Assembly (NCBI RefSeq): GCF_004126535.1
Contig: NZ_PPCV01000010.1
Location: 1-64,000 of the forward strand
DNA: 64,000 nt
Direction: 5' to 3'
Source: Propioniciclava flava
GTDB lineage: Bacteria; Actinomycetota; Actinomycetes; Propionibacteriales; Propionibacteriaceae
Both the position numbers and the translations under genes were made by a program. Shown here in pieces: positions 1 through 64,000 of this stretch. The notes beneath the pieces are model-generated. The model worked only from the letters and a program-made list of their open reading frames with translations, was not told the DNA's origin and ran no database searches. How positions within the stretch are numbered: position 1 is the stretch's first letter; every line of letters begins with the position of its first letter.

Positions 1-113
1 ACAACCACCACCGCCGGCACTCCTCGCTCGGCTACCTAACCCCAGCCGAGTACGCTCGGCAGTGCACCCATCAAATGGAAACCGACGACTCACAGAACGT
101 CCGGACCGAATGA
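1..113 (+). mobile_element. IS3-family transposase, C-terminal end (partial)
   Basis: Reading from base 3, 36 codons run to a TGA at 111-113. The translation begins NHHRRHSSLGYLTPAEYARQ, which matches the conserved end of IS3-family OrfB (DDE) transposases, where an N-x-x-R-x-H-S-x-L-G-Y-x-T-P motif closes the integrase core. The catalytic residues lie outside the window, so whether the element is intact cannot be seen. I could not identify the terminal inverted repeat after the stop. It marks the left side of an accessory region. Confidence 0.8.
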
Positions 114-199
114 AGGGGGCGGCTCAGAGTGACGCCTATCGCGACCCGACGCCCTCTTACCGGTAGTGTGTCCCGCAAGCGTGATTCAAGGAGGAGATC

Positions 200-979
200 G
201 TGGTTCCAATCAAGACCACTGTCGAGGACATTCAAAAGCTGCTCGCTTACCTCGGAAAGCAGATCGGCTGGGTGGAACCGGCAAAGATCGAGAAGGCTCT
301 CGGATCGGTCGACGATCGCAAGGTTAGCGCGATGGTTGAGTTTGGTCTCATCCTCCGCGACGGCGGGAATCTTCGGACGACCCCTCGGGGGCAGCAGTTC
401 AACACCGACCAAAGCACCGCACTCCGCGAGGTGTTGTCGAGCGTCGAGCTGTACCAGGCGACTCTGGAATGGGTCCACTACGGCAAGCGGTCTGAGGCGA
501 CAACGTCTGAAATCGGACAATACTGGGAGACGTCCCACAAGGACACCCTTGGCGGCTTGAGCGGCTCGACGCTCGCTTCTGGTGCGGTGACCTTCGGACG
601 CATCGTCGGCGGAGCGGGGCTGGGAACCTTCGTGGTCGGCCGTAGCGGGAAGGAGACCCGCGTCACCTTCGATCTCGCTGACATAGACATGATGGTGAAT
701 GGGGCTCCTTCAGCGGAAGAAACCGAATCAGAGGTTGTCGAGGATGCGGAGGCCGAGGCAACAACGACCGCTGACACTCCGACACCCGCAGTTGCGCCTG
801 AGGCAGCTCCGGCCATGGCCGCACCTACGCCCACAGTTTCCGTATCGACCAGCCCGAGCGTGCACGTCAACGTCGAGATTCACATCGCAGCCGACGCCAC
901 TGCGGACACTGTGCGAGAAATCTTCAAGAACATGGCTCGCTACGTCCTCGACAAGCCCGTCACCGATGACTGCGAGTGA
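200..979 (+). CDS. Unknown protein with predicted winged-helix N-terminus; first gene of a two-gene module
   Basis: 259 residues. I do not recognise the family with certainty. GTG start with a perfect AAGGAGG ribosome binding site 5 bases upstream. Residues about 1-75 look like a small winged-helix domain (helix-rich, ending LRTTPRGQQF). A glycine/alanine-rich stretch (about 115-150) could contact a membrane or be a flexible core. Residues about 170-215 are a low-complexity Glu/Ala/Thr/Pro linker, and a short conserved-looking tail follows (VHVNVEIHIAADATADTVREIF). The layout resembles proteins annotated DUF5343, but that is a guess. Its end overlaps the next gene by 14 bases, so the two are probably translated together. 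It lies beside an IS remnant and a restriction-modification operon, which suggests an accessory or defence role. Confidence 0.7.
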   Translation: MVPIKTTVEDIQKLLAYLGKQIGWVEPAKIEKALGSVDDRKVSAMVEFGLILRDGGNLRTTPRGQQFNTDQSTALREVLSSVELYQATLEWVHYGKRSEATTSEIGQYWETSHKDTLGGLSGSTLASGAVTFGRIVGGAGLGTFVVGRSGKETRVTFDLADIDMMVNGAPSAEETESEVVEDAEAEATTTADTPTPAVAPEAAPAMAAPTPTVSVSTSPSVHVNVEIHIAADATADTVREIFKNMARYVLDKPVTDDCE

Positions 980-1532
980 GGACTCGGTACCTAATCTTGA
1001 ACGGCTCCGAGAGTTCCAGGAGGCGTATCGGCTGCCCGTAACCGACATCGCGCGGCAGGCTCCAGCACAGGCTCTTCACTCGCTGCGAGACGCCACGAAG
1101 AACGCACCAGAGAACTACCGTCCGTATTTGGATGAGGCAGTGGACTGTTACGAAGCTGGCGCATATCGCGGCGCCGTGCTGATGGTGTGGGCGGCCACTA
1201 TGGAGCACATCTACTCTGTGATCGAGGGTCATCGACAGGGATTCAAACTCCTCGAAACGGAGAACTTCAAGCGTTACGAGAAGGCGAGCTTCTACCGAAA
1301 GATCAGGAAGAAGAACGACTTACTGTATGTCAACGACGGGAATCTGCTGCTGATTTGCGAAGACGCCGGGTTGTTCAACAAGAACGCGCGCAGCATTCTC
1401 GAAGATGCTTTAAAGACGAGGAACCGTTGCGGGCATCCGACCGGCTACGTCGTTGGTCGCGAAGAAGTCGTCGTGTTCATTGAACGCCTAATTAACAACA
1501 TCATCAGCGGGGCGATGGTCGACTGGGACTAG
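966..1532 (+). CDS. HEPN-like protein (putative RNase domain), second gene of two-gene module
   Basis: 188 residues from the ATG at 966, which overlaps the end of the upstream gene. The frame stays open further upstream, but that part is out-of-frame shadow of gene one. The protein is predicted all-helical. Near the end it has RNRCGH, an R-x4-H motif, followed by PTGYVVGREEVVVFIERLI, which is the typical ending of HEPN/DUF4145-like proteins. In HEPN nucleases the Arg and His of R-x4-6-H form the RNase active site. The coupled winged-helix-type partner and the type I R-M genes next door fit an abortive-infection or toxin-type module. That role is inference. Confidence 0.65.
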   Translation: MTASEDSVPNLERLREFQEAYRLPVTDIARQAPAQALHSLRDATKNAPENYRPYLDEAVDCYEAGAYRGAVLMVWAATMEHIYSVIEGHRQGFKLLETENFKRYEKASFYRKIRKKNDLLYVNDGNLLLICEDAGLFNKNARSILEDALKTRNRCGHPTGYVVGREEVVVFIERLINNIISGAMVDWD

Positions 1533-2005
1533 AGTTAGTCCACCCTGCCCAGCGCGTTAGCCCCGGGCGCGCTCGGAAGGAATCCCTTCGGGATCGGAAT
1601 GCGCGTGACGCTCGACCGCGCGTCACGTAACGGCCGGGTATCGAGAACTCCCCGCCTCGTCTTGACGGCTGATCGTCCCGCATCGCAGGTGCCAGATAGC
1701 ACGATCGCCTTGCGAGTACCCCTTGAGACGCTCCGGTCGAGATGTGGCTGGGGCCGACGGGCCGGGCGAGTCCGGCGGGTAAATCGAGGTCACTACCACT
1801 CGTGGACTCGCGACGCGAATCCCAATCGAACAGGCAGGTCTGTCCGAGTGTCGGCACGACAAAGGCGGCCCGACAGGTATCGCGTACTGTCGCGAAAGAA
1901 GCAATGCGCGGTTGATCGAGGATCGTGCCGACCCTTGCGTGCTTGGCTGATTGTGAAAATAGAGGCGTGCACGCGGCTGCACCGCCAGCGATGTTCGCGC
2001 TGGCC
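1533..2005. other. Intergenic region between convergent HEPN gene and hsdR, no gene seen
   Basis: About 470 bases. Open frames on both strands give Arg/Ser/Pro-rich translations without recognisable motifs or good ribosome binding sites. A short hairpin (ATCCC-TTC-GGGAT, 1582-1594) is the only local structure noticed. I see no gene here. Confidence 0.5.
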
Positions 2006-5000
2006 TCAGCCCCTAGAATCTTCATCCCCCGAGGCAAGTCCGCGGAACCGCTCGAAGAATCTGGAGAGCGCTTCGATGACCCGCTTCTTCTTGTCGCCGT
2101 GGTTGGACTCGCGGTTGAACCGTGACACTGGCGGCAAGATGCGGGTGATCTCAGTTCCCGCCGTGCGCAGCTGTCCGTCCCGGAACGCCTCATCCACGAA
2201 CGACTGCGTCTCCTCCAGCTTGAGCTTGTGCGCTTCGATGAGCTCCTGAAGCTCAGCCTCGCGCTTCGCGGAGATATACGACTGCCACTGCTCATCGACC
2301 GCGCACTGCAGCGACACCGACTCGACGAAGTCCTCGACGAGGTCGCGCTTGCTGCGCAGGGTCGGGCTCGCGTCGACCGCGCGCGTGATCTCGGCACGGA
2401 CTTCCTTGTCGTCGCCGTCGCCCTTCTCGGCGCGGAGCTTCTCGACGAGCATGAGGATGTAGTCGACGTTGATCTCGACCTGTTTGACGAGCTCGATTTC
2501 GAACACGACGTCGTCGTTGATGACTTCTCTGTCGCTGTCGCGGTCGCGCGTGTACTCGTCGCGGAGCCGCAGGTAGATGCTGGTGTAGTCCTGCCGCTGT
2601 CGCTCGGTGAGTGGATCGTTGCCGTCGAAGTCGTCGAACGATGTGAGGATGTTCTGCAGCCGCAGGATCGCGCCGAACAGCTGGATGAAGTCCTTCTGCG
2701 CCTGCTCCCCCACGATCTGCTGCCCGATCGGGAAGTGCGTGAGCAGCTCCGTGACCTTGTCGACGTACTCGCCGTAGTAGTCGCCGTACGGTTTCAACAG
2801 GACGACGCCGCGGGCATCCTTGTTGCCGAACAGCTCCAGCGCGGCGTTCGTCTCTTCCTCGAGGTCGCGGAAGGCGACGATGTTGCCATAGGTCTTCACC
2901 GAGTTGAGGATGCGGTTCGTGCGCGAGTACGCCTGGATCAGGCCATGGGCGCGCAGGTTCTTGTCGACGAACAGCGTGTTCAGGGTCGTCGCGTCGAAGC
3001 CGGTGAGGAACATGTTCACCACGATGACCAGGTCGATCTCGCGGTTCTTCATCCGCTGCGACAGGTCCTTGTAGTAGTTCTGGAACCGATCGGCACTCGT
3101 GTCGTAGCTGGTCCCGAACATGTCGTTGTAGTCCTGGATCGCGTCTTCCAGGAACGAGCGCGCGTCAAGGTCGAGCGCATCGGTGTCGAACGCTTCGTCA
3201 TCGAGGATGCCGTCGGCTTCGGCCTCGTTCGCACCGTAGCTGAAGATCAGCCCGACCTTCAGCCGCTTGTCCGGTGGCAGCTCCTCCATCTGCAGCTGGA
3301 ACTGGTTGTAGTAACGGCGTGCGGCATCGATCGACGCGGTCGCGAACAGGGCGTTGAAACCGCGAACCCGCTTCCGTTCCTTGACCGCCTCAGCCTGACG
3401 CCTGCCCCGCACCGAGTCGGCGACGTTCATCACGACGCCGTGTTCGTAGCTCGACGAGCGCTTCGTCTTCTGATCGAAGTGCTCCAGGGTGTATGCCACG
3501 ACGTCCCGGATCCGACGCACATCCAGGAGAGCTCGCTCACGGTCGATCGCTGACACCTGCGAGTCGTCGGGGTTTCCGACCTTGATGGTATTGATGTAGT
3601 CGATCCGGAACGGAAGCACGTTCTTGTCTGTGATGGCGTCGACGATCGTGTACGTGTGCAGCTTGTCGCCGAACGCCTGCTCGGTCGTGCGCAGCTGGGG
3701 GTTGCCACCGCTGCTGGCGTTCGCGGCGAAGATCGGCGTGCCGGTGAACCCGAACAGGTTGTACCGCTTGAAGGCGCGTGTGATGTCGGTGTGCATGTCG
3801 CCGAACTGCGAACGGTGGCACTCATCGAAGATGATCACCGCGTGGCCCGAGAACACCTCGTGGCCCTTGTTCGCCTTGATGAACGTCGACAGCTTCTGGA
3901 TCGTCGTGATGATGATCCGCGCACCACGGTCCTCAAGCTGCTTCTTCAGCACCGCCGTGGACGTGTTCGAGTTCGCCGCACCCTTCTCGAACCGGTCGTA
4001 CTCACGCATCGTCTGGTAGTCGAGGTCTTTGCGGTCGACGACGAAAAGCACCTTGTCCACACTCGGCATCTTCGATGCGAGCTGCGCTGCCTTGAACGAA
4101 GTGAGCGTCTTGCCCGATCCGGTCGTGTGCCAGACGTATCCTCCGGCATCGAGTGTGCCGAGCGTCTTGTAGTTGGTCGAGATCTGGATCTTCTGCAGGA
4201 TCCGCTCGGTGGCGACGATCTGGTACGGCCGCATCACCAGCAGGTCCCGATCCGCGGTGAGCACGCAGTACTTCGTCACGATGTTCAACAGCGAGTGCTT
4301 CGCGAAGAAGGTCTTCACGAACGCCGTCAGCTCGGTGATCGGCTTGTTGTTCGCATCCGCCCACCAGCTAGTGAACTCGAACGAGTTGCTCGTCTTCCTG
4401 CCCTTGCCAGCACCACCAGACTTCTTCTGCTCGGCCAGGTGCCTGTTGCGAGTGCTGTTGGAGTAGTACTTCGTGAGCGTGCCGTTGCTGATCACGAACA
4501 GCTGCACGTACTCGAACAGGCCCGAGCCCGCCCAAAAGCTGTCGCGCTGGTACCGGTTGATCTGGTTGAACGCCTCCCGGATGTCCACGCCGCGACGCTT
4601 CAGTTCGATGTGCACCATCGGCAGCCCGTTGACCAGCACGGTCACGTCGTAACGGTTGGCATACTTCGCACCACCATCGCTAGCGTCACCATCGCCGCGC
4701 GCGATCTCGTACTGGTTGATGACCTGCAGTCGATTGTTGTGGATGTTCGTCTTGTCAATCAGCGCGATGTTCTTCGTCGTCCCGTCGTCGCGCCTGAGGA
4801 TCTGGACGTGATCCTCCTGCACACGCACAGTCTTCTCGACGATGCCGTCGTTGGCACCTGCGACCTTGGTTGTGAAGAACTGCTCCCACTCGGCATCCGA
4901 GAAGATCATCCTGTTGACCTTCTCGAGCTGAATGCGCACGTTCGCGACCAGCTCCGCCTCCGACGTGATCGGCAGGTAGTCGTACGCCTGCCCCTCAAGG

Positions 5001-5140
5001 AGTCGGATCAACTCCTTCTCGAGCCCAGACTCCGACTGATACGCATCAGCCTGCAACGGATCGTGAACATACTCAGCGACAACCGTACTCTCCGACGAGA
5101 CAGCGATCGGATCGTACGTATGCGCCGGCGCATCACTCAC
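2006..5140 (-). CDS. hsdR: Type I restriction enzyme, R (motor and nuclease) subunit
   Basis: 1044 residues, normal for HsdR. The N-terminal nuclease domain has a PD-(D/E)xK-type core near residues 155-180 (YDVTVLVNG...ELKRRG). A superfamily 2 helicase motor follows, with Walker A HTTGSGKT (about 340), DECH box DECHRSQFG (about 437), TGTP (about 465) and a later NMFLTGFD motif. The C-terminal part is helical, as expected for binding the methylase. The complex cleaves unmodified DNA after ATP-driven translocation. The GTG start overlaps the hsdS stop by four bases (GTGA), so R is translationally coupled to S. R is last in the operon, so it is made after the methylase parts. Confidence 0.96.
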   Translation of the reverse strand: MSDAPAHTYDPIAVSSESTVVAEYVHDPLQADAYQSESGLEKELIRLLEGQAYDYLPITSEAELVANVRIQLEKVNRMIFSDAEWEQFFTTKVAGANDGIVEKTVRVQEDHVQILRRDDGTTKNIALIDKTNIHNNRLQVINQYEIARGDGDASDGGAKYANRYDVTVLVNGLPMVHIELKRRGVDIREAFNQINRYQRDSFWAGSGLFEYVQLFVISNGTLTKYYSNSTRNRHLAEQKKSGGAGKGRKTSNSFEFTSWWADANNKPITELTAFVKTFFAKHSLLNIVTKYCVLTADRDLLVMRPYQIVATERILQKIQISTNYKTLGTLDAGGYVWHTTGSGKTLTSFKAAQLASKMPSVDKVLFVVDRKDLDYQTMREYDRFEKGAANSNTSTAVLKKQLEDRGARIIITTIQKLSTFIKANKGHEVFSGHAVIIFDECHRSQFGDMHTDITRAFKRYNLFGFTGTPIFAANASSGGNPQLRTTEQAFGDKLHTYTIVDAITDKNVLPFRIDYINTIKVGNPDDSQVSAIDRERALLDVRRIRDVVAYTLEHFDQKTKRSSSYEHGVVMNVADSVRGRRQAEAVKERKRVRGFNALFATASIDAARRYYNQFQLQMEELPPDKRLKVGLIFSYGANEAEADGILDDEAFDTDALDLDARSFLEDAIQDYNDMFGTSYDTSADRFQNYYKDLSQRMKNREIDLVIVVNMFLTGFDATTLNTLFVDKNLRAHGLIQAYSRTNRILNSVKTYGNIVAFRDLEEETNAALELFGNKDARGVVLLKPYGDYYGEYVDKVTELLTHFPIGQQIVGEQAQKDFIQLFGAILRLQNILTSFDDFDGNDPLTERQRQDYTSIYLRLRDEYTRDRDSDREVINDDVVFEIELVKQVEINVDYILMLVEKLRAEKGDGDDKEVRAEITRAVDASPTLRSKRDLVEDFVESVSLQCAVDEQWQSYISAKREAELQELIEAHKLKLEETQSFVDEAFRDGQLRTAGTEITRILPPVSRFNRESNHGDKKKRVIEALSRFFERFRGLASGDEDSRG

Positions 5141-6384
5141 GACGCCAGCTCCTTGAACGTCAACAGCCGATCACGATAGTGCTCGTACTGCTTGCGACGG
5201 GCAGCGAGTTCTGCCGGGAGACCGGTACTGATGTCGCCCACAAGAGCGTCAAACTTGTCAAGCGAGCGGACGATTGATTCCTGTTCCTCTAGCGATGGCA
5301 CAGGGATCTCAATCGCGCCAAGACCCATCGCCGACAACCTCTTGACCTTTGCGCGCGACACGTGGCGCTCCTTCTGCTGATGGAAATCAGCAGTCTGAAC
5401 CGCATATGCCACGTACTTCGGGTTGAGCTCGGAGCTAAAAGTAAACGTGTCGTCGTGCGTCGCGATCGGCTCTTCACCGAGCCAAGCCACTGCCTTCCCC
5501 ACGTCTGCGACTGTCTCGCCGACGCCAGCGAACACAACGCTGCCGGATTGCGCATAACGAAGCTGATCCCGCAGCTCAGCTCGAACATTCCGCAAGGCCT
5601 GTGTCGCAGAAGTCCCGTAGGCAGTGTAGATCTCTCCGTAGTGGAGGCTTGGGATACCCGACTCAACGACGTCATTCTTGGTGAACCGGCGGCCTCGAAC
5701 GAATGTCCCTAGATCGGCGAGCCTGATTCTTCGCCTACCGTTGGCACCCACGAGTTCGTCGCGATAGTGCTTGTACTGGGCGCGCCGCGCTTCCAGCTCC
5801 GCTTCCAGCTCCGCTTCCAGCTCCGCTTCCAACTGGGTGAACTTATCCAATACTTGCACGATCTCGCGCTGGACCTCGAGAGGCGGCACGGGGACGCGGA
5901 ACCCACGCATCACGCTGGCGTTCAAGTTGTTGATAGTCGAGGTCGAGAGCGAGCGATCGAGGTGAGTCTTGAATCGCTCACCCGTGAGAAGATGAAACAG
6001 GAATCGACTTTCCACACGCGCATCAGTCGTGCGAAGCACCGCCATGAAGCCACCAAACGTCTGCTCGATGTCCTCACGAATGTATGCGACCTTGCCTATG
6101 TGATCGCGGCTACCGCTGCCAGCACAGATGAGTGTGTCGCCAGCTCGCAGGCGCTGTGCTTCGCGAACACGGACATGACTTGAAACACGCTTCACCTCCT
6201 CAAAGTTGAGCGTGTTGGAGGCGAGCGTGATGTTGTTGGCGCGGAGCACCTGAATCTCCCCCGCTGAATCCTCGTCGTTCTTGCTGTAAGTGATGCCACG
6301 CACATAGTCGGCGATATCGAGAACGCCAGTATGCTCCACCCCGTCCGGGCAAAGTTCCTGAATCAGGTCATCGATGCGGCTCAC
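5137..6384 (-). CDS. hsdS: Type I restriction-modification specificity subunit
   Basis: 415 residues with two half-similar target-recognition domains (about 15-180 and 225-380), each ending in a long helix whose tail reads R-x-Q-Y-x-H-Y-R-D-x-L (ARRAQYKHYRDELV and ARRKQYEHYRDRLL). HsdS chooses the two halves of the bipartite DNA target and docks two HsdM and two HsdR. The central spacer helix contains AELEAELEAELEA, encoded by 12-bp tandem repeats. In the EcoR124 family, changing the number of four-residue repeats here changes the spacing of the target halves. GTG start, overlapping the hsdM stop by four bases. Confidence 0.95.
   Translation of the reverse strand: MSRIDDLIQELCPDGVEHTGVLDIADYVRGITYSKNDEDSAGEIQVLRANNITLASNTLNFEEVKRVSSHVRVREAQRLRAGDTLICAGSGSRDHIGKVAYIREDIEQTFGGFMAVLRTTDARVESRFLFHLLTGERFKTHLDRSLSTSTINNLNASVMRGFRVPVPPLEVQREIVQVLDKFTQLEAELEAELEAELEARRAQYKHYRDELVGANGRRRIRLADLGTFVRGRRFTKNDVVESGIPSLHYGEIYTAYGTSATQALRNVRAELRDQLRYAQSGSVVFAGVGETVADVGKAVAWLGEEPIATHDDTFTFSSELNPKYVAYAVQTADFHQQKERHVSRAKVKRLSAMGLGAIEIPVPSLEEQESIVRSLDKFDALVGDISTGLPAELAARRKQYEHYRDRLLTFKELAS
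5789..5836 (-). repeat. 12-bp tandem repeats in hsdS central linker
   Basis: Three perfect copies of GCTTCCAGCTCC (plus-strand reading, 5789-5800, 5801-5812, 5813-5824), then a decayed fourth beginning GCTTCCA at 5825. Each unit encodes four residues of the A-E-L-E helix, so gain or loss of a unit keeps the frame. Position and period match the TAEL repeats of type IC specificity subunits. Confidence 0.9.
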
Positions 6385-7949
6385 TTAGAGCCCTCCAGAT
6401 CCGCCACGATCTCGTCGATCGCTGTCCGCAGCTCCGCTTGGCGAGCCACGATGCGCGCGATCTCGGCGTTCAGCTTGACGATGTCGACCTGCTCGCGGGT
6501 ATCCTCCGCCTCCACGTACGACGACACCGCGATGTTGTACTCGTTAGCGGCAATGTCCTCGTTGCTGACGACGGCGGTGAAGTAGTCCTCGGGACCGCGG
6601 GTCGTGAATGCTTCGAGGATCCTCGCCTGGTGCTCCTCGAGCAGCTTGTTCTTGTTGCCGACGCGCTTGAACTCGGCTGACGCGTCAATGAACAGCACGT
6701 CGCTGGTCTTCTTCGACTTCTTCAGCACGAGGATGCAGGTCGCGATCGTCGTGCCGAAGAACAGGTCCGGCGGAAGCTGGATGACCGCGTCCACGTAGTT
6801 GTTGTCGACAAGGTACTGGCGGATCTTCTTCTCCGCCCCGCCGCGGTACAGCACACCGGGGAACTCGACTATTGCGGCCGTGCCGTTGACGGCGAGCCAG
6901 CTGAGCATGTGCATCGTGAACGCGAGGTCGGCCTTCGATTTCGGCGCGAGGACGCCGGCTGGCGAGAATCGCTCGTCGTTGATCAGGAGCGGGTTGGCGT
7001 CGCCTTCCCACTTGATCGAGTAGGGCGGGTTGGAGACGATCGCCTCGAACGGCTCGTCGTCCCAGTGGGCGGGGTCGAGTAGTGTGTCGCCGTGCGCGAG
7101 GTTGAAGTCCGCGTAGTTCACGTCGTGCAGGAACATGTTGATCCGCGCGAGGTTGTACGTGGTCAGGTTGATCTCCTGACCGTAGAACCCCTGGCGGACG
7201 TTGTTCTTCCCGAGCACCTTGTCGAACTTCAGCAGCAGCGACCCCGATCCGACGGCCGGGTCGTAGACCTTGTTGACCTGCTTCTTGCCGACCACAGTGA
7301 TGCGCGCCAGCAGCTCCGAAACCTCCTGCGGCGTGTAGTACTCACCACCGGACTTACCCGCGTTGGCCGCATACATCTGCATCAGGTACTCGTAGGCATC
7401 ACCGAACAGATCGATCGAGTTGTCCTCCCACCGCCCCAGCGGCAGATCACCGATTGCGTCGAGCAGCTTCACCAGCTGCTGATTGCGTTTGGCGACCGTC
7501 GGGCCGAGCTTGTTGCTGTTGACATCCAGGTCGTCGAACAGACCCTTGATGTCTTCCTCACTGTCTGTACCCAGCGCCGACGCCTCGATGTTCTTGAAGA
7601 CCCGCTCGAGCGTCTCGTTGAGGTTCTCATCCCGCGCCGCACGCTTGCGAACGTTGGCGAACAGGTCGGACGGCAGAATGTAGAACCCCTTCTCCGCGAC
7701 AACCTCGTCGCGCGCGAACTCCGCGTCGGAATCCGCCACCCGCCGGTAGTCGAACGACGCGTCGCCCGCATCGTGCTCGTGCTTGTTGAGGTACGCCGTG
7801 AGGTTCTCGGAGATGAACCGGTAGAACAGCATGCCCAGCACGTAGGACTTGAAGTCCCACCCATCGACGCTGCCACGCAGGTCGTTCGCGATACGCCAGA
7901 TCGTCTTGTGCAATTCGGCTCGCTGCGCCTCTTTGGTGGTCGGTGCCAT
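6381..7949 (-). CDS. hsdM: Type I restriction-modification methyltransferase subunit
   Basis: 522 residues, usual for HsdM. The N-terminal helical domain (about 10-160) is followed by an adenine-N6 methyltransferase core with SAM motif I DPAVGSGSLLL (about 230) and catalytic NPPY (about 305). ATG start with a GAGGAG ribosome binding site. Methylates adenine in the target defined by HsdS and is needed for restriction too. First gene of hsdM-hsdS-hsdR, each junction overlapping by four bases. Base composition is visibly lower in GC than the haem and purine regions, consistent with horizontal acquisition. Confidence 0.97.
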   Translation of the reverse strand: MAPTTKEAQRAELHKTIWRIANDLRGSVDGWDFKSYVLGMLFYRFISENLTAYLNKHEHDAGDASFDYRRVADSDAEFARDEVVAEKGFYILPSDLFANVRKRAARDENLNETLERVFKNIEASALGTDSEEDIKGLFDDLDVNSNKLGPTVAKRNQQLVKLLDAIGDLPLGRWEDNSIDLFGDAYEYLMQMYAANAGKSGGEYYTPQEVSELLARITVVGKKQVNKVYDPAVGSGSLLLKFDKVLGKNNVRQGFYGQEINLTTYNLARINMFLHDVNYADFNLAHGDTLLDPAHWDDEPFEAIVSNPPYSIKWEGDANPLLINDERFSPAGVLAPKSKADLAFTMHMLSWLAVNGTAAIVEFPGVLYRGGAEKKIRQYLVDNNYVDAVIQLPPDLFFGTTIATCILVLKKSKKTSDVLFIDASAEFKRVGNKNKLLEEHQARILEAFTTRGPEDYFTAVVSNEDIAANEYNIAVSSYVEAEDTREQVDIVKLNAEIARIVARQAELRTAIDEIVADLEGSK

Positions 7950-8041
7950 GGGTCATTCTCCTCGCGCCGCTGCGCAATCACGATGTTGGGTTGTTTGCTC
8001 TCACGCTATCGGGTGCCACTGACACTCGGGCCTCCCGCATC

Positions 8042-8189
8042 ATCACCGCGTCGCGTAGAACGCCACAGCCGCTGCGGCCGTCACGTTCAACGAGTCGACG
8101 CAGCCCATAATCGGGAACGTGGCCCGGCGATCGAGCAGTGCATCTGTCTCCGGTGTGACGCAGTGGCCCTCCAGCTCACGCAGCGGGCA
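8042..8189 (-). pseudogene. Remnant of SpoU/TrmH-family RNA 2'-O-methyltransferase (C-terminal end)
   Basis: On the minus strand about 47 codons read through to a TGA at 8042-8044. They include FPIMGCVDSLNVTAAAAVAFY, which matches the conserved final motif of SpoU-type methyltransferases (P-M-x-G-x-V-x-S-L-N-V-x-x-A). No start codon or upstream domain remains: the reading frame stops just upstream, at the end of the XRE gene. The knotted SAM-binding domain is therefore missing its N-terminal part. It looks like what was left of a chromosomal gene when the XRE/hsd segment inserted or rearranged. Confidence 0.72.
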
Positions 8190-8432
8190 TCAATGTCGAA
8201 CGATCAGCGACTGGGCCTCAACTCCGAGTTGCTCTGCCAGGGCATCGACGGAGTCCAGGGTGAGGTTGCGCTCCCCACGCTCGATGCCGGCAAGGTACCG
8301 AGTCGACACTCCGAGTTCTTCGGCAAGACCTTCCTGCGACAGATGGCGCGCAAGACGCAGGTCGCGCACCTGCGCCCCAAGCACCTTCTTCAGCGGTTCT
8401 GTCACACATCCAGCCTCAGGTCTGGTAGTCAT
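8190..8432 (-). CDS. XRE-family helix-turn-helix regulator, size of an R-M controller protein
   Basis: 80 residues. LRLARHLSQEGLAEELGVSTRYLAGIERGERNLTLDSVDALAEQLG is a full XRE-type helix-turn-helix (residues about 23-70), and almost nothing else is present. This is the size and fold of R-M controller (C) proteins and Cro-like repressors. The ATG at 8432 has a poorly spaced ribosome binding site. A GTG at 8405 with GAGG upstream is an alternative start (71 residues). It sits about 240 bases upstream of hsdM on the same strand, and divergently from the zinc-finger gene at 8527. A perfect palindrome lies at its 5' end, suggesting autoregulation. Confidence 0.85.
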   Translation of the reverse strand: MTTRPEAGCVTEPLKKVLGAQVRDLRLARHLSQEGLAEELGVSTRYLAGIERGERNLTLDSVDALAEQLGVEAQSLIVRH

Positions 8433-8433
8433 G

Positions 8434-8446
8434 ACTTCCAGGAAGT
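8434..8446. promoter_or_regulatory. Palindrome, candidate operator for the XRE regulator
   Basis: ACTTCC-A-GGAAGT is a perfect inverted repeat immediately before the XRE start codon, with a further half-site-like CTTCCAG at 8452-8458. It sits in the 94-base gap between two divergent genes, so binding could control both. It also covers the ribosome binding region of the longer XRE reading frame. Confidence 0.55.
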
Positions 8447-8526
8447 TATCGCTTCCAGTTGCGGTCCAGGCGGGTCACGCACGACTCGCGCTGCAACCGC
8501 ATCAGACCTCGAAGGAGAGCGAGACG

Positions 8527-9414
8527 ATGTCCGATTCGCAGCAGATCCCCGACGGGAGCTCGACAGCTCTCCCCCGCGTCCTGCACACACCGCGTAGCCG
8601 CGCGTTGCTCTCGGAATCGTGGGCCCAAGCAGCGGAGGCAAAGCGGAGGGAGCGGGCAGGCGACAACCTGCAGCTGACGCACGAAGCCTATGCAGCGGGC
8701 GAACCATGTCGCGCGTGTGGGCGCGCCCTTCTCGGTGAGCCAGCCCTGGGAACTGATGAAGAGAGCCTTGCGCTGATCGATGCCGACAACGCCGAGTTCC
8801 GAGCCGAGCACACGGCATGCAACATGGGGGTTTGGCGTCTCGAGAACAACAGGGTGGAGCACTGCCATCTGTGCTGCCCGTTCCCGCCACTTTCGCCGAC
8901 TCAGCGCGATGAGCTCCGACAGCTCCTATACCCACCCTCGTTGCACATCGACCGCAGCGCCACTTGGCGAGTGGAACTGACCTGCCAGCACGTCGAGACC
9001 TTGGTCGGGCATTCCCCTCGCTACGTGGAGCCAACCGTCCAATGCACCGAATGCGCTGTCATCCGCGGCGTGGTCAAAGCCGTGCGAATCGATGACCAGG
9101 CGAAGGATGGTGACGACTGCAGCGACATCGAGGGCCTCCAGTCGGACTATCAACGACTCACAGATGAGCAATGGAGCTGGATCAAGCACATCGTTCACAC
9201 AGAAGATGGCCCTCGCCGCGGGCGGCCGCGCACTGACATACGCACGATCGTCGACGCCGCTCTCTACAAGACCCGCACCGGCATCCCGTGGCGCGAGCTC
9301 CCAGCAGAGTTCGGGTCATGGCAGACCGCCGTGCGCCGGCACAACCAATTGATCGCGAGCTCCCAGTGGGACGAGATCACTCGCACTCTGGCCAAACGAG
9401 ACCTGCCCCAGTGA
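8527..9414 (+). CDS. Zinc-finger-like protein fused to orphan IS5-type transposase N-terminal domain (DUF4096)
   Basis: 295 residues from ATG 8527, with GGAGAG nearby as ribosome binding site; the longer open frame upstream overlaps the XRE gene and is not used. The N-terminal half has several Cys/His pairs that could bind zinc: CRACG with EHTACN, HCHLCCP, and CQH with CTEC. The C-terminal 80 residues (LTDEQWSWIKHIV...RGRPRTDIRTIVDAALYKTRTGIPWRELPAEFGSWQTAVRRHNQL) match the helix-turn-helix DUF4096 domain that opens IS5-family transposases. The DDE catalytic domain is absent. It is probably a DNA-binding protein derived from a transposase, not an active transposase. Function unknown. Confidence 0.72.
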   Translation: MSDSQQIPDGSSTALPRVLHTPRSRALLSESWAQAAEAKRRERAGDNLQLTHEAYAAGEPCRACGRALLGEPALGTDEESLALIDADNAEFRAEHTACNMGVWRLENNRVEHCHLCCPFPPLSPTQRDELRQLLYPPSLHIDRSATWRVELTCQHVETLVGHSPRYVEPTVQCTECAVIRGVVKAVRIDDQAKDGDDCSDIEGLQSDYQRLTDEQWSWIKHIVHTEDGPRRGRPRTDIRTIVDAALYKTRTGIPWRELPAEFGSWQTAVRRHNQLIASSQWDEITRTLAKRDLPQ

Positions 9415-9713
9415 ACCGCGGCGTCGTTGAGGCGACCGCCTTTCGAGTCAGACTGCTTATTGAGTCAGCGCACCTGCCGAGAGATCGCGCGTCGAACGGC
9501 TTGAACCCAACCCGGAGCTGGCCAGCCGAGACTGCGTCCCAGAGACGCTCCCGCACCGCAGAAAGCAGAATCGGCCTCTGCAGGAGCTCCGCAGAGGCCG
9601 ATCAAAGTCCCAGGTCAGCGGGGCAAACGCTTAGCAACTGATGTTAAATCGGAACCCGTCCGCCGAGCCAGATCGGAAGCTGCGAGGGTAAAACCCCTGG
9701 TCAGAAGGCTTTT
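9415..9713. other. Intergenic region at right edge of the island, no gene seen
   Basis: About 300 bases between the zinc-finger gene and the 3' end of ychF. It contains one strong hairpin (listed separately) and a T-run TTTTTT at about 9709-9714 next to the ychF stop. Open frames here show no recognisable protein. This is the likely junction between acquired DNA and core genome. Confidence 0.45.
9570..9602. terminator. Hairpin, possible bidirectional terminator
   Basis: 12-bp perfect stem ATCGGCCTCTGC / GCAGAGGCCGAT with a 9-base loop, between convergent genes. On the minus strand it is followed by a T-rich stretch (TTCTGCTTTCT), so it could end ychF transcription. The U-tract is weak. Confidence 0.55.
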
Positions 9714-10787
9714 TTAGACATTGAATCTGAATTCAACCACGTCGCCGTCGGCCATCACGTAGTCCTTGCCCTCTAGGCGCATCTTGCCTGCGGCCTTCAC
9801 GGCGGCTTCGGAGCCGTGCTCGATCAGGTCGTCGAAGGAGACGATCTGGGCCTTGATGAAACCCTTTTGGAAGTCGGTGTGGATCACCCCGGCGGCTTCG
9901 GGGGCGGTGGCGCCCTGGGGGATCGTCCAGGCGCGGGCCTCTTTGGGGCCGCCGGTGAGGTAGCTCTGCAGGCCGAGGGTGTCGTATCCGGCGCGGGCGA
10001 GCTTGTCCAGGCCCGGTTCGGTGACGCCCATCTCGGCAAGGAACTCTCGGGCTTCGTCCTCATCCATTTCGACAAGTTCGGATTCGAACTTGGCGTCGAG
10101 GAACACGGCGTCCGCGGGGGCGACGAGGGCCCGCATCCGCTCTTGGAGTTCGGTGTTGGCGAGTTCGTCCTGGTCGCAGTTGAACACGTAGATGAAGGGC
10201 TTGGCCGTCAGCAGGAACAGGTCACGCAGGTCGGTGGTGTCCATGCCGGACGCGAAGATCGTGGTGCCGGAGTTGAGCACCTCCTGGGCGGCCTGCATGG
10301 CCTCCAGCTTGGGGCGCGTCTCCTTCTTGATCCGCGCCTCCTTCTCCACCCGGGGCAGCGCCTTCTCCAGCGTTTGCAGGTCGGCGAGGATCAGTTCGGT
10401 GGTGACGGTCTCGATGTCGTTGCTGGGGTTCACCGACCCGTCGACGTGGGTGACGTCGGCGTCCTCGAACACGCGGGTGACCTGGCAGATCGCGTCCGCT
10501 TCACGGATGTTGGCCAGGAACGCGTTGCCCATCCCCTCGCCCTGGGAGGCGCCCTTCACGATGCCCGCAATGTCGACGAAGCTGACCGTGGCCGGAATGA
10601 TCTTCTCCGACCCGTACACCTCGGCGAGCTTGGCCAGCCGCGGATCCGGCACCCCCACCACCCCAACGTTCGGCTCGATCGTCGCGAACGGGTAGTTCGC
10701 CGCGAGGACGTTGTTGCGCGTCAGCGCATTGAACAAGGTGGACTTGCCCGCGTTGGGGAGCCCGACGATTCCGATGGTGAGAGCCAC
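9714..10787 (-). CDS. ychF: Redox-regulated P-loop ATPase YchF (Obg family)
   Basis: 357 residues from GTG 10787, the standard YchF length, beginning [16 protein letters not shown] (P-loop). The switch region [20 protein letters not shown], the coiled-coil insert (about 130-190), the NCDQDE nucleotide-specificity region and the C-terminal TGS domain (about 275-357, ending VEFRFNV) are all present. YchF hydrolyses ATP more readily than GTP and binds ribosomes. A TAAGAT box ends 8 bases before the GTG, so translation may be leaderless. A longer in-frame start exists but adds residues not found in the family. Confidence 0.95.
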
Positions 10788-10795
10788 AATCCACC

Positions 10796-10801
10796 ATCTT
10801 A
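10796..10801 (-). promoter_or_regulatory. Candidate -10 box of leaderless ychF
   Basis: TAAGAT (minus strand), 8 bases before the GTG start, with no convincing Shine-Dalgarno sequence. Confidence 0.45.
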
Positions 10802-10874
10802 TGGGAACCATGAGCCCGGACGCCGACGCCTGGCCCGTCTTGACCGGGCTCCCGCCGCTCCGCAGACTCGGGGC

Positions 10875-11354
10875 ATGAGCGAGCACGAGTACCGGGTGGG
10901 GCTCACCTGGACGGGGAACCGCGGAACGGGCACCAGCGGCTACCGCGACTACGACAGGGCCGTCACGCTGCACGGGGCAGGTAAACCCGACCTGCTCGCC
11001 TCAGCCGATCCCCACTTTCGCGGGGATGACACCCGCTGGAACCCCGAGGAACTCCTCGTTGCCGCGCTGGCCGAGTGTCATCTGCTCAGCTACCTGCATG
11101 CCGCCGTCACGCTCGGGGTCGTGGTCGTGGATTATCGCGACACCGCCACCGCTGCCCTCACCCAATCCGGCAACGGCGGACGCATCACCTCCGTGACGTT
11201 GCGCCCTCACGTCACCGTCGAGGACGCCGCAATGGTGGACGCCGCCAGATCGGCCCACGCGCTCGCCCACGAGTGGTGCTTCATCGCCAACTCGGTCGCG
11301 TTCGAGGTCCGCATCGAACCGGAGACACTCATGGCACGCCCCACGCCCGAGTGA
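10875..11354 (+). CDS. OsmC-family protein
   Basis: 159 residues. The start MSEHEYRVGLTWTG and the motif ELLVAALAECHLLSYLHAA contain the helix cysteine of OsmC/Ohr proteins, which reduce organic hydroperoxides with paired cysteines. A second cysteine occurs at HEWCFIANS, in the expected second-helix position. The ATG is 87 bases from the divergent ychF start. CAGACT 6 bases before the ATG is a near -10 match. Substrate unknown; it could also be a structural OsmC relative without peroxidase activity. Confidence 0.85.
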   Translation: MSEHEYRVGLTWTGNRGTGTSGYRDYDRAVTLHGAGKPDLLASADPHFRGDDTRWNPEELLVAALAECHLLSYLHAAVTLGVVVVDYRDTATAALTQSGNGGRITSVTLRPHVTVEDAAMVDAARSAHALAHEWCFIANSVAFEVRIEPETLMARPTPE

Positions 11355-11368
11355 CGCTCGGCTCGGCC

Positions 11369-12643
11369 TCAGGCTCCCGCGTAGTAGGCGCTCAGCGCGG
11401 CGGCCAGCCACCCCGGATCCTGGACTCCGGCCAGTTCGCGGGTCGAGTGCATGCTCAGCAGCGGAATCCCGACATCGCACATGACCAGCCCCAAGCGCTC
11501 GGCCGTCATGGGGCCGATCGTGGAGCCGCACGGGACGGCGTTGTTGCTGACGAAATCCTGCACCGGCACGTCGGCGGCGGCGCAGGCCCGGCGCCACAAG
11601 GCGTTGCCCGCGGCGTCCGTCGTGTAGCGCAGGTTCGCGTTGTGCTTGAGCAGGGGGCCCGCGTTCAGCAGCGGTCGGTGATCCGGGTCATGCAGGTGCG
11701 GATAGTTCGGGTGCACAGCATGCCCGGCGTCCGCGGAGATGCACGAACTGCGCGCCAGCATCCGCTGCCAGGCCTCCCCTTCGACGCCAAGGGCCCCAGC
11801 GATGCGGCGCAGCACCTGCTCCAGCAACGGCCCGGCCGCCCCCGAGCGTGACCCGGAGCCGACCTCCTCGTGATCGAACGCCGCCACGACGGTGATGTCG
11901 TCGCCCTCCTCGGCGGCCAGCAGCGCGGCCACGCCTGCGTGCACCGACGAGAGGTTGTCCAGCCGCGAGGACGCGAAGAACTCCCCCGTCGGGCCGAACA
12001 CGGTCGGCGGCTGCGTGACATGGCAGTACAGGTCGTGCGCGACCACGTCGGCGGCGTCCAGACCTGTCTGCGCAGCGATGAGTTCCAGCAGATCCAGGTC
12101 GGGGCGCCCCACCGCGTACACCGGCTTGAGGTGCTGCTGGCGATCCAGATGCAGCGATTCGTTCACCGAACGATCCAGGTGCGGCGCCACCTGCGGCACG
12201 CGCAGCCATGCGGGCGTCGAGACGAGCACCTGACGCCCCTCCCGGGTGATCACCCGCCCGGCGACACCGAGTTCGCGGTCCAGCCACTGATTGAGCAGCG
12301 GCCCGCCATAGATTTCCACGGCGGCCTGCTGCCAGCCCGAACCGGACGCGCTGGGTTGCGGTTTGAGCTTCAACGCGGGCGAGTCGGTGTGCGCGCCGAC
12401 GATCCGGAACCCGCTTCGCGCAGGATCGACGTGGGCGGGGCAGCGCCAAGCCACGATCGCGCCGTCGCGGATGAGATAGCCGCTGCCCGGGGTCGCCGCG
12501 AAGGCGTCCGCTTCCTGTTGCTCAGCAAAACCCGCCGCAGCGAGGCGGCGACCCGCCTCAGCGGCGGCGTGGAAGGAACTGGGCGAGGCGGTGATGAAGG
12601 CTGCCAAGTCGTCGATGTGTGCACGGGCGTCCATGACTTCCAT
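11369..12643 (-). CDS. apeB: M18-family metallo-aminopeptidase
   Basis: About 421-424 residues. Metal-binding and catalytic motifs of the M18 family are visible: VGAHTDSPALKLKP (His/Asp), FDHEEVGSGSRSGAAGPLLEQVL (catalytic and metal Glu) and SADAGHAVHPNY (Asp). The C-terminal HSTRELAG supplies the last His ligand. These are dodecameric cytoplasmic enzymes that remove N-terminal acidic or neutral residues from peptides. Two in-frame ATG codons (12643 and 12634) are possible starts. Convergent with the OsmC gene, 14 bases apart. Confidence 0.93.
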   Translation of the reverse strand: MEVMDARAHIDDLAAFITASPSSFHAAAEAGRRLAAAGFAEQQEADAFAATPGSGYLIRDGAIVAWRCPAHVDPARSGFRIVGAHTDSPALKLKPQPSASGSGWQQAAVEIYGGPLLNQWLDRELGVAGRVITREGRQVLVSTPAWLRVPQVAPHLDRSVNESLHLDRQQHLKPVYAVGRPDLDLLELIAAQTGLDAADVVAHDLYCHVTQPPTVFGPTGEFFASSRLDNLSSVHAGVAALLAAEEGDDITVVAAFDHEEVGSGSRSGAAGPLLEQVLRRIAGALGVEGEAWQRMLARSSCISADAGHAVHPNYPHLHDPDHRPLLNAGPLLKHNANLRYTTDAAGNALWRRACAAADVPVQDFVSNNAVPCGSTIGPMTAERLGLVMCDVGIPLLSMHSTRELAGVQDPGWLAAALSAYYAGA

Positions 12644-12745
12644 CCTGCCCCACCAGGGGACCTATGACCGGGGCGTGGGAACAACCCGGGGGCATTCCCG
12701 CGGGGGACGCCCCAATTGTCGGAGCCTCCTGGCACGATCACCGAC

Positions 12746-14419
12746 ATGGACAACGTCGGCATTCTCCTGGTGGCCCTCCTGATCGGCGTCGCCCTCGGTG
12801 CGGGGGGCGCGTGGCTGGTGCTGCGCCGCGCCCCGGGCTCCCCCACCGAGGTCGCCAGTGAGCGGATGCGGGCGGCCGAGCAGACGGCCCGCGCCGATGC
12901 CGAACGCGCCCGCGCCGACATCGCCGCCGCCGAGGTACGCGTCAGTCAGGCCGTGGCACAGATGCAGGAGGCACGAACCGAAACGGAGCGCGCCCATCGC
13001 GCCGTGGCCGAAGCGCGGGCTGAGGCGTCCCGAGCCCAAGCGGCGGCAGCGGCGCAACAGGCCGATGCAGCGGCGTGGGAGGCCAAGGTGGTCGCCGCGA
13101 ATGCGGCTCGAGACGTCGCCACGGCCCGTGCCACCGAGATCGCTGCCGACCGGGACGCCCTGGTCAAAGAGTTCACCGTGCTATCAGGTCGGGCCCTCGA
13201 AGATCAGGGCCGCAAGGCTGATGCGAGCGCTGAGCAGCGCCTCAAGGCCACCGAGCAACTCATGACCCCCATCAAGGAGAGCCTGGCTGCGTTCAACACG
13301 CGCCTCTCCGAGGTGGAGAAGGCCCGCGTCCAGATGTCGACGGAGTTGGCCGGCCAGGTCCGTGCCGTGCAGTTCACCGGCGAGCAGTTGCGTCGCGAAA
13401 CCAACGCGCTCGCGACGGCGCTGCGTAAGCCGCAGGTGCGGGGTGCCTGGGGCGAACTCCAACTCAAGCGGGTCGCAGAGATGGCGGGCATGCTCGAATA
13501 CTGCGACTTCGTCCAGCAGGAGACTTCCGCCACCAGCGAAGACCGCGTGATCCGACCAGACCTCAAGGTGACCCTCAGCGAGGGTAAGTTCATCTACGTG
13601 GACTCGAAGGTTCCGCTGTCCGCCTTCCTTGATGCGCAAGAGACCGACAACGACGCCGAACGAGACCGCCTGCTGGGGCTGTTCGCCAAGAACGTGCGCA
13701 CCCACGTCGACCAGTTGTCGTCCAAGAACTACTGGAAGGCCGATCCGGGCACGCCCGAGTTCGTCGTCTTGTTCATCCCCAACGAGGCGCTCGGCTTCGA
13801 GGCGTTGCGTCTCATCCCCGACCTGCACGAATACGCCAACGCGCGCGACATCATCGTGGCGACCCCGACGACGCTCATCGCGCTCCTGCGGGCCATCGCC
13901 TATGGCTGGAAGCAGGCCAAACTGGCGACGGCCGCCGCCGAGGTCTCCCAACTCGGCCGGGAACTGTACGACCGCCTGGGCCGCATGGGGCACAACGTCG
14001 ACCGGCTCGGTCGAGCCCTTGGCAGCGCGGTCAAGGCGTACAACGCGTCGGTGGGGTCGCTCGAGACCCGCGTCATGGTGACGGCGCGCCGGTTCCGGGA
14101 TCTCAACGTCACCTCCGCCGACCTGGCGACCTTAACCACCGTCGAGGAACCGCTGCGGCAGATCGCGGCCCCCGAACTCGTCGAGGACGCCACCGCGGTG
14201 CCCTCCGCGGTCGGGCGCACACGCCGGGGTGAACTCACCCCGGGAGGCCTCCCGGCCGAAGCCGAGACCCTCGGCGGGGGCCCCGCCCCGCAGGCCGGGC
14301 ACCCCGATGACGCTTTCCCCGAGGCCACCGACCTCCACCGGGGCGAGCCCCCTCTCCTGGATCTCATCGGCGACGCCGACGGCGAGGCCGAACGTGAGCG
14401 CGGCACAATGGCCGGGTGA
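12746..14419 (+). CDS. rmuC: DNA recombination protein RmuC
   Basis: 557 residues. One N-terminal membrane segment (VGILLVALLIGVALGAGGAWLVL) is followed by a long Ala/Glu/Arg coiled coil (about 30-215). The conserved RmuC nuclease-like core comes next, with RGAWGELQLKRVAEMAGMLEYCDF, PDLKVTLSEGKFIYVDSKVPLSAF and PEFVVLFIPNEALGFEAL. RmuC limits rearrangements at inverted repeats. I chose ATG 12746 over an upstream TTG because the membrane helix follows directly. The C-terminal tail is longer and low-complexity. Its stop overlaps the ilvA start by four bases. Confidence 0.92.
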   Translation: MDNVGILLVALLIGVALGAGGAWLVLRRAPGSPTEVASERMRAAEQTARADAERARADIAAAEVRVSQAVAQMQEARTETERAHRAVAEARAEASRAQAAAAAQQADAAAWEAKVVAANAARDVATARATEIAADRDALVKEFTVLSGRALEDQGRKADASAEQRLKATEQLMTPIKESLAAFNTRLSEVEKARVQMSTELAGQVRAVQFTGEQLRRETNALATALRKPQVRGAWGELQLKRVAEMAGMLEYCDFVQQETSATSEDRVIRPDLKVTLSEGKFIYVDSKVPLSAFLDAQETDNDAERDRLLGLFAKNVRTHVDQLSSKNYWKADPGTPEFVVLFIPNEALGFEALRLIPDLHEYANARDIIVATPTTLIALLRAIAYGWKQAKLATAAAEVSQLGRELYDRLGRMGHNVDRLGRALGSAVKAYNASVGSLETRVMVTARRFRDLNVTSADLATLTTVEEPLRQIAAPELVEDATAVPSAVGRTRRGELTPGGLPAEAETLGGGPAPQAGHPDDAFPEATDLHRGEPPLLDLIGDADGEAERERGTMAG

Positions 14420-15693
14420 GCCACCTTCCGGTCGGTAGCCGCCGCGAGCCGCTGCCCGTCACCGCTGCCGACGTCGACACCGCGAGCCGCCGCCTCGCCG
14501 GGGTCATCTCCGAGACCCCACTTCAGTACAACGAACGCCTCTCCGAGGCGACCGGTGCGCAGGTCTGGTTGAAGCGCGAGGACCTCCAGCCGGTGCGGTC
14601 CTACAAGATCCGGGGCGCCTACAACCTCATCGCCCAACTCACCGACGACGAACGTGCGGCAGGCGTCATCGCCGCATCCGCGGGCAACCACGGTCAAGGG
14701 GTAGCGATGGCCTGCGCCGCCCTCGGTATCCGCGGCCGAATCTTCGTCCCCTCCACGACACCGCGCCAAAAGCGCGATCGGATGCGCCACTTCGGCAAGG
14801 AGTTCATCGAGCTTGTCGTGGTGGGAGACGCCTACGACGAGGCGTCCGCCGCAGCCAAGCAGGCGGCCGCCGAATCCGGCGCCGTCATCGTCCCCGCCTT
14901 CGACGACGCGCGCACCATCGCTGGGCAAGGCACCGTCGCCAAGGAGACCGTCGAACAACTTGGCCGTGAACCTGACCGGATCATCCTGCCCGTGGGTGGC
15001 GGCGGTCTCCTTGCGGGGAGCCTCGTCTGGCTGGATGCACGCTCCCCCAAGACATCCGTCACCGCCGCGGAACCCACCGGTGCGGCCTGCCTGGCGGCGG
15101 CGCTGGACGCCGGGCACCCCACCACCCTGGGCACCATCGACACGTTCGTGGACGGAGCGGCTGTCCGGCGCGCCGGGGATCTCACCTTCGCCATCGCTGC
15201 TCAGCACAACCCGCGCCTGCTGTCGGTCCCCGAGGGCGCCATCTGCACCGAGATGCTCGCGCTGTATCAGTCCGACGGGATCATCGCCGAACCTGCCGGG
15301 GCGCTGGCCTGCGCGTCGCTGCGGCTGGATCCGCCCCGCCCCGGCGAGGTCGTCGTCGCCGTGGTTTCTGGTGGCAACAATGACGTGTCCCGGTATGCGG
15401 AGATCGTCGAACGATCTCTGGTGTACGAGGGTCGCAAGCACTACTTCCTCGTCAGCTTCCCGCAGGAGCCAGGAGCGCTGCGCCGGTTCCTCGACGAGGT
15501 CCTTGGCCGCGATGACGACATCACCCACTTCGAATACGTCAAGCGCAGCAACCGCGAAATCGGCCCTGCACTCGTCGGCATCGAACTCGGGGATCCGACC
15601 AGCCTGCCGGGCCTCCTGGAGCGCATCGACCGCAGCCCGATCAAAGCTGAACGCGTAGACCCGTCCAGCCCGTTCTATCGATTCATGCTCTGA
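14416..15693 (+). CDS. ilvA: Threonine dehydratase (biosynthetic type)
   Basis: 425 residues, GTG start overlapping rmuC. The PLP lysine lies in RSYKIRGAYNLI, the substrate loop is SAGNHGQGVA, and the PLP-phosphate loop is VGGGGLLAGSL. The C-terminal third has an ACT-like regulatory domain beginning KHYFLVSFPQEPGALRRFLDEVL, the hallmark of the Bacillus/Corynebacterium-type IlvA. Converts threonine to 2-oxobutanoate, the first step to isoleucine, and is normally inhibited by isoleucine. Confidence 0.95.
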   Translation: MSHLPVGSRREPLPVTAADVDTASRRLAGVISETPLQYNERLSEATGAQVWLKREDLQPVRSYKIRGAYNLIAQLTDDERAAGVIAASAGNHGQGVAMACAALGIRGRIFVPSTTPRQKRDRMRHFGKEFIELVVVGDAYDEASAAAKQAAAESGAVIVPAFDDARTIAGQGTVAKETVEQLGREPDRIILPVGGGGLLAGSLVWLDARSPKTSVTAAEPTGAACLAAALDAGHPTTLGTIDTFVDGAAVRRAGDLTFAIAAQHNPRLLSVPEGAICTEMLALYQSDGIIAEPAGALACASLRLDPPRPGEVVVAVVSGGNNDVSRYAEIVERSLVYEGRKHYFLVSFPQEPGALRRFLDEVLGRDDDITHFEYVKRSNREIGPALVGIELGDPTSLPGLLERIDRSPIKAERVDPSSPFYRFML

Positions 15694-16352
15694 TGCAGGT
15701 CTACGCCCGCCCGTCGTGGCGCCTCACGCGCCAAATCCTCGCCGACCTGTTCGTGGTCGCCTGGGGGATCACGTGGTGGTGGGTGGGGCGCTTCACCGAC
15801 GGGGTGATCCGTGCAGTAGCCGAGCCGTCACGGCAAGCCGGTCGACTCGCCGACGACCTTCGCACGCAGACGGCGGACGTCGCCAACCAGGCCGCAGGCA
15901 TTCCGTGGGTGGGGGGCGGCCTGCGCCAGCCCTTCGATGGGATGTCGGGGACGCTCCACGACCTGTCCGCATCCGCGGCGACGCAAGTGGCGGCCATCGA
16001 ACAGACCGCCACCGTGGCGGGGGCCTTGGCGTTCGTGATCCCTGTGGCCCTCATGATCGTGATCTGGTTGCCGCGTCGCATCGCGTTCGCCCGTCGCGCC
16101 GCCGAGGTCGCGGCGCTAGCGGGCACCGTGGATGGCACTGATCTGCTCGGCCTACGCGCCCTCGCGACCCAGCCTGTGGGGGCCTTGCGGAGCATCGGCC
16201 CGGATCCGGTTGGCGCGTGGCGAACCGGAGAACCCGCCGCCCTAGCCGCGCTAGCCGACCTCGAACTGGCCCGCGCGGGCGTCCGCTCCCGCTCCCTGCC
16301 CCCACGGCCCCGGGACGCCACCGGCGCCGGAGACAACCCGGCTGCTCGTTGA
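15693..16352 (+). CDS. Unknown two-helix membrane protein
   Basis: 219 residues, starting one base inside the ilvA stop (TGATG), so probably co-translated. Two hydrophobic segments are visible: ILADLFVVAWGITWWWVG (about 15-32) and VAGALAFVIPVALMIVIWL (about 108-126). The loop between them is probably extracytoplasmic and helical, and the tail is Arg/Pro-rich and cytoplasmic. Not recognised beyond actinobacterial membrane protein. Confidence 0.75.
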   Translation: MQVYARPSWRLTRQILADLFVVAWGITWWWVGRFTDGVIRAVAEPSRQAGRLADDLRTQTADVANQAAGIPWVGGGLRQPFDGMSGTLHDLSASAATQVAAIEQTATVAGALAFVIPVALMIVIWLPRRIAFARRAAEVAALAGTVDGTDLLGLRALATQPVGALRSIGPDPVGAWRTGEPAALAALADLELARAGVRSRSLPPRPRDATGAGDNPAAR

Positions 16353-16419
16353 GGTAGCGCCCGCATCTCGTCGGGGCGGACTGCACCGACGACGACTTTT
16401 CGCGGAGACTCCCCGGCCA

Positions 16420-17064
16420 TCACACCCGGGCGAGAGCCTCCGCAATCGTCAGATCGCCCGCGTTGAACGGGATCGTCTTCCCGATGGTGCTCGGGTCGGC
16501 CAGCACAGCGGCCACCACGGCCGCGACGTCCGCTCGGCTCACGGACCCGGCGGCGGGGGCGTCGGGATCGATGCGTCCGGTGGCGGGTTCCAGCGTCAGG
16601 GCGCTCGGCGCGACGATCGTCCAGGCCAGATCGCTGGCGCGCAGGTAGGCGTCGGCTGCCGCCTTGGCCTCCGCGTAGGGGAAGAAGGGGCTTTCCGCGG
16701 GCACGTCATGATTCAGGCTCGCACCGAAGTACGACACCATGACGTAGCGGCGCACCCCGGCCGCGATGGCCGCATCGATCGACCGAATCGCCGCGTCCTT
16801 ATCCACGGCATACGTCCGCATCGGATCCCCACCTCCGGCACCAGCCGACCACACCACCGCGTCATGCTGAGAGACCAAGGACGTCAGATCCTCGGTGCCG
16901 CATTGTTCGACATCGCATACCAGGGGCGTGGCCCCCGCAGCGCGCACCGCGTCCGCTTGTTCGCTAAAGCGAATCACCGACTCAACATGGTCTCCACGCT
17001 CGGCGAGGAGCGGGGTCAACAACAGCGCCACTTTGCCGTGGCCACCGATGAGAAGGACGTCCAT
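16420..17064 (-). CDS. NAD(P)-binding atypical short-chain dehydrogenase (NmrA/HIM1-like)
   Basis: 214 residues. N-terminal MDVLLIGGHGKVALLL is a Rossmann G-x-x-G-x-x-x motif, and VVWSAGAGG (about 70) and YVMVSYFGAS (about 107) match YwnB/NmrA-like proteins. The canonical YxxxK is replaced by FFPYAEAKAAAD, which still provides Tyr and Lys. Likely a small NAD(P)H-sensing or reductase protein; substrate unknown. Leaderless promoter geometry upstream. Confidence 0.85.
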   Translation of the reverse strand: MDVLLIGGHGKVALLLTPLLAERGDHVESVIRFSEQADAVRAAGATPLVCDVEQCGTEDLTSLVSQHDAVVWSAGAGGGDPMRTYAVDKDAAIRSIDAAIAAGVRRYVMVSYFGASLNHDVPAESPFFPYAEAKAAADAYLRASDLAWTIVAPSALTLEPATGRIDPDAPAAGSVSRADVAAVVAAVLADPSTIGKTIPFNAGDLTIAEALARV

Positions 17065-17070
17065 CCGTCG

Positions 17071-17076
17071 AATCTA
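17071..17076 (-). promoter_or_regulatory. Candidate -10 box of leaderless NmrA-like gene
   Basis: TAGATT on the minus strand, ending 6 bases before the ATG at 17064. No Shine-Dalgarno sequence lies between them. Confidence 0.5.
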
Positions 17077-17163
17077 GCGCCGCACACTGCCTATGTCAGC
17101 GGCTGTCCGGATTCACCCGTGCGTGGACTTGCGAAGAACTCCGTCCCCGCCCCGCGCCGGCGA

Positions 17164-17183
17164 GCCGCACGCCACCGTGCGGC
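17164..17183. terminator. Hairpin after the metalloprotease gene
   Basis: 8-bp perfect stem GCCGCACG / CGTGCGGC with a CCAC loop, three bases past the stop of the minus-strand gene at 17187. No U-tract, so it may be an RNA-end stabiliser. Confidence 0.45.
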
Positions 17184-17186
17184 GCC

Positions 17187-18557
17187 TCACGAGACCCGCT
17201 CTCCGGCCAGCACCCGGCGAGCCACATCGGCTTGGGTCGGGCTGCACTCGCGCCCATAGCCCGAGATCCAGCGCCCCGATGTGTTCCAGGATTCCCCCGA
17301 CCGCGACACCCCCATCTGATCGGCGATGCAGTCAGCAAAGTGTTCGCCGGGCTTGTCCGTTCCGCCCCAGTACTTCTCCGAGACCTCCCCCAGCCCACCA
17401 TTCAACGCGCCCGTCTGCGGGTCTGGCGGATAGACGCGGAACTGCACCACATGCCCGCATTCGTGGGAGTTGATGGACCGCACCAACGAGAATTCCGGAT
17501 CCGGCAGGTCTTTACGCCCGAAATTGATAGCGATGCTGGAGGTCGCCGTCTTCACGCCATCGACCGTGGAGAACACGGCACTGTGTGACGCGTTGTACTT
17601 ACCTGCCCGGTCAGGGGACGCGCTGACGTCGTAGCGCACATCGGGGCAAAAAGCCGCCACCTGACTTTGCAGCACCGCCGCATACTCCTGGTCGGTGTAG
17701 GAGTCCAGCGTTGCCCCCACTGTCGTCTTGTCGACCTGCTTCACATCGCCCAGATCAACCCAACCGCTGACGCCGCGGTAGTCGACGCGGACCCGGCTGC
17801 CTTCCACGGCCGCGTCGCGGGCCCCGAGCACATACTGACGCGGGATCACGACCGCCTGCGGGCCGGAGGATGAGTCTGCGTAGAAGCGGGTCGGGCCAGA
17901 CGTCTTGTACCAGGAGGTGGCCTGACGGGTGACGTCAGCTATCGCGTCATCGCTGACGAGCGTCAGCGCCGCCCGGGTCGGCGTGAGAGCCCCGGAGGTG
18001 GGCGCGGCACCTGAGGGCCGGGATGCGGGCGTCGACGACGTCGGGGAGCCGCCCGCTGCACCCGTGGGGCTCGGTTGGGGTGCGGGGCGCTGCCGGGCGG
18101 CCTGGCTGCCTCGCGACGGCGAACCTGAAGCGGGTGTCGGCGCGGCAGGGACGCCCGAGCGCGGTGATGCGGGGGTTTCAGACGCCCCCGTTTCTGCCTG
18201 GCGCGCTGCGGGCCTCACCGGGGCGGACGGGGCCTGCGGGGGTGTTGCGGGGGTGTCTGGCCGGGGCGCCGACGAGGCAGGAACGCTTCGGTGCGCGGTC
18301 GGTTCAGCTTCCGCTTCCGACGGCAGCGGGGTGCTGGTGGGCGCGTCGTCCGCGTCGGGGGTGAAGGGGGTTGCGGAGACGGTCGGCCCCGTCAGCGTAG
18401 GGATGGGCGCCGGGGTTGCCCGATCGACGAGCGGCGATCGCGGAACCGCCGGGGTGCAGGCGCTGAGGGTCAGCGCAACCGCCGCGACGGCAATCACGCT
18501 GAGGCGTCTGCGGCCGTGAGGGCGCGGGGGTACTGGCACAAGGGGGTGGGCGTGCAT
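17187..18557 (-). CDS. Secreted lipoprotein with HExxH zinc metalloprotease-like domain
   Basis: 456 residues. Arg-rich start, hydrophobic segment and lipobox LTLSAC predict a lipoprotein (Cys about residue 34). Residues about 40-190 are a Pro/Ala/Ser/Thr-rich, probably cell-wall-spanning linker. The folded C-terminal part contains SINSHECGHVVQF, an HExxH zinc site, and GEHFADCIADQMG, where the Glu/Asp could be the third ligand as in neutral zinc peptidases. Paired cysteines may form disulfides. Substrate unknown. Leaderless promoter geometry. Confidence 0.8.
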   Translation of the reverse strand: MHAHPLVPVPPRPHGRRRLSVIAVAAVALTLSACTPAVPRSPLVDRATPAPIPTLTGPTVSATPFTPDADDAPTSTPLPSEAEAEPTAHRSVPASSAPRPDTPATPPQAPSAPVRPAARQAETGASETPASPRSGVPAAPTPASGSPSRGSQAARQRPAPQPSPTGAAGGSPTSSTPASRPSGAAPTSGALTPTRAALTLVSDDAIADVTRQATSWYKTSGPTRFYADSSSGPQAVVIPRQYVLGARDAAVEGSRVRVDYRGVSGWVDLGDVKQVDKTTVGATLDSYTDQEYAAVLQSQVAAFCPDVRYDVSASPDRAGKYNASHSAVFSTVDGVKTATSSIAINFGRKDLPDPEFSLVRSINSHECGHVVQFRVYPPDPQTGALNGGLGEVSEKYWGGTDKPGEHFADCIADQMGVSRSGESWNTSGRWISGYGRECSPTQADVARRVLAGERVS

Positions 18558-18564
18558 GAATGCG

Positions 18565-18570
18565 AGGCTA
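18565..18570 (-). promoter_or_regulatory. Candidate -10 box of leaderless lipoprotein gene
   Basis: TAGCCT on the minus strand, 7 bases before ATG 18557. Confidence 0.45.
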
Positions 18571-18632
18571 ACACGGCGGGGCCGACGCGCTTGTGGCGCG
18601 CGCCACGCGGCAGTTCCACGCCCCTAGCAGGT

Positions 18633-19366
18633 TCAGAGTTGTCGGGTGTAGCGCCAGGCGTAAGTGGCGTACTCCTCGGTCAGCGTCTCGGAACCGTGCT
18701 CCTCCAGCAGCGCCCGCCAACGGCGGAGCCGTTCAGCACGCTCGTCGGCGGAGGCCACGAGGAAAGGCGAATGCGTCATATACAAGGCGAGATACTCCCC
18801 GGCGGACACCTCCCGCTGCCAGGTGCTCGACCACTCCTCCCTCGGGCCAAAGAATGAGGGGGATACCTCCGCGGCGCCTTGCGCCGCATCGATCCCGCGG
18901 GGGTCGGGCTGCACCGCGTCGAAGCGCCGCTGCCACTCGTTGGCGAGCAAGCGCTGGTTCCAGATCATGGCAAGACGCCCGCCGGGGCGCAGCACCCGGG
19001 CGGCCTCCTGCGCGGCGGCGATCAGATCCAGCCAATGCCAGGCCTGCGCGACGAGGGCCGCATCAGCGGACTCGTCGGGCTGCCCTGAGTGCTCCGCGGC
19101 AGCGACCACCCGGGGCACGTCGGGGTGGCGAGCCGCCAGTTCCGCGAGCATGGACGCCGACGGATCCACAGCGATCACCCGCAATCTCCGCGCTACCAGG
19201 GAGTCGGTCAGCAGCCCCGTCCCAGCCCCCATTCGTGCAGGTCACGCGCTCGCGCAGGAAGCATCCAATCGAGCGCGTCGTCCGGGTAGGTCGGACGCAA
19301 CCGGTGATAGTCCGAACCCGTGTTGAGGAAGGCTGCCGCCCGCTGACCTCGCTCCTGGCTGTCCAT
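18633..19366 (-). pseudogene. SAM-dependent methyltransferase split by a -1 frameshift
   Basis: The N-terminal part starts at ATG 19366 (MDSQERGQRAAAFLNTGSDY...) and runs to ARARDLHE, then leaves frame near 19230 and hits a stop at 19208-19210. The rest continues in another frame from GAGTGLLTDSL (SAM motif I) through VIAVDPSASML and VLRPGGRLAMIWNQ to the natural stop at 18633. Restoring one base just before TGGGGGC would join HE to GAGTG exactly as in class I methyltransferases of this type. The break lies beside a run of five G, so a sequencing error or a real inactivating slip are both possible. Intact, it would be about 244 residues. Confidence 0.8.
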
Positions 19367-19573
19367 ACCCTTCAGGCTACGACCGTGCCGGTAGCCGCGA
19401 GGAAGGCGCAGCGTCCACGCAACCCCAGTGCCCTCACAAACAAAACAGCACCCCATGCACGACGCTGTTCTCAGCGGCAGGGAGAACGTTTTCCTCGCGG
19501 GGATCAGGCCGCCCTCGATAGCGGCCGCCCAGAAATCACGACTTTTCGGTTCCGCAGCCACCCCGCACCGACT

Positions 19574-19579
19574 TACGAT
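19574..19579 (+). promoter_or_regulatory. Candidate -10 box of leaderless sugar porter gene
   Basis: TACGAT, ending 7 bases before ATG 19587, which favours that start over the ATG at 19578. Confidence 0.45.
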
Positions 19580-19586
19580 GAGCCGC

Positions 19587-20966
19587 ATGAAGCCCCTTGT
19601 CCTGCGAAGCGCGCTCGTCGCTTCGATCGGCGGCCTCGTTTTCGGATTTGACACCGCCGTCATCTCCGGGACGACCGACCAGCTGAAAAGCTATTTCCTT
19701 CTCGATGACGCCCTTCTTGGGTGGACGGTCGGGATGGCCCTGCTGGGGACCATCCTCGGCGCCCTCACTGCGGGCAAACCCGCCGACCGTTTTGGCCGCA
19801 AACCCCTTCTGTTCACTATCGGGATCTTGTACCTGATCGGCGCCCTTGGCTCAGCCTTCGCCCACGACATTCTCACCTTGCAGATCGCCCGATTCCTCGG
19901 CGGGATCGGGGTCGGCGCCGCTTCGGTGTGCGCTCCGATCTACACCGCTGAAATCGCCCCCGCCAAGGTCCGCGGGCGCCTCGTGGGCCTGGTCCAGTTC
20001 AACATCGTCTTGGGCATCCTGCTGGCCTACCTCTCCAACACGATCATCCGGGCGGTCGTCCACGACACCACGACCGATTGGCGGTGGATGTTCGGCATCA
20101 TGGCTGTGCCCGCCCTCCTCTTCCTGGTCTTGCTGTTCACCGTGCCGGAAACACCTCGGTGGTTGATGGCGCACGGACGGGAGGCCGACGGACGCGCGGT
20201 GATCGCCCGCCTCACGACCACCCCCGAGGAGGCGCAAGCCCAGATCCAGGAGATCGACGCCTCACTGTCGACCTCCGGCGAGTCGGCGAAGGTTCCCTTC
20301 TTTACCCGAGGGCACGCGAAGGTCATCTTGTTGGCCTTCACCATCGCCATGTTCAATCAAATGTCCGGCATCAACGCCATCTTGTATTACGCCCCCGTGG
20401 TGATGGAGAAGGCGGGCGCCTCGACCGATGCCGCCTTCCAGATGAGCGTCGCTGTCGGGTTCATGAACCTGGTGGCCACGATGGTGGCCCTGACCGTGAT
20501 CGACAAAATCGGACGCCGGACCCTCATGATCTACGGATCGGTGGGCTACATTGTCAGCCTGGGCTTCCTCTCAGGCTTGATGTTCTTTTATGAGAAGGCC
20601 CGTGGCGGGGCCTTCGACGGCACATCCAGCATTCTGGTGCTCGTGGGGTTGCTCGTGTTCATCGCCGCGCACGCCTTCGGCCAAGGGTCGGTGATTTGGG
20701 TTTTCATCTCCGAGATCTTCCCCAACCGGATCCGGGGGCGCGGTCAATCGCTGGGGTCGATGACGCACTGGGTCTTCGCCTGGTTGACGTCGACCTTCTT
20801 TCCGCCGGTTATCGGTTCGTTGGGCGGTGGGGTGGCTTTCGCCGTGTTCGGCGTGTTCATGATCGGCCAGTTGATCTGGGTACTGAAGGTGATGCCGGAA
20901 ACGCGCGGCGTCCCCTTGGAGGAGATGGAGGCGACCCTGGGGCTCTCCCACACCCAGGACGCCTGA
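19587..20966 (+). CDS. MFS sugar porter (XylE/GalP type), proton symporter
   Basis: 459 residues from ATG 19587 (an ATG three codons upstream is also possible). Twelve membrane helices. Sugar-porter signatures are clear: GLVFGFDTAVISG in helix 1, DRFGRKPLL in loop 2-3, PETPRWL at the end of the first half, QMSGINAILYYAP in helix 7, DKIGRRTLM in loop 8-9 and PETRGVPLEE after helix 12. Imports a hexose or pentose; the exact sugar cannot be read. It stands alone, with a strong hairpin after it. Confidence 0.94.
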   Translation: MKPLVLRSALVASIGGLVFGFDTAVISGTTDQLKSYFLLDDALLGWTVGMALLGTILGALTAGKPADRFGRKPLLFTIGILYLIGALGSAFAHDILTLQIARFLGGIGVGAASVCAPIYTAEIAPAKVRGRLVGLVQFNIVLGILLAYLSNTIIRAVVHDTTTDWRWMFGIMAVPALLFLVLLFTVPETPRWLMAHGREADGRAVIARLTTTPEEAQAQIQEIDASLSTSGESAKVPFFTRGHAKVILLAFTIAMFNQMSGINAILYYAPVVMEKAGASTDAAFQMSVAVGFMNLVATMVALTVIDKIGRRTLMIYGSVGYIVSLGFLSGLMFFYEKARGGAFDGTSSILVLVGLLVFIAAHAFGQGSVIWVFISEIFPNRIRGRGQSLGSMTHWVFAWLTSTFFPPVIGSLGGGVAFAVFGVFMIGQLIWVLKVMPETRGVPLEEMEATLGLSHTQDA

Positions 20967-20974
20967 CGTGTGAC

Positions 20975-21015
20975 GACGCCGTCGCGTCCCCCATCGGGGA
21001 GGGCGCGACGGCGTC
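20975..21015. terminator. Bidirectional terminator hairpin between sugar porter and chdC
   Basis: 12-bp perfect stem GACGCCGTCGCG / CGCGACGGCGTC, with further pairing (CCCC/GGGG) inside the loop, between two convergent genes. Little U-tract on either side. Confidence 0.65.
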
Positions 21016-21033
21016 GGGTCAGTTGCGCACCGG

Positions 21034-21783
21034 TCAGGCGACGGGCTGGCGCTGGGCCCACTCCGTCAGCTCGATCCGAGGCCCGGTGAAGAAGGGGGTC
21101 TCCTCACGGACGTGCAGGCGCGCCTCGACGGCCCGCTGGGCGCGCATGGCGTCCACCAGGCGGGTCAACTCGTCGGCCTCGAAGGCCAGCAGCCATTCGT
21201 AGTCGCCCAGCGCGAACGCCGAGGTGGTGGAGCCCAGCACGTCGGGGTACTCGCGGGCCGCCATCCCGTGCGTGCGCAGCATGTGCGAGCGCTTGGCCGG
21301 ATCCATGTAGTACCACTCGTAGCTGCGGACGAACGGGTACACCGTCACCCACGGGCGCGGTGCGATCCCGGAGAAGCATGCGGGCGTGTGGGCGTTGTTG
21401 AACTCTGCGCCCCGATGGACGCCGACCGACGACCACACCGGGTCGAGGTGGCCGCCCAATTCGGAGTTCCGCAGCGCATGGTAGGCCGCCTGGAGCGCCT
21501 CGGGCGCTTCGGCGATGGTCCACATCATCAAGTCGGCGTCGGCGCGGAACCCGCTCACGTCGTACCACCCACGCAGGGTGACCCCGGTGTCGGTGACGGC
21601 GCGGACGGCGGCGTTCACCTGGTCGTCGCGGCTGGCCGGATCGGCGGGGAGCGGGGCGACGGTCGAGAAGACGCTGTACATCAAGTAGTGGTTGCTGGCG
21701 TTGACGTCTTCGGGCGACACGTAGGTGTCGCGCGGGTCACCGCTGAACGGGGCGCCGGCAACCTTCGCGGACGGTTGCGTCAT
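21034..21783 (-). CDS. chdC: Coproheme decarboxylase (HemQ)
   Basis: 249 residues. Member of the chlorite-dismutase fold family in its actinobacterial decarboxylase form: NHYLMYSVF near the start, LRGWYDVSGFRADADLMMW, and YPFVRSYEWYYMDPAKRSHMLRTHG, where the Tyr and Lys lie at coproheme and the HG at the axial His region. Converts coproheme to haem b with hydrogen peroxide, the last step of the coproporphyrin-dependent pathway. GGAG ribosome binding site. It follows hemH by 24 bases and is the end of the hemA-hemH-chdC operon. Confidence 0.96.
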   Translation of the reverse strand: MTQPSAKVAGAPFSGDPRDTYVSPEDVNASNHYLMYSVFSTVAPLPADPASRDDQVNAAVRAVTDTGVTLRGWYDVSGFRADADLMMWTIAEAPEALQAAYHALRNSELGGHLDPVWSSVGVHRGAEFNNAHTPACFSGIAPRPWVTVYPFVRSYEWYYMDPAKRSHMLRTHGMAAREYPDVLGSTTSAFALGDYEWLLAFEADELTRLVDAMRAQRAVEARLHVREETPFFTGPRIELTEWAQRQPVA

Positions 21784-21807
21784 GGGATTCTCCTTCGTTG
21801 AGGTGCG

Positions 21808-22848
21808 TCAGGACCCTGTCGCCGACTCGGTGCCACAGGCCGCCGGTTTGGCGTCCCCGGGTCGACCCGAGAGGCAGCAGTTCGCGCCGCAGGTGCGGCG
21901 CCCGCCGACCTCGCCGGGGCGCAGGTCGGCGATCTTGTCGGCCAGCATCGCGATGAAGGCGGGATGAGTGCCCGCCGTCGCCGCGCGCACATACGACAGT
22001 CCCTGTTCGGCGGCTGTCTGCGAGGCCTGAGTATCGAGGTCGTACACCACTTCCATGTGGTCGTTGATGAACCCAAACGGCACGGTGACCACCGAGGAGA
22101 TTCCCTGCTCGGCAAGTTCCTCAAGGCGGTCGTTCACGTCGGGTTCCAGCCACGGAATGTGCGGGGCACCCGAGCGGCTGCAGTAGGCGATCTCCCAGCG
22201 GTCATCGTCGAGCCCTGCCTGGGCGGCGATGGCGGCGGCGACGCGCGCATGCTGGGTCGAGTAGGTGTTGTCCCCGCCCGGACCCGAGGCCGCGTCCATC
22301 GCAAGCGGAATGGAGTGGGTGACGAAGACGACGCGGGGCGTCCCTTCGGCGCGCGCCAGCGCGTCACGCAGCGCGTCAACGTTGGCGGCGATGAAGCCCT
22401 CGGTCTCGGCGAATGCTCCGACCTTGTCGATCTGCAGTTCGACGGCTGTCGCGTCCAGTGCCGCGGCGATGTCCTCGCGGTATTGGCGGCACCCCGAGTA
22501 GGACGCATACCCGGCGGTCGCCAGCGCGAGGACGCGGCGCGCGCCTGACGCGGCGAGGTCGGTGAAGGTGTCGGGAAGGAAGGGCGTCCAGTTACGGTTG
22601 CCGATCACGATCGGCACGTCGATGCCCCGCTCGCGCAGGGCGGCGCCGAGGGCTTCCATCAACTCTGCATTGCGCTCGTTGATCGGCGACGCTCCGCCGA
22701 AGAGGTCGTAGTGCTTGGAGACTTCGAGGAGACGCTCATCGGGGATCCCTCGCCCGCGGGTCGCGTTGCGCATGAACGGCAAGACGTCCTCGGGAACCCG
22801 GGGGCCTCCGTAGGAGACCACACAGATCGCGTCGTAGTCGAAACTCAC
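21808..22848 (-). CDS. hemH: Ferrochelatase (coproporphyrin ferrochelatase)
   Basis: 346 residues from GTG 22848, overlapping the hemA stop by four bases. Motifs: VVSYGGPRVPEDV, YDLFGGASPINERNAELM, and VVFVTHSIPLAMD with the catalytic His. The C-terminal CGANCCL provides cysteines that, with an internal Cys, bind a [2Fe-2S] cluster in actinobacterial ferrochelatases. Inserts ferrous iron into coproporphyrin III, given the chdC partner. The longer open frame upstream is shadow of hemA. Confidence 0.95.
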   Translation of the reverse strand: MSFDYDAICVVSYGGPRVPEDVLPFMRNATRGRGIPDERLLEVSKHYDLFGGASPINERNAELMEALGAALRERGIDVPIVIGNRNWTPFLPDTFTDLAASGARRVLALATAGYASYSGCRQYREDIAAALDATAVELQIDKVGAFAETEGFIAANVDALRDALARAEGTPRVVFVTHSIPLAMDAASGPGGDNTYSTQHARVAAAIAAQAGLDDDRWEIAYCSRSGAPHIPWLEPDVNDRLEELAEQGISSVVTVPFGFINDHMEVVYDLDTQASQTAAEQGLSYVRAATAGTHPAFIAMLADKIADLRPGEVGGRRTCGANCCLSGRPGDAKPAACGTESATGS

Positions 22849-24215
22849 ATTGCCTCCAGGCGGGGTCGGGCCCCCAGATCGGAAAGCCGCAGGCCGGTGA
22901 TCGGACAGGTATCGCATTCGAGCGTATCCGGCGGCACGAGAACGTCGATATCGCCCTCGCTCGCCGCAGCTACCTCGTCGTTCCCCAGGACGGACCGCAG
23001 TTGCGGCTCGATCCCCCACAGCTCTGAGAGGGCGGTGAGGTATTCGTCGGCGCGTCCTTCCTGGGCGGCCTTGCGCGCGCGCACGCTGGGCACGTGCACC
23101 AGCCGGGCGGCCAGACGGCGCAGCGCGTGCGCGGCCTCCTCGCCGGTGACCGGGCGGCCCTGCGGGAGCCGGTCGATTTCGTCCGACACCATCGCGTTGA
23201 CGGTGTCGCGCAAGGCAACGACGGCGGGGTCCATTTCGCGTCCCTTCAGGCGGGTCACCAGGTCACGCACACCCTCGTCGACGAGCGTGCGCGCTCGCCC
23301 CACCTCGTGCCGGGAAGCGTCAGGGGTGTGGCGTTGGATGGTCGGCAGATCGATGAGGTGGACGCCAGGCAGGGAGCCCGCCTCGGGCGCGACGTCACGC
23401 GAAATGGCCAGGTCGAGGATCGCCAGCGGGGCCTCGCGGTCGCCGGTGGCGTGGGCGAGCAGGTCAAGGGTGAGGATCGGACGCCCCAGCCCGCGGCAGG
23501 TCAGGACGACGTCGGCCTCGGCGACGGCCTCCTCGAGGCTTCGCTCGGCGACGTGGGTGCCCGGGTGGGAGGCGACGAAGGAGGCGGCACGCCCTGAGGA
23601 GGAGAACACGGCTATGTCGTGCGCGCCGCGCTCGCTCAGCGCGGCGACGACAGCGCCCGCATAGGCGCCGGTGCCGACGAGGAGAACGTGGGTCGCCGAC
23701 CAGTCGCGCGGGATCATGTCCAGCCCCACGGCGACGACCGAGCGCCCCGTGGTGGCCAGTTGTGTCAGGTGGGCGACCTTGCGGGAGGTCCGCAGCGCCT
23801 GCTCGATGGTTTCGGTGAGCAGCCCGTTGGCGGTGCCGTCGCGATGCGCGGCCTTCAGGGCGCGGCGCAGCTGACCGGCGATCTCCCGCTCCCCGACGAC
23901 CATCGAGTCCAGGCCTGCACCGACATCGAACAGGTGATGCAGGGCGTCACCGTTGGTCAGCACTGTGAGGGGAACATCGTGGGCCTGCGGGAGGCCCGCA
24001 GCCACGGCACGGCGCACCCGATCGAGGATCTGAGCGGCGGACGCGTCGGCGTCCACGTAAACCTCGACGCGGTTGCACGTGGCCAACACCACGGCACCGC
24101 GAACGGCGGCGTCGTCCACGAGACGCGTCGCGAGCCCCGGCACCGCCGGACTGACCGCTTCGACGGCCGCCAGCCCGTGTTCGGCGTGATGAACGGAGAT
24201 CAGATGCAACGACAT
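22845..24215 (-). CDS. hemA: Glutamyl-tRNA reductase
   Basis: 456 residues. Catalytic Cys in VLATCNRVEVYVD (about 50), substrate motif GLDSMVVGEREIAGQL (about 105), NADPH-binding VLLVGTGAYAGAVV (about 180), and the C-terminal dimerisation helix. Reduces Glu-tRNA to glutamate-1-semialdehyde, the committed and usually rate-limiting step. First gene of the leftward haem operon; divergent from hemE. The tRNA-Glu gene lies 15 kb away at 39405. Confidence 0.96.
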   Translation of the reverse strand: MSLHLISVHHAEHGLAAVEAVSPAVPGLATRLVDDAAVRGAVVLATCNRVEVYVDADASAAQILDRVRRAVAAGLPQAHDVPLTVLTNGDALHHLFDVGAGLDSMVVGEREIAGQLRRALKAAHRDGTANGLLTETIEQALRTSRKVAHLTQLATTGRSVVAVGLDMIPRDWSATHVLLVGTGAYAGAVVAALSERGAHDIAVFSSSGRAASFVASHPGTHVAERSLEEAVAEADVVLTCRGLGRPILTLDLLAHATGDREAPLAILDLAISRDVAPEAGSLPGVHLIDLPTIQRHTPDASRHEVGRARTLVDEGVRDLVTRLKGREMDPAVVALRDTVNAMVSDEIDRLPQGRPVTGEEAAHALRRLAARLVHVPSVRARKAAQEGRADEYLTALSELWGIEPQLRSVLGNDEVAAASEGDIDVLVPPDTLECDTCPITGLRLSDLGARPRLEAM

Positions 24216-24320
24216 GACTCACTCATTGAACCACCCTTATCTGCCCAAACCGAACCGGAAGGTGTTGTACCGGGTCCCGGCGATCTCCCCGCGCACGGAA
24301 CCGACTGAGGGTGCCTCACT
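24216..24320. promoter_or_regulatory. Divergent promoter region hemA / hemE
   Basis: 105 bases that must drive both haem operons. Ribosome binding sites are visible on both sides (GAGTGAG before hemA, GAGGGTG before hemE). I could not assign -35/-10 boxes or an operator with confidence, but any regulator binding here could coordinate the whole pathway. Confidence 0.5.
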
Positions 24321-25370
24321 ATGATCGAGATTGTGACTCCCCTTGTTCCTCCGCTGCTGCGCGCGCTGCGCGGCGATCGTCCTGACACGTACCCGGTGTG
24401 GTTCATGCGCCAGGCGGGCCGCTCACTGCCCGAATACCGGGAGGCCCGTCGCGGGACGGGAATGATCGAGTCCTGCCTCATCCCTGAACTGGCCGCCGAG
24501 ATCACGTTGCAACCCGTGCGCCGCCATCGCGTCGATGCGGGCATTTTCTTCTCCGACATCATGGTGCCGCTGGCCTTGGCGGGGGTTGACGTCGAGATTG
24601 CGTCGGGGGTCGGCCCCGTCATCGATGAGCCTGTCCGGACTGCCGCCGACGTGCGCAGGCTGACGGCACTGGAGCCGGGCGACGCGAGCGCCATCACCGA
24701 AGCTGTCCGCCTCGTCGTCGCCGAGTTGGCTTCGACGCCGTCCGGCAACGCCACCTGGACGCCCCTGATCGGCTTCGCGGGCGCCCCGTTCACGTTGGCC
24801 GCCTATCTGGTGGAGGGGCGTCCCAGCCGCGATCACCTCGCCGCCCGCGCCATGATGCACGCCGATCCGCAGGCGTGGGCTGCGCTGATGCGCTGGTGTG
24901 CCGACATCTCGGGAGCGTTCCTCACCACCCAGGTCGACGCCGGAGCTTCCGCAGTGCAGTTGTTCGACTCGTGGGCGGGATCGCTGTCGCGTGCCGACTA
25001 CGTCACCCATGTGGCGCCCTGGTCGCGCCGCGCCCTGGAGCAGGTCGCCGGACGCGTCCCGCGCCTGCATTTCGGTACCGGCACCGGTCACCTCCTCGAA
25101 GAGCTGGCTGTCGGCGCGGACGCCGTCGGCATCGACTACCGCACGCCCCTCGACGAGGCTGCTGCCCGCCTGCCCGGCGTCCCGCTGCAAGGCAACATCG
25201 ACCCGGCTCTGCTGGCCGCAGGCTGGGCCCCGCTGGAGGCGCACACGCTGGACGTCCTCGCCCGCGGCAAAGCCGCCCCCGCACACGTCGTCAACCTCGG
25301 CCACGGCGTTCCACCCGACACCGATCCCGGCGTCCTGACAGCCTTGGTGGAGAGGATCCACGCGGCATGA
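24321..25370 (+). CDS. hemE: Uroporphyrinogen decarboxylase
   Basis: 349 residues. Signature [18 protein letters not shown] near residue 27, [17 protein letters not shown] with the catalytic Asp, [16 protein letters not shown], and [13 protein letters not shown] at the end. Converts uroporphyrinogen III to coproporphyrinogen III. Its stop overlaps the hemY start by four bases. Confidence 0.97.
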
Positions 25371-26815
25371 CGCAACGCGATGCCATCGTCATCGGTGGCG
25401 GCATCGGCGGCCTGCAGGCCGCCTACACCTTCAGCAAGGCTGGGCTCGCTCCGCTGCTGCTGGAATCCCGCGGCACCACCGGCGGTCTCGTCTTCGGGGC
25501 GCCGGTCGGTGGCGTCTGGGTCGACTTGGGTGCCGAATCGTTCGCGAAGCGCTCCCGTGAGGTGGCGGCCCTGTGCGCCGAACTTGGGCTGGAGACCGTC
25601 GACCCGGCGGGCGGCTCGTGGGTGTGGTCGCATCGCCTCCGCCCAGGCTCCCCCGAGGGCGCCGAGCCCGGCCACGCGATCCGGATCCCGCACGGCGTCT
25701 TGGGCATTCCCACCGATCTGGACGATCCGATCGTTGCCGAGGTGCTGTCCTCCGAGGGGCTGGCGCGTGCTCGCGAAGACCTGACGATGGGTGCCGGTCC
25801 CGGCGCGGACGCCGCGGAACTGGCTTCGCTCGTGGAGGTGCGTCTGGGCCGCGAGGTGCTCGACCGCCTGGTGGATCCGATCGCAGGCGGCGTCCATTCG
25901 GCTCACCCGTCCCGGCTCGCCGTCGATGTGGTCTCCCCCGGCCTGCGCGAGGCCTTGGCCCAGGAGGGTTCCCTCGTGCGCGCCGCCGCCGCCGTGCGGG
26001 CCAGCGCCCCTCAAGGGGCTGTCGTCTCCTCAGCGTCGGGCGGCATGTTCACGCTGCCGCGCGCCCTGGCCCACCGCATCGAAGGCAACGGCGGCACCGT
26101 CGCGACTCGGCGCGTCGTCACCGGCATCGTCCGCGACGGGCAGACCTGGAGCGTGACGCACTACGAGGCGGGCCGGGCCCCGAATCCGGCCGACCCGCCC
26201 ATCCCCGTCGGGGAACCCCAGATCGACACCACCACGCGCCTCGTCGTCGCCCTCGACGGACGCGCGGCCTTGACCCTGTTGGGCTCGGTGGAATCCCTCT
26301 CCGTGTCCGACTGGCAGTTGCCGCGTGGGGCGGACCTCGCGCAGGTGTGCCTCGTCCTGGCTGATGACCGGCTGGACGCAGGCCCGCGCGGTTCCGGGCT
26401 CCTGGTGACCCCGCTGGATGAGGGCGCCCCCCGCCGCGTGCGGGCCAAGGCGCTGACGCATTATTCGATCAAGTGGCCCCGGGTCGTCACGGGCACCGGG
26501 CTGCACGTGCTGCGCGTCAGCTACGGCCGCGCGGGGGTGCCGACGCCGGAGCCCACGATGGCCGACGCGCTGGCCGACGCGTCCGTGCTGCTCGGGCTCG
26601 AACTGGATCCGTCCAGCGTGGCGGGCCACGCCGTCATCCATTTCCCCAACTCCTTGCCGCCGCAAACTCCCGAACACCGCGTCCGGGTCGCCGAGGTGAC
26701 ACGGCGTCTGGCCGAGGAGCCAGGCCTGGCCATCACCGGGGCCTGGTTCGCCGGGACGGGGCTCGCCGCCGTCATTCCGCATGCCACCCGCGTCGCTGAG
26801 GAGCTCGCCCGATGA
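25367..26815 (+). CDS. hemY: Coproporphyrinogen III oxidase, FAD-dependent (HemY/CgoX type)
   Basis: 482 residues from ATG 25367. N-terminal FAD dinucleotide motif [19 protein letters not shown], then [13 protein letters not shown]-terminal FAD motif [20 protein letters not shown]. In actinobacteria that also have ChdC, this enzyme oxidises coproporphyrinogen III to coproporphyrin III with oxygen, and the partners next door support that reading over protoporphyrinogen oxidase. Four-base overlaps with hemE and hemCD. Confidence 0.94.
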
Positions 26816-28509
26816 AACTGACCCTGGGCACGCGTGGCTCCGAACTCGCCCGGACACAGTCGGGGCTGGTCGCCGAGGCGTTACGCGCCGGCGGGCACGA
26901 GGTCGACCTGGTGACGATCCGCTCCGAAGGCGACGTCACCGCAGGGTCGTTGCTGGATGTGGGGGGCCTGGGCGTCTTCGCCGCCACGCTGCGCGTCGCC
27001 CTGCTTGAGGGACGCGTCGACCTGGTGGTCCATTCCCTTAAGGATCTGCCGACGGCTCCCGTCCCCGGGCTGATGATCGGGTCTGTTCCGCCCCGCGCTG
27101 AACCGGCGGATGTGCTGTGTGCCCGCGACGGGCTGACGCTGGCCACCCTGCCTGCGGGCGCGTTGGTCGGCACCGGTTCCCCGCGTCGAGCGGCTCAGGT
27201 GCGCGCCGCCCGCCCCGACGTGAGCGTCGTCGAGATCCGGGGCAATGTCGGGACGCGGCTCGCGCGCACCCTGGGCCCCGACGCCGACCTGGACGCCGTC
27301 GTGCTGGCGGCCGCCGGGTTGGACCGTCTCGGGCGCCTGGACGCCGCCACTGAAGCGTTGCCGCTGCTGCCCGCGCCCGGACAAGGCGCCTTGGCGATCG
27401 AATGCCGCGCCGACGACGCGCCTTTGCTGGCCGAACTGGCGCGGTTGGACTCGCGCGCCACCCGCGCGGCCGTCACGGCCGAACGCGCGGTCCTGGCGGC
27501 CTTGGGGGCGGGCTGCGCTGCACCCATCGGGACGTCCGCGCGCCTGATCGGCCACACCTTGACCCTCACCGCAGCCGTGTTCAGCCCCGACGGGGCCGCG
27601 ACGGTGCGTGCCGAGAAGGCGACCATCGTCCCTCATTCGCTCCCCGAGACCATGTTGGCTGCGGAGTCGCTCGGGTTCACCGTCGCGCAGGACTTGCTCG
27701 CGGGTGGTGCCGCGCACATCACGCCGCTGGGCGCTTCTCGGCCCAGCGAACTGGCGGACTTTCACCATGATCGGGTGCTGTGGGCGCCGGGCACCCACCC
27801 GGCGCTGATCGGTCGCCGCGTCCTTCTGCCCCGCCGCGACGGGGCTCTCGCCGATGCACTGCGCGCCGCGGGCGCCGACGTGGACGCGGTTGCGGTGACG
27901 CGCACCGAAACGTTGCCTTTCTCACTGCCTGGCCCCGCCGACTGGGTCATCTTGACCTCCCCCATCGCGGTCGAGGTCCTCGCGGCCGCCGACGTCGAGT
28001 TGTCGATGCTCGGCGACCAGATCGCCGCCGTCGGCCCCGCTACGGCCCGGGCCATCGAAGAACTCGACGCGCACGCGGACGTCGTGCCGTCGGGGCGCAG
28101 CGACGCTGAGGCGCTCGTCGCCGCCCTCGTCGACGCCGAACCGGAGGGCGCCACCGCGTTGATCCCGGGCTCGGCGTTGTCCCGGCCAGCCCTCGCCGAC
28201 GGGTTGACTGCCGGCGGGTGGGACGTCGAACGCCTCGACACCTACACCACGGTGCCCGTCAAGGAGGCCCCGGGGGCGCGGCCCTGGTCGGATTACGACG
28301 CCGTCGTCCTCACCTCCGGGTCGATCGCGTCCGCCACGTCGTCCGTGCTGGGGCGTCCACCCGCGGGCGTCGCCGTCATCGCGTTCGGCCAGCCCACCGC
28401 CTCAGCCGCGACCCGTGACGGCTGGCAGGTCGACGCCATCGCCGCGACCCAGGACGCCCCGGGTGTCATCGACGCCCTCACTCGCTGTCTCGATCAGGAG
28501 AACTCATGA
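26812..28509 (+). CDS. hemC: Fused porphobilinogen deaminase / uroporphyrinogen-III synthase
   Basis: 565 residues joining two enzymes. Residues 1 to about 305 are HemC: start LTLGTRGSELARTQSGLVAEAL, HSLKDLP, GSPRRAAQVRAARPD, and GAGCAAPIG with the Cys that carries the dipyrromethane cofactor. Residues about 330-565 are HemD: RRVLLPRRDGALADALRAAGADVDAVAVTRT, WVILTSPIAVEVLA, and YDAVVLTSGSIAS near the end. The fusion passes hydroxymethylbilane straight to the cyclising enzyme. Such HemCD fusions are known in Propionibacterium-type actinomycetes. It overlaps both neighbours by four bases. Confidence 0.94.
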   Translation: MKLTLGTRGSELARTQSGLVAEALRAGGHEVDLVTIRSEGDVTAGSLLDVGGLGVFAATLRVALLEGRVDLVVHSLKDLPTAPVPGLMIGSVPPRAEPADVLCARDGLTLATLPAGALVGTGSPRRAAQVRAARPDVSVVEIRGNVGTRLARTLGPDADLDAVVLAAAGLDRLGRLDAATEALPLLPAPGQGALAIECRADDAPLLAELARLDSRATRAAVTAERAVLAALGAGCAAPIGTSARLIGHTLTLTAAVFSPDGAATVRAEKATIVPHSLPETMLAAESLGFTVAQDLLAGGAAHITPLGASRPSELADFHHDRVLWAPGTHPALIGRRVLLPRRDGALADALRAAGADVDAVAVTRTETLPFSLPGPADWVILTSPIAVEVLAAADVELSMLGDQIAAVGPATARAIEELDAHADVVPSGRSDAEALVAALVDAEPEGATALIPGSALSRPALADGLTAGGWDVERLDTYTTVPVKEAPGARPWSDYDAVVLTSGSIASATSSVLGRPPAGVAVIAFGQPTASAATRDGWQVDAIAATQDAPGVIDALTRCLDQENS

Positions 28510-29480
28510 ATCCCGTCATCCGTCCCCGCCGTCTCCGCACCACTGCGGCGATGCGTGCCCTCGTCCGTGAGGTCCGCGTGGCACCCAGCCAACTCGTCTT
28601 GCCGGTCTTCATCCGCGACGGCATCAGCGAACCAGTCGCCATCGCGTCGCTGCCCGGCGTCGTCCAGCACACCCCCGAGTCGTTGCGCCGCGAAGCCGTC
28701 AAGGTCGTGGAGGCAGGGCTGGGCGGCATCATGCTCTTCGGCGTCCCCACCGACGCCGACAAGGACCCGCTCGGTTCGGCGGGTGCAGACCCGGAAGGCA
28801 TCCTCAACCGGGGGCTGCGGGCCGTGCGCGACGAGGTGGGCGACGCCACCGTCATCATGGCCGACACCTGCCTGGACGAGTTCACCGACCATGGCCACTG
28901 CGGCGTCCTGGACAAGGCCGGACGCGTGGACAATGACGCAACGCTGGACGCCTATGTGCGGCTGGCCGTCGCCCAAGCCGACGCGGGCGCCCACGTCGTC
29001 GCGCCCTCGGGGATGATGGACGGCCAGGTCGCCGCCCTTCGGGCCGGACTCGACGATGCTGGGCACACCGATGTGGCGATCTTGGCCTACTCCGCGAAGT
29101 ACGCCTCGGCCTTCTACGGCCCCTTCCGCGAGGCCGTCGGGTCGTCCCTGGAGGGGAACCGCCGCGCCTACCAGCAGGATCCCGCGAACCGGCGCGAAGG
29201 GCTGCGCGAAACGATCCTGGACCTCGCCGAGGGCGCCGACATGGTGATGGTGAAGCCAGCGATGGCCTACCTCGACGTGCTGGCCGACGTCGCTGCCGCC
29301 TCGGATGTCCCCGTGGCCGCCTATCAGGTCTCCGGCGAGTACGCGATGATCCACGCTGCAGCGCAGCGGGGCTGGTTGGATCTGGACGCGACGATGGCCG
29401 AAACCGTGACGAGCATCGTGCGAGCTGGCGCCGACATCGTGCTCACCTACGCCGCCTTGGACCTCGCCGCACGTCGGTGA
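28506..29480 (+). CDS. hemB: Delta-aminolevulinic acid dehydratase (porphobilinogen synthase)
   Basis: 324 residues. Active-site lysine regions [20 protein letters not shown] and [13 protein letters not shown]. The metal-site segment [17 protein letters not shown] has two of the cysteines of zinc-type enzymes plus Asp, so metal preference is not certain from sequence. Condenses two ALA into porphobilinogen. Four-base overlap with hemCD. Confidence 0.96.
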
Positions 29481-29625
29481 CCACCACCCGGCCTCCCCTT
29501 GGGCAGGCACGCGCCACGGGGAGCCTCAGGGACGCGTGCCACAATGCGAGAAGAGTCGGTCGGCGTCCTGCGTCGCCCCACCGCGCCGCTGCGGCGCACC
29601 CACCACGAACTGCCGAAAGGACATC

Positions 29626-30954
29626 ATGCCCGGCCACATGTCGATGGAAGAGGTTTTCGCGCACGCCTGCGAACTGATCCCCGGCGGGGTGAACTCCCCG
29701 GTGCGTGCGTTTGGTTCGGTCGGCGGGACGCCGGTGTTCCTGCAGTCGGCGAAGGGGCCCCACGTCGTCGATATCGAGGGGCGCCGGTATGTCGATCTGG
29801 TGTGTTCGTGGGGTCCGGCGCTGCTGGGGCACGCGCACCCCGAGGTTGTGGCCGCCGTGCAGGAGGCCGCCACGCGCGGTCTGAGTTTCGGGGCGCCCAC
29901 GACGGCTGAGGTCGAGTTGGCCGAGTTGATCCGGGCTCGGGTCCCGGCAGCGGAGAAGGTGCGCTTCGTCTCGACGGGCACCGAGGCGACGATGACGGCG
30001 CTGCGCATCGCCCGCGGGGCGACCGGGCGCGATGTCATCGTGAAGTTTGCTGGCTGCTACCACGGACACTCCGATGCGCTGCTGGCCGAGGCCGGGTCCG
30101 GCGTCGCGACCGCGGGGCTGCCCGGTTCCGCCGGGGTGACGGCCGCGTCCGCCGCCGACACCATCGTGCTCCCCTACAACGACGTGCCCGCCTTGGAGGC
30201 GGTTTTCGCTGAGCGTGGCTCCGACATCGCGTGCGTGATCACCGAGGCGGCCCCCGCAAACATGGGCATCGTGACGCCCGAGCCCGGCTTCAACGAGGCG
30301 ATCCGAGCGATCACGTCGGCCCACGGCGCTCTGATGATCCTCGATGAGGTGCTCACCGGCTTCCGCGTCGGGCCGTCCGGGTGGTGGGGTTGGGAGGCCG
30401 GGATCGACCACCCGACGTACACCCCCGACTTGTTCGCCTTCGGGAAGGTCGTCGGCGGCGGGATGCCGTTGGCGGGGTTGGGCGGTTCGGCCGCGCTGAT
30501 GGATCTGCTGGCTCCCGTGGGCCCGGTGTACCAGGCAGGCACCCTGTCGGGGAACCCGCTCGCCACCGCCGCAGGGATCACGACGCTGCGCCTGGCCGAC
30601 GCGTCCGTGTACGCGCACGTGGACGCGGCCTCCCTCACGGTGCAGTCCGCGCTCGCGGACGCCTTGACCACGGCCGGGGTTCCGCATCGCATTCAGACGG
30701 CGGGCAGTTTGTTCAGCGTGTTCTTCGGCGAGGACGCGGCCGCGCACGGCGTTCACACCTACGCCCAGGCGAAGGCCGCGGACACGTTCCGCTACCCCGC
30801 GTTCTTCCACGCGATGCTGGACGCGGGCGTGGCCCTGCCGCCGAGCGTGTTCGAGGCATGGTTCTTGTCCGCCGCCCACGACGACGAAGCGTTGAACCGG
30901 ATCGCCGAAGCGCTGCCCGTCGCGGCGCGCGCGGCCGCCGCCGCACGCCCCTGA
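29626..30954 (+). CDS. hemL: Glutamate-1-semialdehyde 2,1-aminomutase
   Basis: 442 residues from ATG 29626, with GAAAGG 5 bases upstream. Class III aminotransferase fold: [60 protein letters not shown], and the PLP lysine in [17 protein letters not shown]. Forms ALA from GSA. It follows hemB by 145 bases and may have its own promoter there. Together with hemA it supplies ALA by the C5 route. Confidence 0.96.
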
Positions 30955-30959
30955 CCGGC

Positions 30960-32090
30960 ATGGATCGCCGCGAGCTGTGGGCGACGCGGTTGGTGTTGCA
31001 GCAACTCGTCGGCGATCCTGCCGAGGATCCCGTCAGCGCGGTGGCGTCGTCGCTGGCCGTTCAGAGCCAAGACGTCCCGTTGGCCCACGACTCCCTGGCG
31101 CAACGCACCGGCGGTACCGCCGCGCAGGCAGCGGACGCCTTGAATGCGGGGCACATCATCCGCACTCACGTGTTGCGGCCCACGTGGCACCACGTCGCCG
31201 CCGCTGATGCTCGGTGGCTCCTGGCCTTAACCTCACCGAAAGTGCTGTCCGGGATGCGCGCGCGTCATCGCCAGTTGGGGCTGGATGAACCGGGCACGCT
31301 CGCCGCAGAACTCGATGTGCTGTTGGCTGAGGTGGCTGCAGGGCCGCGTACCCGCGCCGATCTGGGCGTCGTGTTCGCACGGCGCTGGGAACGCCAGGAC
31401 GCCTTGTTCTGGCAGCGGCTGTCCCACCTGTGCATGATCGCCGAGTTGGAGGCCCAGATCTGCTCCGGCCCGGTCGATCCCGCCGGCCTCAACGGGCACA
31501 CCTACGTGCTCGCCGAGACGCGGCTGCCCGCCACGCCACCACGTCCGCGGGACGAGGCGATCGCGGACGTGGTGGAGCGCTTCTTCGCCTCTCACGGCCC
31601 TGTGGCGGTGCGCGACCTGCAGCGCTGGACGCGCTTGACGCTGGGCGAGATCCGGGGTGCGATCGCGACGCTGGGGCCTCGACTCGACAGCGTCAAGGTG
31701 GCCGATCAGACGCTGTGGTTCGGCGCCGACGCGATGGCGGCGCGCGGGCCCGGTTCGGCGGGGTTCGCTGCGGCTCGTCGTCGCGCCGAGGGCGCCTGGC
31801 TGCTGTCCACCTTCGACGAGGCACCCTTGACGCATACGACTCTGCCGCTGCCCCTTGTGCCCGGTGGGGTGGCGAGCGCCGCGAAGTACGGGGAGTCGGG
31901 TGGCGGCCCGATGGTCTGGGATCTCCACGTGGCCGGGGCCTGGAAGCGCACCCTGGCCAAGGGGCGCTTCACCGTCCGGCTGATCGCCGCAGGCCCGTTG
32001 CCGGATGCAGCGAAGGCCGCACTGGTCGACCAGGCTCAAGCGCTGGCCTACCGCGCAGGGTTCGCCGACGCCGACATGGTGATCACCTAG
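30960..32090 (+). CDS. Winged-helix protein of the AlkZ/YcaQ (HTH_42) DNA glycosylase family
   Basis: 376 residues, starting 5 bases after hemL, so likely co-transcribed with it. SLAVQSQDVPLAHDSLAQRT carries a Q-x-Q motif in the position of the catalytic glutamines of the interstrand-crosslink glycosylase AlkZ. RTHVLRPTWHHVAAADARWLL is the family's most recognisable motif. Three tandem winged helices are expected, with a C-terminal beta domain. A DNA-repair role is inferred from the family; the haem context does not explain it. Confidence 0.8.
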   Translation: MDRRELWATRLVLQQLVGDPAEDPVSAVASSLAVQSQDVPLAHDSLAQRTGGTAAQAADALNAGHIIRTHVLRPTWHHVAAADARWLLALTSPKVLSGMRARHRQLGLDEPGTLAAELDVLLAEVAAGPRTRADLGVVFARRWERQDALFWQRLSHLCMIAELEAQICSGPVDPAGLNGHTYVLAETRLPATPPRPRDEAIADVVERFFASHGPVAVRDLQRWTRLTLGEIRGAIATLGPRLDSVKVADQTLWFGADAMAARGPGSAGFAAARRRAEGAWLLSTFDEAPLTHTTLPLPLVPGGVASAAKYGESGGGPMVWDLHVAGAWKRTLAKGRFTVRLIAAGPLPDAAKAALVDQAQALAYRAGFADADMVIT

Positions 32091-32187
32091 CCACCACGGT
32101 CGTAACGAGCGAGCGCGGTGCGTGCGTGCTCGGTCACCGATAGAGTGGATCAACCACCGCCCCGTCACACCCCGAGGGAGAGTTTCT

Positions 32188-32718
32188 GTGACCACGTTCC
32201 TCGTCCTCGGCGGAACGGGCATCGCGCTGGTGGTGTTGTCCTTGATTCTCGGCGACGTCCTGGAAGGCGTCCTGCATCTGGACGCGCTGGACAACGACCT
32301 GTTCTCGGTGTCGACCTTGGCCGCTTTCGTCGGCTCGTTCGGCTTCGGCGGGGCCATCGGTCTGGCGCTCAGCGACAACCTGCCCCTCGCTCTGGTCGTC
32401 GGTGTCGTTATCGGCCTCCTGGCTGCGGCGGGCGCCTGGCGGCTGACGCGCGCGCTACGCCGAGACGACGCCACAAGCTTTTCGGCCACCTCACTGATCG
32501 GTCACACCGCCAGCGTGATCACGGCGATTCCGTCCGACGGCTACGGCGAGGTTCGGCTCAATGTCGGGGGCCACGTCCGCAAGTACGCGGCCCGCTGTGC
32601 GCGTCCCGTGGCCGCCGGTGAAGCCGTCTGGGTCTCCGCCGTGGTGTCGCCTACGGCCGTCGCGGTGACCCCCCTTGATTCTCGGACCCCCGGGCTTACG
32701 CCCACCGCGTCAACCTGA
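32188..32718 (+). CDS. NfeD-like membrane protein
   Basis: 176 residues from GTG 32188 with GGGAG upstream. Several membrane segments (FLVLGGTGIALVVLSLILG, LAAFVGSFGFGGAIGLAL, LALVVGVVIGLLAAAGAW). A small C-terminal beta domain, IGHTASVITAIPSDGYGEVRLNVGGHVRKYAAR, looks like the NfeD OB-fold. It lies 10 bases before the flotillin gene, the usual pairing for NfeD1b-type proteins that help organise membrane microdomains. Confidence 0.82.
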   Translation: MTTFLVLGGTGIALVVLSLILGDVLEGVLHLDALDNDLFSVSTLAAFVGSFGFGGAIGLALSDNLPLALVVGVVIGLLAAAGAWRLTRALRRDDATSFSATSLIGHTASVITAIPSDGYGEVRLNVGGHVRKYAARCARPVAAGEAVWVSAVVSPTAVAVTPLDSRTPGLTPTAST

Positions 32719-32728
32719 AAGGACACTC

Positions 32729-34240
32729 ATGCCCTTCCCACCTCTCCTGGTCGGGATCACCGGCCTGATCATCTTGGTCTTGGTGATCGGCCTGCTGATC
32801 GCCAGCCGTTACAAGGTCGCCAAGCCGAATGAGGCGTTCATCCTTACCGGACGCAAGGGTAAGGAGGTGCGCAACCCCGAGACCGGCCTCGTGTCGACGG
32901 ACTTGTCGGGACAGAAGGTGGTCATGGGCGGCGGCATCTTCGTCGTCCCGTTCATTCAGCGTCTGCATGTGCTCGATCTGAGTTCGCGTCGCATCATGGT
33001 CACGATCCGCAACGCCGTCTCAGGCCAGGGCATCAAGCTCAACGTGGACGGCGTGGCCATCGTCAAGGTCGGCGGAAACGAAGATTCGATCCGGGCGGCC
33101 GCCCAGCGCTTCTTGTCCCAGCAGGACGAGATCGAGACGTTCACCCAGGAGACGCTGGCGGGCTCCTTGCGTTCCATCGTCGGTTCGCTGACCGTCGAGC
33201 AGATCATTCGGGACCGGGCGGCGTTCGCCCAGCGCGTCACCGACGAGTCGGAGGCTTCCCTCACCGGCCAGGGCCTGGTGCTGGACACCTTCCAGATCCA
33301 AGACATCACCGACGACGGCACCTACCTCTCCGACCTGGGGCGTCCCGAGTCGGCGAAGGTCGGGCGTCTGGCTGCGGTCGCCGAGGCCGAGGCACGCCGG
33401 GAGGCCGAGCAGGCCCAGATCGCCGCCGAGCAGGAGATTGCGATCTCGCAGCGGGCGCTGGTCTTGAAGCAGGCCGAGATCCAGTCTGAGACGGACGCGG
33501 CCCGCGCCCAGGCTGCCGCGGCAGGACCGCTCGCCCAGGCCGACCGCGACCAGGCCATCTTGCAGGAGCAAGAGAAGGTGGCCGTCGCTCAGGCGGCGCT
33601 GAAGGAACGTCAACTCGACACGGAGGTGCGGCGTCCGGCGGATGCGGAGCGCTACCGCGTGGAGACCGCCGCGCAGGCGCAGCGCAACGCGGCGATCTTC
33701 GAGGCGGACGCGGAAAAGGCCGCCTCCATCGCGAATGCCGAAGCCGAGGCCGAGAAGGCGCGTCTGACCGGTGTGGGCGAGAAGTCCCGGCGTTCCGCGC
33801 TGGCCGAAGCCGAAGCCGTGGAGGGCGCCAAGCGAGGCGAGGCCGAGAAGGCTCGTCGTATCGCCGAGGCCGAGGCGGTGCGGGCTGAGGGCGAGGCGAA
33901 GGCCGCCGCAGTGTCGGCTGTCGGACAGGCTGAGGCCGAGGCGATGAACAAGCGCGCGGAGGCGTTCAAGAACTACAACGACGCCGCCGTGTTGCAGATG
34001 CTCGTGGAGATCCTGCCCCAGATGGCGGAGAAGGTCGCGGCGCCGATGGGCAGCATCGACAAGCTGACGGTGGTTTCCACCGATGGCGCTGGCCAGTTGC
34101 CCAAGCAGGTCACCGACACGCTCACGCAGACGTTGCAGATGGTGTCGGACACGACCGGGTTCGATCTGCAGGCGCTCCTCAAGCGGGTAGGCAACCAGGG
34201 CGGCGGCTCCGCGCCCACCCTGTCTGGCACCGTCGAGTAA
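32729..34240 (+). CDS. Flotillin-like protein (SPFH/band 7)
   Basis: 503 residues from ATG 32729 with GAAAGG upstream. An N-terminal membrane helix (LLVGITGLIILVLVIGLLIASRYKV) is followed by the SPFH domain (about 35-210: ILTGRKGKE, VVPFIQRLHVLDLSSRRI, VDGVAIVKVGG). A long Ala/Glu/Lys/Arg flotillin coiled coil runs from about 220 to 430, and the tail includes LVEILPQMAEKVAAPMGSIDKLTVV. Flotillins (FloT/YuaG type) form oligomeric membrane platforms. Operon partner is the NfeD-like protein. A hairpin follows. Confidence 0.93.
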   Translation: MPFPPLLVGITGLIILVLVIGLLIASRYKVAKPNEAFILTGRKGKEVRNPETGLVSTDLSGQKVVMGGGIFVVPFIQRLHVLDLSSRRIMVTIRNAVSGQGIKLNVDGVAIVKVGGNEDSIRAAAQRFLSQQDEIETFTQETLAGSLRSIVGSLTVEQIIRDRAAFAQRVTDESEASLTGQGLVLDTFQIQDITDDGTYLSDLGRPESAKVGRLAAVAEAEARREAEQAQIAAEQEIAISQRALVLKQAEIQSETDAARAQAAAAGPLAQADRDQAILQEQEKVAVAQAALKERQLDTEVRRPADAERYRVETAAQAQRNAAIFEADAEKAASIANAEAEAEKARLTGVGEKSRRSALAEAEAVEGAKRGEAEKARRIAEAEAVRAEGEAKAAAVSAVGQAEAEAMNKRAEAFKNYNDAAVLQMLVEILPQMAEKVAAPMGSIDKLTVVSTDGAGQLPKQVTDTLTQTLQMVSDTTGFDLQALLKRVGNQGGGSAPTLSGTVE

Positions 34241-34257
34241 CCCTTCGACGTGTCATC

Positions 34258-34292
34258 GACGCCGACCTGAGCCACGCGCTCGGGTCGGCGTC
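34258..34292 (+). terminator. Terminator hairpin after flotillin gene
   Basis: 14-bp stem, GACGCCGACCTGAG pairing with CTCGGGTCGGCGTC (one G-U pair), 7-base loop, 17 bases after the stop. No U-tract. Confidence 0.6.
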
Positions 34293-34338
34293 GGCGCGTA
34301 AACTCCCAGAAACCGCTTCGCCGTCGTGAGGATCCCCC

Positions 34339-36135
34339 ATGAGTTCCACCAGCACGCATCGTCGGCGCTTTAAGCAGACCACCTCGCAGGTGAAGAAGCT
34401 CCGCGGCTGGGTGGGCAGCGACGCCAGCGTCGGAGAGTCCCTCGTGGACGCGCTGAATGAGGTAACCGCACTCCGGCTCCTGGATCACTCCTACGCCGAC
34501 GCCGCAGCTGACGCCCAGGACGCGCTGACCCGCGCCAACGCGCTGGTCGCCGAGCATGGCGCGGTCGGTCCGTTCACTCCGGCCGATGATGCCGTCCGCT
34601 TCGTGACGGCCACCGCCCAACTGGCGCTGTTGCAAGCCGGGCTGGGGCAACCGGGCGCCGCCGCCGCAACCGCGGGGGCCGCCCAGGCCTGGATGGGCCT
34701 GCTCCCCCATCTGGATGTGGCACCCTATCTGGCTCCGCGCACCGCCTCCTGGCTGCTGCAGGCCCGGGCCGTTGGCGCACTCACTGCCGGGGACGTCGCC
34801 GCGGCGAACGCCTTCGCGGACGCGGCGGTGGTGCGTGCCCGTGAGGGTGGACTCGTGGGGCGCGACGCCCAGGTGCTCGTGGACGCCGCACTCCTGGCCT
34901 CCCAAGCGCGCACGGTAGCGGGCCTGCCTCAGGATGCGGCGCTGCTGGCCCGCGAGGCCATGACGGCGGCGTCCAACGCGCTGCGTCAGGCAGAGCCCGT
35001 CCAGCAGGCGTCCCTCACCGGCATCGAGGTGGAGAGCCTTGTCGCGGCGGGTGACGCCGTGGCGTCCGCGTGGGGCGCGCAGGGGCGCTGGGATGAGGCG
35101 TCTGCGGCGAGGCGAGCGGTGCTGGTCCAGATCGAGGGGGCCACCACAGCCCCGTCCGCACAGGCGTGGGCGTACCGGGTTCGCGCTGATGTTGCCCGCG
35201 ATCTCGCCCAGGCTGGGGACACCGTGGGGGCTCGCGCGGCTGCTGAGCAGGCCGCTCAGGGTGTGAGCCGCTTGGCCGCGCTAGGCCTGCCCGCTGAGGA
35301 ACTCCTGCCTGCGCAGTTCGCCGCGACGACCGCGCTGGCGGAGGCGTTGCTCCGCGACGGTGAGGCAGCAGACGCCGTGGCGGCACTCCAGGCTGTCGTG
35401 GAGCGTGATGCGTCCTTGCGCCATCCGGCGTGGGCCACCGCATGGCGTGCCCTCGCCGCGATCACGCTGGCCCAGGCGCAGCGACTCGGCGGGGATCCCG
35501 CCGCGCCGCAGACGCAGGCCTGGGCTGAGGAGGTGGCCGCGCACGTGCCCTCCCCCTTCCCCGTCCCACCGGGTGTTCCCCTCACCTCCCGGCTGGTGGC
35601 CGCGGCCCGTGGCGTCCCGCTGCCCGGTGTCGGCCCGGCACCGTCCTGGTCGGTGCTCGACGATGACACGGCACTCAGCGCGAGCACGCGCGCACCCCGG
35701 TCCCTGGGCGACGCTGTGGCGCCGGTCGCCGCAGCCCCCGACCTGCATGATGAGCCAGACGCGGTCGCTGCCGCACCAGAGGCAGCCCCTGCCCCGGCGC
35801 CCTCCGCACCGACCATCGCGGCCCCCCCGCCTGACCCATCCGGGCTCACCGAGGACGCGGGCGCAGCGAGCGACCCGCAGGCAGCCTGGCGTACTGCGAC
35901 GCAGTCGCTGGAGGCAGCAAGGGTTCGCAACGATCGACGTGACGTGTTGCAGGCCTCTCAGGCGGTGGTGGATGCGCTGCGTCCGCTCGCCGAAGCCGAG
36001 TCGACCCGCTGGACGCCCACCCTCATCGAGGCGCTGGAGAATCTGGGCGACGCGACGTTTAAGGCGGGCGATTGGTGGGGTTCCCGGGCGCCCAAGCGCG
36101 AGGCGAAGGCCCTGGCCAAATCACTCCCCCGCTAG
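34339..36135 (+). CDS. Unknown Ala-rich, TPR-like helical protein
   Basis: 598 residues, GAGGA ribosome binding site before ATG 34339. Not recognised. Residues about 10-400 are repeated helix pairs rich in Ala/Leu/Gln with TPR-like spacing (for example HSYADAAADAQDALTRANALVAEHG). Residues about 440-510 are a disordered Pro/Ala linker, and a last helical block follows (AWRTATQSLEAARVRNDRRDVLQASQAVVDALRPLAEAESTRWTPTL). No signal peptide. It could be a scaffold or count-type protein; no function can be assigned. Confidence 0.7.
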   Translation: MSSTSTHRRRFKQTTSQVKKLRGWVGSDASVGESLVDALNEVTALRLLDHSYADAAADAQDALTRANALVAEHGAVGPFTPADDAVRFVTATAQLALLQAGLGQPGAAAATAGAAQAWMGLLPHLDVAPYLAPRTASWLLQARAVGALTAGDVAAANAFADAAVVRAREGGLVGRDAQVLVDAALLASQARTVAGLPQDAALLAREAMTAASNALRQAEPVQQASLTGIEVESLVAAGDAVASAWGAQGRWDEASAARRAVLVQIEGATTAPSAQAWAYRVRADVARDLAQAGDTVGARAAAEQAAQGVSRLAALGLPAEELLPAQFAATTALAEALLRDGEAADAVAALQAVVERDASLRHPAWATAWRALAAITLAQAQRLGGDPAAPQTQAWAEEVAAHVPSPFPVPPGVPLTSRLVAAARGVPLPGVGPAPSWSVLDDDTALSASTRAPRSLGDAVAPVAAAPDLHDEPDAVAAAPEAAPAPAPSAPTIAAPPPDPSGLTEDAGAASDPQAAWRTATQSLEAARVRNDRRDVLQASQAVVDALRPLAEAESTRWTPTLIEALENLGDATFKAGDWWGSRAPKREAKALAKSLPR

Positions 36136-36163
36136 GCGTCCCGCACACGCTAGGCGTCCCGCA
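36130..36163 (+). repeat. 16-bp direct repeat at gene end
   Basis: CGCTAGGCGTCCCGCA occurs at 36130-36145 and again at 36148-36163, an 18-bp period. The first copy contains the stop codon of the preceding gene, so the repeat arose at its 3' boundary. Confidence 0.85.
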
Positions 36164-36209
36164 TGCACGTCAGGTGTGAGGGGCCACACTAAGGCCCGAC
36201 GCCACCGCG

Positions 36210-37166
36210 TCAGCGTCCGGTGCGCTGCTTAAGGTCTTTGCGGAGTTCAGGCGGGAGGGCAAACGTCAGGTTCTCCTCGGTGAGGCGCTCCTCGACGGCT
36301 GCCGGGAACCCATGCGTCTGCAAATGATCCAAGACGCCCTGCACCAGCGCGTCCGGCACTGAGGCCCCCGACGTGACCCCGACCCGCTCGACGCCCTCGA
36401 GCCACGCCGGATCGATTTCGCCTGCGTTGTCGACCCGGTGGGCAGCCTTGGCGCCCGATTCGAGGGCGACCTCCACCAGGCGCACCGAGTTTGAGGAGTT
36501 CTTGGAGCCCACGACGATGACCAGATCGGCGTTGCTGGCGATCTGCTTGACCGCCGACTGCCGGTTCTGCGTCGCGTAGCAGATGTCGTCGCTGGGCGGG
36601 TCGATCAGCAGCGGGAACTTCTCACGCAGCTTGCTGACCGTCTCCCACGTCTCGTCCACGCTCAGCGTCGTTTGCGACAGCCAGGCGACGCGTGAGGGAT
36701 CCTCCACCTCGACACCCGCGACATCGTCGGGATGTTCGACGAGGATCGTCTGTTCGGGCGCCTCCCCCATCGTGCCTTCGACCTCTTCGTGACCGGCGTG
36801 ACCGATGAGCAGGATCTGCTGGCCTTGGCTCGCGAACCGCTTCGCCTCGTGGTGCACCTTGGTGACCAGCGGGCACGTTGCGTCGATGGTTTTGAGGTGA
36901 CGTGACGCCGCCTCGGCGTGCACGGCCGGGCTGACGCCGTGGGCGGAGAACACGACCGTGGCACCCTCGGGCACCTCCGCGAGTTCCTCAACGAAAACGG
37001 CCCCGCGCTGCTCGAGATCTTCGACCACATGCTTGTTGTGGACGATCTGCTTGCGGACGTAGACGGGCGGCCCGTAGAGATCCAGGGCCTTCTCGACCGT
37101 CACGACGGCCCGGTCGACGCCCGCACAGTATCCGCGCGGCGCGGCCACGACAACGCTTTTGGTCAT
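36210..37166 (-). CDS. ispH: 4-hydroxy-3-methylbut-2-enyl diphosphate reductase
   Basis: 318 residues from ATG 37166. The three cluster cysteines are in [24 protein letters not shown] and [14 protein letters not shown]; the catalytic Glu is in the [12 protein letters not shown] segment and [14 protein letters not shown] binds substrate. The [4Fe-4S] enzyme makes IPP and DMAPP in the last step of the MEP pathway. The start has a near-ideal leaderless promoter box. The longer frame upstream is not used. Confidence 0.96.
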
Positions 37167-37173
37167 GGCGCCC

Positions 37174-37179
37174 AGTCTA
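37174..37179 (-). promoter_or_regulatory. Candidate -10 box of leaderless ispH
   Basis: TAGACT (minus strand), 7 bases before ATG 37166. Confidence 0.55.
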
Positions 37180-37228
37180 GACGGCGTCGCTGACGCTCCC
37201 CCACGCCCGCCCGCGTCACACTGGGGGC

Positions 37229-37903
37229 GTGAGGCAACCACGCACCTGCACGCTCGCCCAACTGATCGATCGCGCGGCCACGCTGGCGGCGTCCGGGAGT
37301 CGCACCCTGCTGGGGATCACGGGCGCCCCCGGGGTCGGTAAATCCACGCTGGCTTCTGCGCTCGCGCTGGCGCTGGGCCCGGAGCGTGCTGTCGTCGTCC
37401 CGATGGACGGCTTCCACCTCGATCAGCGCGTGCTGGATTGGTGGGGGCGCGCCGACCGCAAGGGCGCCCCCGACACGTTCGATGCGGACGGGTTCGTGGC
37501 TTTGCTGTCACGGCTTCGCGTCGGAGAAGACGGGCACACCGTGTGGGCGCCACGTTTCGACCGCGACCTGGAGCAGCCCATCGCCGGGGCCATCGAGGTG
37601 CCCGGCGCCGTCCCGCTGGTCATCGTCGAGGGCAACTACCTCTTGTTCGACGGGCCGTGGCGCACGGTCGCCCACCTGTTGACTGAATCCTGGTTCCTGG
37701 CGCCGCCCGAATCGCTGCGTCAAGAAAGGCTGGTTGCCCGCCACGTGCGGCACGGCCGCTCACCCGAGGCGGCCCGCGCCTGGGCGCTCGGCCCCGACCA
37801 GGCCAACGCAGACGCCATCGCCGCCACGGCGTCGCGAGCCGACCACATCGTCACGCTCATCGACATCGACGACGAGAAACGTCACCTCGGCCCCCTACGC
37901 TGA
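37229..37903 (+). CDS. P-loop nucleoside/nucleotide kinase-family protein
   Basis: 224 residues, GTG start. Walker [15 protein letters not shown] (about 31-44), [16 protein letters not shown] (about 55-70) with the catalytic Asp, [23 protein letters not shown], and a lid with [16 protein letters not shown]. These are features of the uridine kinase/pantothenate kinase-like group often labelled YggC or YFH7-like. Substrate unknown; several relatives phosphorylate sugars or nucleosides. Divergent from ispH by 62 bases. Confidence 0.85.
37896..37901 (+). promoter_or_regulatory. Candidate -10 box of leaderless xseA
   Basis: TACGCT overlaps the stop of the preceding gene and ends 7 bases before the GTG of xseA. 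Confidence 0.45.
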
Positions 37904-37908
37904 ACACC

Positions 37909-39153
37909 GTGGCGCTGGACAGTTCTCCCGAATCACCGCAGCCTCTGCGGGTTGTCGTCGGCGCGCTCAAGAACTGGGTGGAACGCACCTCACCCATTTG
38001 GGTTGAAGGGCAGATCGTCCAGCTCAAACGGCGCGCGGGCTACGGCATCCACTTCCTGACCTTGCGTGACAAGGTCGCCGACGTGAGCGTCCAGGTGTCG
38101 GTGTCCACCGCCACCCTCGACGCCGCGGGCCCGATCACCGAAGGCACCCTCGTAGCGGCCTGGATGCGCGCCACCGTCTACGCCAGCAACGGGTCGTTGA
38201 CGTTCGAATGCCGCGATCTGCGCCCCTCGGGCGAAGGCCGCCTCCTGGCGCACCTGGAGCAGCGCAAACGGGCCCTGCAGGCGGAGGGCCTGTTCAGCCC
38301 GGATCGCAAGCGCCCCTTGCCGTTCCTGCCCACCGCGATCGGCCTGATTACCGGCAAGGATTCGGCGGCAGAACGGGACGTGGTGCACAACATCGCCCGC
38401 CGTTGGCCGGGCGCCCGCGTCGTCGTCGAGCATGCCCTCATGCAGGGTCCCCACACCGTCGAGCAGGTCATGGCGGGGCTGCGGGCGTTCGACGCAAACG
38501 AGGCGGTCGAGGTCATCATCATCGCCCGAGGTGGCGGCTCGATGGAGGACCTGCTGCCGTTCAGCGACGAGACGCTGGCCCGTGCGGTCTTTCACTGTCG
38601 CACACCGGTCGTCTCCGCGATCGGGCATGAGACCGATACGCCGATCCTCGATCTGGTCGCCGACGTGCGCGCCTCGACGCCCACCGACGCGGCCAAGCGA
38701 GTCGTCCCTGACGCCCAGGCGGAGGCTCAGGTCATCGCCACCGGAGTCAGCCGCCTGCGTGGCGCGATCACGCGCCGGATCCTGTCTGAGCAGCAGTCGC
38801 TGGATGCGTTGCGTTCTCGCCCCGTCCTGCGCGACCCGGGTGGGGCCCTGGCCCTCCACGCGGAGCGTTTGGGCGATCTGACCGGACGCCTACGCCGAGG
38901 CATTGAGCGCAGCTTGGAACGCGAGCGCGGCGACCTAGGGCACATGCTGATGCGCGTGCGTGCCCTGTCGCCCCAGGCCACGCTGCAACGCGGCTACGCC
39001 ATCGTGACCACCGACGACGGCCGCACCGTGTCGTCCATCGAGCAGGTCGAGCCAGACGAGATCATCGTGGCGCGGCTCATCGACGGTGACATCGCCGCGG
39101 CGGTCGTCGACGTCGAACCACACAACCACGATCCGCAGCAGGAGGAGTCATGA
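37909..39153 (+). CDS. xseA: Exodeoxyribonuclease VII large subunit
   Basis: 414 residues, GTG start. N-terminal OB domain (WVEGQIVQLKRRAGYGIHFLTLRD), then LEQRKRALQAEGLFSPDRKRPLPFLPTAIGLITGKDSAAERDV. The catalytic core contains VIIIARGGGSMEDLLPFSDETLARAVF and VSAIGHETDTPILDLVADVRASTPTDAA, with a C-terminal coiled coil to bind XseB. Degrades single-stranded DNA into short fragments. Overlaps xseB by four bases. Confidence 0.96.
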   Translation: MALDSSPESPQPLRVVVGALKNWVERTSPIWVEGQIVQLKRRAGYGIHFLTLRDKVADVSVQVSVSTATLDAAGPITEGTLVAAWMRATVYASNGSLTFECRDLRPSGEGRLLAHLEQRKRALQAEGLFSPDRKRPLPFLPTAIGLITGKDSAAERDVVHNIARRWPGARVVVEHALMQGPHTVEQVMAGLRAFDANEAVEVIIIARGGGSMEDLLPFSDETLARAVFHCRTPVVSAIGHETDTPILDLVADVRASTPTDAAKRVVPDAQAEAQVIATGVSRLRGAITRRILSEQQSLDALRSRPVLRDPGGALALHAERLGDLTGRLRRGIERSLERERGDLGHMLMRVRALSPQATLQRGYAIVTTDDGRTVSSIEQVEPDEIIVARLIDGDIAAAVVDVEPHNHDPQQEES

Positions 39154-39353
39154 GCGAGAAGGAACTGACCTACGAAGAGGCTCGTGAGCAGTTGGTGTCC
39201 GTCGTCACGCAACTGGAGTCGGGCAAAGTGCCGTTGTCGGAGTCCATGGCGTTGTGGGAGCGCGGCGAGAAGCTAGCGGCCCGGTGCCAGGCGTGGCTGG
39301 ACGGCGCACGAGCCACCGTCGACGCGGCCCGCGAGGCACATCCGGACGCCTAA
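39150..39353 (+). CDS. xseB: Exodeoxyribonuclease VII small subunit
   Basis: 67 residues: LTYEEAREQLVSVVTQLESGKVPLSESMALWERGEKLAARCQAWL is the complete three-helix XseB fold. Several copies decorate each XseA. ATG overlaps the xseA stop (ATGA), giving coupled translation. Confidence 0.95.
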   Translation: MSEKELTYEEAREQLVSVVTQLESGKVPLSESMALWERGEKLAARCQAWLDGARATVDAAREAHPDA

Positions 39354-39363
39354 ACCGGCGGAG

Positions 39364-39393
39364 TTGGGGCGAAGCCTCCCAGTGCCCTATACT
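39364..39393 (+). promoter_or_regulatory. Promoter of tRNA-Glu
   Basis: -35 TTGGGG at 39364-39369 and -10 TATACT at 39388-39393, spacer 18. The tRNA begins 11 bases after the -10, leaving a very short leader. Confidence 0.6.
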
Positions 39394-39404
39394 TCATCGC
39401 GCCT

Positions 39405-39480
39405 GTCCCCATCGTCTAGTGGCCCAGGACTCCGCCCTTTCACGGCGGCAACACGGGTTCGAATCCCGTTGGGGATGCCA
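39405..39480 (+). tRNA. tRNA-Glu (anticodon TTC)
   Basis: 76 bases including encoded CCA. Acceptor GTCCCCA pairs with TGGGGAT (first pair G-U). Anticodon stem CCGCC/GGCGG with loop CTTTCAC, anticodon TTC. T-arm ACGGGTTCGAATCCCGT. Charged tRNA-Glu is also the substrate of HemA encoded in this window. Confidence 0.96.
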
Positions 39481-39482
39481 GA

Positions 39483-39525
39483 GTGGCCCCGCGAAGCTCA
39501 CGAGCTTCGCGGGGCCACGTCTTTT
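39483..39525 (+). terminator. Intrinsic terminator after tRNA-Glu
   Basis: 16-bp perfect stem GTGGCCCCGCGAAGCT / AGCTTCGCGGGGCCAC, 4-base loop, followed by GTCTTTT. This is a classic Rho-independent terminator three bases after the tRNA. Confidence 0.92.
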
Positions 39526-39540
39526 CCTCACCTGGGGCGC

Positions 39541-39586
39541 CGCCTGCCCCTCACCCTCGACACCGCCTGCCCCTCACCCTCGACAC
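39541..39586 (+). repeat. 23-bp tandem repeat between tRNA genes
   Basis: Two perfect adjacent copies (39541-39563 and 39564-39586), each beginning CGCCTGCCCCTCACCCTCGA and ending CAC, followed by a decaying third (TGCCTGACC). The surrounding roughly 310 bases between tRNA-Glu and tRNA-Asp hold no gene that I can see. A possible -10 for tRNA-Asp is TATGCT at 39749-39754. Confidence 0.85.
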
Positions 39587-39791
39587 TGCCTGACCTTTCG
39601 TTGGGCACTACACCCCCAGGAGCCCACTCCTGGACCAACACACCTCCACCCCGGAGGCCTGCAACCGAATATCCCTCTCGGACAAGGGGCGATGCCCCCC
39701 TGTCGCCACCCGCGGGAACCCGATTTCACACACGGCCCTTGGCTACGTTATGCTTCTCAAGCTGTCCGAGAGGGCAGCGGCCTTCACAAGA

Positions 39792-39865
39792 GGCCCCGTA
39801 GCGCAGTTGGTTAGCGCGCCGCCCTGTCACGGCGGAGGTCGCGGGTTCGAGTCCCGTCGGGGTCG
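39792..39865 (+). tRNA. tRNA-Asp (anticodon GTC)
   Basis: 74 bases, no encoded CCA. Acceptor GGCCCCG/CGGGGTC with one G-U pair, anticodon stem CCGCC/GGCGG with loop CTGTCAC, T-arm GCGGGTTCGAGTCCCGT. Probably transcribed with tRNA-Phe, 15 bases downstream. Confidence 0.95.
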
Positions 39866-39880
39866 CTGCCGAGAGGCAAT

Positions 39881-39954
39881 GGCCAGGTAGCTCAGTTGGT
39901 ACGAGCGTCCGCCTGAAAAGTGGAAGGTCACCGGTTCGACCCCGGTCCTGGCCA
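39881..39954 (+). tRNA. tRNA-Phe (anticodon GAA)
   Basis: 74 bases, CCA not encoded. Acceptor GGCCAGG/CCTGGCC, D-arm GCTC/GAGC, anticodon loop CTGAAAA, T-arm ACCGGTTCGACCCCGGT. A degraded alpha/beta-hydrolase reading frame starts immediately after it. Confidence 0.95.
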
Positions 39955-39960
39955 CCCAGA

Positions 39961-40482
39961 GTTCGCTTTTTCGCCGTCGAGAGTGACGGCATCGAACCAC
40001 GTCCTTATCCTCTGATCGCGCCCCTGTCGCGCGCCTCTATTCCGCCTGCGGCGCTTCCCCGCAACATCGGGCGCGGGATCATCAACCGGCTCCTCACCCG
40101 AGCCGCCCGCCAGAACCCGACCGTCCAGTGGGGCCTTCACCAAGGCATGCATGTGATGGGGGTTGCCACGCCGTACGACTTCCTTCGGGCGTCGCTCCAG
40201 TTCGATACCGCATCCTGGAGTCCCTCGATCCGGCAAGACGTCCTCCTCCTGGCGGGGGCAGAGGACCACTACGTTCCTCAGGGGCAACTCGCCGTGCAGA
40301 TCGACGGCTTGACCCGGACGCGTTCGCTCACCGCACGGCTGTTCACGGCCGAGGAACAGGCCAGCAGTCACTGCCAACTTGGGAACATCGGCCTGGCACT
40401 CGACACGATGCTCGACTGGATGAATCGCCTCGACGCTTCACGGGAGCGACTCTCCCTCGCCTTGGCGCCTCAGGAAGTCTGA
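39961..40482 (+). pseudogene. Truncated alpha/beta-hydrolase (3' end only)
   Basis: The frame is open from just after tRNA-Phe to the TGA at 40480-40482. The translation (INRLLTRAARQNPTVQWGL, then MHVMGVATPYDFLRASLQF, DVLLLAGAEDHYVP, EEQASSHCQLGN) is the C-terminal half of an alpha/beta-hydrolase. It keeps the acid (AEDHYVP) and catalytic His (SSHC), but the nucleophile-elbow GxSxG half is missing. An ATG at 40147 could start a 111-residue fragment, but no good ribosome binding site was seen. Loss of the 5' half exactly at a tRNA suggests an integration or deletion event. Confidence 0.7.
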
Positions 40483-40499
40483 GGCGACCTTGCAGCCCG

Positions 40500-41519
40500 T
40501 CAGTGCACGGTCGGCGGGACGTACGCGCCCAGCCAGACGCTGACGGCGTCGAACCAGCGTTGCCGAGGTTCGGCCTGCGACAGCGACAGATCGTGCATGC
40601 CACCCTCGATGCGGCTGATGGTCACCTGGTCGCCCAGGCGCCACGCGGCGGCGGCAATCCGGTCGACGTCCAGCACGGTGTCGACGCTCTTGGCTCGGGG
40701 AGAGTACTTGCGCAGGAAGCTGGTTTTGGTGGAGGTGGTCACCAGGACGGGGCAGTCGATGCCCAGGCCACGCGCCACCCGGGCGTGCCCGTTCAAGATG
40801 GCGCGCACCCAGCCCAGCCGGACTACCTCCGACCCCGGGGACTTCAGTTCCAGCGAGTAATCCCACTCCCCGCCCATGTCGGCGTGGGTGGCCATCGCGT
40901 AGATGGGCTCCTCCATGTCGGGTAGCCGCAGGGGCGACGTCGGGTTGCGACGACCGAGCGGCCCGAAGATGGGACGCATCGCCCCGGCGATCCCGGCAGG
41001 ACCCCACATGTCGAGCCAAGGGGAGTTGAGCACCAGCCCCGCGAGACGCCCCGGGCGCTCGGACGCCCACAGTGCGGCCGTCAGGCCACCGGTGGAATGC
41101 CCTGTGAGGACGACGCTGGGATGCTCACGACGCAGCGCCGAGACGGCGGCGTCGATCTCCTCGTGATAGTCCCGCAGATCCCCGATGTAGCCGCGAAACT
41201 GCCCCTCGCGCAGGCTGCGACCGTAGCGTCGCAGATCGAGCGCATAGAAGGCGTATCCGAGCCCCTCATAGAACTCCGCCACATGCGGATGGAAGAAATA
41301 GTCGTTCCATCCGTGGACGTGTAAGACGGCTCGCTCCCCCGCCCTCAGCGTCGGGTCAGAGCGACGCACCAACGTACCGACGAGCGGGGTTACCGGTTCA
41401 CCGGACAGTGGTTGCGCTGTGAGTGGCAGATCGCGGTTCTCAAACCCGTCGAGGAGGGGATCCCGCCGCCACTGATGAAGGTCGAGGCTCTTAGTATGCG
41501 CTGCGCCCCGCAGAGTCAT
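40500..41519 (-). CDS. Alpha/beta-hydrolase (lysophospholipase-like)
   Basis: 339 residues. VLHVHGWNDYFFHPHVAEFYEGLGYAFYALDLRRYGRS is the oxyanion and strand region, VVLTGHSTGGLTAALWASE holds the nucleophile Ser, and IEGGMHDLSLS the catalytic His. Resembles serine aminopeptidase S33/monoacylglycerol lipase-type enzymes; substrate unknown. The 29-base overlap of its 5' end with the DUF3073 gene suggests the start could lie slightly downstream at a non-ATG codon. Confidence 0.88.
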   Translation of the reverse strand: MTLRGAAHTKSLDLHQWRRDPLLDGFENRDLPLTAQPLSGEPVTPLVGTLVRRSDPTLRAGERAVLHVHGWNDYFFHPHVAEFYEGLGYAFYALDLRRYGRSLREGQFRGYIGDLRDYHEEIDAAVSALRREHPSVVLTGHSTGGLTAALWASERPGRLAGLVLNSPWLDMWGPAGIAGAMRPIFGPLGRRNPTSPLRLPDMEEPIYAMATHADMGGEWDYSLELKSPGSEVVRLGWVRAILNGHARVARGLGIDCPVLVTTSTKTSFLRKYSPRAKSVDTVLDVDRIAAAAWRLGDQVTISRIEGGMHDLSLSQAEPRQRWFDAVSVWLGAYVPPTVH

Positions 41520-41718
41520 CGTCGTCTTCTTCGTCGTCTTCGGCGTAAGGATCGTCGTACTCGTCAGCCTCGTCCGTTTCGACCTCCACTGGGGTGCCGT
41601 AGGGCGATTGGCCGCCCCTCAGCTCCCGTTCCAGGGAGGAGAAATCCGTATCGAAGGTACGGTACTTAAGATCGCGAGCGACCTTGGTCTGCTTCGCCTT
41701 TGCACGGCCGCGCCCCAT
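41491..41718 (-). CDS. DUF3073 family small acidic-tailed protein
   Basis: 75 residues. MGRGRAKAKQTKVARDLKYRTFDTDFSSLERELRG is the conserved DUF3073 sequence found across actinobacteria next to purM/purF. The tail is Asp/Glu-rich. AAGGGGGT upstream serves as ribosome binding site. Function unknown; basic head and acidic tail suggest nucleic-acid or ribosome contact, which is inference. Confidence 0.93.
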   Translation of the reverse strand: MGRGRAKAKQTKVARDLKYRTFDTDFSSLERELRGGQSPYGTPVEVETDEADEYDDPYAEDDEEDDDDSAGRSAY

Positions 41719-41858
41719 GTCCGGGTCGACCCCCTTAGCATTCTTGGCGGTCTAGCCGCGTGAGGTTGATCTGTTCGTGACGCCGATGCTACCCGAGTTC
41801 AAGGCGTGGACAAAGCTGACCACGGCACATGGACCGGCGGGTGGGAAACAGCGCTTCG

Positions 41859-42926
41859 TCAGCGGTGCTGTCCCACCAGTTCGACCACGGCGGGGGCCTC
41901 AGCGGCCTCCTGCGCAGTGATCTCACCGAGCAGCCATGGCAACAGCCCGCGCGCCGTCGCCTCGGTCATCAGCGCGTCCACGGACGCCGCAGGAACGACC
42001 AAAGCCATGCCGACGCCCATGTTCAGCGTCGCCTCGATGTCGGCCTGGGAGACCCCACCCAGGCCCTGCACGAGGGAGAAGATCGGCGCAGGCGTCCAGG
42101 ACGCGCGACGCAGCGTCGCCCGCACACCCGCGGGCAGCACACGCACCAGGTTGTTGGCGAGCCCGCCGCCGGTGATGTGGCTGATGGAGTGCACCGGGGC
42201 CGTCTCAATCAGGGCGAGGATGTCGCGCGCATACACCCGCGTGGGCGTGAGTAGCGTCTCGCCCAGCGTTGCCCCCAGTTCGGGAACGTCGCGATCCAGT
42301 GACCAGCCAGCCTGGTCGAGCAGCACGTGCCGGACGAGGGAGTAGCCGTTGGAATGCAGCCCCGAGGAAGCCAAGCCGATGACCACGTCGCCAGGACGGA
42401 CACGTTCCGGGCCCAGGATCGCCGCACGCTCGACGACGCCCGTCGTGGCGCCCGCCATGTCGTATTCGTCCGGTTCGAGGAGACCGGGGTGTTCGGCCGT
42501 CTCGCCGCCCAGCAGGGCCGCGCCCGCGACCTCGCACGCGGCAGCGATGCCGGAGACGATGGCGGCGATGCGTTCGGGGACCACTTTCCCCGTCGCGATG
42601 TAGTCGGTGACGAACAGCGGCTCGGCCCCGACAACCACCAGATCATCGACCAGCATGCCGATGAGGTCGAACCCGATGGTGTCGTGACGATCCATCGCTT
42701 GGGCGATCGCAACCTTCGTGCCGACCCCATCGGTCGAGGTGGCCAGGACCGGATGCTCGAAGCGGGTGAAGGCGGACGCGTCGAAGAAGCCCGCGAACCC
42801 GCCGAGCCCGCCGAGCACCTCCGGACGCCGCGTGCGGGCCACGTGTGCCTTCATCAACTCGACGGCCCGATCACCCGCCTCAATGTCGACACCGGCTGCG
42901 GCGTAGGCGTTGGTGGGCTCACTCAT
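41859..42926 (-). CDS. purM: Phosphoribosylformylglycinamidine cyclo-ligase (AIR synthetase)
   Basis: 355 residues. TSTDGVGTKVAIAQAMDRHDTIGFDLIGMLVDDLVVVGAEPLFVTDYI and LLGGETAEHPG are PurM ATP and substrate motifs; SHITGGGLANNLVRVLP lies in the second domain. Catalyses ATP-dependent ring closure of FGAM to AIR. Its ATG lies inside the end of purF (8-base overlap), so the two are one operon. Confidence 0.97.
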   Translation of the reverse strand: MSEPTNAYAAAGVDIEAGDRAVELMKAHVARTRRPEVLGGLGGFAGFFDASAFTRFEHPVLATSTDGVGTKVAIAQAMDRHDTIGFDLIGMLVDDLVVVGAEPLFVTDYIATGKVVPERIAAIVSGIAAACEVAGAALLGGETAEHPGLLEPDEYDMAGATTGVVERAAILGPERVRPGDVVIGLASSGLHSNGYSLVRHVLLDQAGWSLDRDVPELGATLGETLLTPTRVYARDILALIETAPVHSISHITGGGLANNLVRVLPAGVRATLRRASWTPAPIFSLVQGLGGVSQADIEATLNMGVGMALVVPAASVDALMTEATARGLLPWLLGEITAQEAAEAPAVVELVGQHR

Positions 42927-44388
42927 CGGTTTCCTCCTGCACGGTGAGGCGCATCTGCTCGGCGATCCGGGCGGGCACCGGGACCGGGTACTGACCGTCG
43001 AAACACGCCCGGCACAGCCGGCGCTTCGGCACGCCGGTGGAGGCCACGAGCCCCTCCAGGCTGATGTAGGCCAACGAATCGGCGCCGATCGAGCGGCAGA
43101 TCTCGTCGGTCGTCATGCCGGGCGCGATCAACTCGGCGCGCGTGGCGAAGTCGATGCCGTAGAAGCACGGCCACTCCACTGGCGGGGAACTGATGCGGAC
43201 ATGGACCTCGGCCGCCCCCGCCTCTCGCAGCATCTTCACCAGGGCGCGCTGGGTGTTGCCGCGAACGATCGAATCGTCCACCACCACAAGGCGCTTGCCC
43301 TCGATGACGTCGCGGATCGGGTTGAGCTTGAGGCGGATTCCGAGCTGACGGATCGTCTGCGAGGGCTCGATGAACGTGCGTCCGACGTAGGAGTTCTTCA
43401 CCAAACCCAGCCCATAGGGGATGCCGGACGCCTCCGCGTAGCCGATGGCACTGGGGATGCCCGACTCGGGCGTGGGGATCACCAGGTCGGCGTCCACCGG
43501 CGATTCCAGCGCCAGGGTGCGGCCGATCTCGACACGCACCGAATGGACGCGGCGGTCGGCGATGATCGTGTCGGGGCGAGCCAAGTACACGTACTCGAAC
43601 AGGCAGCCTTTGGGGTTGGCTTCGGCGAAGCGCACCGACCGCAGGCCGCCGGAGTCGACGGCGATGAGTTCGCCGGGTTCGACCTCACGAATGAACGTGG
43701 CGCCCACGATGTCGAGGGCTGCGGTCTCCGACGCGACGACCCAGCCGCGTTCCAGGCGTCCGAGCACCAGGGGGCGGATGCCTTGCGGGTCACGGGCGGC
43801 GTACAGCGCCGAGGCGTCCATGAACGTGAAGCAGAAGGCCCCCTGCAAGCGGGGCAGGACCTGCAGTGCCGCGTCCCACGTGCTGCCCGCGAAGGTCGAG
43901 AGCAGGGCCGTCACCAGGGAGGTGTCGTTGGTGGAGTCCATCGAGTCTTTGGTGACGATCTTGGCGCGCTCGTCGCGTGAGCGGAGCCAGGCCTCCAACT
44001 CCTCGGTGTTGGTGAGGTTGCCGTTGTGCGCCAGGGCGAGGCCACCGTTCTCGGTGGGCCGGTACGTCGGCTGGGCGTTCTTCCACACCGAGGCCCCGGT
44101 CGTGGAGTACCGGTCGTGCCCGATCGCGAGGTGTCCCGTCAGGGAGTTCAGCGTCGGCTCGTCGAAAACCTGGGACACCAGACCCATGTCTTTGAAGACC
44201 ATGATCCGGTCGCCGTTGCTGACGGCCATGCCAGCGGATTCCTGACCGCGATGCTGGAGCGCGAACAGCCCGTAATAGGTGAGTTTGGCGACCTCCTCGC
44301 CGGGGGCCCAGACTCCGAACACCCCACATTCTTCACGGGGTGCGGGGTCACCGACGGGATCGAGGCTCGAGGCGTCCGTACAGGTCAC
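42919..44388 (-). CDS. purF: Amidophosphoribosyltransferase
   Basis: 489 residues, GTG start. The nucleophile Cys of the glutaminase (EECGVFGVW) sits at about residue 21, so a propeptide must be cleaved. PRPP loop VVVDDSIVRGNT (about 370) and C-terminal CRACFDGQYP plus further Cys point to a Bacillus-type [4Fe-4S] enzyme. First committed step of purine synthesis. Leaderless promoter geometry. Confidence 0.96.
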   Translation of the reverse strand: MTCTDASSLDPVGDPAPREECGVFGVWAPGEEVAKLTYYGLFALQHRGQESAGMAVSNGDRIMVFKDMGLVSQVFDEPTLNSLTGHLAIGHDRYSTTGASVWKNAQPTYRPTENGGLALAHNGNLTNTEELEAWLRSRDERAKIVTKDSMDSTNDTSLVTALLSTFAGSTWDAALQVLPRLQGAFCFTFMDASALYAARDPQGIRPLVLGRLERGWVVASETAALDIVGATFIREVEPGELIAVDSGGLRSVRFAEANPKGCLFEYVYLARPDTIIADRRVHSVRVEIGRTLALESPVDADLVIPTPESGIPSAIGYAEASGIPYGLGLVKNSYVGRTFIEPSQTIRQLGIRLKLNPIRDVIEGKRLVVVDDSIVRGNTQRALVKMLREAGAAEVHVRISSPPVEWPCFYGIDFATRAELIAPGMTTDEICRSIGADSLAYISLEGLVASTGVPKRRLCRACFDGQYPVPVPARIAEQMRLTVQEETDE

Positions 44389-44394
44389 AAGCGG

Positions 44395-44400
44395 ATTCTA
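44395..44400 (-). promoter_or_regulatory. Candidate -10 box of leaderless purF
   Basis: TAGAAT (minus strand), 6 bases before GTG 44388. Confidence 0.55.
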
Positions 44401-44480
44401 CCTTCTAGGCCGACGCGGGCCGTGCGGTGGCCATTCAGACGCTCCGACCAGGTCACCATGGAGTCTTGCTGGGGCGTCGC

Positions 44481-45044
44481 TCAGCGCACCAACCGGAGGG
44501 ATCCGGGGTAGCGCACGAGACGTCCGCGCGCGGCTCGCGCCGCAGCCACGATGCGGGCCAGGAACCAGATCGCGCCTGTCAGGCCCATGATGACCGCGCC
44601 CACCCCCCAGGGGAGCGTGGCGGCACCGACCAGGAGCGCCAAGGCCACGGTGATCTCGAAATTGAGGGAGGCACACGCATGGGCACGGACGCGGGGGTCG
44701 CGCTCCCCCACCGTCAGCAGGATGGCCACGGGGCCAACCCAGGTGGTCACCAGCCCCAGCCAGTGACTCGCGGGCACCCAGAAGCGCTGCGAGGGGCTGA
44801 GCGGCACCCCCTTCCAGGGGTCGCGGGAATCCCCTTGCCTCAGCGCCCCGGGGACGGGCGTCGGCGCCTCAGCGAACAGATGCGGCGGCAGGACGAGGGT
44901 CGGTTCGGGCGTGTTCGCCTCGAACGGCCCCGCGCCTGCGGCCTCGACGCCGCCCTCCCGCGATGGGGGGCCAAACCAGGGGCGCTCCGCGGTGACGCGA
45001 GGCTCCTGGGGAGGCTGGAATCCGGGCGCGCTCATAGGGGCCAT
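44481..45044 (-). CDS. DUF4870-like membrane protein
   Basis: 187 residues. N-terminal half is Pro/Glu-rich and probably disordered. The C-terminal 90 residues have membrane segments in the DUF4870 pattern (LGLVTTWVGPVAILLTVGERDPRVRAHACASLNFEITVALALLVGAATLPWGVGAVIMGLTGAIWFLARIVAAARAARG). ATG 45044, or ATG 45035 three codons later. Function unknown. Confidence 0.8.
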   Translation of the reverse strand: MAPMSAPGFQPPQEPRVTAERPWFGPPSREGGVEAAGAGPFEANTPEPTLVLPPHLFAEAPTPVPGALRQGDSRDPWKGVPLSPSQRFWVPASHWLGLVTTWVGPVAILLTVGERDPRVRAHACASLNFEITVALALLVGAATLPWGVGAVIMGLTGAIWFLARIVAAARAARGRLVRYPGSLRLVR

Positions 45045-45090
45045 TGTGCCCCGGAAGGAGAGGATTCCCCTCCGGGGCGTGGGGTCCTGA

Positions 45091-47346
45091 TCAGCCGGCC
45101 ATGGCTGCCGGAATGGGGGCAGCCCAGCGTTCGCGGATCTCGGGCAGGGTCAACGAGAACTGGCCGTGCACTTCGAGGACGCCCTCACCGGTGACCTCAC
45201 CCAGCCGTGTGAGCGGTACGTTCTTGTCGGCGCACAGTTGCGCAAACGCGCTGTAATGCTCCCCCGACAACGACACCAGCGCACGGGCTGGGGATTCGGA
45301 GAACAGCCACATCGTCGGATCGCCCTCGGGAAGGGTGAGGGACACGCCCAGGTCGTTGCGCAACGACGCCTCCACGAGGCCTTGAGCCAGGCCACCGTCG
45401 GACAGGTCGTGCGCCGAGGAAAGCAGCCCTCGCCGAGCGGCCTCGATCATGACCTCGGCCAGCGCCTTCTCGGCGGCGAAGTCGGGCATCGGCGGCAACC
45501 CACCCAGATGATGGTGGATCGCGTCGGCCCACGAAGAACCAGACAATTCGTCGCGGGTCTCCCCCAGCAGCATCACGGCGTCACCGGGGAAGGCGAAGCC
45601 CATGCGCGTCCGGGTAGCAACATCGTCGATGACCCCCAGCATGCCGATCACCGGCGTCGGGTGAATGTTCACTCCGTCGGTCTGGTTGTAGAAGCTGACG
45701 TTGCCGCCGGTCACCGGGGTGCCCAGTTCGCGGCAGCCGTCCACCAGGCCCATGATCGCCTCGATGAACTGCCACATGACATCGGGATCCTCGGGGGAAC
45801 CGAAGTTGAGGCAGTCCGTGATCGCGACCGGCTGGGCGCCCGACGTGGCCACGTTGCGGTAAGACTCCAGCAGCGCCAACTGCGCCCCCAGGTACGGGTT
45901 GAGCAGGCAGAAACGCGGGTTGTTGTCGGTCGCCAAAGCGATACCCAGGCCGGTCTCTTCGTCGATGCGGAGCATGCCGGAGTCTTCAGGCTGGGCCAAG
46001 ACGCTGTTGCCGCGCACGTAGCGGTCGTACTGGTCGGTGATCCAGCTCTTGTCGGCCTGGTTCGGGGAACTCACCAGCGTGAGGAGTTGATCGGCCAACT
46101 CGCCCCCGGAGCCCGCACGGGGCAGATCTTCGGCCTTGTCGGCGTTCAGAGCGTCGATCCAGGTGGGCCGCGCGGCCGGGCGGTCATAGACGGGGCCGTC
46201 GTGCGCGACGGTGCGGGGGTCGACGTCGACGACGCGCTCGCCGTGGTAGTCGATCAGCAGCCGATCGCCCTCGATGACTTCGCCGACGACGGTGGCCAGC
46301 ACGTCCCACTTGGCGCAGATCTCCATGAAGGTGTCGACGTCCTCGGGGCGCACGACGGCCATCATGCGCTCCTGGCTCTCGCTCATGAGGATCTCCTCGG
46401 GCGAGAGCGTCGGGTCGCGCAGCACGACGGTGTCGAGGTCGACGTGCATGCCGCCGTCGCCGGCGCTGGCCAGCTCGGAGGTGGCGCACGAGATGCCGGC
46501 GGCGCCGAAGTCCTGGATGCCGGTGATGATGCCGGCCGCGAACAGCTCCAGCGTGCACTCGATGAGCAGCTTCTCCATGAACGGGTCGCCGACCTGCACG
46601 CTGGGACGCTTGGCGGGACCGTCGGCGTCGAACGTCTCCGACGCCAGGATGGAGGCCCCACCGATACCGTCGCCACCGGTGGCAGCGCCGTACATGATCA
46701 CCTTGTTGCCCAGGCCGGACGCCTTGGCGAGCTTGAGGTCGTCGTGCTTGAGGACGCCGACGCACAGCGCGTTGACCAGCGGGTTGCCCGCGTAGGTGGC
46801 GTCGAACATGACTTCGCCGCCCAGGTTCGGCAGGCCCAGGCAGTTGCCGTAGCCGCCCACTCCGGCGACGATGCCTGGCAGGACGCGGGCCGTGTCGGGG
46901 GCGTTCAGCGGGCCGAAACGCAGCGGATCCATCACGCCGATCGGCCGGGCGCCCATCGCGAGAATGTCGCGCACGATGCCACCGACGCCGGTCGCCGCAC
47001 CCTGGTAGGGCTCCACGTAGGAGGGGTGGTTGTGGGATTCGATCTTGAAGGTGACCGCCCAGTCGCCACCGATGTCGACCACGCCCGCCTGCTCACCGAT
47101 CCCGGCCAGCAGCGGCCCGCGGGGAGTGTCATTACCGAGCACCCCGAACCGGGCCAGATGCTTCTTCGAGGACTTGTAGGAGCAGTGCTCCGACCACATC
47201 ACCGAGTACATCGCGAGCTCGCATCCCGTCGGACGCCGCCCGAGGATCTCCTTGATGCGCGCGTACTCGTCGGCCTTCAGCCCGAGTTCAGCCCAAGGCT
47301 GCTCTGTATCGGGGGTTGCCCAAGCGTTCTCTACCGTGTCAACCAC
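45091..47346 (-). CDS. purL: Phosphoribosylformylglycinamidine synthase subunit PurL (small type)
   Basis: 751 residues, the size of stand-alone PurL that works with PurQ and Pur[24 protein letters not shown] near the start, [29 protein letters not shown] (ATP site), [12 protein letters not shown], and the duplicated PurM-like halves are all present. Makes FGAM from FGAR with ammonia from PurQ. GTG start with leaderless geometry. Confidence 0.97.
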
Positions 47347-47352
47347 ACGGTC

Positions 47353-47358
47353 AATCTA
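47353..47358 (-). promoter_or_regulatory. Candidate -10 box of leaderless purL
   Basis: TAGATT (minus strand), 6 bases before GTG 47346. Confidence 0.55.
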
Positions 47359-47491
47359 TCGTGCCGCATCACCGGTTCGCGTCCGCGCCCACCCGCGTCC
47401 GCCTGTGTGCCGTACCGCGGCAGCATCCCCGGAGGTAGCGTGGTCTCCAGGGCGCGACGCCGAGGTCGCGACCTCAACGAGGAGGGTTACC

Positions 47492-48406
47492 ATGGGGTAT
47501 CCGAACATCTCCTTGGCCGTGGACGCTGGCCAATCCTCCACCCGCGTGCGCGCGGTCGGGAGCGACGTCCCCGACCTTTCCCTGCCGGGGGTGAACACCG
47601 CGGCGCCGCTGCCCCCACAATGGGCGACGCTGCTCCGATCGGCGTTGGCTAGGACCGGTCCCGCTTCCACCGTCGCGCTCGGGTCGAGCGGGCTGGGCGC
47701 CGAGACCGCGCAAGAATTGCTGGACCTGCTGGAGGACACCCCCGTACAGCGGCTCATCCTCGCCCACGACTCGGTCACCAGCTACCTGGGAGCCCTCGGC
47801 GACGGTGAAGGCTGTGTCATCGCGGCGGGCACCGGCACGATCTGCCTCGCCGTCGGCCCGCACGAAACAGCGCGGGTGGACGGGTGGGGCAACCTGATCG
47901 GTGACGCCGGTTCGGCGTACTGGATCGGCCGCACCGCCATGGAAGCCGCCCTGCGTGGCTACGACGGCCGCCGTCAGATGACCGCGCTCACCGGACTGAT
48001 GCAGCACGAGTTCCCCGACCTGGAGAGCGCCTACCTCACTCTGCAGTCCGACCCCGACAAGGTCGCGCGTATCGCCGCGTTCTCGTCGCAGGTCAATGAG
48101 GTGGCGGCGTCCGACCGCGTGGCGGGCACCATCTTGGACAAAGCGGCAGCCCACCTGTCGGAGTCGGTGCAGGCAGCGTTGCGGCGGGTGCGGCTCGGCG
48201 GCCCCAGCGTCCCGCGCGTCGCAGCCATTGGCGGAGTGTTCCGCAGCGAACGCGTCCTGCGACGGTTCACCGACTATCTGACGTTGGAGTGGCCGACGTT
48301 CGCGCTCGCCTCCACGACAGGCGAGGGCATCGATGGCGCGCAAGCCTTGCTGACGCTGGCTGCCACGCACCCCTTGTCCGCACGGCTGTCGATCGCCGAA
48401 CGCTGA
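47492..48406 (+). CDS. BadF/BadG/BcrA-type ATPase, N-acetylglucosamine kinase-like
   Basis: 304 residues from ATG 47492 with GGAGGG upstream; the longer frame is shadow of purL. ASKHA fold: phosphate 1 SLAVDAGQSSTRVRAVG, VALGSSGLG, LAHDSVTSYLGALGDGEGCVIAAGTGTICLAV (phosphate 2), WGNLIGDAGSAYWIGRTAMEAAL, and AAIGGVFRSERVLRRF (adenosine region). Likely a sugar or amino-sugar kinase. It is followed by an ABC importer but separated by 170 bases. Confidence 0.85.
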   Translation: MGYPNISLAVDAGQSSTRVRAVGSDVPDLSLPGVNTAAPLPPQWATLLRSALARTGPASTVALGSSGLGAETAQELLDLLEDTPVQRLILAHDSVTSYLGALGDGEGCVIAAGTGTICLAVGPHETARVDGWGNLIGDAGSAYWIGRTAMEAALRGYDGRRQMTALTGLMQHEFPDLESAYLTLQSDPDKVARIAAFSSQVNEVAASDRVAGTILDKAAAHLSESVQAALRRVRLGGPSVPRVAAIGGVFRSERVLRRFTDYLTLEWPTFALASTTGEGIDGAQALLTLAATHPLSARLSIAER

Positions 48407-48436
48407 CCCTCAGGCGTGTTTGCGCTGAATGCGCGC

Positions 48437-48452
48437 CGTGATAGGCATCACA
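48437..48452. promoter_or_regulatory. CRP/GlxR-like operator upstream of the ABC importer
   Basis: CGTGATAGGCATCACA matches TGTGA-N6-TCACA in all but the first base. It lies 125 bases before the binding-protein start, in a 170-base gap where the importer promoter must be. Confidence 0.5.
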
Positions 48453-48576
48453 GAATCGTGACGCTGAGCCCTCGTGGACGCCTATCGCGGCGGAGGTGAG
48501 ATTTCTAGACTCCCAGGTGCCACCCGCCATCACCGTTGATGCGGGCCCTCCTCGGATTCGACAAGGGGTTTCACCG

Positions 48577-49608
48577 ATGAAACGCAGAACTTTCCTGATG
48601 CTGTCCAGCGCCGTCGCCGGCGGATTCGCCGTGAGTGGCTGCTCCGGCACCACCCAGCCCGCAGGCGGCGGCGCCAGCGGCGGGTCCACGGCGCTCAGCT
48701 TGTACTCTTCCTCCCCGAAGGATCAGTACGAGCCGGCCGTATCCGCCTTCAAGAAGAGCACCGGCATCGACGTCGAGGTCGTCAGCGCCGGGACCGGCGA
48801 GTTGATCAAGCGTATCCAGGCCGAAGGTAACAACCCGCAGGCCGACGTGCAGTGGGGCGGGCTGGGGCAATCCGTTGCTGGAGCGCTGGACCGGTTCGAG
48901 GAGTTCGTTCCCGCCGACGACGCCGCCTTCCTGCCGGCCTACCAGGCCTCCACCGGCAGGGATAAGCGCCTTGTCCCCTTCTCCATCATCCTTAACGCCT
49001 TCATGGTGAACACCAAGCAGACCTCGTCGGCAATCACCAGTTGGGAGGCTCTGCTCGATCCCACGCTCAAGGGCAAGATCGCCTTCGCCGATCCGGCGAA
49101 GTCGTCCTCGTCCCTGTCGCAGATCGTGAACATGCTGCATGCCATGGGACACGGCAACCCCGAGCAGGGCTGGGATTACGTTGGCCAGTTCGCCAAGCAG
49201 CTGAACAACAAGCTGCAAGCCAGCTCGTCAAACGTCTACAACATGGTCAGCAGCGGCGAGTACGCCGTCGGCATCACGAATGAGACCAACGCCGTGAAGT
49301 ACGCGGTTGTCCAACCCGAGATCAAGACGATCTACCCTTCGGAGGGAACGATGGTCGAGGCCGACAACATCATGCTCATCAAGGGTGCCAAGAACGCGGC
49401 CAACGGCAAGACGTTCATTAACTACCTCACCGGCAAGGACTACCAGTCCGGGATGGAAGAGGTGGGCCTACGAACCGTCCGCGTCGACGTGACGCAGAAG
49501 GCGTTCCCGGCGCTGGCCTCCATCACCGTCGTCGAGCAGAACAAGGCGTGGATGCAGGAGAACGGCTCCAAGATCAAGGACCGCTTCATGGATCTGTTCA
49601 CCCGCTAG
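48577..49608 (+). CDS. ABC transporter substrate-binding lipoprotein (iron(III)-type family)
   Basis: 343 residues. MKRRTFLML gives a twin-arginine motif and VSGC a lipobox, so this is probably a Tat-exported lipoprotein (Cys about 24). The mature protein has the type 2 periplasmic-binding fold of the FutA/AfuA/FbpA group (LSLYSSSPKDQYEPAVSAFKKSTGIDVEVVSAGTGEL, GTMVEADNIMLIKGAKN). The family binds ferric iron, but related members carry polyamines or phosphonates, so the ligand is unsettled. AAGGGG ribosome binding site. First gene of a three-gene importer. Confidence 0.88.
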   Translation: MKRRTFLMLSSAVAGGFAVSGCSGTTQPAGGGASGGSTALSLYSSSPKDQYEPAVSAFKKSTGIDVEVVSAGTGELIKRIQAEGNNPQADVQWGGLGQSVAGALDRFEEFVPADDAAFLPAYQASTGRDKRLVPFSIILNAFMVNTKQTSSAITSWEALLDPTLKGKIAFADPAKSSSSLSQIVNMLHAMGHGNPEQGWDYVGQFAKQLNNKLQASSSNVYNMVSSGEYAVGITNETNAVKYAVVQPEIKTIYPSEGTMVEADNIMLIKGAKNAANGKTFINYLTGKDYQSGMEEVGLRTVRVDVTQKAFPALASITVVEQNKAWMQENGSKIKDRFMDLFTR

Positions 49609-49631
49609 GGAAAACCATCACCGTGACGTTT

Positions 49632-49659
49632 GCCGCCGGGGTCGCAAGACCCCGGCGGC
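49632..49659 (+). other. Intercistronic hairpin between binding protein and ATPase genes
   Basis: 12-bp perfect stem GCCGCCGGGGTC / GACCCCGGCGGC capped by a GCAA tetraloop, with no U-tract. It sits where many ABC operons carry an RNA-stabilising or attenuating hairpin that makes binding protein more abundant than ATPase. Confidence 0.75.
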
Positions 49660-49679
49660 CCCATTGAGCCGAGGCAACC

Positions 49680-50822
49680 ATGAGCGTTCCGATCAGCATC
49701 CGCAACATCACCAAGAAGTACGGGGACACCGTCGTCATCCCCGACCTGTCCGCCGACATCCACGATGGCGAGTTCTTCACACTGCTAGGCCCCAGCGGCT
49801 GCGGCAAGACCACGTTGCTGCGCATGATCGCGGGTTTCATCGACATCCAACGAGGAACCATCGCCTTCGGCGATCAAGTGATCAACGACGTCCCCGTGAA
49901 CAAGCGCGATTACGGCATGGTCTTCCAGAACTACGCCATCTTCCCCTCCATGACCGTGGAGAAGAACGTCATGTTCGGGTTGGAGAACCGGCACGTTCCC
50001 AAGGCCGAGGCGCAACGGCGCACCGAGCAGATGCTCGCCCAGGTCAAGATGGAGCACCTCGCCAAACGATTCCCGGAGAACCTCTCTGGCGGCCAGCAGC
50101 AACGCATCGCCCTCGCCCGCGCCATCGTGATTAATCCCCAGGTGCTTCTCATGGACGAACCCCTGTCCAACCTGGACGCCAAACTGCGCATCGAGATCCG
50201 GCAGGTCATCGCCGACATCCAGCGTGAGATCGCGATCACCACGGTCTACGTCACCCACGACCAGGAAGAGGCCCTGTCGGTTTCTGACCGCATCGCCGTC
50301 ATGAATCATGGCGTCATTCAGCAGGTCGCTAGCCCGGAGTCGATCTACCGGCGCCCGTTCAACCAGTTCGTCGCCGGGTTCATCGGCCACTCCAACAGCT
50401 TTGACGCCGTGGTCGTGGAGAACGTCGGCGGCCAGGCGACGGTCCGCTTGGAGGGGGGCTACACCTTCGCTATCGACGTGCTTCGCCGAGACGTCGCCCC
50501 GGGAACACACGTCATCGTCAGCGTCCGACCCGAAGACTTCACCGTGCACGACAGTCCCAGCGGCCTGTCCGGACGCGTTCGACTACGCCAGTTCCTCGGC
50601 TCGCACGTTCAGTACAACCTGGACAACGACAGCGGCCGGGAATTCCTCCTCAATCAGAGCGCGGACTTCGGCACACGACTGTTCCAACCTGGTGATGTGA
50701 TCCATCTGGGCGTCGACTCGCGCGCCGTCAACATCTTCGACGCCACCACCAGCGAAACGTTGGTCGAGGGGGTGCTCAGCAATGTCATCGGCAGCCCCGT
50801 CACTGAAGTTCCGGCGTCCTGA
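49680..50822 (+). CDS. ABC transporter ATP-binding protein
   Basis: 380 residues. Walker A GPSGCGKTTLLRMIAGF, Q-loop MVFQNYAIFPSM, signature LSGGQQQRIALARA, Walker B VLLMDEPLSNLD and switch His in VYVTHDQEEAL. The extra C-terminal 130 residues are a TOBE/MOP-type regulatory domain, as in CUT1/iron and spermidine-type ATPases. Two copies drive the permease encoded next. Confidence 0.94.
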   Translation: MSVPISIRNITKKYGDTVVIPDLSADIHDGEFFTLLGPSGCGKTTLLRMIAGFIDIQRGTIAFGDQVINDVPVNKRDYGMVFQNYAIFPSMTVEKNVMFGLENRHVPKAEAQRRTEQMLAQVKMEHLAKRFPENLSGGQQQRIALARAIVINPQVLLMDEPLSNLDAKLRIEIRQVIADIQREIAITTVYVTHDQEEALSVSDRIAVMNHGVIQQVASPESIYRRPFNQFVAGFIGHSNSFDAVVVENVGGQATVRLEGGYTFAIDVLRRDVAPGTHVIVSVRPEDFTVHDSPSGLSGRVRLRQFLGSHVQYNLDNDSGREFLLNQSADFGTRLFQPGDVIHLGVDSRAVNIFDATTSETLVEGVLSNVIGSPVTEVPAS

Positions 50823-52452
50823 CTTTTGGAGCTGGACGACCCTCGCCGCGTTTCTAGCGTTCGGCCTGTTTCTGGTCTACCCCCTGGTCACCTTGATCGT
50901 GTGGGGCTTTCAAGACGCCGAGACTGGCGCCTGGACGCTGGATAACTTCACGAAGTTCTTTGGCCGGGACTACTACCGCAACGCGCTCGTCAACAGCATG
51001 GTGGTGACGCTCGTCGTCACCTTCTGGACGGTGATCATCGCCGTACCCATGGCGTACTTCGTCACCCGGTTCACGGTGAAGTTCCAACGCACCATCGACG
51101 TCTTGATCATCATCTCGCTGCTGTCGCCCCCCTTCATCGGTGCCTACGCGTGGATCTTGCTGTTTGGTCGCGCGGGGATCGTCACACGCTTCCTCTCCGA
51201 CACTGTCGGATTCGAGATGCCCTCGATCTACGGCTTCAACGGCATCGCCATGGTGTTCGTCCTGAAGCTGTTCCCCTACCTCTACCTGTACGCGTGCGGG
51301 GCGCTACGAAAGATGGATGCTTCCATCGGTGAAGCCTCCGAAAGCCTGGGGGCGACCGCGTGGGCCACCGCCACGAAGGTGATCCTTCCGGTCATCGTGC
51401 CAACCATCCTCGCGGGCAGCGTCATCGTGTTCATGCGCGCGATTGCCGACTACGGCACGCCGCAGCTCATCGGCGAGGGCTACACCGTGCTGCCGGTGCT
51501 GATCTACAACGAGTTCATCGGGGAGACGGGCGGCAGTTCCAACTTCGCCGCCGCCATCTCGATCATTCTCATGGCCATCGCCGGGCTGGTCTTTTGGGTG
51601 CAGAACTGGCTGGGGAATCGTCGCAAGTTCTTGATGAGCGCGTTGAACCCGATGAAGCGACGCCAACTGACGGGCCCCAAGAACTGGGCAGTTCACGCCT
51701 TCCTGTACCTCGTAGTGTTCGTCGCGACCCTCCCGCAGCTCACGGTCGTCTACACGTCCTTCCTGAAAACCCGCGGCGTGATCTTCGTCCCCGGGTTCTC
51801 GCTAGACAGCTACCGGCAGGTGCTCGACGGGATGCTGACGCCCATCATCAACACGTTCGTGTTCGGCCTCATGGCGATCATCATCATCGTCGTGGTCGGC
51901 GTCTTGGTGGCGTATGTCTCCGTGCGACGCGCCAACATCCTCACGCGCGTCTTGGATCTGTTCATCATGTTCCCGTACGTGATCCCTGGTGCAGTGCTTG
52001 GTATCACCATGCTGTTGACCTTCAACAGCCCCCCACTCATGCTGGCGGGCACCGTCGCGATCCTGGTCATCATGTATGTGGTGCGGCGCATCCCGTACAC
52101 AGTGCGGTCCTCCGCGGCGATCCTGCACCAAATCAATCCCAACATCGAAGAGGCTGCCGTCAGCCTGGGTGCGTCTCCCATGAAGGCGTTTTGGAAGGTC
52201 ACTCTGCCCGCCATGATGCCGGGCGTGCTCTCGGGCGCGATCTTGAGTTGGGTGACGGTGATCAATGAGCTGAGTTCGACCCTCATCCTGTACACGGGAA
52301 AGACGGCGACGATGTCGGTCGCCATCTTCACCGAGGTGATGCGAGCCAGCTACGGGACCGCCGCGGCACTGTCGACGATCCTCACCGTGACGACGGTGTT
52401 GTCACTGCTGCTGTTCTTCAAGCTGAGCGACTCAGACGACATCAACGTCTAG
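50782..52452 (+). CDS. ABC transporter permease, fused two-domain (FbpB-like)
   Basis: 556 residues, about 12 membrane helices. Two copies of the inner-membrane permease domain, each with an EAA-type loop: EASESLGATAWATATKVILPVIVPTILAGS (about 190-220) and EAAVSLGASPMKAFWKVTLPAMMPGVLSGA (about 455-485). One polypeptide forms the whole channel, typical of FbpB/SfuB iron(III) permeases. ATG 50782 overlaps the ATPase gene by 41 bases; GTG or later starts are possible but the first helix begins soon after. Confidence 0.93.
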   Translation: MSSAAPSLKFRRPDFWSWTTLAAFLAFGLFLVYPLVTLIVWGFQDAETGAWTLDNFTKFFGRDYYRNALVNSMVVTLVVTFWTVIIAVPMAYFVTRFTVKFQRTIDVLIIISLLSPPFIGAYAWILLFGRAGIVTRFLSDTVGFEMPSIYGFNGIAMVFVLKLFPYLYLYACGALRKMDASIGEASESLGATAWATATKVILPVIVPTILAGSVIVFMRAIADYGTPQLIGEGYTVLPVLIYNEFIGETGGSSNFAAAISIILMAIAGLVFWVQNWLGNRRKFLMSALNPMKRRQLTGPKNWAVHAFLYLVVFVATLPQLTVVYTSFLKTRGVIFVPGFSLDSYRQVLDGMLTPIINTFVFGLMAIIIIVVVGVLVAYVSVRRANILTRVLDLFIMFPYVIPGAVLGITMLLTFNSPPLMLAGTVAILVIMYVVRRIPYTVRSSAAILHQINPNIEEAAVSLGASPMKAFWKVTLPAMMPGVLSGAILSWVTVINELSSTLILYTGKTATMSVAIFTEVMRASYGTAAALSTILTVTTVLSLLLFFKLSDSDDINV

Positions 52453-52467
52453 GCCGGTGTCATCCGC

Positions 52468-52503
52468 GACGGGGCCGCTCACCTTCATGGGGGCGGCCCC
52501 GTC
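52468..52503. terminator. Bidirectional terminator between importer and purQ
   Basis: 11-bp perfect stem GACGGGGCCGC / GCGGCCCCGTC with a 14-base loop between convergent genes, four bases from the purQ stop. Confidence 0.7.
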
Positions 52504-52507
52504 CGCG

Positions 52508-53185
52508 TCAGACGCGCGCGGACAGGAAGGACGCCAGGCTCTCGAAGAACAGACGACCATCCAGCGAAGGGCCGGTGAGTTCCTCGACGTTGTGCTCGGG
52601 ATGCGGCATCAGGCCCACCACGTTGCCGCGGCGGTTCGTGACACCGGCGATGTCGTTGACCGAGCCGTTCGGGTTGAGCCCGGAGTACCGGAACACGATT
52701 TGGTTCTCGCCCTCAAGGCGGGCCAGCGTTTCCTCGTCGGCGATGTAGCGACCCTCGCCGTTCTTCAAGACGATGTCGATCTCTTGCCCCTCGCCCATCG
52801 CGCACGTCCACACGGTGTCGCGGGAGATCACCTCAAGGCGTTGGTCGCGGCACACGAAGGTGCGCCGGTCATTGCGGATGAGGGCGCCGGGCAGCAGGTG
52901 CGACTCGCACAACACCTGGAAGCCGTTGCAGATTCCCAGGACGGGCAGGCCCTGGTTCGCAGCGTCGATGATCTCGGACATGATCGGGCTGAACCGCGCG
53001 ATGGCACCGCAGCGCAAGTAATCGCCGTAGGAGAACCCGCCGGGCAAGATCACCGCGTCGACCCCCTCCAGATCATGGGCGGCGTGCCACAGCGGGACGG
53101 CCTCCAGGCCCATCACCGTGACGGCGCGGGCGGCGTCCTGATCGTCGAGGGATCCTGGGAACGTCACGACCCCGACGCGGGTCAT
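52508..53185 (-). CDS. purQ: Phosphoribosylformylglycinamidine synthase subunit PurQ (glutaminase)
   Basis: 225 residues. Class I glutaminase: [40 protein letters not shown], nucleophile Cys in [13 protein letters not shown], and His/Glu in [12 protein letters not shown]. Supplies ammonia to PurL. Overlaps purS by four bases. Confidence 0.97.
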
Positions 53186-53430
53186 GCGTTCTCCACCCGC
53201 ACGTCGAAGGCCTCGATCACCGTGTTGGCCAGGAGCTTCTCCGCGGCATCGCGAACCTCGTCCAGACGATCGGGGGTCACCTCATCGCCCTCGACAGTGA
53301 TCTCGAACCGCTTGCCCTGCCGGACAGTCAGCCCCTCGAATCCGAGACGCTTCAGCGCCCCGGTCACCGCCTTGCCCTGGGGATCCAGGATCTCGGGCTT
53401 CGGCATCACGTCAACGATCACTCGCGCCAT
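53182..53430 (-). CDS. purS: Phosphoribosylformylglycinamidine synthase subunit PurS
   Basis: 82 residues from ATG 53430. [21 protein letters not shown] then [16 protein letters not shown] and the C-terminal [13 protein letters not shown] are the whole PurS fold. It bridges PurQ and PurL in the three-protein FGAM synthase. The longer frame upstream is not used, because a leaderless promoter box precedes this ATG. Confidence 0.95.
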
Positions 53431-53437
53431 GGCCGCG

Positions 53438-53443
53438 ATCCTA
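53438..53443 (-). promoter_or_regulatory. Candidate -10 box of leaderless purS-purQ
   Basis: TAGGAT (minus strand), 7 bases before ATG 53430. Confidence 0.55.
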
Positions 53444-53497
53444 TCGGAATCGACACGCCTCACCGCCGCAGGTCACGATGGTGGGCGCCGACCGCCC

Positions 53498-54397
53498 TCA
53501 GGCGGTAAACGGACGCCCGGTGAGCCGGGTGTAGGCCTCCAGGTAGCGATCCCGGGTGGCGGCCACCACGGACGCCGGAAGCGCAGGCGGCGGGACGTCG
53601 GAGTTTTTGTTCCAGCCCGAATGCTCGGCCAGGTAGTCGCGGACGAACTGCTTATCAAAGCTCGGTTGCGCACCGCCGGGGAACCAGCGCTCCGCATCCC
53701 AGAACCGCGAGGAATCCGGGGTGAGTACTTCGTCGGCCAACACGATTGTGCCGTCAAGGCGGCGCCCGAACTCGAACTTGGTGTCGGCCAAGATCACGCC
53801 GCGCTCGCGCGCGATCTTCTCGGCGCGGGCATAGATCGCCAGTGAGAGGCGGCGCAGTTCCTCCGCCGTCTCCTGGCCATGGAGTTCGACGATCGTCTCG
53901 AACGGCACATTCTCGTCGTGCTCCCCCAGTTCAGCCTTGATCGCCGGGGTGAAGATCGGCTCGGGCAGGCGATCACCGTCGCGCAGACCCTCGGGCAGGC
54001 GGATGCCGGTCACCGTCCCGGTCTTGCGGTACTCGGCCCACCCCGAACCCGTGAGGTATCCGCGCACCACACATTCGACGGGGATCATGGCGAGCCGCTC
54101 CGTCACCAGCGCACGCCCGGCAACCGCGGGCGGAACGTCAGCAGACACCACATGGTTGGGAACCAGATCGGCCAACTGGTCGAACCACCACAAGCTCAGC
54201 TTGGTCAACACGGCACCCTTATCGGTGATGACGCTGCTGAGGACATGGTCGAACGCCGAGATGGAGTCGGTGGCAACCATCAAGAACCGTCCGGGCCCTC
54301 TGCCGTCGACCGCCTCAACATCGGGCAGCGCATACATGCGTCGCACTTTGCCCGCATACACGAGCGGGAGATCGAGGCCGTAGTAGTCGTCCGTCAC
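53498..54397 (-). CDS. purC: Phosphoribosylaminoimidazole-succinocarboxamide synthase
   Basis: 299 residues, GTG start. GKVRRMYALPD near the start, VATDSISAFDHVLSSVITDKG, IPVECVVRGYLTGSGW, ILADTKFEFG and LADEVLTPDSSRFWDA are SAICAR-synthetase motifs. Joins CAIR and aspartate using ATP. Same strand as purS-purQ with a 67-base gap; its own leaderless promoter box is upstream. Confidence 0.97.
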   Translation of the reverse strand: MTDDYYGLDLPLVYAGKVRRMYALPDVEAVDGRGPGRFLMVATDSISAFDHVLSSVITDKGAVLTKLSLWWFDQLADLVPNHVVSADVPPAVAGRALVTERLAMIPVECVVRGYLTGSGWAEYRKTGTVTGIRLPEGLRDGDRLPEPIFTPAIKAELGEHDENVPFETIVELHGQETAEELRRLSLAIYARAEKIARERGVILADTKFEFGRRLDGTIVLADEVLTPDSSRFWDAERWFPGGAQPSFDKQFVRDYLAEHSGWNKNSDVPPPALPASVVAATRDRYLEAYTRLTGRPFTA

Positions 54398-54403
54398 ACT
54401 GCG

Positions 54404-54409
54404 ATGGTA
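54404..54409 (-). promoter_or_regulatory. Candidate -10 box of leaderless purC
   Basis: TACCAT (minus strand), 6 bases before GTG 54397. Confidence 0.5.
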
Positions 54410-54438
54410 AGGCGGAACGGCGCCGCCTACAGGCGGTG

Positions 54439-54465
54439 TCCGGGGTGCAGTACCCGCACCCCGGA
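54439..54465 (-). terminator. Hairpin after the SRPBCC gene
   Basis: 10-bp perfect stem TCCGGGGTGC / GCACCCCGGA with a 7-base loop, 15 bases past the stop of the minus-strand gene at 54480. No U-tract. Confidence 0.55.
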
Positions 54466-54479
54466 ACTCTCGCCAGCGG

Positions 54480-55436
54480 CTAGGACGCCCCCAGCACCTC
54501 GCTCTCCAACCGGGCGTAGGAGGCCTCCATGCCGTCGGTCATGCCCGTGGCCAAGATCATGTCGCGCGTGGCGGCGTCCGGGTAGGTGACGACCAGCGAC
54601 AGCAGCGTCCCACCCTGGCTGGGGGTGAGGGTCAACTCGTTGCGCGTCTGCGGGCCGTCCGTCCCGATCATCTGCTCGGTGGTGACTTCCCGGTGCGGGG
54701 ACGCGGACTCGATCAGCGTCCCGGTGAACCCGAAGCGCTGCGAGCCGTCGTCGCTTTCCCACTCCTGGATGTAGGTGTCGCCCACCTTCTCCGCGACGAC
54801 GCACACCGGCATCGTCCAGCCGTCGGGGCCCAGCAGCCAGCGCTTCATGAGATCGGGATCGTGATGGGCGCGCCACACCTGGGCGACGGAACCATGGATG
54901 ACGCGAGTGATGCGGACCTGGGTGTCGCTCAGGATCTGCTTCTCGGTGCCCGCGCCGGCGGCGAACGAGGCCAGGACGGCGTCGATTTGGCTCATCGACT
55001 CCTGCAGGCCTCCCTCCATGCCCATCGCCACCACCTGTTCTAGCTGCTCTGCGCTGGCGAACGTCGACGTGACGGTGAGCCGAGACCCGGTGGGGGTTTC
55101 GTCGAAAGCGAACTCGGCGCGCATGACCGGCATGGACTCGACCGGGTTGCCCTCCAGGTCAGCGAAACCGTCGGTGACGACGAACTGGCGCGGCGCGTCC
55201 ACGCTCTCCCACACCCAATACCCACCGTGCTGGTCGCCCTCGGGGCCGGTCATGGCGTAGTGGCTCCGCCCTCCGGCGAAGGCGTCGTGGCGGGTGAAGG
55301 TCGGCGGTCCCCAGAACTTCTCGATCTGCCGAGCATCCACGTAGGCGTCCCACAAGCGCTGCCGCGAGACGGCAAAGTCCGCAACGACGGTCAGCGTGAG
55401 CGCCTCGGCGTCACGGGTGAGGGAAGTGACAGGCAT
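54480..55436 (-). CDS. Tandem SRPBCC (AHSA1-like) protein
   Basis: 318 residues with two copies of the START-like AHSA1 domain: residues about 10-150 (VVADFAVSRQRLWDAYVDARQIEKFWGPPTFTRHDA) and about 165-315 (VRITRVIHGSVAQVWRAHHDPDLMKRWLLGPDGW). Each forms a hydrophobic cavity. Ligand unknown. AAAGGA ribosome binding site. Followed upstream on the same strand by a VOC-family gene, a common pairing in actinobacteria. Confidence 0.9.
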   Translation of the reverse strand: MPVTSLTRDAEALTLTVVADFAVSRQRLWDAYVDARQIEKFWGPPTFTRHDAFAGGRSHYAMTGPEGDQHGGYWVWESVDAPRQFVVTDGFADLEGNPVESMPVMRAEFAFDETPTGSRLTVTSTFASAEQLEQVVAMGMEGGLQESMSQIDAVLASFAAGAGTEKQILSDTQVRITRVIHGSVAQVWRAHHDPDLMKRWLLGPDGWTMPVCVVAEKVGDTYIQEWESDDGSQRFGFTGTLIESASPHREVTTEQMIGTDGPQTRNELTLTPSQGGTLLSLVVTYPDAATRDMILATGMTDGMEASYARLESEVLGAS

Positions 55437-55510
55437 GGCGGTTCCTTTCGGTCATCCAACGCGGCGGTGCCGCTCAGGTGGCGGGGTGATGGCTGGGGAG
55501 CAACACTGGT

Positions 55511-55951
55511 TCACAGCAGCGAGGGCGCCCACCCCTCGGGGGCGGTGAGGTTCACCATCCATTCGATCCCAAACGCGTCCTTCACGTCCCCGTAGAACGA
55601 ACCCCAGCCCTGCATGGCCAGCGGCACGCCAACGCTGCCCCCGACAGCCAGCGCCGCAAACCAGCCGACGACCGTGTCGGCGTCCTCAGCACCCTCGGCC
55701 ATAAAGGCGAGGTAGACCCGCGTCCCGCCCCAGGTGTCCTCAGCGCCAGGCTGGGCGTCGGACGCCATGAGCGTGAAGCTGTCGCTGACCAGGCGCGCGT
55801 GCATGATGCCGTCGGCGGGCATATCGGGTACGCCCGTGTCACCGAAGGTGAGGTAGTTCACCTCGCCGCCGAAGATGCTGCGGTAGTGCTCGAACGCGGC
55901 ACGAGTGCCACCGGAGAGGAAGTTCAGGTAGGGAACGAGACTGATGGACAT
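55511..55951 (-). CDS. VOC-family protein (PhnB/glyoxalase-like)
   Basis: 146 residues. Start SLVPYLNFLSGGTRAAFEHYRSIFGGEV and end GSFYGDVKDAFGIEWMVNLT are typical of the PhnB-like group, which has a betaalphabeta-betabetabeta fold. A His-Ala-Arg and a terminal segment near EW may bind metal, but a full ligand set is not visible. Function unknown. Confidence 0.9.
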   Translation of the reverse strand: MSISLVPYLNFLSGGTRAAFEHYRSIFGGEVNYLTFGDTGVPDMPADGIMHARLVSDSFTLMASDAQPGAEDTWGGTRVYLAFMAEGAEDADTVVGWFAALAVGGSVGVPLAMQGWGSFYGDVKDAFGIEWMVNLTAPEGWAPSLL

Positions 55952-56083
55952 GATTCCTCCGCTGAGGTGATGGGGACGCGTGGGCCGCGTCGCCGGTCAC
56001 TCCAGGAGTTCCCACCGACACCTCACCAGGGCCCACGGTGCCGCAGGAACGCGACCACTGTCGGACGCGGACGCCGGGATCGC

Positions 56084-56089
56084 TAGCCT
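56084..56089 (+). promoter_or_regulatory. Candidate -10 box of leaderless SIP gene
   Basis: TAGCCT, 6 bases before GTG 56096. Confidence 0.5.
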
Positions 56090-56095
56090 GGTCCG

Positions 56096-56878
56096 GTGAC
56101 CAGACGAGGCTCCGAATACACGGCGACGGTCCTGTCGCGCACCCTGATCGATCCGCAGCTGGCACGCCTGGAGCTAGGCGGGGAGGGCCTAGCAGAGTTC
56201 GCGTCCACGAACATCCCCGACGAATGGGTCGGCTTGGTGGTCCCAGGCCAGTTCCAGTCGCGCTACTACACGGTGCGTTCGTGGGACGGCGTCCGCCTGG
56301 TGCTGGACGTGGTGTTGCACGCCAGCGGCCTGGTCACGCAGTGGGCTGCCGGGGATTGCGTCGGGGACAAGGTCACCCTGCAGCAGCCACAAGGCTCCTT
56401 CTCCGCGCCTGCGGACGCCGCCTGGGTCTGGCTCGTGGGCGACCTGACCGCGCTGCCCGCCATGGCCCGCATCGCCGCAACACTCGACCCGCAGATCGAC
56501 CTGCGGGTGTGGGCCGAGGCCCCCGCCCCGATTCCGGGTTACTTCCCCGACGCGCTCACCGATACCGGACGGCTGACCTGGCTGGCGTCCGAGCCCGGCG
56601 GCAGCCGCCTCGCATCCGTGGTGGACGCGTTCGACTGGCCCCCCGGCGCGGGCCACTTCTGGATGGCTGGCGAGTCCGCCCAGATGCGCGCCATCCGTCG
56701 TCACCTCATGCGCGACCTCGCCGACGCGTCCTTCACCCACGACGTCATGGGGTATTGGCGCGACGCCGCCCGCGCCCCTCGCCGCGCCGCGGACCCGGGC
56801 CCGATCTATCGGGCAGGCAAAGCCGCGGGCAAGAGCGACGCCGAAATCTGGGCCGACTACGACGCCCAGCGCAGTTGA
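56096..56878 (+). CDS. Siderophore-interacting protein (FAD-dependent ferric reductase)
   Basis: 260 residues, GTG start. FAD-binding domain with SRYYTVRSWDG (R-x-Y-S/T) and HASGLVTQWAAGDCVGDKV, then the C-terminal SIP domain with WLVGDLTALPAMARI, FWMAGESAQMRAIRRHL and GYWRDAARAPRR. Family members (ViuB/YqjH) reduce ferric siderophores to free iron using NADPH. With the possible iron importer 4-8 kb away, this hints at iron handling in the neighbourhood, without an operon link. Confidence 0.93.
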   Translation: MTRRGSEYTATVLSRTLIDPQLARLELGGEGLAEFASTNIPDEWVGLVVPGQFQSRYYTVRSWDGVRLVLDVVLHASGLVTQWAAGDCVGDKVTLQQPQGSFSAPADAAWVWLVGDLTALPAMARIAATLDPQIDLRVWAEAPAPIPGYFPDALTDTGRLTWLASEPGGSRLASVVDAFDWPPGAGHFWMAGESAQMRAIRRHLMRDLADASFTHDVMGYWRDAARAPRRAADPGPIYRAGKAAGKSDAEIWADYDAQRS

Positions 56879-56940
56879 GCGCGCCTTCTGGCCGATGGCC
56901 TCTGTCCCAGCCAGCGGTCCGTTGTTGAGGAGGTGGAGCC

Positions 56941-59577
56941 TCAGCGAGTGACCTGCACGACGCCGTGAGCGCCACGTTCGGCGTCCACCATGATGTGGGA
57001 GACCACCGAATAGTGGCCCTCCTCGGGGAAGCTCAGCTCCACAAAACCGCCCTGGGCGGGCTGCAGCGGGAGCACTTGGGCACCGCCGTCAGAGCCTCCG
57101 AGAGCGGCCTTGCCGTGACGGAGCGTGTAGGTCCCTTCGGTCCACACGGTGTCGAATTGGCCGCCCACGATATGGAAGGCGCTCGCCCGGTTGGGGCCAG
57201 CGTCCAGAACCCAGAACCGGACACGCTCCCCCACCTTCGCGGCGAAGGGGGTGAGGTCGTACTGGTTGGCGATGCCGTTGAACACCACCCGGTCGGGACG
57301 CTCGGCGACGATCTTGTCCGAGTCCACTTCGCGGGCTTGCTGAGGGTCGGTCGCCGCGTTGGCCAGGTACACCTCACTTTGCACCAGCACATAGCTGCGA
57401 TCGACCGGCTCCAGCCCGTCCGGCTCGATGACGACCGCCCCCGTCATGCCTGCGGCGATGTGCGTACTCATCGGCATGGTCGAGCAGTGGTACATCCAGA
57501 TACCTGCCCGCTGCGCGGTGAACCGGTAGGAGAGGGTCTCGCCGGGCGCGATGGTGCGCATGGGCCGATCGGGTGCCAGGGCGCCCGCATGGAAATCGAT
57601 CGAGTGGCCCATCGTGCCGTCGTTGACCAAGGTGATGTCGAAGACGTCGCCGACGCGTCCGTGCAAGGTCGGCCCCACTCCCGAGCCGTTGAAGGTCCAG
57701 CGCGTCTGCCACAACCCGGGGGCCACCTCGAGAGGGACCTCGGTGACGCGCAACGTGAGGGTGTGGACCCGCTCATCGGTCAGCGGCGCCAGCACCGGAT
57801 CGATGGGGGCGCCCACGGCTCCCGCCGGGTTCGGGGGGATCGGCTGCCCGTCCCCGCCGGAATGCCCGCCGGTGGTGTGCTCGGAAGCCACGGGAGGGTT
57901 GCCGCCCTCCACGACCACCTGAAGCGTCATGCCCATCTGACGATGCCCCGGCACCGAGCAATACCCCTCCACGGAGGCGCCCATCACCCCGGCGTCCAGT
58001 TCGGCGCTTTGCCCGGGCGGGATCCGCGCGGTGCGGGTGTCACCGATGACGAGGTCGTGGGCGGTCGTCGGATCCTCGTTGTGCACGACGACGACGAGCC
58101 GGTCCCCGGGCGGGACGACGACCCGGTTGGGGGTGAACGTCATCCCGCGGGCGGTCACCTCGACGCGGGTCGTGTTGCCGGTGGGTGCCACGGCGACGCT
58201 GGACGCGGGGGTCGACGGCGCGACACCGGCGGACGCGGGATCGACGGCCACCCCGACGGTCACCGCGAGCACGAGCACGGCGACGCCCGCGACGGCCTGG
58301 TTCATGGACCATGGTGTGCGCTCGGGTACCTCTGGGGGTTCTTCGTGTGCCAGGAGCGCGCGCCGCATGCGTGCGGACGCCTTCGCGCCGCCCAGGAGCA
58401 GCGGAATGAACGACGCCAGTGCCACCAAGACGACCAGCGACGTGGTGACTTTCACCCAGGACGCGACGGGCATCAAGAAGAGCAGAAGCCCGGCGTTGAT
58501 CACGATCAGCCGGACGCCCGCGAACCGGTCGAACCAGGCGGCGCCCGCTCGGACGACCGACGGCCCTCCCCCCATCACGGACGGGATGAGGTAGGACAGC
58601 GCGCCCGACAGTAGTTGGGCTGCGAACCCGACGGCGAAGACTCCCGCAACCGTGGGGATCGTGTCGGCCAGGTCCGCCCAGGTGGGTGTGGTGGCGAGGA
58701 GCCATCCCGTCCACACCAGGCCGACGGCCGCCCAGATCAGGGCCGCGAGGACCGAGGCGGGGGCGAACTCGCGTAACCCGTGGGCGCGCAGCGGACGCAC
58801 CAGGGCTCGCCCCCACCAGACCAGTCCGGCCGTGTAGCCGACCAGCCCGGCCAAGGCCAGCGGCGTCCATCCCAGCAGCGCCCCGGCAACCAGGACGGTG
58901 AGGCCACCTAGTTGGATCGGCAGCGCTTGTCGCGCGAGCATTTCGGCGCGGTCGTCCATGCGGGTGCGCAGCATGGTGGGCCAGAACGTGACGAGTGTTC
59001 CGGTGACGGTGAGGCCGACCCAGCCAAGCAGGTTGGCGCCCATGTGGGCGATGAGGAGGCGTCCCTTCCACTCCTCCGGCAGTCCGAACGCGAGCGCGGC
59101 CCCGAACCCCGCCCCCACGGGCAGGCAGAGGGCCGCAGCCACGTACGTCCGGGTCACGATGCGGAACCGGCTGGGCAGCGCCGCACGCAGCACAGCGACC
59201 AGGTGCACGGCATGCCACACCACGGCTCCAGCCACGGCGGTGGCCCCCACGACCACGAGCGGCCAGGCCGTCAGCGGAACCCCGAGGAACACCAGCACCG
59301 ACCCGACGGCCAGCAAAGCGACCCGCGCGTCTTGACGTCGGCGGCCTGCGTCGTCGGGGACGGTGTGCAGCAGCGTGTGCGCGAAGTGCTCGCTCCACAC
59401 GAGCGCCGAATGGGTCAGCGCCCCCAACAGCACGAGGTGGATCATCAGCCAGGTGGCGCTCGGAACCCAGCGGTGCACGAGGGAGACCGCGACGGCGGCC
59501 AGGAGCCAGCCGACGGCGATCTGGTCGCGGAGGCGACGCGAGCGCGGGCGCGATGGCGTGCCGGATGCTGCCCTCAT
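56941..59577 (-). CDS. nirK: Membrane-anchored copper nitrite reductase with extra cupredoxin domain
   Basis: 878 residues from ATG 59577. Residues about 15-440 form some ten or more membrane helices with conserved His (THSALVWSEHFAHTLLH, HMGANLLGWVGLTVTGTLVTFWP). Residues about 470-560 are a cupredoxin with type 1 copper ligands (AHDLVI, GYCSVPGHRQMGM). Residues about 590-878 are a two-domain NirK: HSIDFHAG (catalytic Asp and His), WMYHCSTMPMSTHIAAGMTG (type 1 Cys/His/Met and type 2 His) and SHIMVDAE (type 2 His). Reduces nitrite to nitric oxide outside the membrane. The longer open frame upstream is shadow of the next gene. Overlaps the NnrS-like gene by four bases. Confidence 0.88.
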   Translation of the reverse strand: MRAASGTPSRPRSRRLRDQIAVGWLLAAVAVSLVHRWVPSATWLMIHLVLLGALTHSALVWSEHFAHTLLHTVPDDAGRRRQDARVALLAVGSVLVFLGVPLTAWPLVVVGATAVAGAVVWHAVHLVAVLRAALPSRFRIVTRTYVAAALCLPVGAGFGAALAFGLPEEWKGRLLIAHMGANLLGWVGLTVTGTLVTFWPTMLRTRMDDRAEMLARQALPIQLGGLTVLVAGALLGWTPLALAGLVGYTAGLVWWGRALVRPLRAHGLREFAPASVLAALIWAAVGLVWTGWLLATTPTWADLADTIPTVAGVFAVGFAAQLLSGALSYLIPSVMGGGPSVVRAGAAWFDRFAGVRLIVINAGLLLFLMPVASWVKVTTSLVVLVALASFIPLLLGGAKASARMRRALLAHEEPPEVPERTPWSMNQAVAGVAVLVLAVTVGVAVDPASAGVAPSTPASSVAVAPTGNTTRVEVTARGMTFTPNRVVVPPGDRLVVVVHNEDPTTAHDLVIGDTRTARIPPGQSAELDAGVMGASVEGYCSVPGHRQMGMTLQVVVEGGNPPVASEHTTGGHSGGDGQPIPPNPAGAVGAPIDPVLAPLTDERVHTLTLRVTEVPLEVAPGLWQTRWTFNGSGVGPTLHGRVGDVFDITLVNDGTMGHSIDFHAGALAPDRPMRTIAPGETLSYRFTAQRAGIWMYHCSTMPMSTHIAAGMTGAVVIEPDGLEPVDRSYVLVQSEVYLANAATDPQQAREVDSDKIVAERPDRVVFNGIANQYDLTPFAAKVGERVRFWVLDAGPNRASAFHIVGGQFDTVWTEGTYTLRHGKAALGGSDGGAQVLPLQPAQGGFVELSFPEEGHYSVVSHIMVDAERGAHGVVQVTR

Positions 59578-60686
59578 GCCCGGACCGCGCTGAGGAACGC
59601 CGTCACGACGAAGGTAAGCAAAGACAGCACGGTGATCACTGATCCGATCTGCCAGGCAAGTCCCCGGCCCAGGGCGTCCCCGAGGACGCGCACCAACAGT
59701 CCCATATGCAGCAGGGCTAGTGGCAGCCACATCGCGGGGCGGTAAGGAAGTGGCCGTCCGAGGACGGCAGGAAAGATGAGGGGGGCGTGCGCCATGATCA
59801 TGGAGACGCCGAATCCGAGGAACACGGCGTGGATCGCCACGTCGTAGACGGCATCGTTGAGGGGAACGCCGCCGATGAGCCAGACAAGACCTGCGACGCC
59901 AAGCCAGCCGTACCCCGCGAGCAGGGCGGCGCCGTTGTATCGGCGCAGGCCGTGGGTGCGCACCATGCGGCGGGCCACGTCGTCGCGCATCAGCCACGCT
60001 GCGGTGGCCAGCACCGCCAGACCGAAGATGCGGCTTCCCACCGCGGGCCACAGCAGCGTCGCGGCTGCGCCTCCCACGAGCGCGGACGCTAATCCGACCA
60101 GCCGGGGCACGGCCCGGGAGCCGAGGGAAAGCTGGGCCAATTCGGCGCGTTCGGCTGCAATGGTCACGACGAGGAACGCCTCCAGCAGCGTCAAGATGGA
60201 GAAGACATCGACGCTCAGCCACAGGAACGCCGCCACCAGGGCAGGCACGGTGGAGAGCACCTGAACGGCGACGAGCGGGAGTGGGGCGCGTCGCCACAAC
60301 GCGAGGTAGACCAGCGCGAAGGCGAGGCAGCCCTCGATCAGGAGGAGTTGTCCCAGCAGGTGCGCTCCGGCGGCGAGGGCGATCCCTCCGCAACCGAGCA
60401 GCGCGGGGGCGAGGTAGGCCCAGCTTTGACGCAGCGCCTGGGCACGCTCCAAGGAGATGAGGGTGCCCATGAAACCGAGCGTCATCACCATGCCGTGCAC
60501 CTGGGGCAGGTGTACCGCGGGGACGGGGGCCCAGACGCCGACCGCTACGAGGGCGGCGTCCAGACCCGCCAGGAGGCAAACCCCTCCCAGGGCAAGCAAC
60601 GCGACGCGAGGCAGCGGTGTGGTCACGGCGCGTGGTGTGGACTGCGGTGGAGCGGGGACTAGACGCGCGTGAAGGTGAGCGTCCAC
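59574..60686 (-). CDS. NnrS-like multi-pass membrane protein of the nirK operon
   Basis: Up to 370 residues, about ten membrane helices. Conserved His sit in VHGMVMTLGFMGT and AIHAVFLGFGVSMIMAHAPLIFP, a pattern like NnrS haem-copper membrane proteins that protect against nitric oxide stress, though overall similarity is only inferred. The GTG at 60686 overlaps DUF2249 by 28 bases; a GTG at 60626 is an alternative start, and neither has a clear ribosome binding site. Four-base overlap with nirK couples their translation. Confidence 0.72.
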   Translation of the reverse strand: MDAHLHARLVPAPPQSTPRAVTTPLPRVALLALGGVCLLAGLDAALVAVGVWAPVPAVHLPQVHGMVMTLGFMGTLISLERAQALRQSWAYLAPALLGCGGIALAAGAHLLGQLLLIEGCLAFALVYLALWRRAPLPLVAVQVLSTVPALVAAFLWLSVDVFSILTLLEAFLVVTIAAERAELAQLSLGSRAVPRLVGLASALVGGAAATLLWPAVGSRIFGLAVLATAAWLMRDDVARRMVRTHGLRRYNGAALLAGYGWLGVAGLVWLIGGVPLNDAVYDVAIHAVFLGFGVSMIMAHAPLIFPAVLGRPLPYRPAMWLPLALLHMGLLVRVLGDALGRGLAWQIGSVITVLSLLTFVVTAFLSAVRA

Positions 60687-60940
60687 GCCTCGGGTCCGCG
60701 TTCGCGGTAGCCGATTTCGATGGCGTCGCCGTAGGCCTCGCGGATCTGGGCCAGCAGCGGCAGCGGGTCGTGGGGGGCGATCAGGGCCATGGCGCGTCCG
60801 GGCGTCAGGGAGGCGAGGGAACCCAGGATGGCGGCGTGACGGATCGCGTGGGGGATCGTCCGGGCGTCCAGGACGGGAAGGTCCTCATCGTGGTGTCCGC
60901 AACCGCAGGTGGGGCGTTCGACGAGGGGCAGGTCGCTCAT
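60659..60940 (-). CDS. DUF2249 domain protein
   Basis: 93 residues. LPVLDARTIPHAIRHAAILGSLASLTPGRAMALIAPHDPLPLLAQI is the DUF2249 fold. A metal-binding-like CGCGHHDED precedes it. DUF2249 proteins commonly accompany nitrite and nitric oxide enzymes and may have a thiol or metal role; function unproven. First gene of the DUF2249/NnrS-like/nirK operon, with AGAGATG before its ATG. Confidence 0.88.
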   Translation of the reverse strand: MSDLPLVERPTCGCGHHDEDLPVLDARTIPHAIRHAAILGSLASLTPGRAMALIAPHDPLPLLAQIREAYGDAIEIGYRERGPEAWTLTFTRV

Positions 60941-60970
60941 GGGTCATCTCTTTTCTCGATAGGCGAGTGT

Positions 60971-61003
60971 GGTCGGCCCCGGTGAGTCCAGGCGGGGCCG
61001 ACC
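60971..61003 (-). other. Hairpin in the leader of the nirK operon
   Basis: 11-bp perfect stem GGTCGGCCCCG / CGGGGCCGACC with an 11-base loop, 30 bases upstream of the DUF2249 start and in its likely 5' untranslated region. Could be structural RNA or an operator-like element. Confidence 0.6.
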
Positions 61004-61017
61004 CGCCCCACCATTGT

Positions 61018-61033
61018 TACATAGCCATATGTA
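61018..61033. promoter_or_regulatory. Inverted-repeat operator in nirK/regulator divergent region
   Basis: TACATA-GCCA-TATGTA is a perfect 6-4-6 inverted repeat in an AT-rich patch unlike the flanking GC-rich DNA, 24 bases before the regulator start. It probably overlaps a promoter, and is the likely site of the divergent winged-helix protein. Confidence 0.6.
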
Positions 61034-61056
61034 TTTAATCTACTAGAGTGGGTCCC

Positions 61057-61689
61057 ATGACGCCCCCCCGCCTCGGCCCGGCGCGCACCCACGCCTCACC
61101 GCTCCCCCCTGCCCGCGCCCGGGTGGCTGCGGCGGTGGCTGACCTTGGCCCTGGCGTCCCGCTCAGCGGGCTGGTCGACCGCCTTGGCGGGCATCCGAAC
61201 GCGACGCGCGCCCACCTGGAGGCGCTGCAGGTGGCGGGTTTCGCCACGGCGACCCCCTTACCGAGCGAAGGTCGCGGACGCCCCGCCCTGGGCTACACGC
61301 TCACCGCGTCCGGCCAGGCGGCGCTGCGCGGGGATCCCACGGTGACCGCCTACGCCGAACTGGTGGGCGCTCTGGCTGCTCACCTGGACCACGAGCCGGA
61401 CGCCGCCGCCCAGGCGCGCGCGATCGGCCAGACGTGGGGGCACGCCAAGACCCGTCACGCCACCCCTGATGACGCCATACGTCTGCTGAGCGATCTCGGA
61501 TTCTCCCCCGCCGTCGAGGGGCGCACCGTCTGGCTGGGCACCTGCCCGCTCCTGGACGCCGCCCAAGAGCACCCCGACGTGGTCTGCGCCGTTCACGCGG
61601 GCCTGGTGCAGGCGACCTCGGGGGACGCCGACGCCGAGCTAGCCCCGTTCGCCGTCCCAGGTGCTTGCAGGATCCGCTTCACGCACTGA
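61057..61689 (+). CDS. Winged-helix regulator with cysteine-containing sensor domain
   Basis: 210 residues from ATG 61057 (GTG 61048 possible). The N-terminal winged helix reads AAVADLGPGVPLSGLVDRLGGHPNATRAHLEALQVAGFATATPLPSEGRGRPALGYTLT. The C-terminal domain has LGTCPLLDAAQEHPDVVCAVHAGL: Cys 163, Cys 177 and His 180, with Cys 204 near the end. This resembles the Fe-S-binding tails of SufR-like and ArsR/DeoR-type regulators. Divergent from the nirK operon, so a nitric oxide, iron-sulfur or redox sensor controlling it is a fair inference. Confidence 0.82.
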   Translation: MTPPRLGPARTHASPLPPARARVAAAVADLGPGVPLSGLVDRLGGHPNATRAHLEALQVAGFATATPLPSEGRGRPALGYTLTASGQAALRGDPTVTAYAELVGALAAHLDHEPDAAAQARAIGQTWGHAKTRHATPDDAIRLLSDLGFSPAVEGRTVWLGTCPLLDAAQEHPDVVCAVHAGLVQATSGDADAELAPFAVPGACRIRFTH

Positions 61690-62607
61690 CCCCGGCTCGT
61701 CGCCGGTGGCTCTCACGGGCCACGCCACCAGCGCAACCGCCGACAGCAGCAGCCCCGCACCGAGGACGCCGGCCGCCCCGAGCCGCTCCCCCAACACGAG
61801 CGCCGCGAGGATCGCGCCGGTGACCGGCTCCAGCAAGGCGACCAGGACACCCGTGGTCGAGCTTTGGGAGCCCAGCCCCACGAAGAAGGCTGCATAGGCC
61901 AGCGCGGAGGGGATCAACCCGAGCAGCAGCACCCAGGTGACGGCCTCGGGGGCGGGGGCGAAGACGACCGGGCCGCCCAAGAGCCCGGCCACCGCCAGCA
62001 CGGCACTCCCGCCGAGCAGGAACGACCCGGCGGTGCCAGTGATGGTGTCAAAGTCGGGCTCAGGCCGCGCCCCCAGCAAGCTGATGAGGGCGAAGGCGGC
62101 ACCCGCGATGACGGCCAAACCACAGCCCAGCAGTGCGTCAGCGGGAGCGATCCCGGCGGGCGGCGTCCCCATGAACAGCACGAGCCCCACCGCCGTGCAG
62201 CCCAGGGCGGCCAGCAGCCTGGGACGCAGCCGCTGGCGCCCGGTAGCCAGGTCGGCACCGAGCACGAACACCGGGGAGGAGCCGATCGCGACCAGCGTGG
62301 CGACCGAGACCCCCACCGTCCCTACGGCGCTGAAGAACGCCCACTGGTAGACCGCGGACGCCGCCCCCACGGCGATCAGGCGGGTCCACCCCGGTCGCGT
62401 CTGGGGTGGGCGGAATCGGCGCAGCACGCACGCGAGCACGCCCAGCAGGACACCACCCACGAGGATCCGGTAGCCCGCCACCGACAGGAACGGCAGCCCG
62501 GTGGCGGCGACGAGCAGCGTCCCGAGCGTCCCGGAGGTGCCCCAGGCCACCCCGGCGACGATCAGGGCGATCATGCCCCCAGCGGGGGTGCGCCGCGCGT
62601 CCAGCAT
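61639..62607 (-). CDS. EamA/DMT-family transporter
   Basis: 322 residues, ten membrane helices in two EamA repeats (GVAWGTSGTLGTLLVAATGLPFLSVAGYRILVGG, and VGLGSQSSTTGVLVALLEPVTGAILAALVLGERLGAAGVLGAGLLL). The family exports amino acids or metabolites; substrate unknown. Its last 51 bases overlap the end of the convergent regulator gene. ATG 62607 lies 5 bases after purB's stop on the same strand. Confidence 0.9.
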   Translation of the reverse strand: MLDARRTPAGGMIALIVAGVAWGTSGTLGTLLVAATGLPFLSVAGYRILVGGVLLGVLACVLRRFRPPQTRPGWTRLIAVGAASAVYQWAFFSAVGTVGVSVATLVAIGSSPVFVLGADLATGRQRLRPRLLAALGCTAVGLVLFMGTPPAGIAPADALLGCGLAVIAGAAFALISLLGARPEPDFDTITGTAGSFLLGGSAVLAVAGLLGGPVVFAPAPEAVTWVLLLGLIPSALAYAAFFVGLGSQSSTTGVLVALLEPVTGAILAALVLGERLGAAGVLGAGLLLSAVALVAWPVRATGDEPGSVREADPASTWDGERG

Positions 62608-62612
62608 CGCGC

Positions 62613-64000
62613 CTAGAGCACGTCGCCGGGGGCGTAGACGGCACCCTCAGGATGGGCGGCGGCCAGTTCGGCGACCCGGGCGGCCAGGGCGTCCACCTGG
62701 GCGGCGGCCGATCCGGTGAGTTCGAGGGGGTTCGCGACGGCGGCGTCCAGCACCTCGCGGGAGACGCCCAGGCGCGGGTCGGCGGCGAGCCGATCGAACA
62801 GGTCGTTGTCTTTGCGGCCGGTGCGGCGCATCTCCAAGGCGACGGCGACGGCGTGCTCCTTGATGGCCTCGTGGGCTTCCTCGCGTCCCACGCCGTGCTG
62901 GACGGCGGCCATGAGCACCTTGGTGGTGGTCAGGAACGGCAGGTAGCGCTGGAGTTCGGCCTCGATGACAGCCGTGAACGCCCCGAACTCGCCCAGCACG
63001 GTCAGGAACGTCTCGAACAGCCCGTCCAGGGCGAAGAAGGCGTCGGGCAGGGCGACGCGGCGCACCACCGAGCAGGACACGTCGCCTTCGTTCCACTGAT
63101 CCCCGGCGAGCTCGCCGACCATGGACAGGTAGCCGCGCAGCACCACCGACAGGCCGTTGACGCGCTCGCACGAGCGGGTGTTCATCTTGTGCGGCATCGC
63201 CGAGGAACCGACCTGGCCCTCCTTGAACCCTTCGGTGACCAGTTCGGCTCCGGCCATGAGCCGGATCGAGGTGGCGACGTTGGAGGGGGCGGCGGCAGTC
63301 TGTACGAGGGCGGCCAGCACGTCGAAGTCCAGCGAGCGCGGGTACACCTGGCCGGTGGACGTGAGCACCCGGGTGAACCCGAGGTGGGCGGCGACCCGGC
63401 GTTCGAGTTCGACGAGCTTGGCGGCGTCCCCGCCGAGCAGGTCAAGCATGTCCTGGGCAGTACCGACGGGGCCCTTAATGCCACGGGCCGGGTAGCGGCC
63501 GATCAGCTCGTCGACCCGCTCGTAGGCGACCAGTAGTTCGTCGGCGGCGGTCGCGAACCGCTTACCGAGGGTCGTCATCTGGGCGGCCACGTTGTGGGAG
63601 CGCCCGGCGATGGGCTGGTCGCGGTACTGCACCGCGAGCCGAGCGAGAGAAACCAGCACGGTCACGATGCGTTCGCGGACCAGCTTCAGCGAACTGAGCG
63701 CCTGGTACTGCTCAATGTTCTCGGTGAGGTCGCGCGAGGTCATCCCCTTGTGGACGTGCTCGTGACCGGCGAGCGCGTTGAACTCCTCGATACGGGCCTT
63801 CACGTCGTGGCGGGTGACGCGCTCCCGGGCCGCGATGGAGTCCAGGTCGACCTGCTCCAGGACGCGGTAGTAGTCGGCCAGCACGGCGTCGGGATCGTCC
63901 CCGCCGAAGTCCACCCCGAGGTCACGCTGGGCCTCCAGTACGGCCAGCCACAGCCGCCGCTCGGCGACGATCTTGGCTTGCGGGCTCCACAGCTCCCGCA
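62613..64000 (-). CDS. purB: Adenylosuccinate lyase (5' end beyond window)
   Basis: 462 codons are visible; the frame stays open to the window end (visible start RELWSPQAKIVAERRLWLAVLEAQRDLG), so only a short N-terminal piece is missing. Signature SSAMPHKMNTRSCERVNGL (catalytic Ser loop), HVHKGMTSRDLTEN and AGRSHNVAAQMTTLGKRF identify the fumarase/aspartase-superfamily PurB. Acts twice in purine synthesis, on SAICAR and adenylosuccinate, releasing fumarate. Confidence 0.96.
   Translation of the reverse strand, partial: RELWSPQAKIVAERRLWLAVLEAQRDLGVDFGGDDPDAVLADYYRVLEQVDLDSIAARERVTRHDVKARIEEFNALAGHEHVHKGMTSRDLTENIEQYQALSSLKLVRERIVTVLVSLARLAVQYRDQPIAGRSHNVAAQMTTLGKRFATAADELLVAYERVDELIGRYPARGIKGPVGTAQDMLDLLGGDAAKLVELERRVAAHLGFTRVLTSTGQVYPRSLDFDVLAALVQTAAAPSNVATSIRLMAGAELVTEGFKEGQVGSSAMPHKMNTRSCERVNGLSVVLRGYLSMVGELAGDQWNEGDVSCSVVRRVALPDAFFALDGLFETFLTVLGEFGAFTAVIEAELQRYLPFLTTTKVLMAAVQHGVGREEAHEAIKEHAVAVALEMRRTGRKDNDLFDRLAADPRLGVSREVLDAAVANPLELTGSAAAQVDALAARVAELAAAHPEGAVYAPGDVL

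Follow-up and report, generated by a model that had tools for sequence, protein, structure and literature searches.

A 12-bp repeat array in a type IC hsdS gene of Propioniciclava flava as a probable ruler of the gap in its DNA target

The hsdS gene of a restriction-modification operon in Propioniciclava flava carries three perfect copies and one decayed copy of a 12-bp unit, each encoding four residues, within the helix that joins its two recognition domains. We consider it very probable that this array serves HsdS as a tetrapeptide ruler of the type IC kind, setting the gap between the half-sites of the DNA target. The mechanism is that of the known type IC gap ruler, already seen in EcoR124I/II, NgoAV and Mycoplasma pneumoniae. 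The anatomy of the array, the homogenisation of its units at the DNA level and in-frame differences in unit number among relatives were observed directly. Throughout, the window denotes the whole stretch of DNA that was analysed (64,000 nucleotides), and loci of relatives carry the prefix L.

Materials and methods

Relatives were gathered through an HsdM search of 198 genomes of the family (34 matched at E<=1e-100), an HsdS profile search of 391 genomes of the order (37 matched at E<=1e-40), searches of the class (9 of 394 genomes with a match) and the phylum (11 of 396), and a public genome set from which the best 80 of 513 relatives were taken as loci. Because the search patterns for these 80 public loci include EAELEARxxQ, the sample leans to EAELEAR-type repeats. 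With five more stretches of the order and family, 22 later loci (L193-L214) were added. The E. coli set comprised 5,426 complete genomes with 20,395 records.

Unit number, n, counts the tetrads in the variable part of the first spacer helix, D1; by this count EcoR124I (two TAEL) has n=3, EcoR124II (three TAEL) has n=4 and the window has n=4. Among 116 D1 rows, six were dropped by eye as non-HsdS helices (one each from L049, L062, L121, L124, L132 and L184, with the true D1 kept), and the D1 of L171 was re-ended. For the second helix, D2, 19 rows ending early at REIEL or KEIEL were read as four tetrads, and a spurious row from L131 was dropped. D1 rows were absent for 32 of 142 loci, 23 of which are re-fetches of already counted genes. 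Loci with the D1 of a counted locus (L113 as L097, L114 as L088, L123 as L080, L138 as L060) were not counted, and also left out were L127 (which reads as four tetrads), L045 (a half HsdS with four tetrads), and L064 and L065 (none). In L043, a family genome likewise left out of the D1 count, an undetermined base in the D1 array breaks the frame, possibly reflecting an assembly conflict from mixed unit numbers. Codon usage for the null model of unit identity was derived from the longest open frames (two at most) lying on the same strand as hsdS in each locus. Thresholds for simple repeats were 8 units for mononucleotides, 6 for dinucleotides, 4 for tetranucleotides and so on.

Results

Table 1. 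Features of the hsd operon and of the spacer helices of HsdS in the window.
Feature	Position	Strand	Basis or remark
hsdM	6381..7949	minus	upstream in operon, 4-bp overlap with hsdS; PF02384, PF12161
hsdS, type IC specificity subunit	5137..6384	minus	415 aa, GTG start; PF01420 in two stretches
hsdR	2006..5140	minus	downstream, 4-bp overlap with hsdS; EcoR124_C domain PF12008, 239 bits
Variable part of spacer helix D1, four tetrads + Ala, residues 183-199	5788..5838	minus	reading frame, predicted helix
Decayed unit (TQLE)	5827..5838	minus	8/12 bases as in perfect unit, counted by eye
Perfect 12-bp unit (AELE), first in reading order	5815..5826	minus	Tandem Repeats Finder, exact match
Perfect 12-bp unit (AELE), second in reading order	5803..5814	minus	Tandem Repeats Finder, exact match
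Perfect 12-bp unit (AELE), third in reading order	5791..5802	minus	Tandem Repeats Finder, exact match
Matching part of second helix D2, residues 379-395, DALVGDISTGLPAELAA	5200..5250	minus	four tetrads, without DNA repeat

The genes hsdM, hsdS and hsdR form a single minus-strand operon with overlapping genes (Table 1). Pfam searches identified N6_Mtase and HsdM_N, Methylase_S in two stretches and, on HsdR, five HsdR-type domains above cut-off (including EcoR124_C) together with DEAD. Among solved structures, the best five matches of HsdR score 784-787 bits (E about 1e-235) and include 2w00/7bst and 4be7, 'EcoR124II R protein', with 2w00 occurring in EcoR124I complex entries too; HsdM matches TIGR00497 at 729 bits, and the best solved match for HsdS, again of EcoR124 type, scores 108 bits. 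Type IC, a class defined by complementation or cross-reaction with EcoR124 subunits, is the assignment to which the operon points: HsdR is of EcoR124 type by PF12008 and its solved matches, HsdM is closer to EcoR124 M than to type IA M (614.5 bits for its best solved match, 7bst_D, the EcoR124 M protein, versus 60 bits for EcoKI M), and HsdS has two recognition domains joined by helices, as judged from two PF01420 stretches, the predicted model and a structural match to EcoR124I S. HsdS also bears tandem tetra-amino-acid repeats in its central conserved region (AELE x3), a feature given in PMC10030836, where TAEL, LEAT, SEAL and TSEL tetrapeptide repeats are described as typical for type IC HsdS. 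A type IC hsdM-hsdS-hsdR operon, as proposed in an earlier sequence-only reading of this DNA, is thus present in complete form, with its closest solved relatives being of EcoR124 type.

The window's own genome yielded one HsdS match at E<=0.001 (3 candidates scored; very divergent copies could be missed), and an inverting hsdS locus was rejected since a second hsdS cassette was not found in the genome at this threshold. Of 13 genomes in the genus, 6 (its own included) matched HsdS at E<=0.001, with the top one among the others reaching 42% identity over a partial protein.

Additional arrangements of the operon were encountered among relatives. In two genera, hsdM is split at its NPPY motif by an element of ~13.4 kb (L062, about 4660-18028; L063, about 1177-14715), and the splitting stretches are 94% identical. 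The domain search, confined to L063, identified a phage-type integrase, an MmeI-family type IIG enzyme and a PLD-SNF2 helicase, such that this element would appear to be one defence system seated within another. Many family members (L014-L034) carry an extra gene between hsdM and hsdS, which by eye we take to be Mrr-like, RhuM-like or DUF1016-like.

Closer inspection of hsdS located perfect copies of the plus-strand unit TTCCAGCTCCGC at 5791, 5803 and 5815, with no further exact copy in the 64 kb on either strand. On the coding strand the array reads ACCCAGTTGGAA, three times GCGGAGCTGGAA and GCG, giving TQLE-AELE-AELE-AELE-A, a segment of 51 nt when the leading codon is included (5788-5838). 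Exact matching and Tandem Repeats Finder therefore confirm the array of three perfect copies and one decayed copy that had been placed at 5789..5836, a position correct to within 2 bases (units 5791-5838). Its description as heptad-like has to be dropped, the AELE unit being a tetrad of just over one helical turn. The array tops the 16 Tandem Repeats Finder rows of the window (score 88, next 85; 100% matches, 3.7 copies), and three DNA-identical AELE units, given the protein, have a probability of 0.0144 under local codon usage; a chance origin was rejected on the basis of this top score and the codon-usage simulation.

An AlphaFold2 model of the window HsdS, built with 62 relatives (mean pLDDT 94.3, pTM 0.76), presents D1 as one helix (residues 169-213) that includes the AELE units at 187-198, and D2 as two helices (365-383 and 388-407) with a break at GLP. 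The model bears out the earlier placement of the repeat in the helix between the two recognition domains, namely D1. Foldseek searches with the model were led by type I S subunits and their relatives (1yf2, PacII, EcoKI), with EcoR124I S at rank 9 (TMq 0.61). For L135, which possesses ten tetrads, the model contains a single 68-residue D1 helix (163-230; mean pLDDT 89.7, pTM 0.60). Given that D1 is predicted as one unbroken helix in both models, added units would appear simply to lengthen it.

Among relatives, D1 measured exactly 4n+1 residues in 110 of 110 parsed cases, with n ranging from 1 to 10 (n=3 and n=4 in 50 each, n=2 in 6, and n=1, 6, 7 and 10 in one each). The later loci gave a D1 in 14 of 22 cases, of which 13 were new (L201 is the same gene as L111); all were again 4n+1, with one n=2, one n=5 and the others 3 or 4. 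Relatives from the same family as the window span 2 to 7 tetrads, and a repeated tetrad is missing in 18 of the 110 D1 segments. Four tetrads make up D2 in 111 of 115 relatives (exceptions L045, L057, L164 and L184), and in the window D1 and D2 are equally long. Since n=3 and n=4 account for 100 of 110 relatives, most unit numbers are probably selected against.

The spelling of the unit tends to be alike within a gene and differs between genes (GCGGAGCTGGAA, GCGGAGCTGGAG, GCAGAGCTGGAA, GCCGAACTCGAA and GCGGAGCTTACA). Two or more identical tetrads occur in 92 arrays, and in 62 of these the units are DNA-identical, where codon usage predicts 1.3 (20,000 simulations, maximum 9), or 1.34 when the array codons are left out; the other 30 have two spellings each and are not DNA-identical over the run tested. 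Codon bias was rejected as the source of identical units on this disparity. Such DNA identity within an array points to units having been gained and lost repeatedly.

An hsdS allele of E. coli plasmids illustrates such a change, occurring in 1,284-nt and 1,272-nt forms (L185 and L188) whose sole difference is one 12-bp unit (TAEL). In a spread sample of 60 from 1,396 matching E. coli records, 14 rows represent this allele, 8 spanning 1,284 nt and 6 spanning 1,272 nt. Across the 20,395 E. coli records the n=4 segment matches 178 and the n=3 segment 148 at >=99%, counts that are approximate in that full coverage was not forced.

Differing unit numbers on matching recognition domains were seen in the relatives L049/L054, L080/L083 and L185/L188, the first of these pairs coming from two species of one genus with 82% identity over 415 aligned positions and 4 versus 7 tetrads. 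In each of the six most similar pairs (>=67% identity in both recognition domains) the two members have different n (4/3, 4/7, 2/4, 3/4, 3/1 and 4/2), although this cut was chosen after seeing the pair list and the pairs are not independent. Over the broader set no signal linked recognition-domain lineage to unit number: 34 of 60 pairs with >=50% identity (57%) differ, versus 3,530 of all 5,995 pairs (59%). Differing n is thus equally common in same-domain pairs and in all pairs, indicating that unit number is not tied to the recognition domains. The sequence-only reading had envisaged that units come and go in frame, which is borne out among relatives by L049/L054, L185/L188 and the 62 of 92 homogenised arrays. 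That reading had also named a constant repeat number as evidence against switching; in the family and the E. coli plasmids the number varies, and there this condition does not refute the claim. These sequence comparisons lend strong support to turnover of unit number in the family.

Outside the same-domain pair table, the nearest gene to the window hsdS by first recognition domain is L193 (G618, from another family of the class), whose first domain is near-identical to that of the window up to D1 (63% identity over the whole alignment) and whose second recognition domain is unrelated. Its D1 has four tetrads as in the window, with one unit changed to AELK; given this substitution the L193 array is not homogenised. 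L193 and the window hsdS would therefore seem to represent a natural domain swap, with the seam at or just after D1. The same unit number combined with an unhomogenised array argues against fast turnover in the window's own line, while the unrelated second domain argues for domain exchange at the D1 seam.

We weighed three other accounts of the array against the ruler. Under the first, it is a static coding repeat in which the tetrads reflect the leucine spacing of a coiled coil, DNA identity follows from codon bias and the number is constant. The dominance of n=3 and n=4 (100/110), the shortness of the window array and the unit number shared with L193 are what this account would lead one to expect, but it is hardly credible in the face of DNA-identical arrays far above expectation (62/92 against 1.3), of allele pairs such as L185/L188 that differ by exactly one unit, and of D2, a helix of the same kind that has no repeat in the window and a near-constant length in relatives.

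A second account, which we consider possible but doubtful, regards D1 as a conserved seam for exchange of recognition domains, with unit number changing by unequal crossing-over rather than slippage. Unequal crossing-over is indeed the wording used in PMC3874165 for a change of TAEL number, many pairs besides L193 share one recognition domain and not the other, and the swap at or just after D1 in L193 led us to raise this account slightly, from a point at which we held it unlikely. Conversely, the sequences flanking the added unit do not differ between L185 and L188, which fits slippage at least as well, the exchange in L193 left the unit number unchanged, and the one hsdS-like gene found in the genome (E<=0.001) means that no partner was seen within the cell.

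The third account accepts the ruler and holds it locked: the spacer would be that of EcoR124II, with purifying selection maintaining three AELE units and no effective switching in the species. We give this somewhat more credence than the recombination account, though less than an even chance. The window has three units only, its four tetrads are one of the two commonest states (50/110) and equal the length of D2, L193, the nearest relative by first domain, has the same number, and the window hsdS carries no frame-shifting repeat at its junction. Against this, the perfect identity of the three units suggests turnover, and relatives from the same family span 2 to 7 tetrads. With three perfect units the array is short, so that change is probably slow, and the term 'switch' used previously probably overstates its rate.

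Screening around 110 D1 segments (143,312 nt) identified 29 simple repeats able to shift the frame, 12 of which begin 45-66 nt on, counted from where the RxxQY motif at the end of D1 begins, against 0.5 expected there if the repeats were spread evenly; the +45 to +66 stretch was chosen after the fact. The units of these junction repeats are GA, AG, CT, AAGC, and G and C tracts. Four loci (L045, L050, L153 and L210) have HsdS cut just after D1 by the tract, with the second domain left open in another frame, whereas L122, L088, L073, L049, L060 and L207 combine a junction repeat with a full-length HsdS. L122 (seven AAGC, full length) and L153 (six AAGC, cut) are near-identical at the start of the second domain. 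In the window hsdS, scanned as the re-fetched copy L074 with the junction letters inspected, no frame-shifting simple repeat exceeded threshold.

Repeats and additional domains were also noted beyond D2. L176, from Lachnospiraceae, carries (GACA)19 after D2 (1402-1477) with a third recognition domain in another frame, and the contigs of L181, L183 and L108 end in a repeat of the same kind. L140 (Candidatus Limimorpha caballi) has an HsdS frame with three helix segments and apparently three recognition-domain units.

Discussion

In the ruler that we favour, D1 would be a continuous helix fixing both the distance and the angle between the two DNA-recognition domains, to which each AELE unit would add slightly more than one helical turn. 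The repeated DNA may allow whole 12-bp units to be gained or lost in frame, through replication slippage or unequal crossing-over, and a change of one unit would make the non-specific gap in the methylated motif 1 bp longer or shorter and leave the half-sites, HsdM and HsdR unchanged, following the precedents of EcoR124I/II and NgoAV. By analogy with those enzymes we infer such a change of gap for the window enzyme; units may change at a useful rate in the window species.

The cited papers supply these precedents. Type IC enzymes alter the gap through the number of TAEL repeats, EcoR124I recognising GAAN6RTCG and EcoR124II GAAN7RTCG, and three repeats appear to be the optimum number (PMC3874165); the precedent invoked by the earlier reading, that two versus three repeats change the spacer, is sustained by this source. 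The window resembles EcoR124I/II and EcoDXXI in operon type, in D1 position and in a 12-bp unit for four residues (PMC3874165), and by unit count falls in the length class of the three-repeat EcoR124II/EcoDXXI form, which has a 7-bp gap in those enzymes. It differs from EcoR124I/II (TAEL) in its unit (AELE, GCGGAGCTGGAA), in its recognition domains and in its actinobacterial host. NgoAV of Neisseria gonorrhoeae likewise has tetrapeptide repeats in HsdS, one or two LEAT repeats giving a 6- or 7-bp gap (PMC6789123), but it also possesses a G tract, whereas the window hsdS is without a frame-shifting tract. In the hsdS family of M. pneumoniae, a 12-bp repeat for four residues similarly occupies the first dimerisation helix, and its AELS/TELS repeats vary in copy number between strains and laboratory passages (PMC4537597); contrary to that species, with up to 33 copies, many hsdS genes and no intact hsdR, one hsdS was found here, with three perfect units and an intact operon. 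Inverting or shuffling hsdS loci of the pneumococcal type also change specificity with HsdM and HsdR unchanged, but use extra hsdS copies and inverted repeats (PMC7394358), whereas one hsdS-like gene was found in the window genome.

The junction repeats of relatives sit in the same arrangement as the G tract of NgoAV, which yields a 208-residue half HsdS whose target is the palindrome GCAN8TGC (PMC9577141). Simple repeats occur in almost 10% of type I systems, and NgoAV is given as the hsdS case shown to vary in this way (PMC7394358). We hold the chances to be even that type IC HsdS across bacteria is a two-dial device, combining the D1 array with a frame-shifting repeat at the junction. The first dial, the 12-bp D1 array of 1-10 tetrads, would tune the gap; the second, an independently evolved junction repeat, would toggle between a full-length HsdS and a half subunit for which a palindromic target is expected. 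In some Lachnospiraceae, (GACA)n after D2 could act as a third dial that adds or removes a third recognition domain. The window hsdS carries the first dial only. NgoAV is the only two-dial case met in the literature consulted.

The comparative data make an old observation quantitative, in that D1 varies in steps of four, D2 is near-constant, units are homogenised and unit number is independent of the recognition domains. A quantitative rule for D1 would let sequence-based motif prediction include the gap, and, judging by the junction repeats of relatives, half-subunit switching may extend beyond the gonococcal case. If the ruler operates in this strain, one in-frame change of 12 bp would produce a new DNA target with the modification and cutting subunits unchanged, and sister cells could differ in phage resistance, DNA uptake and methylation.
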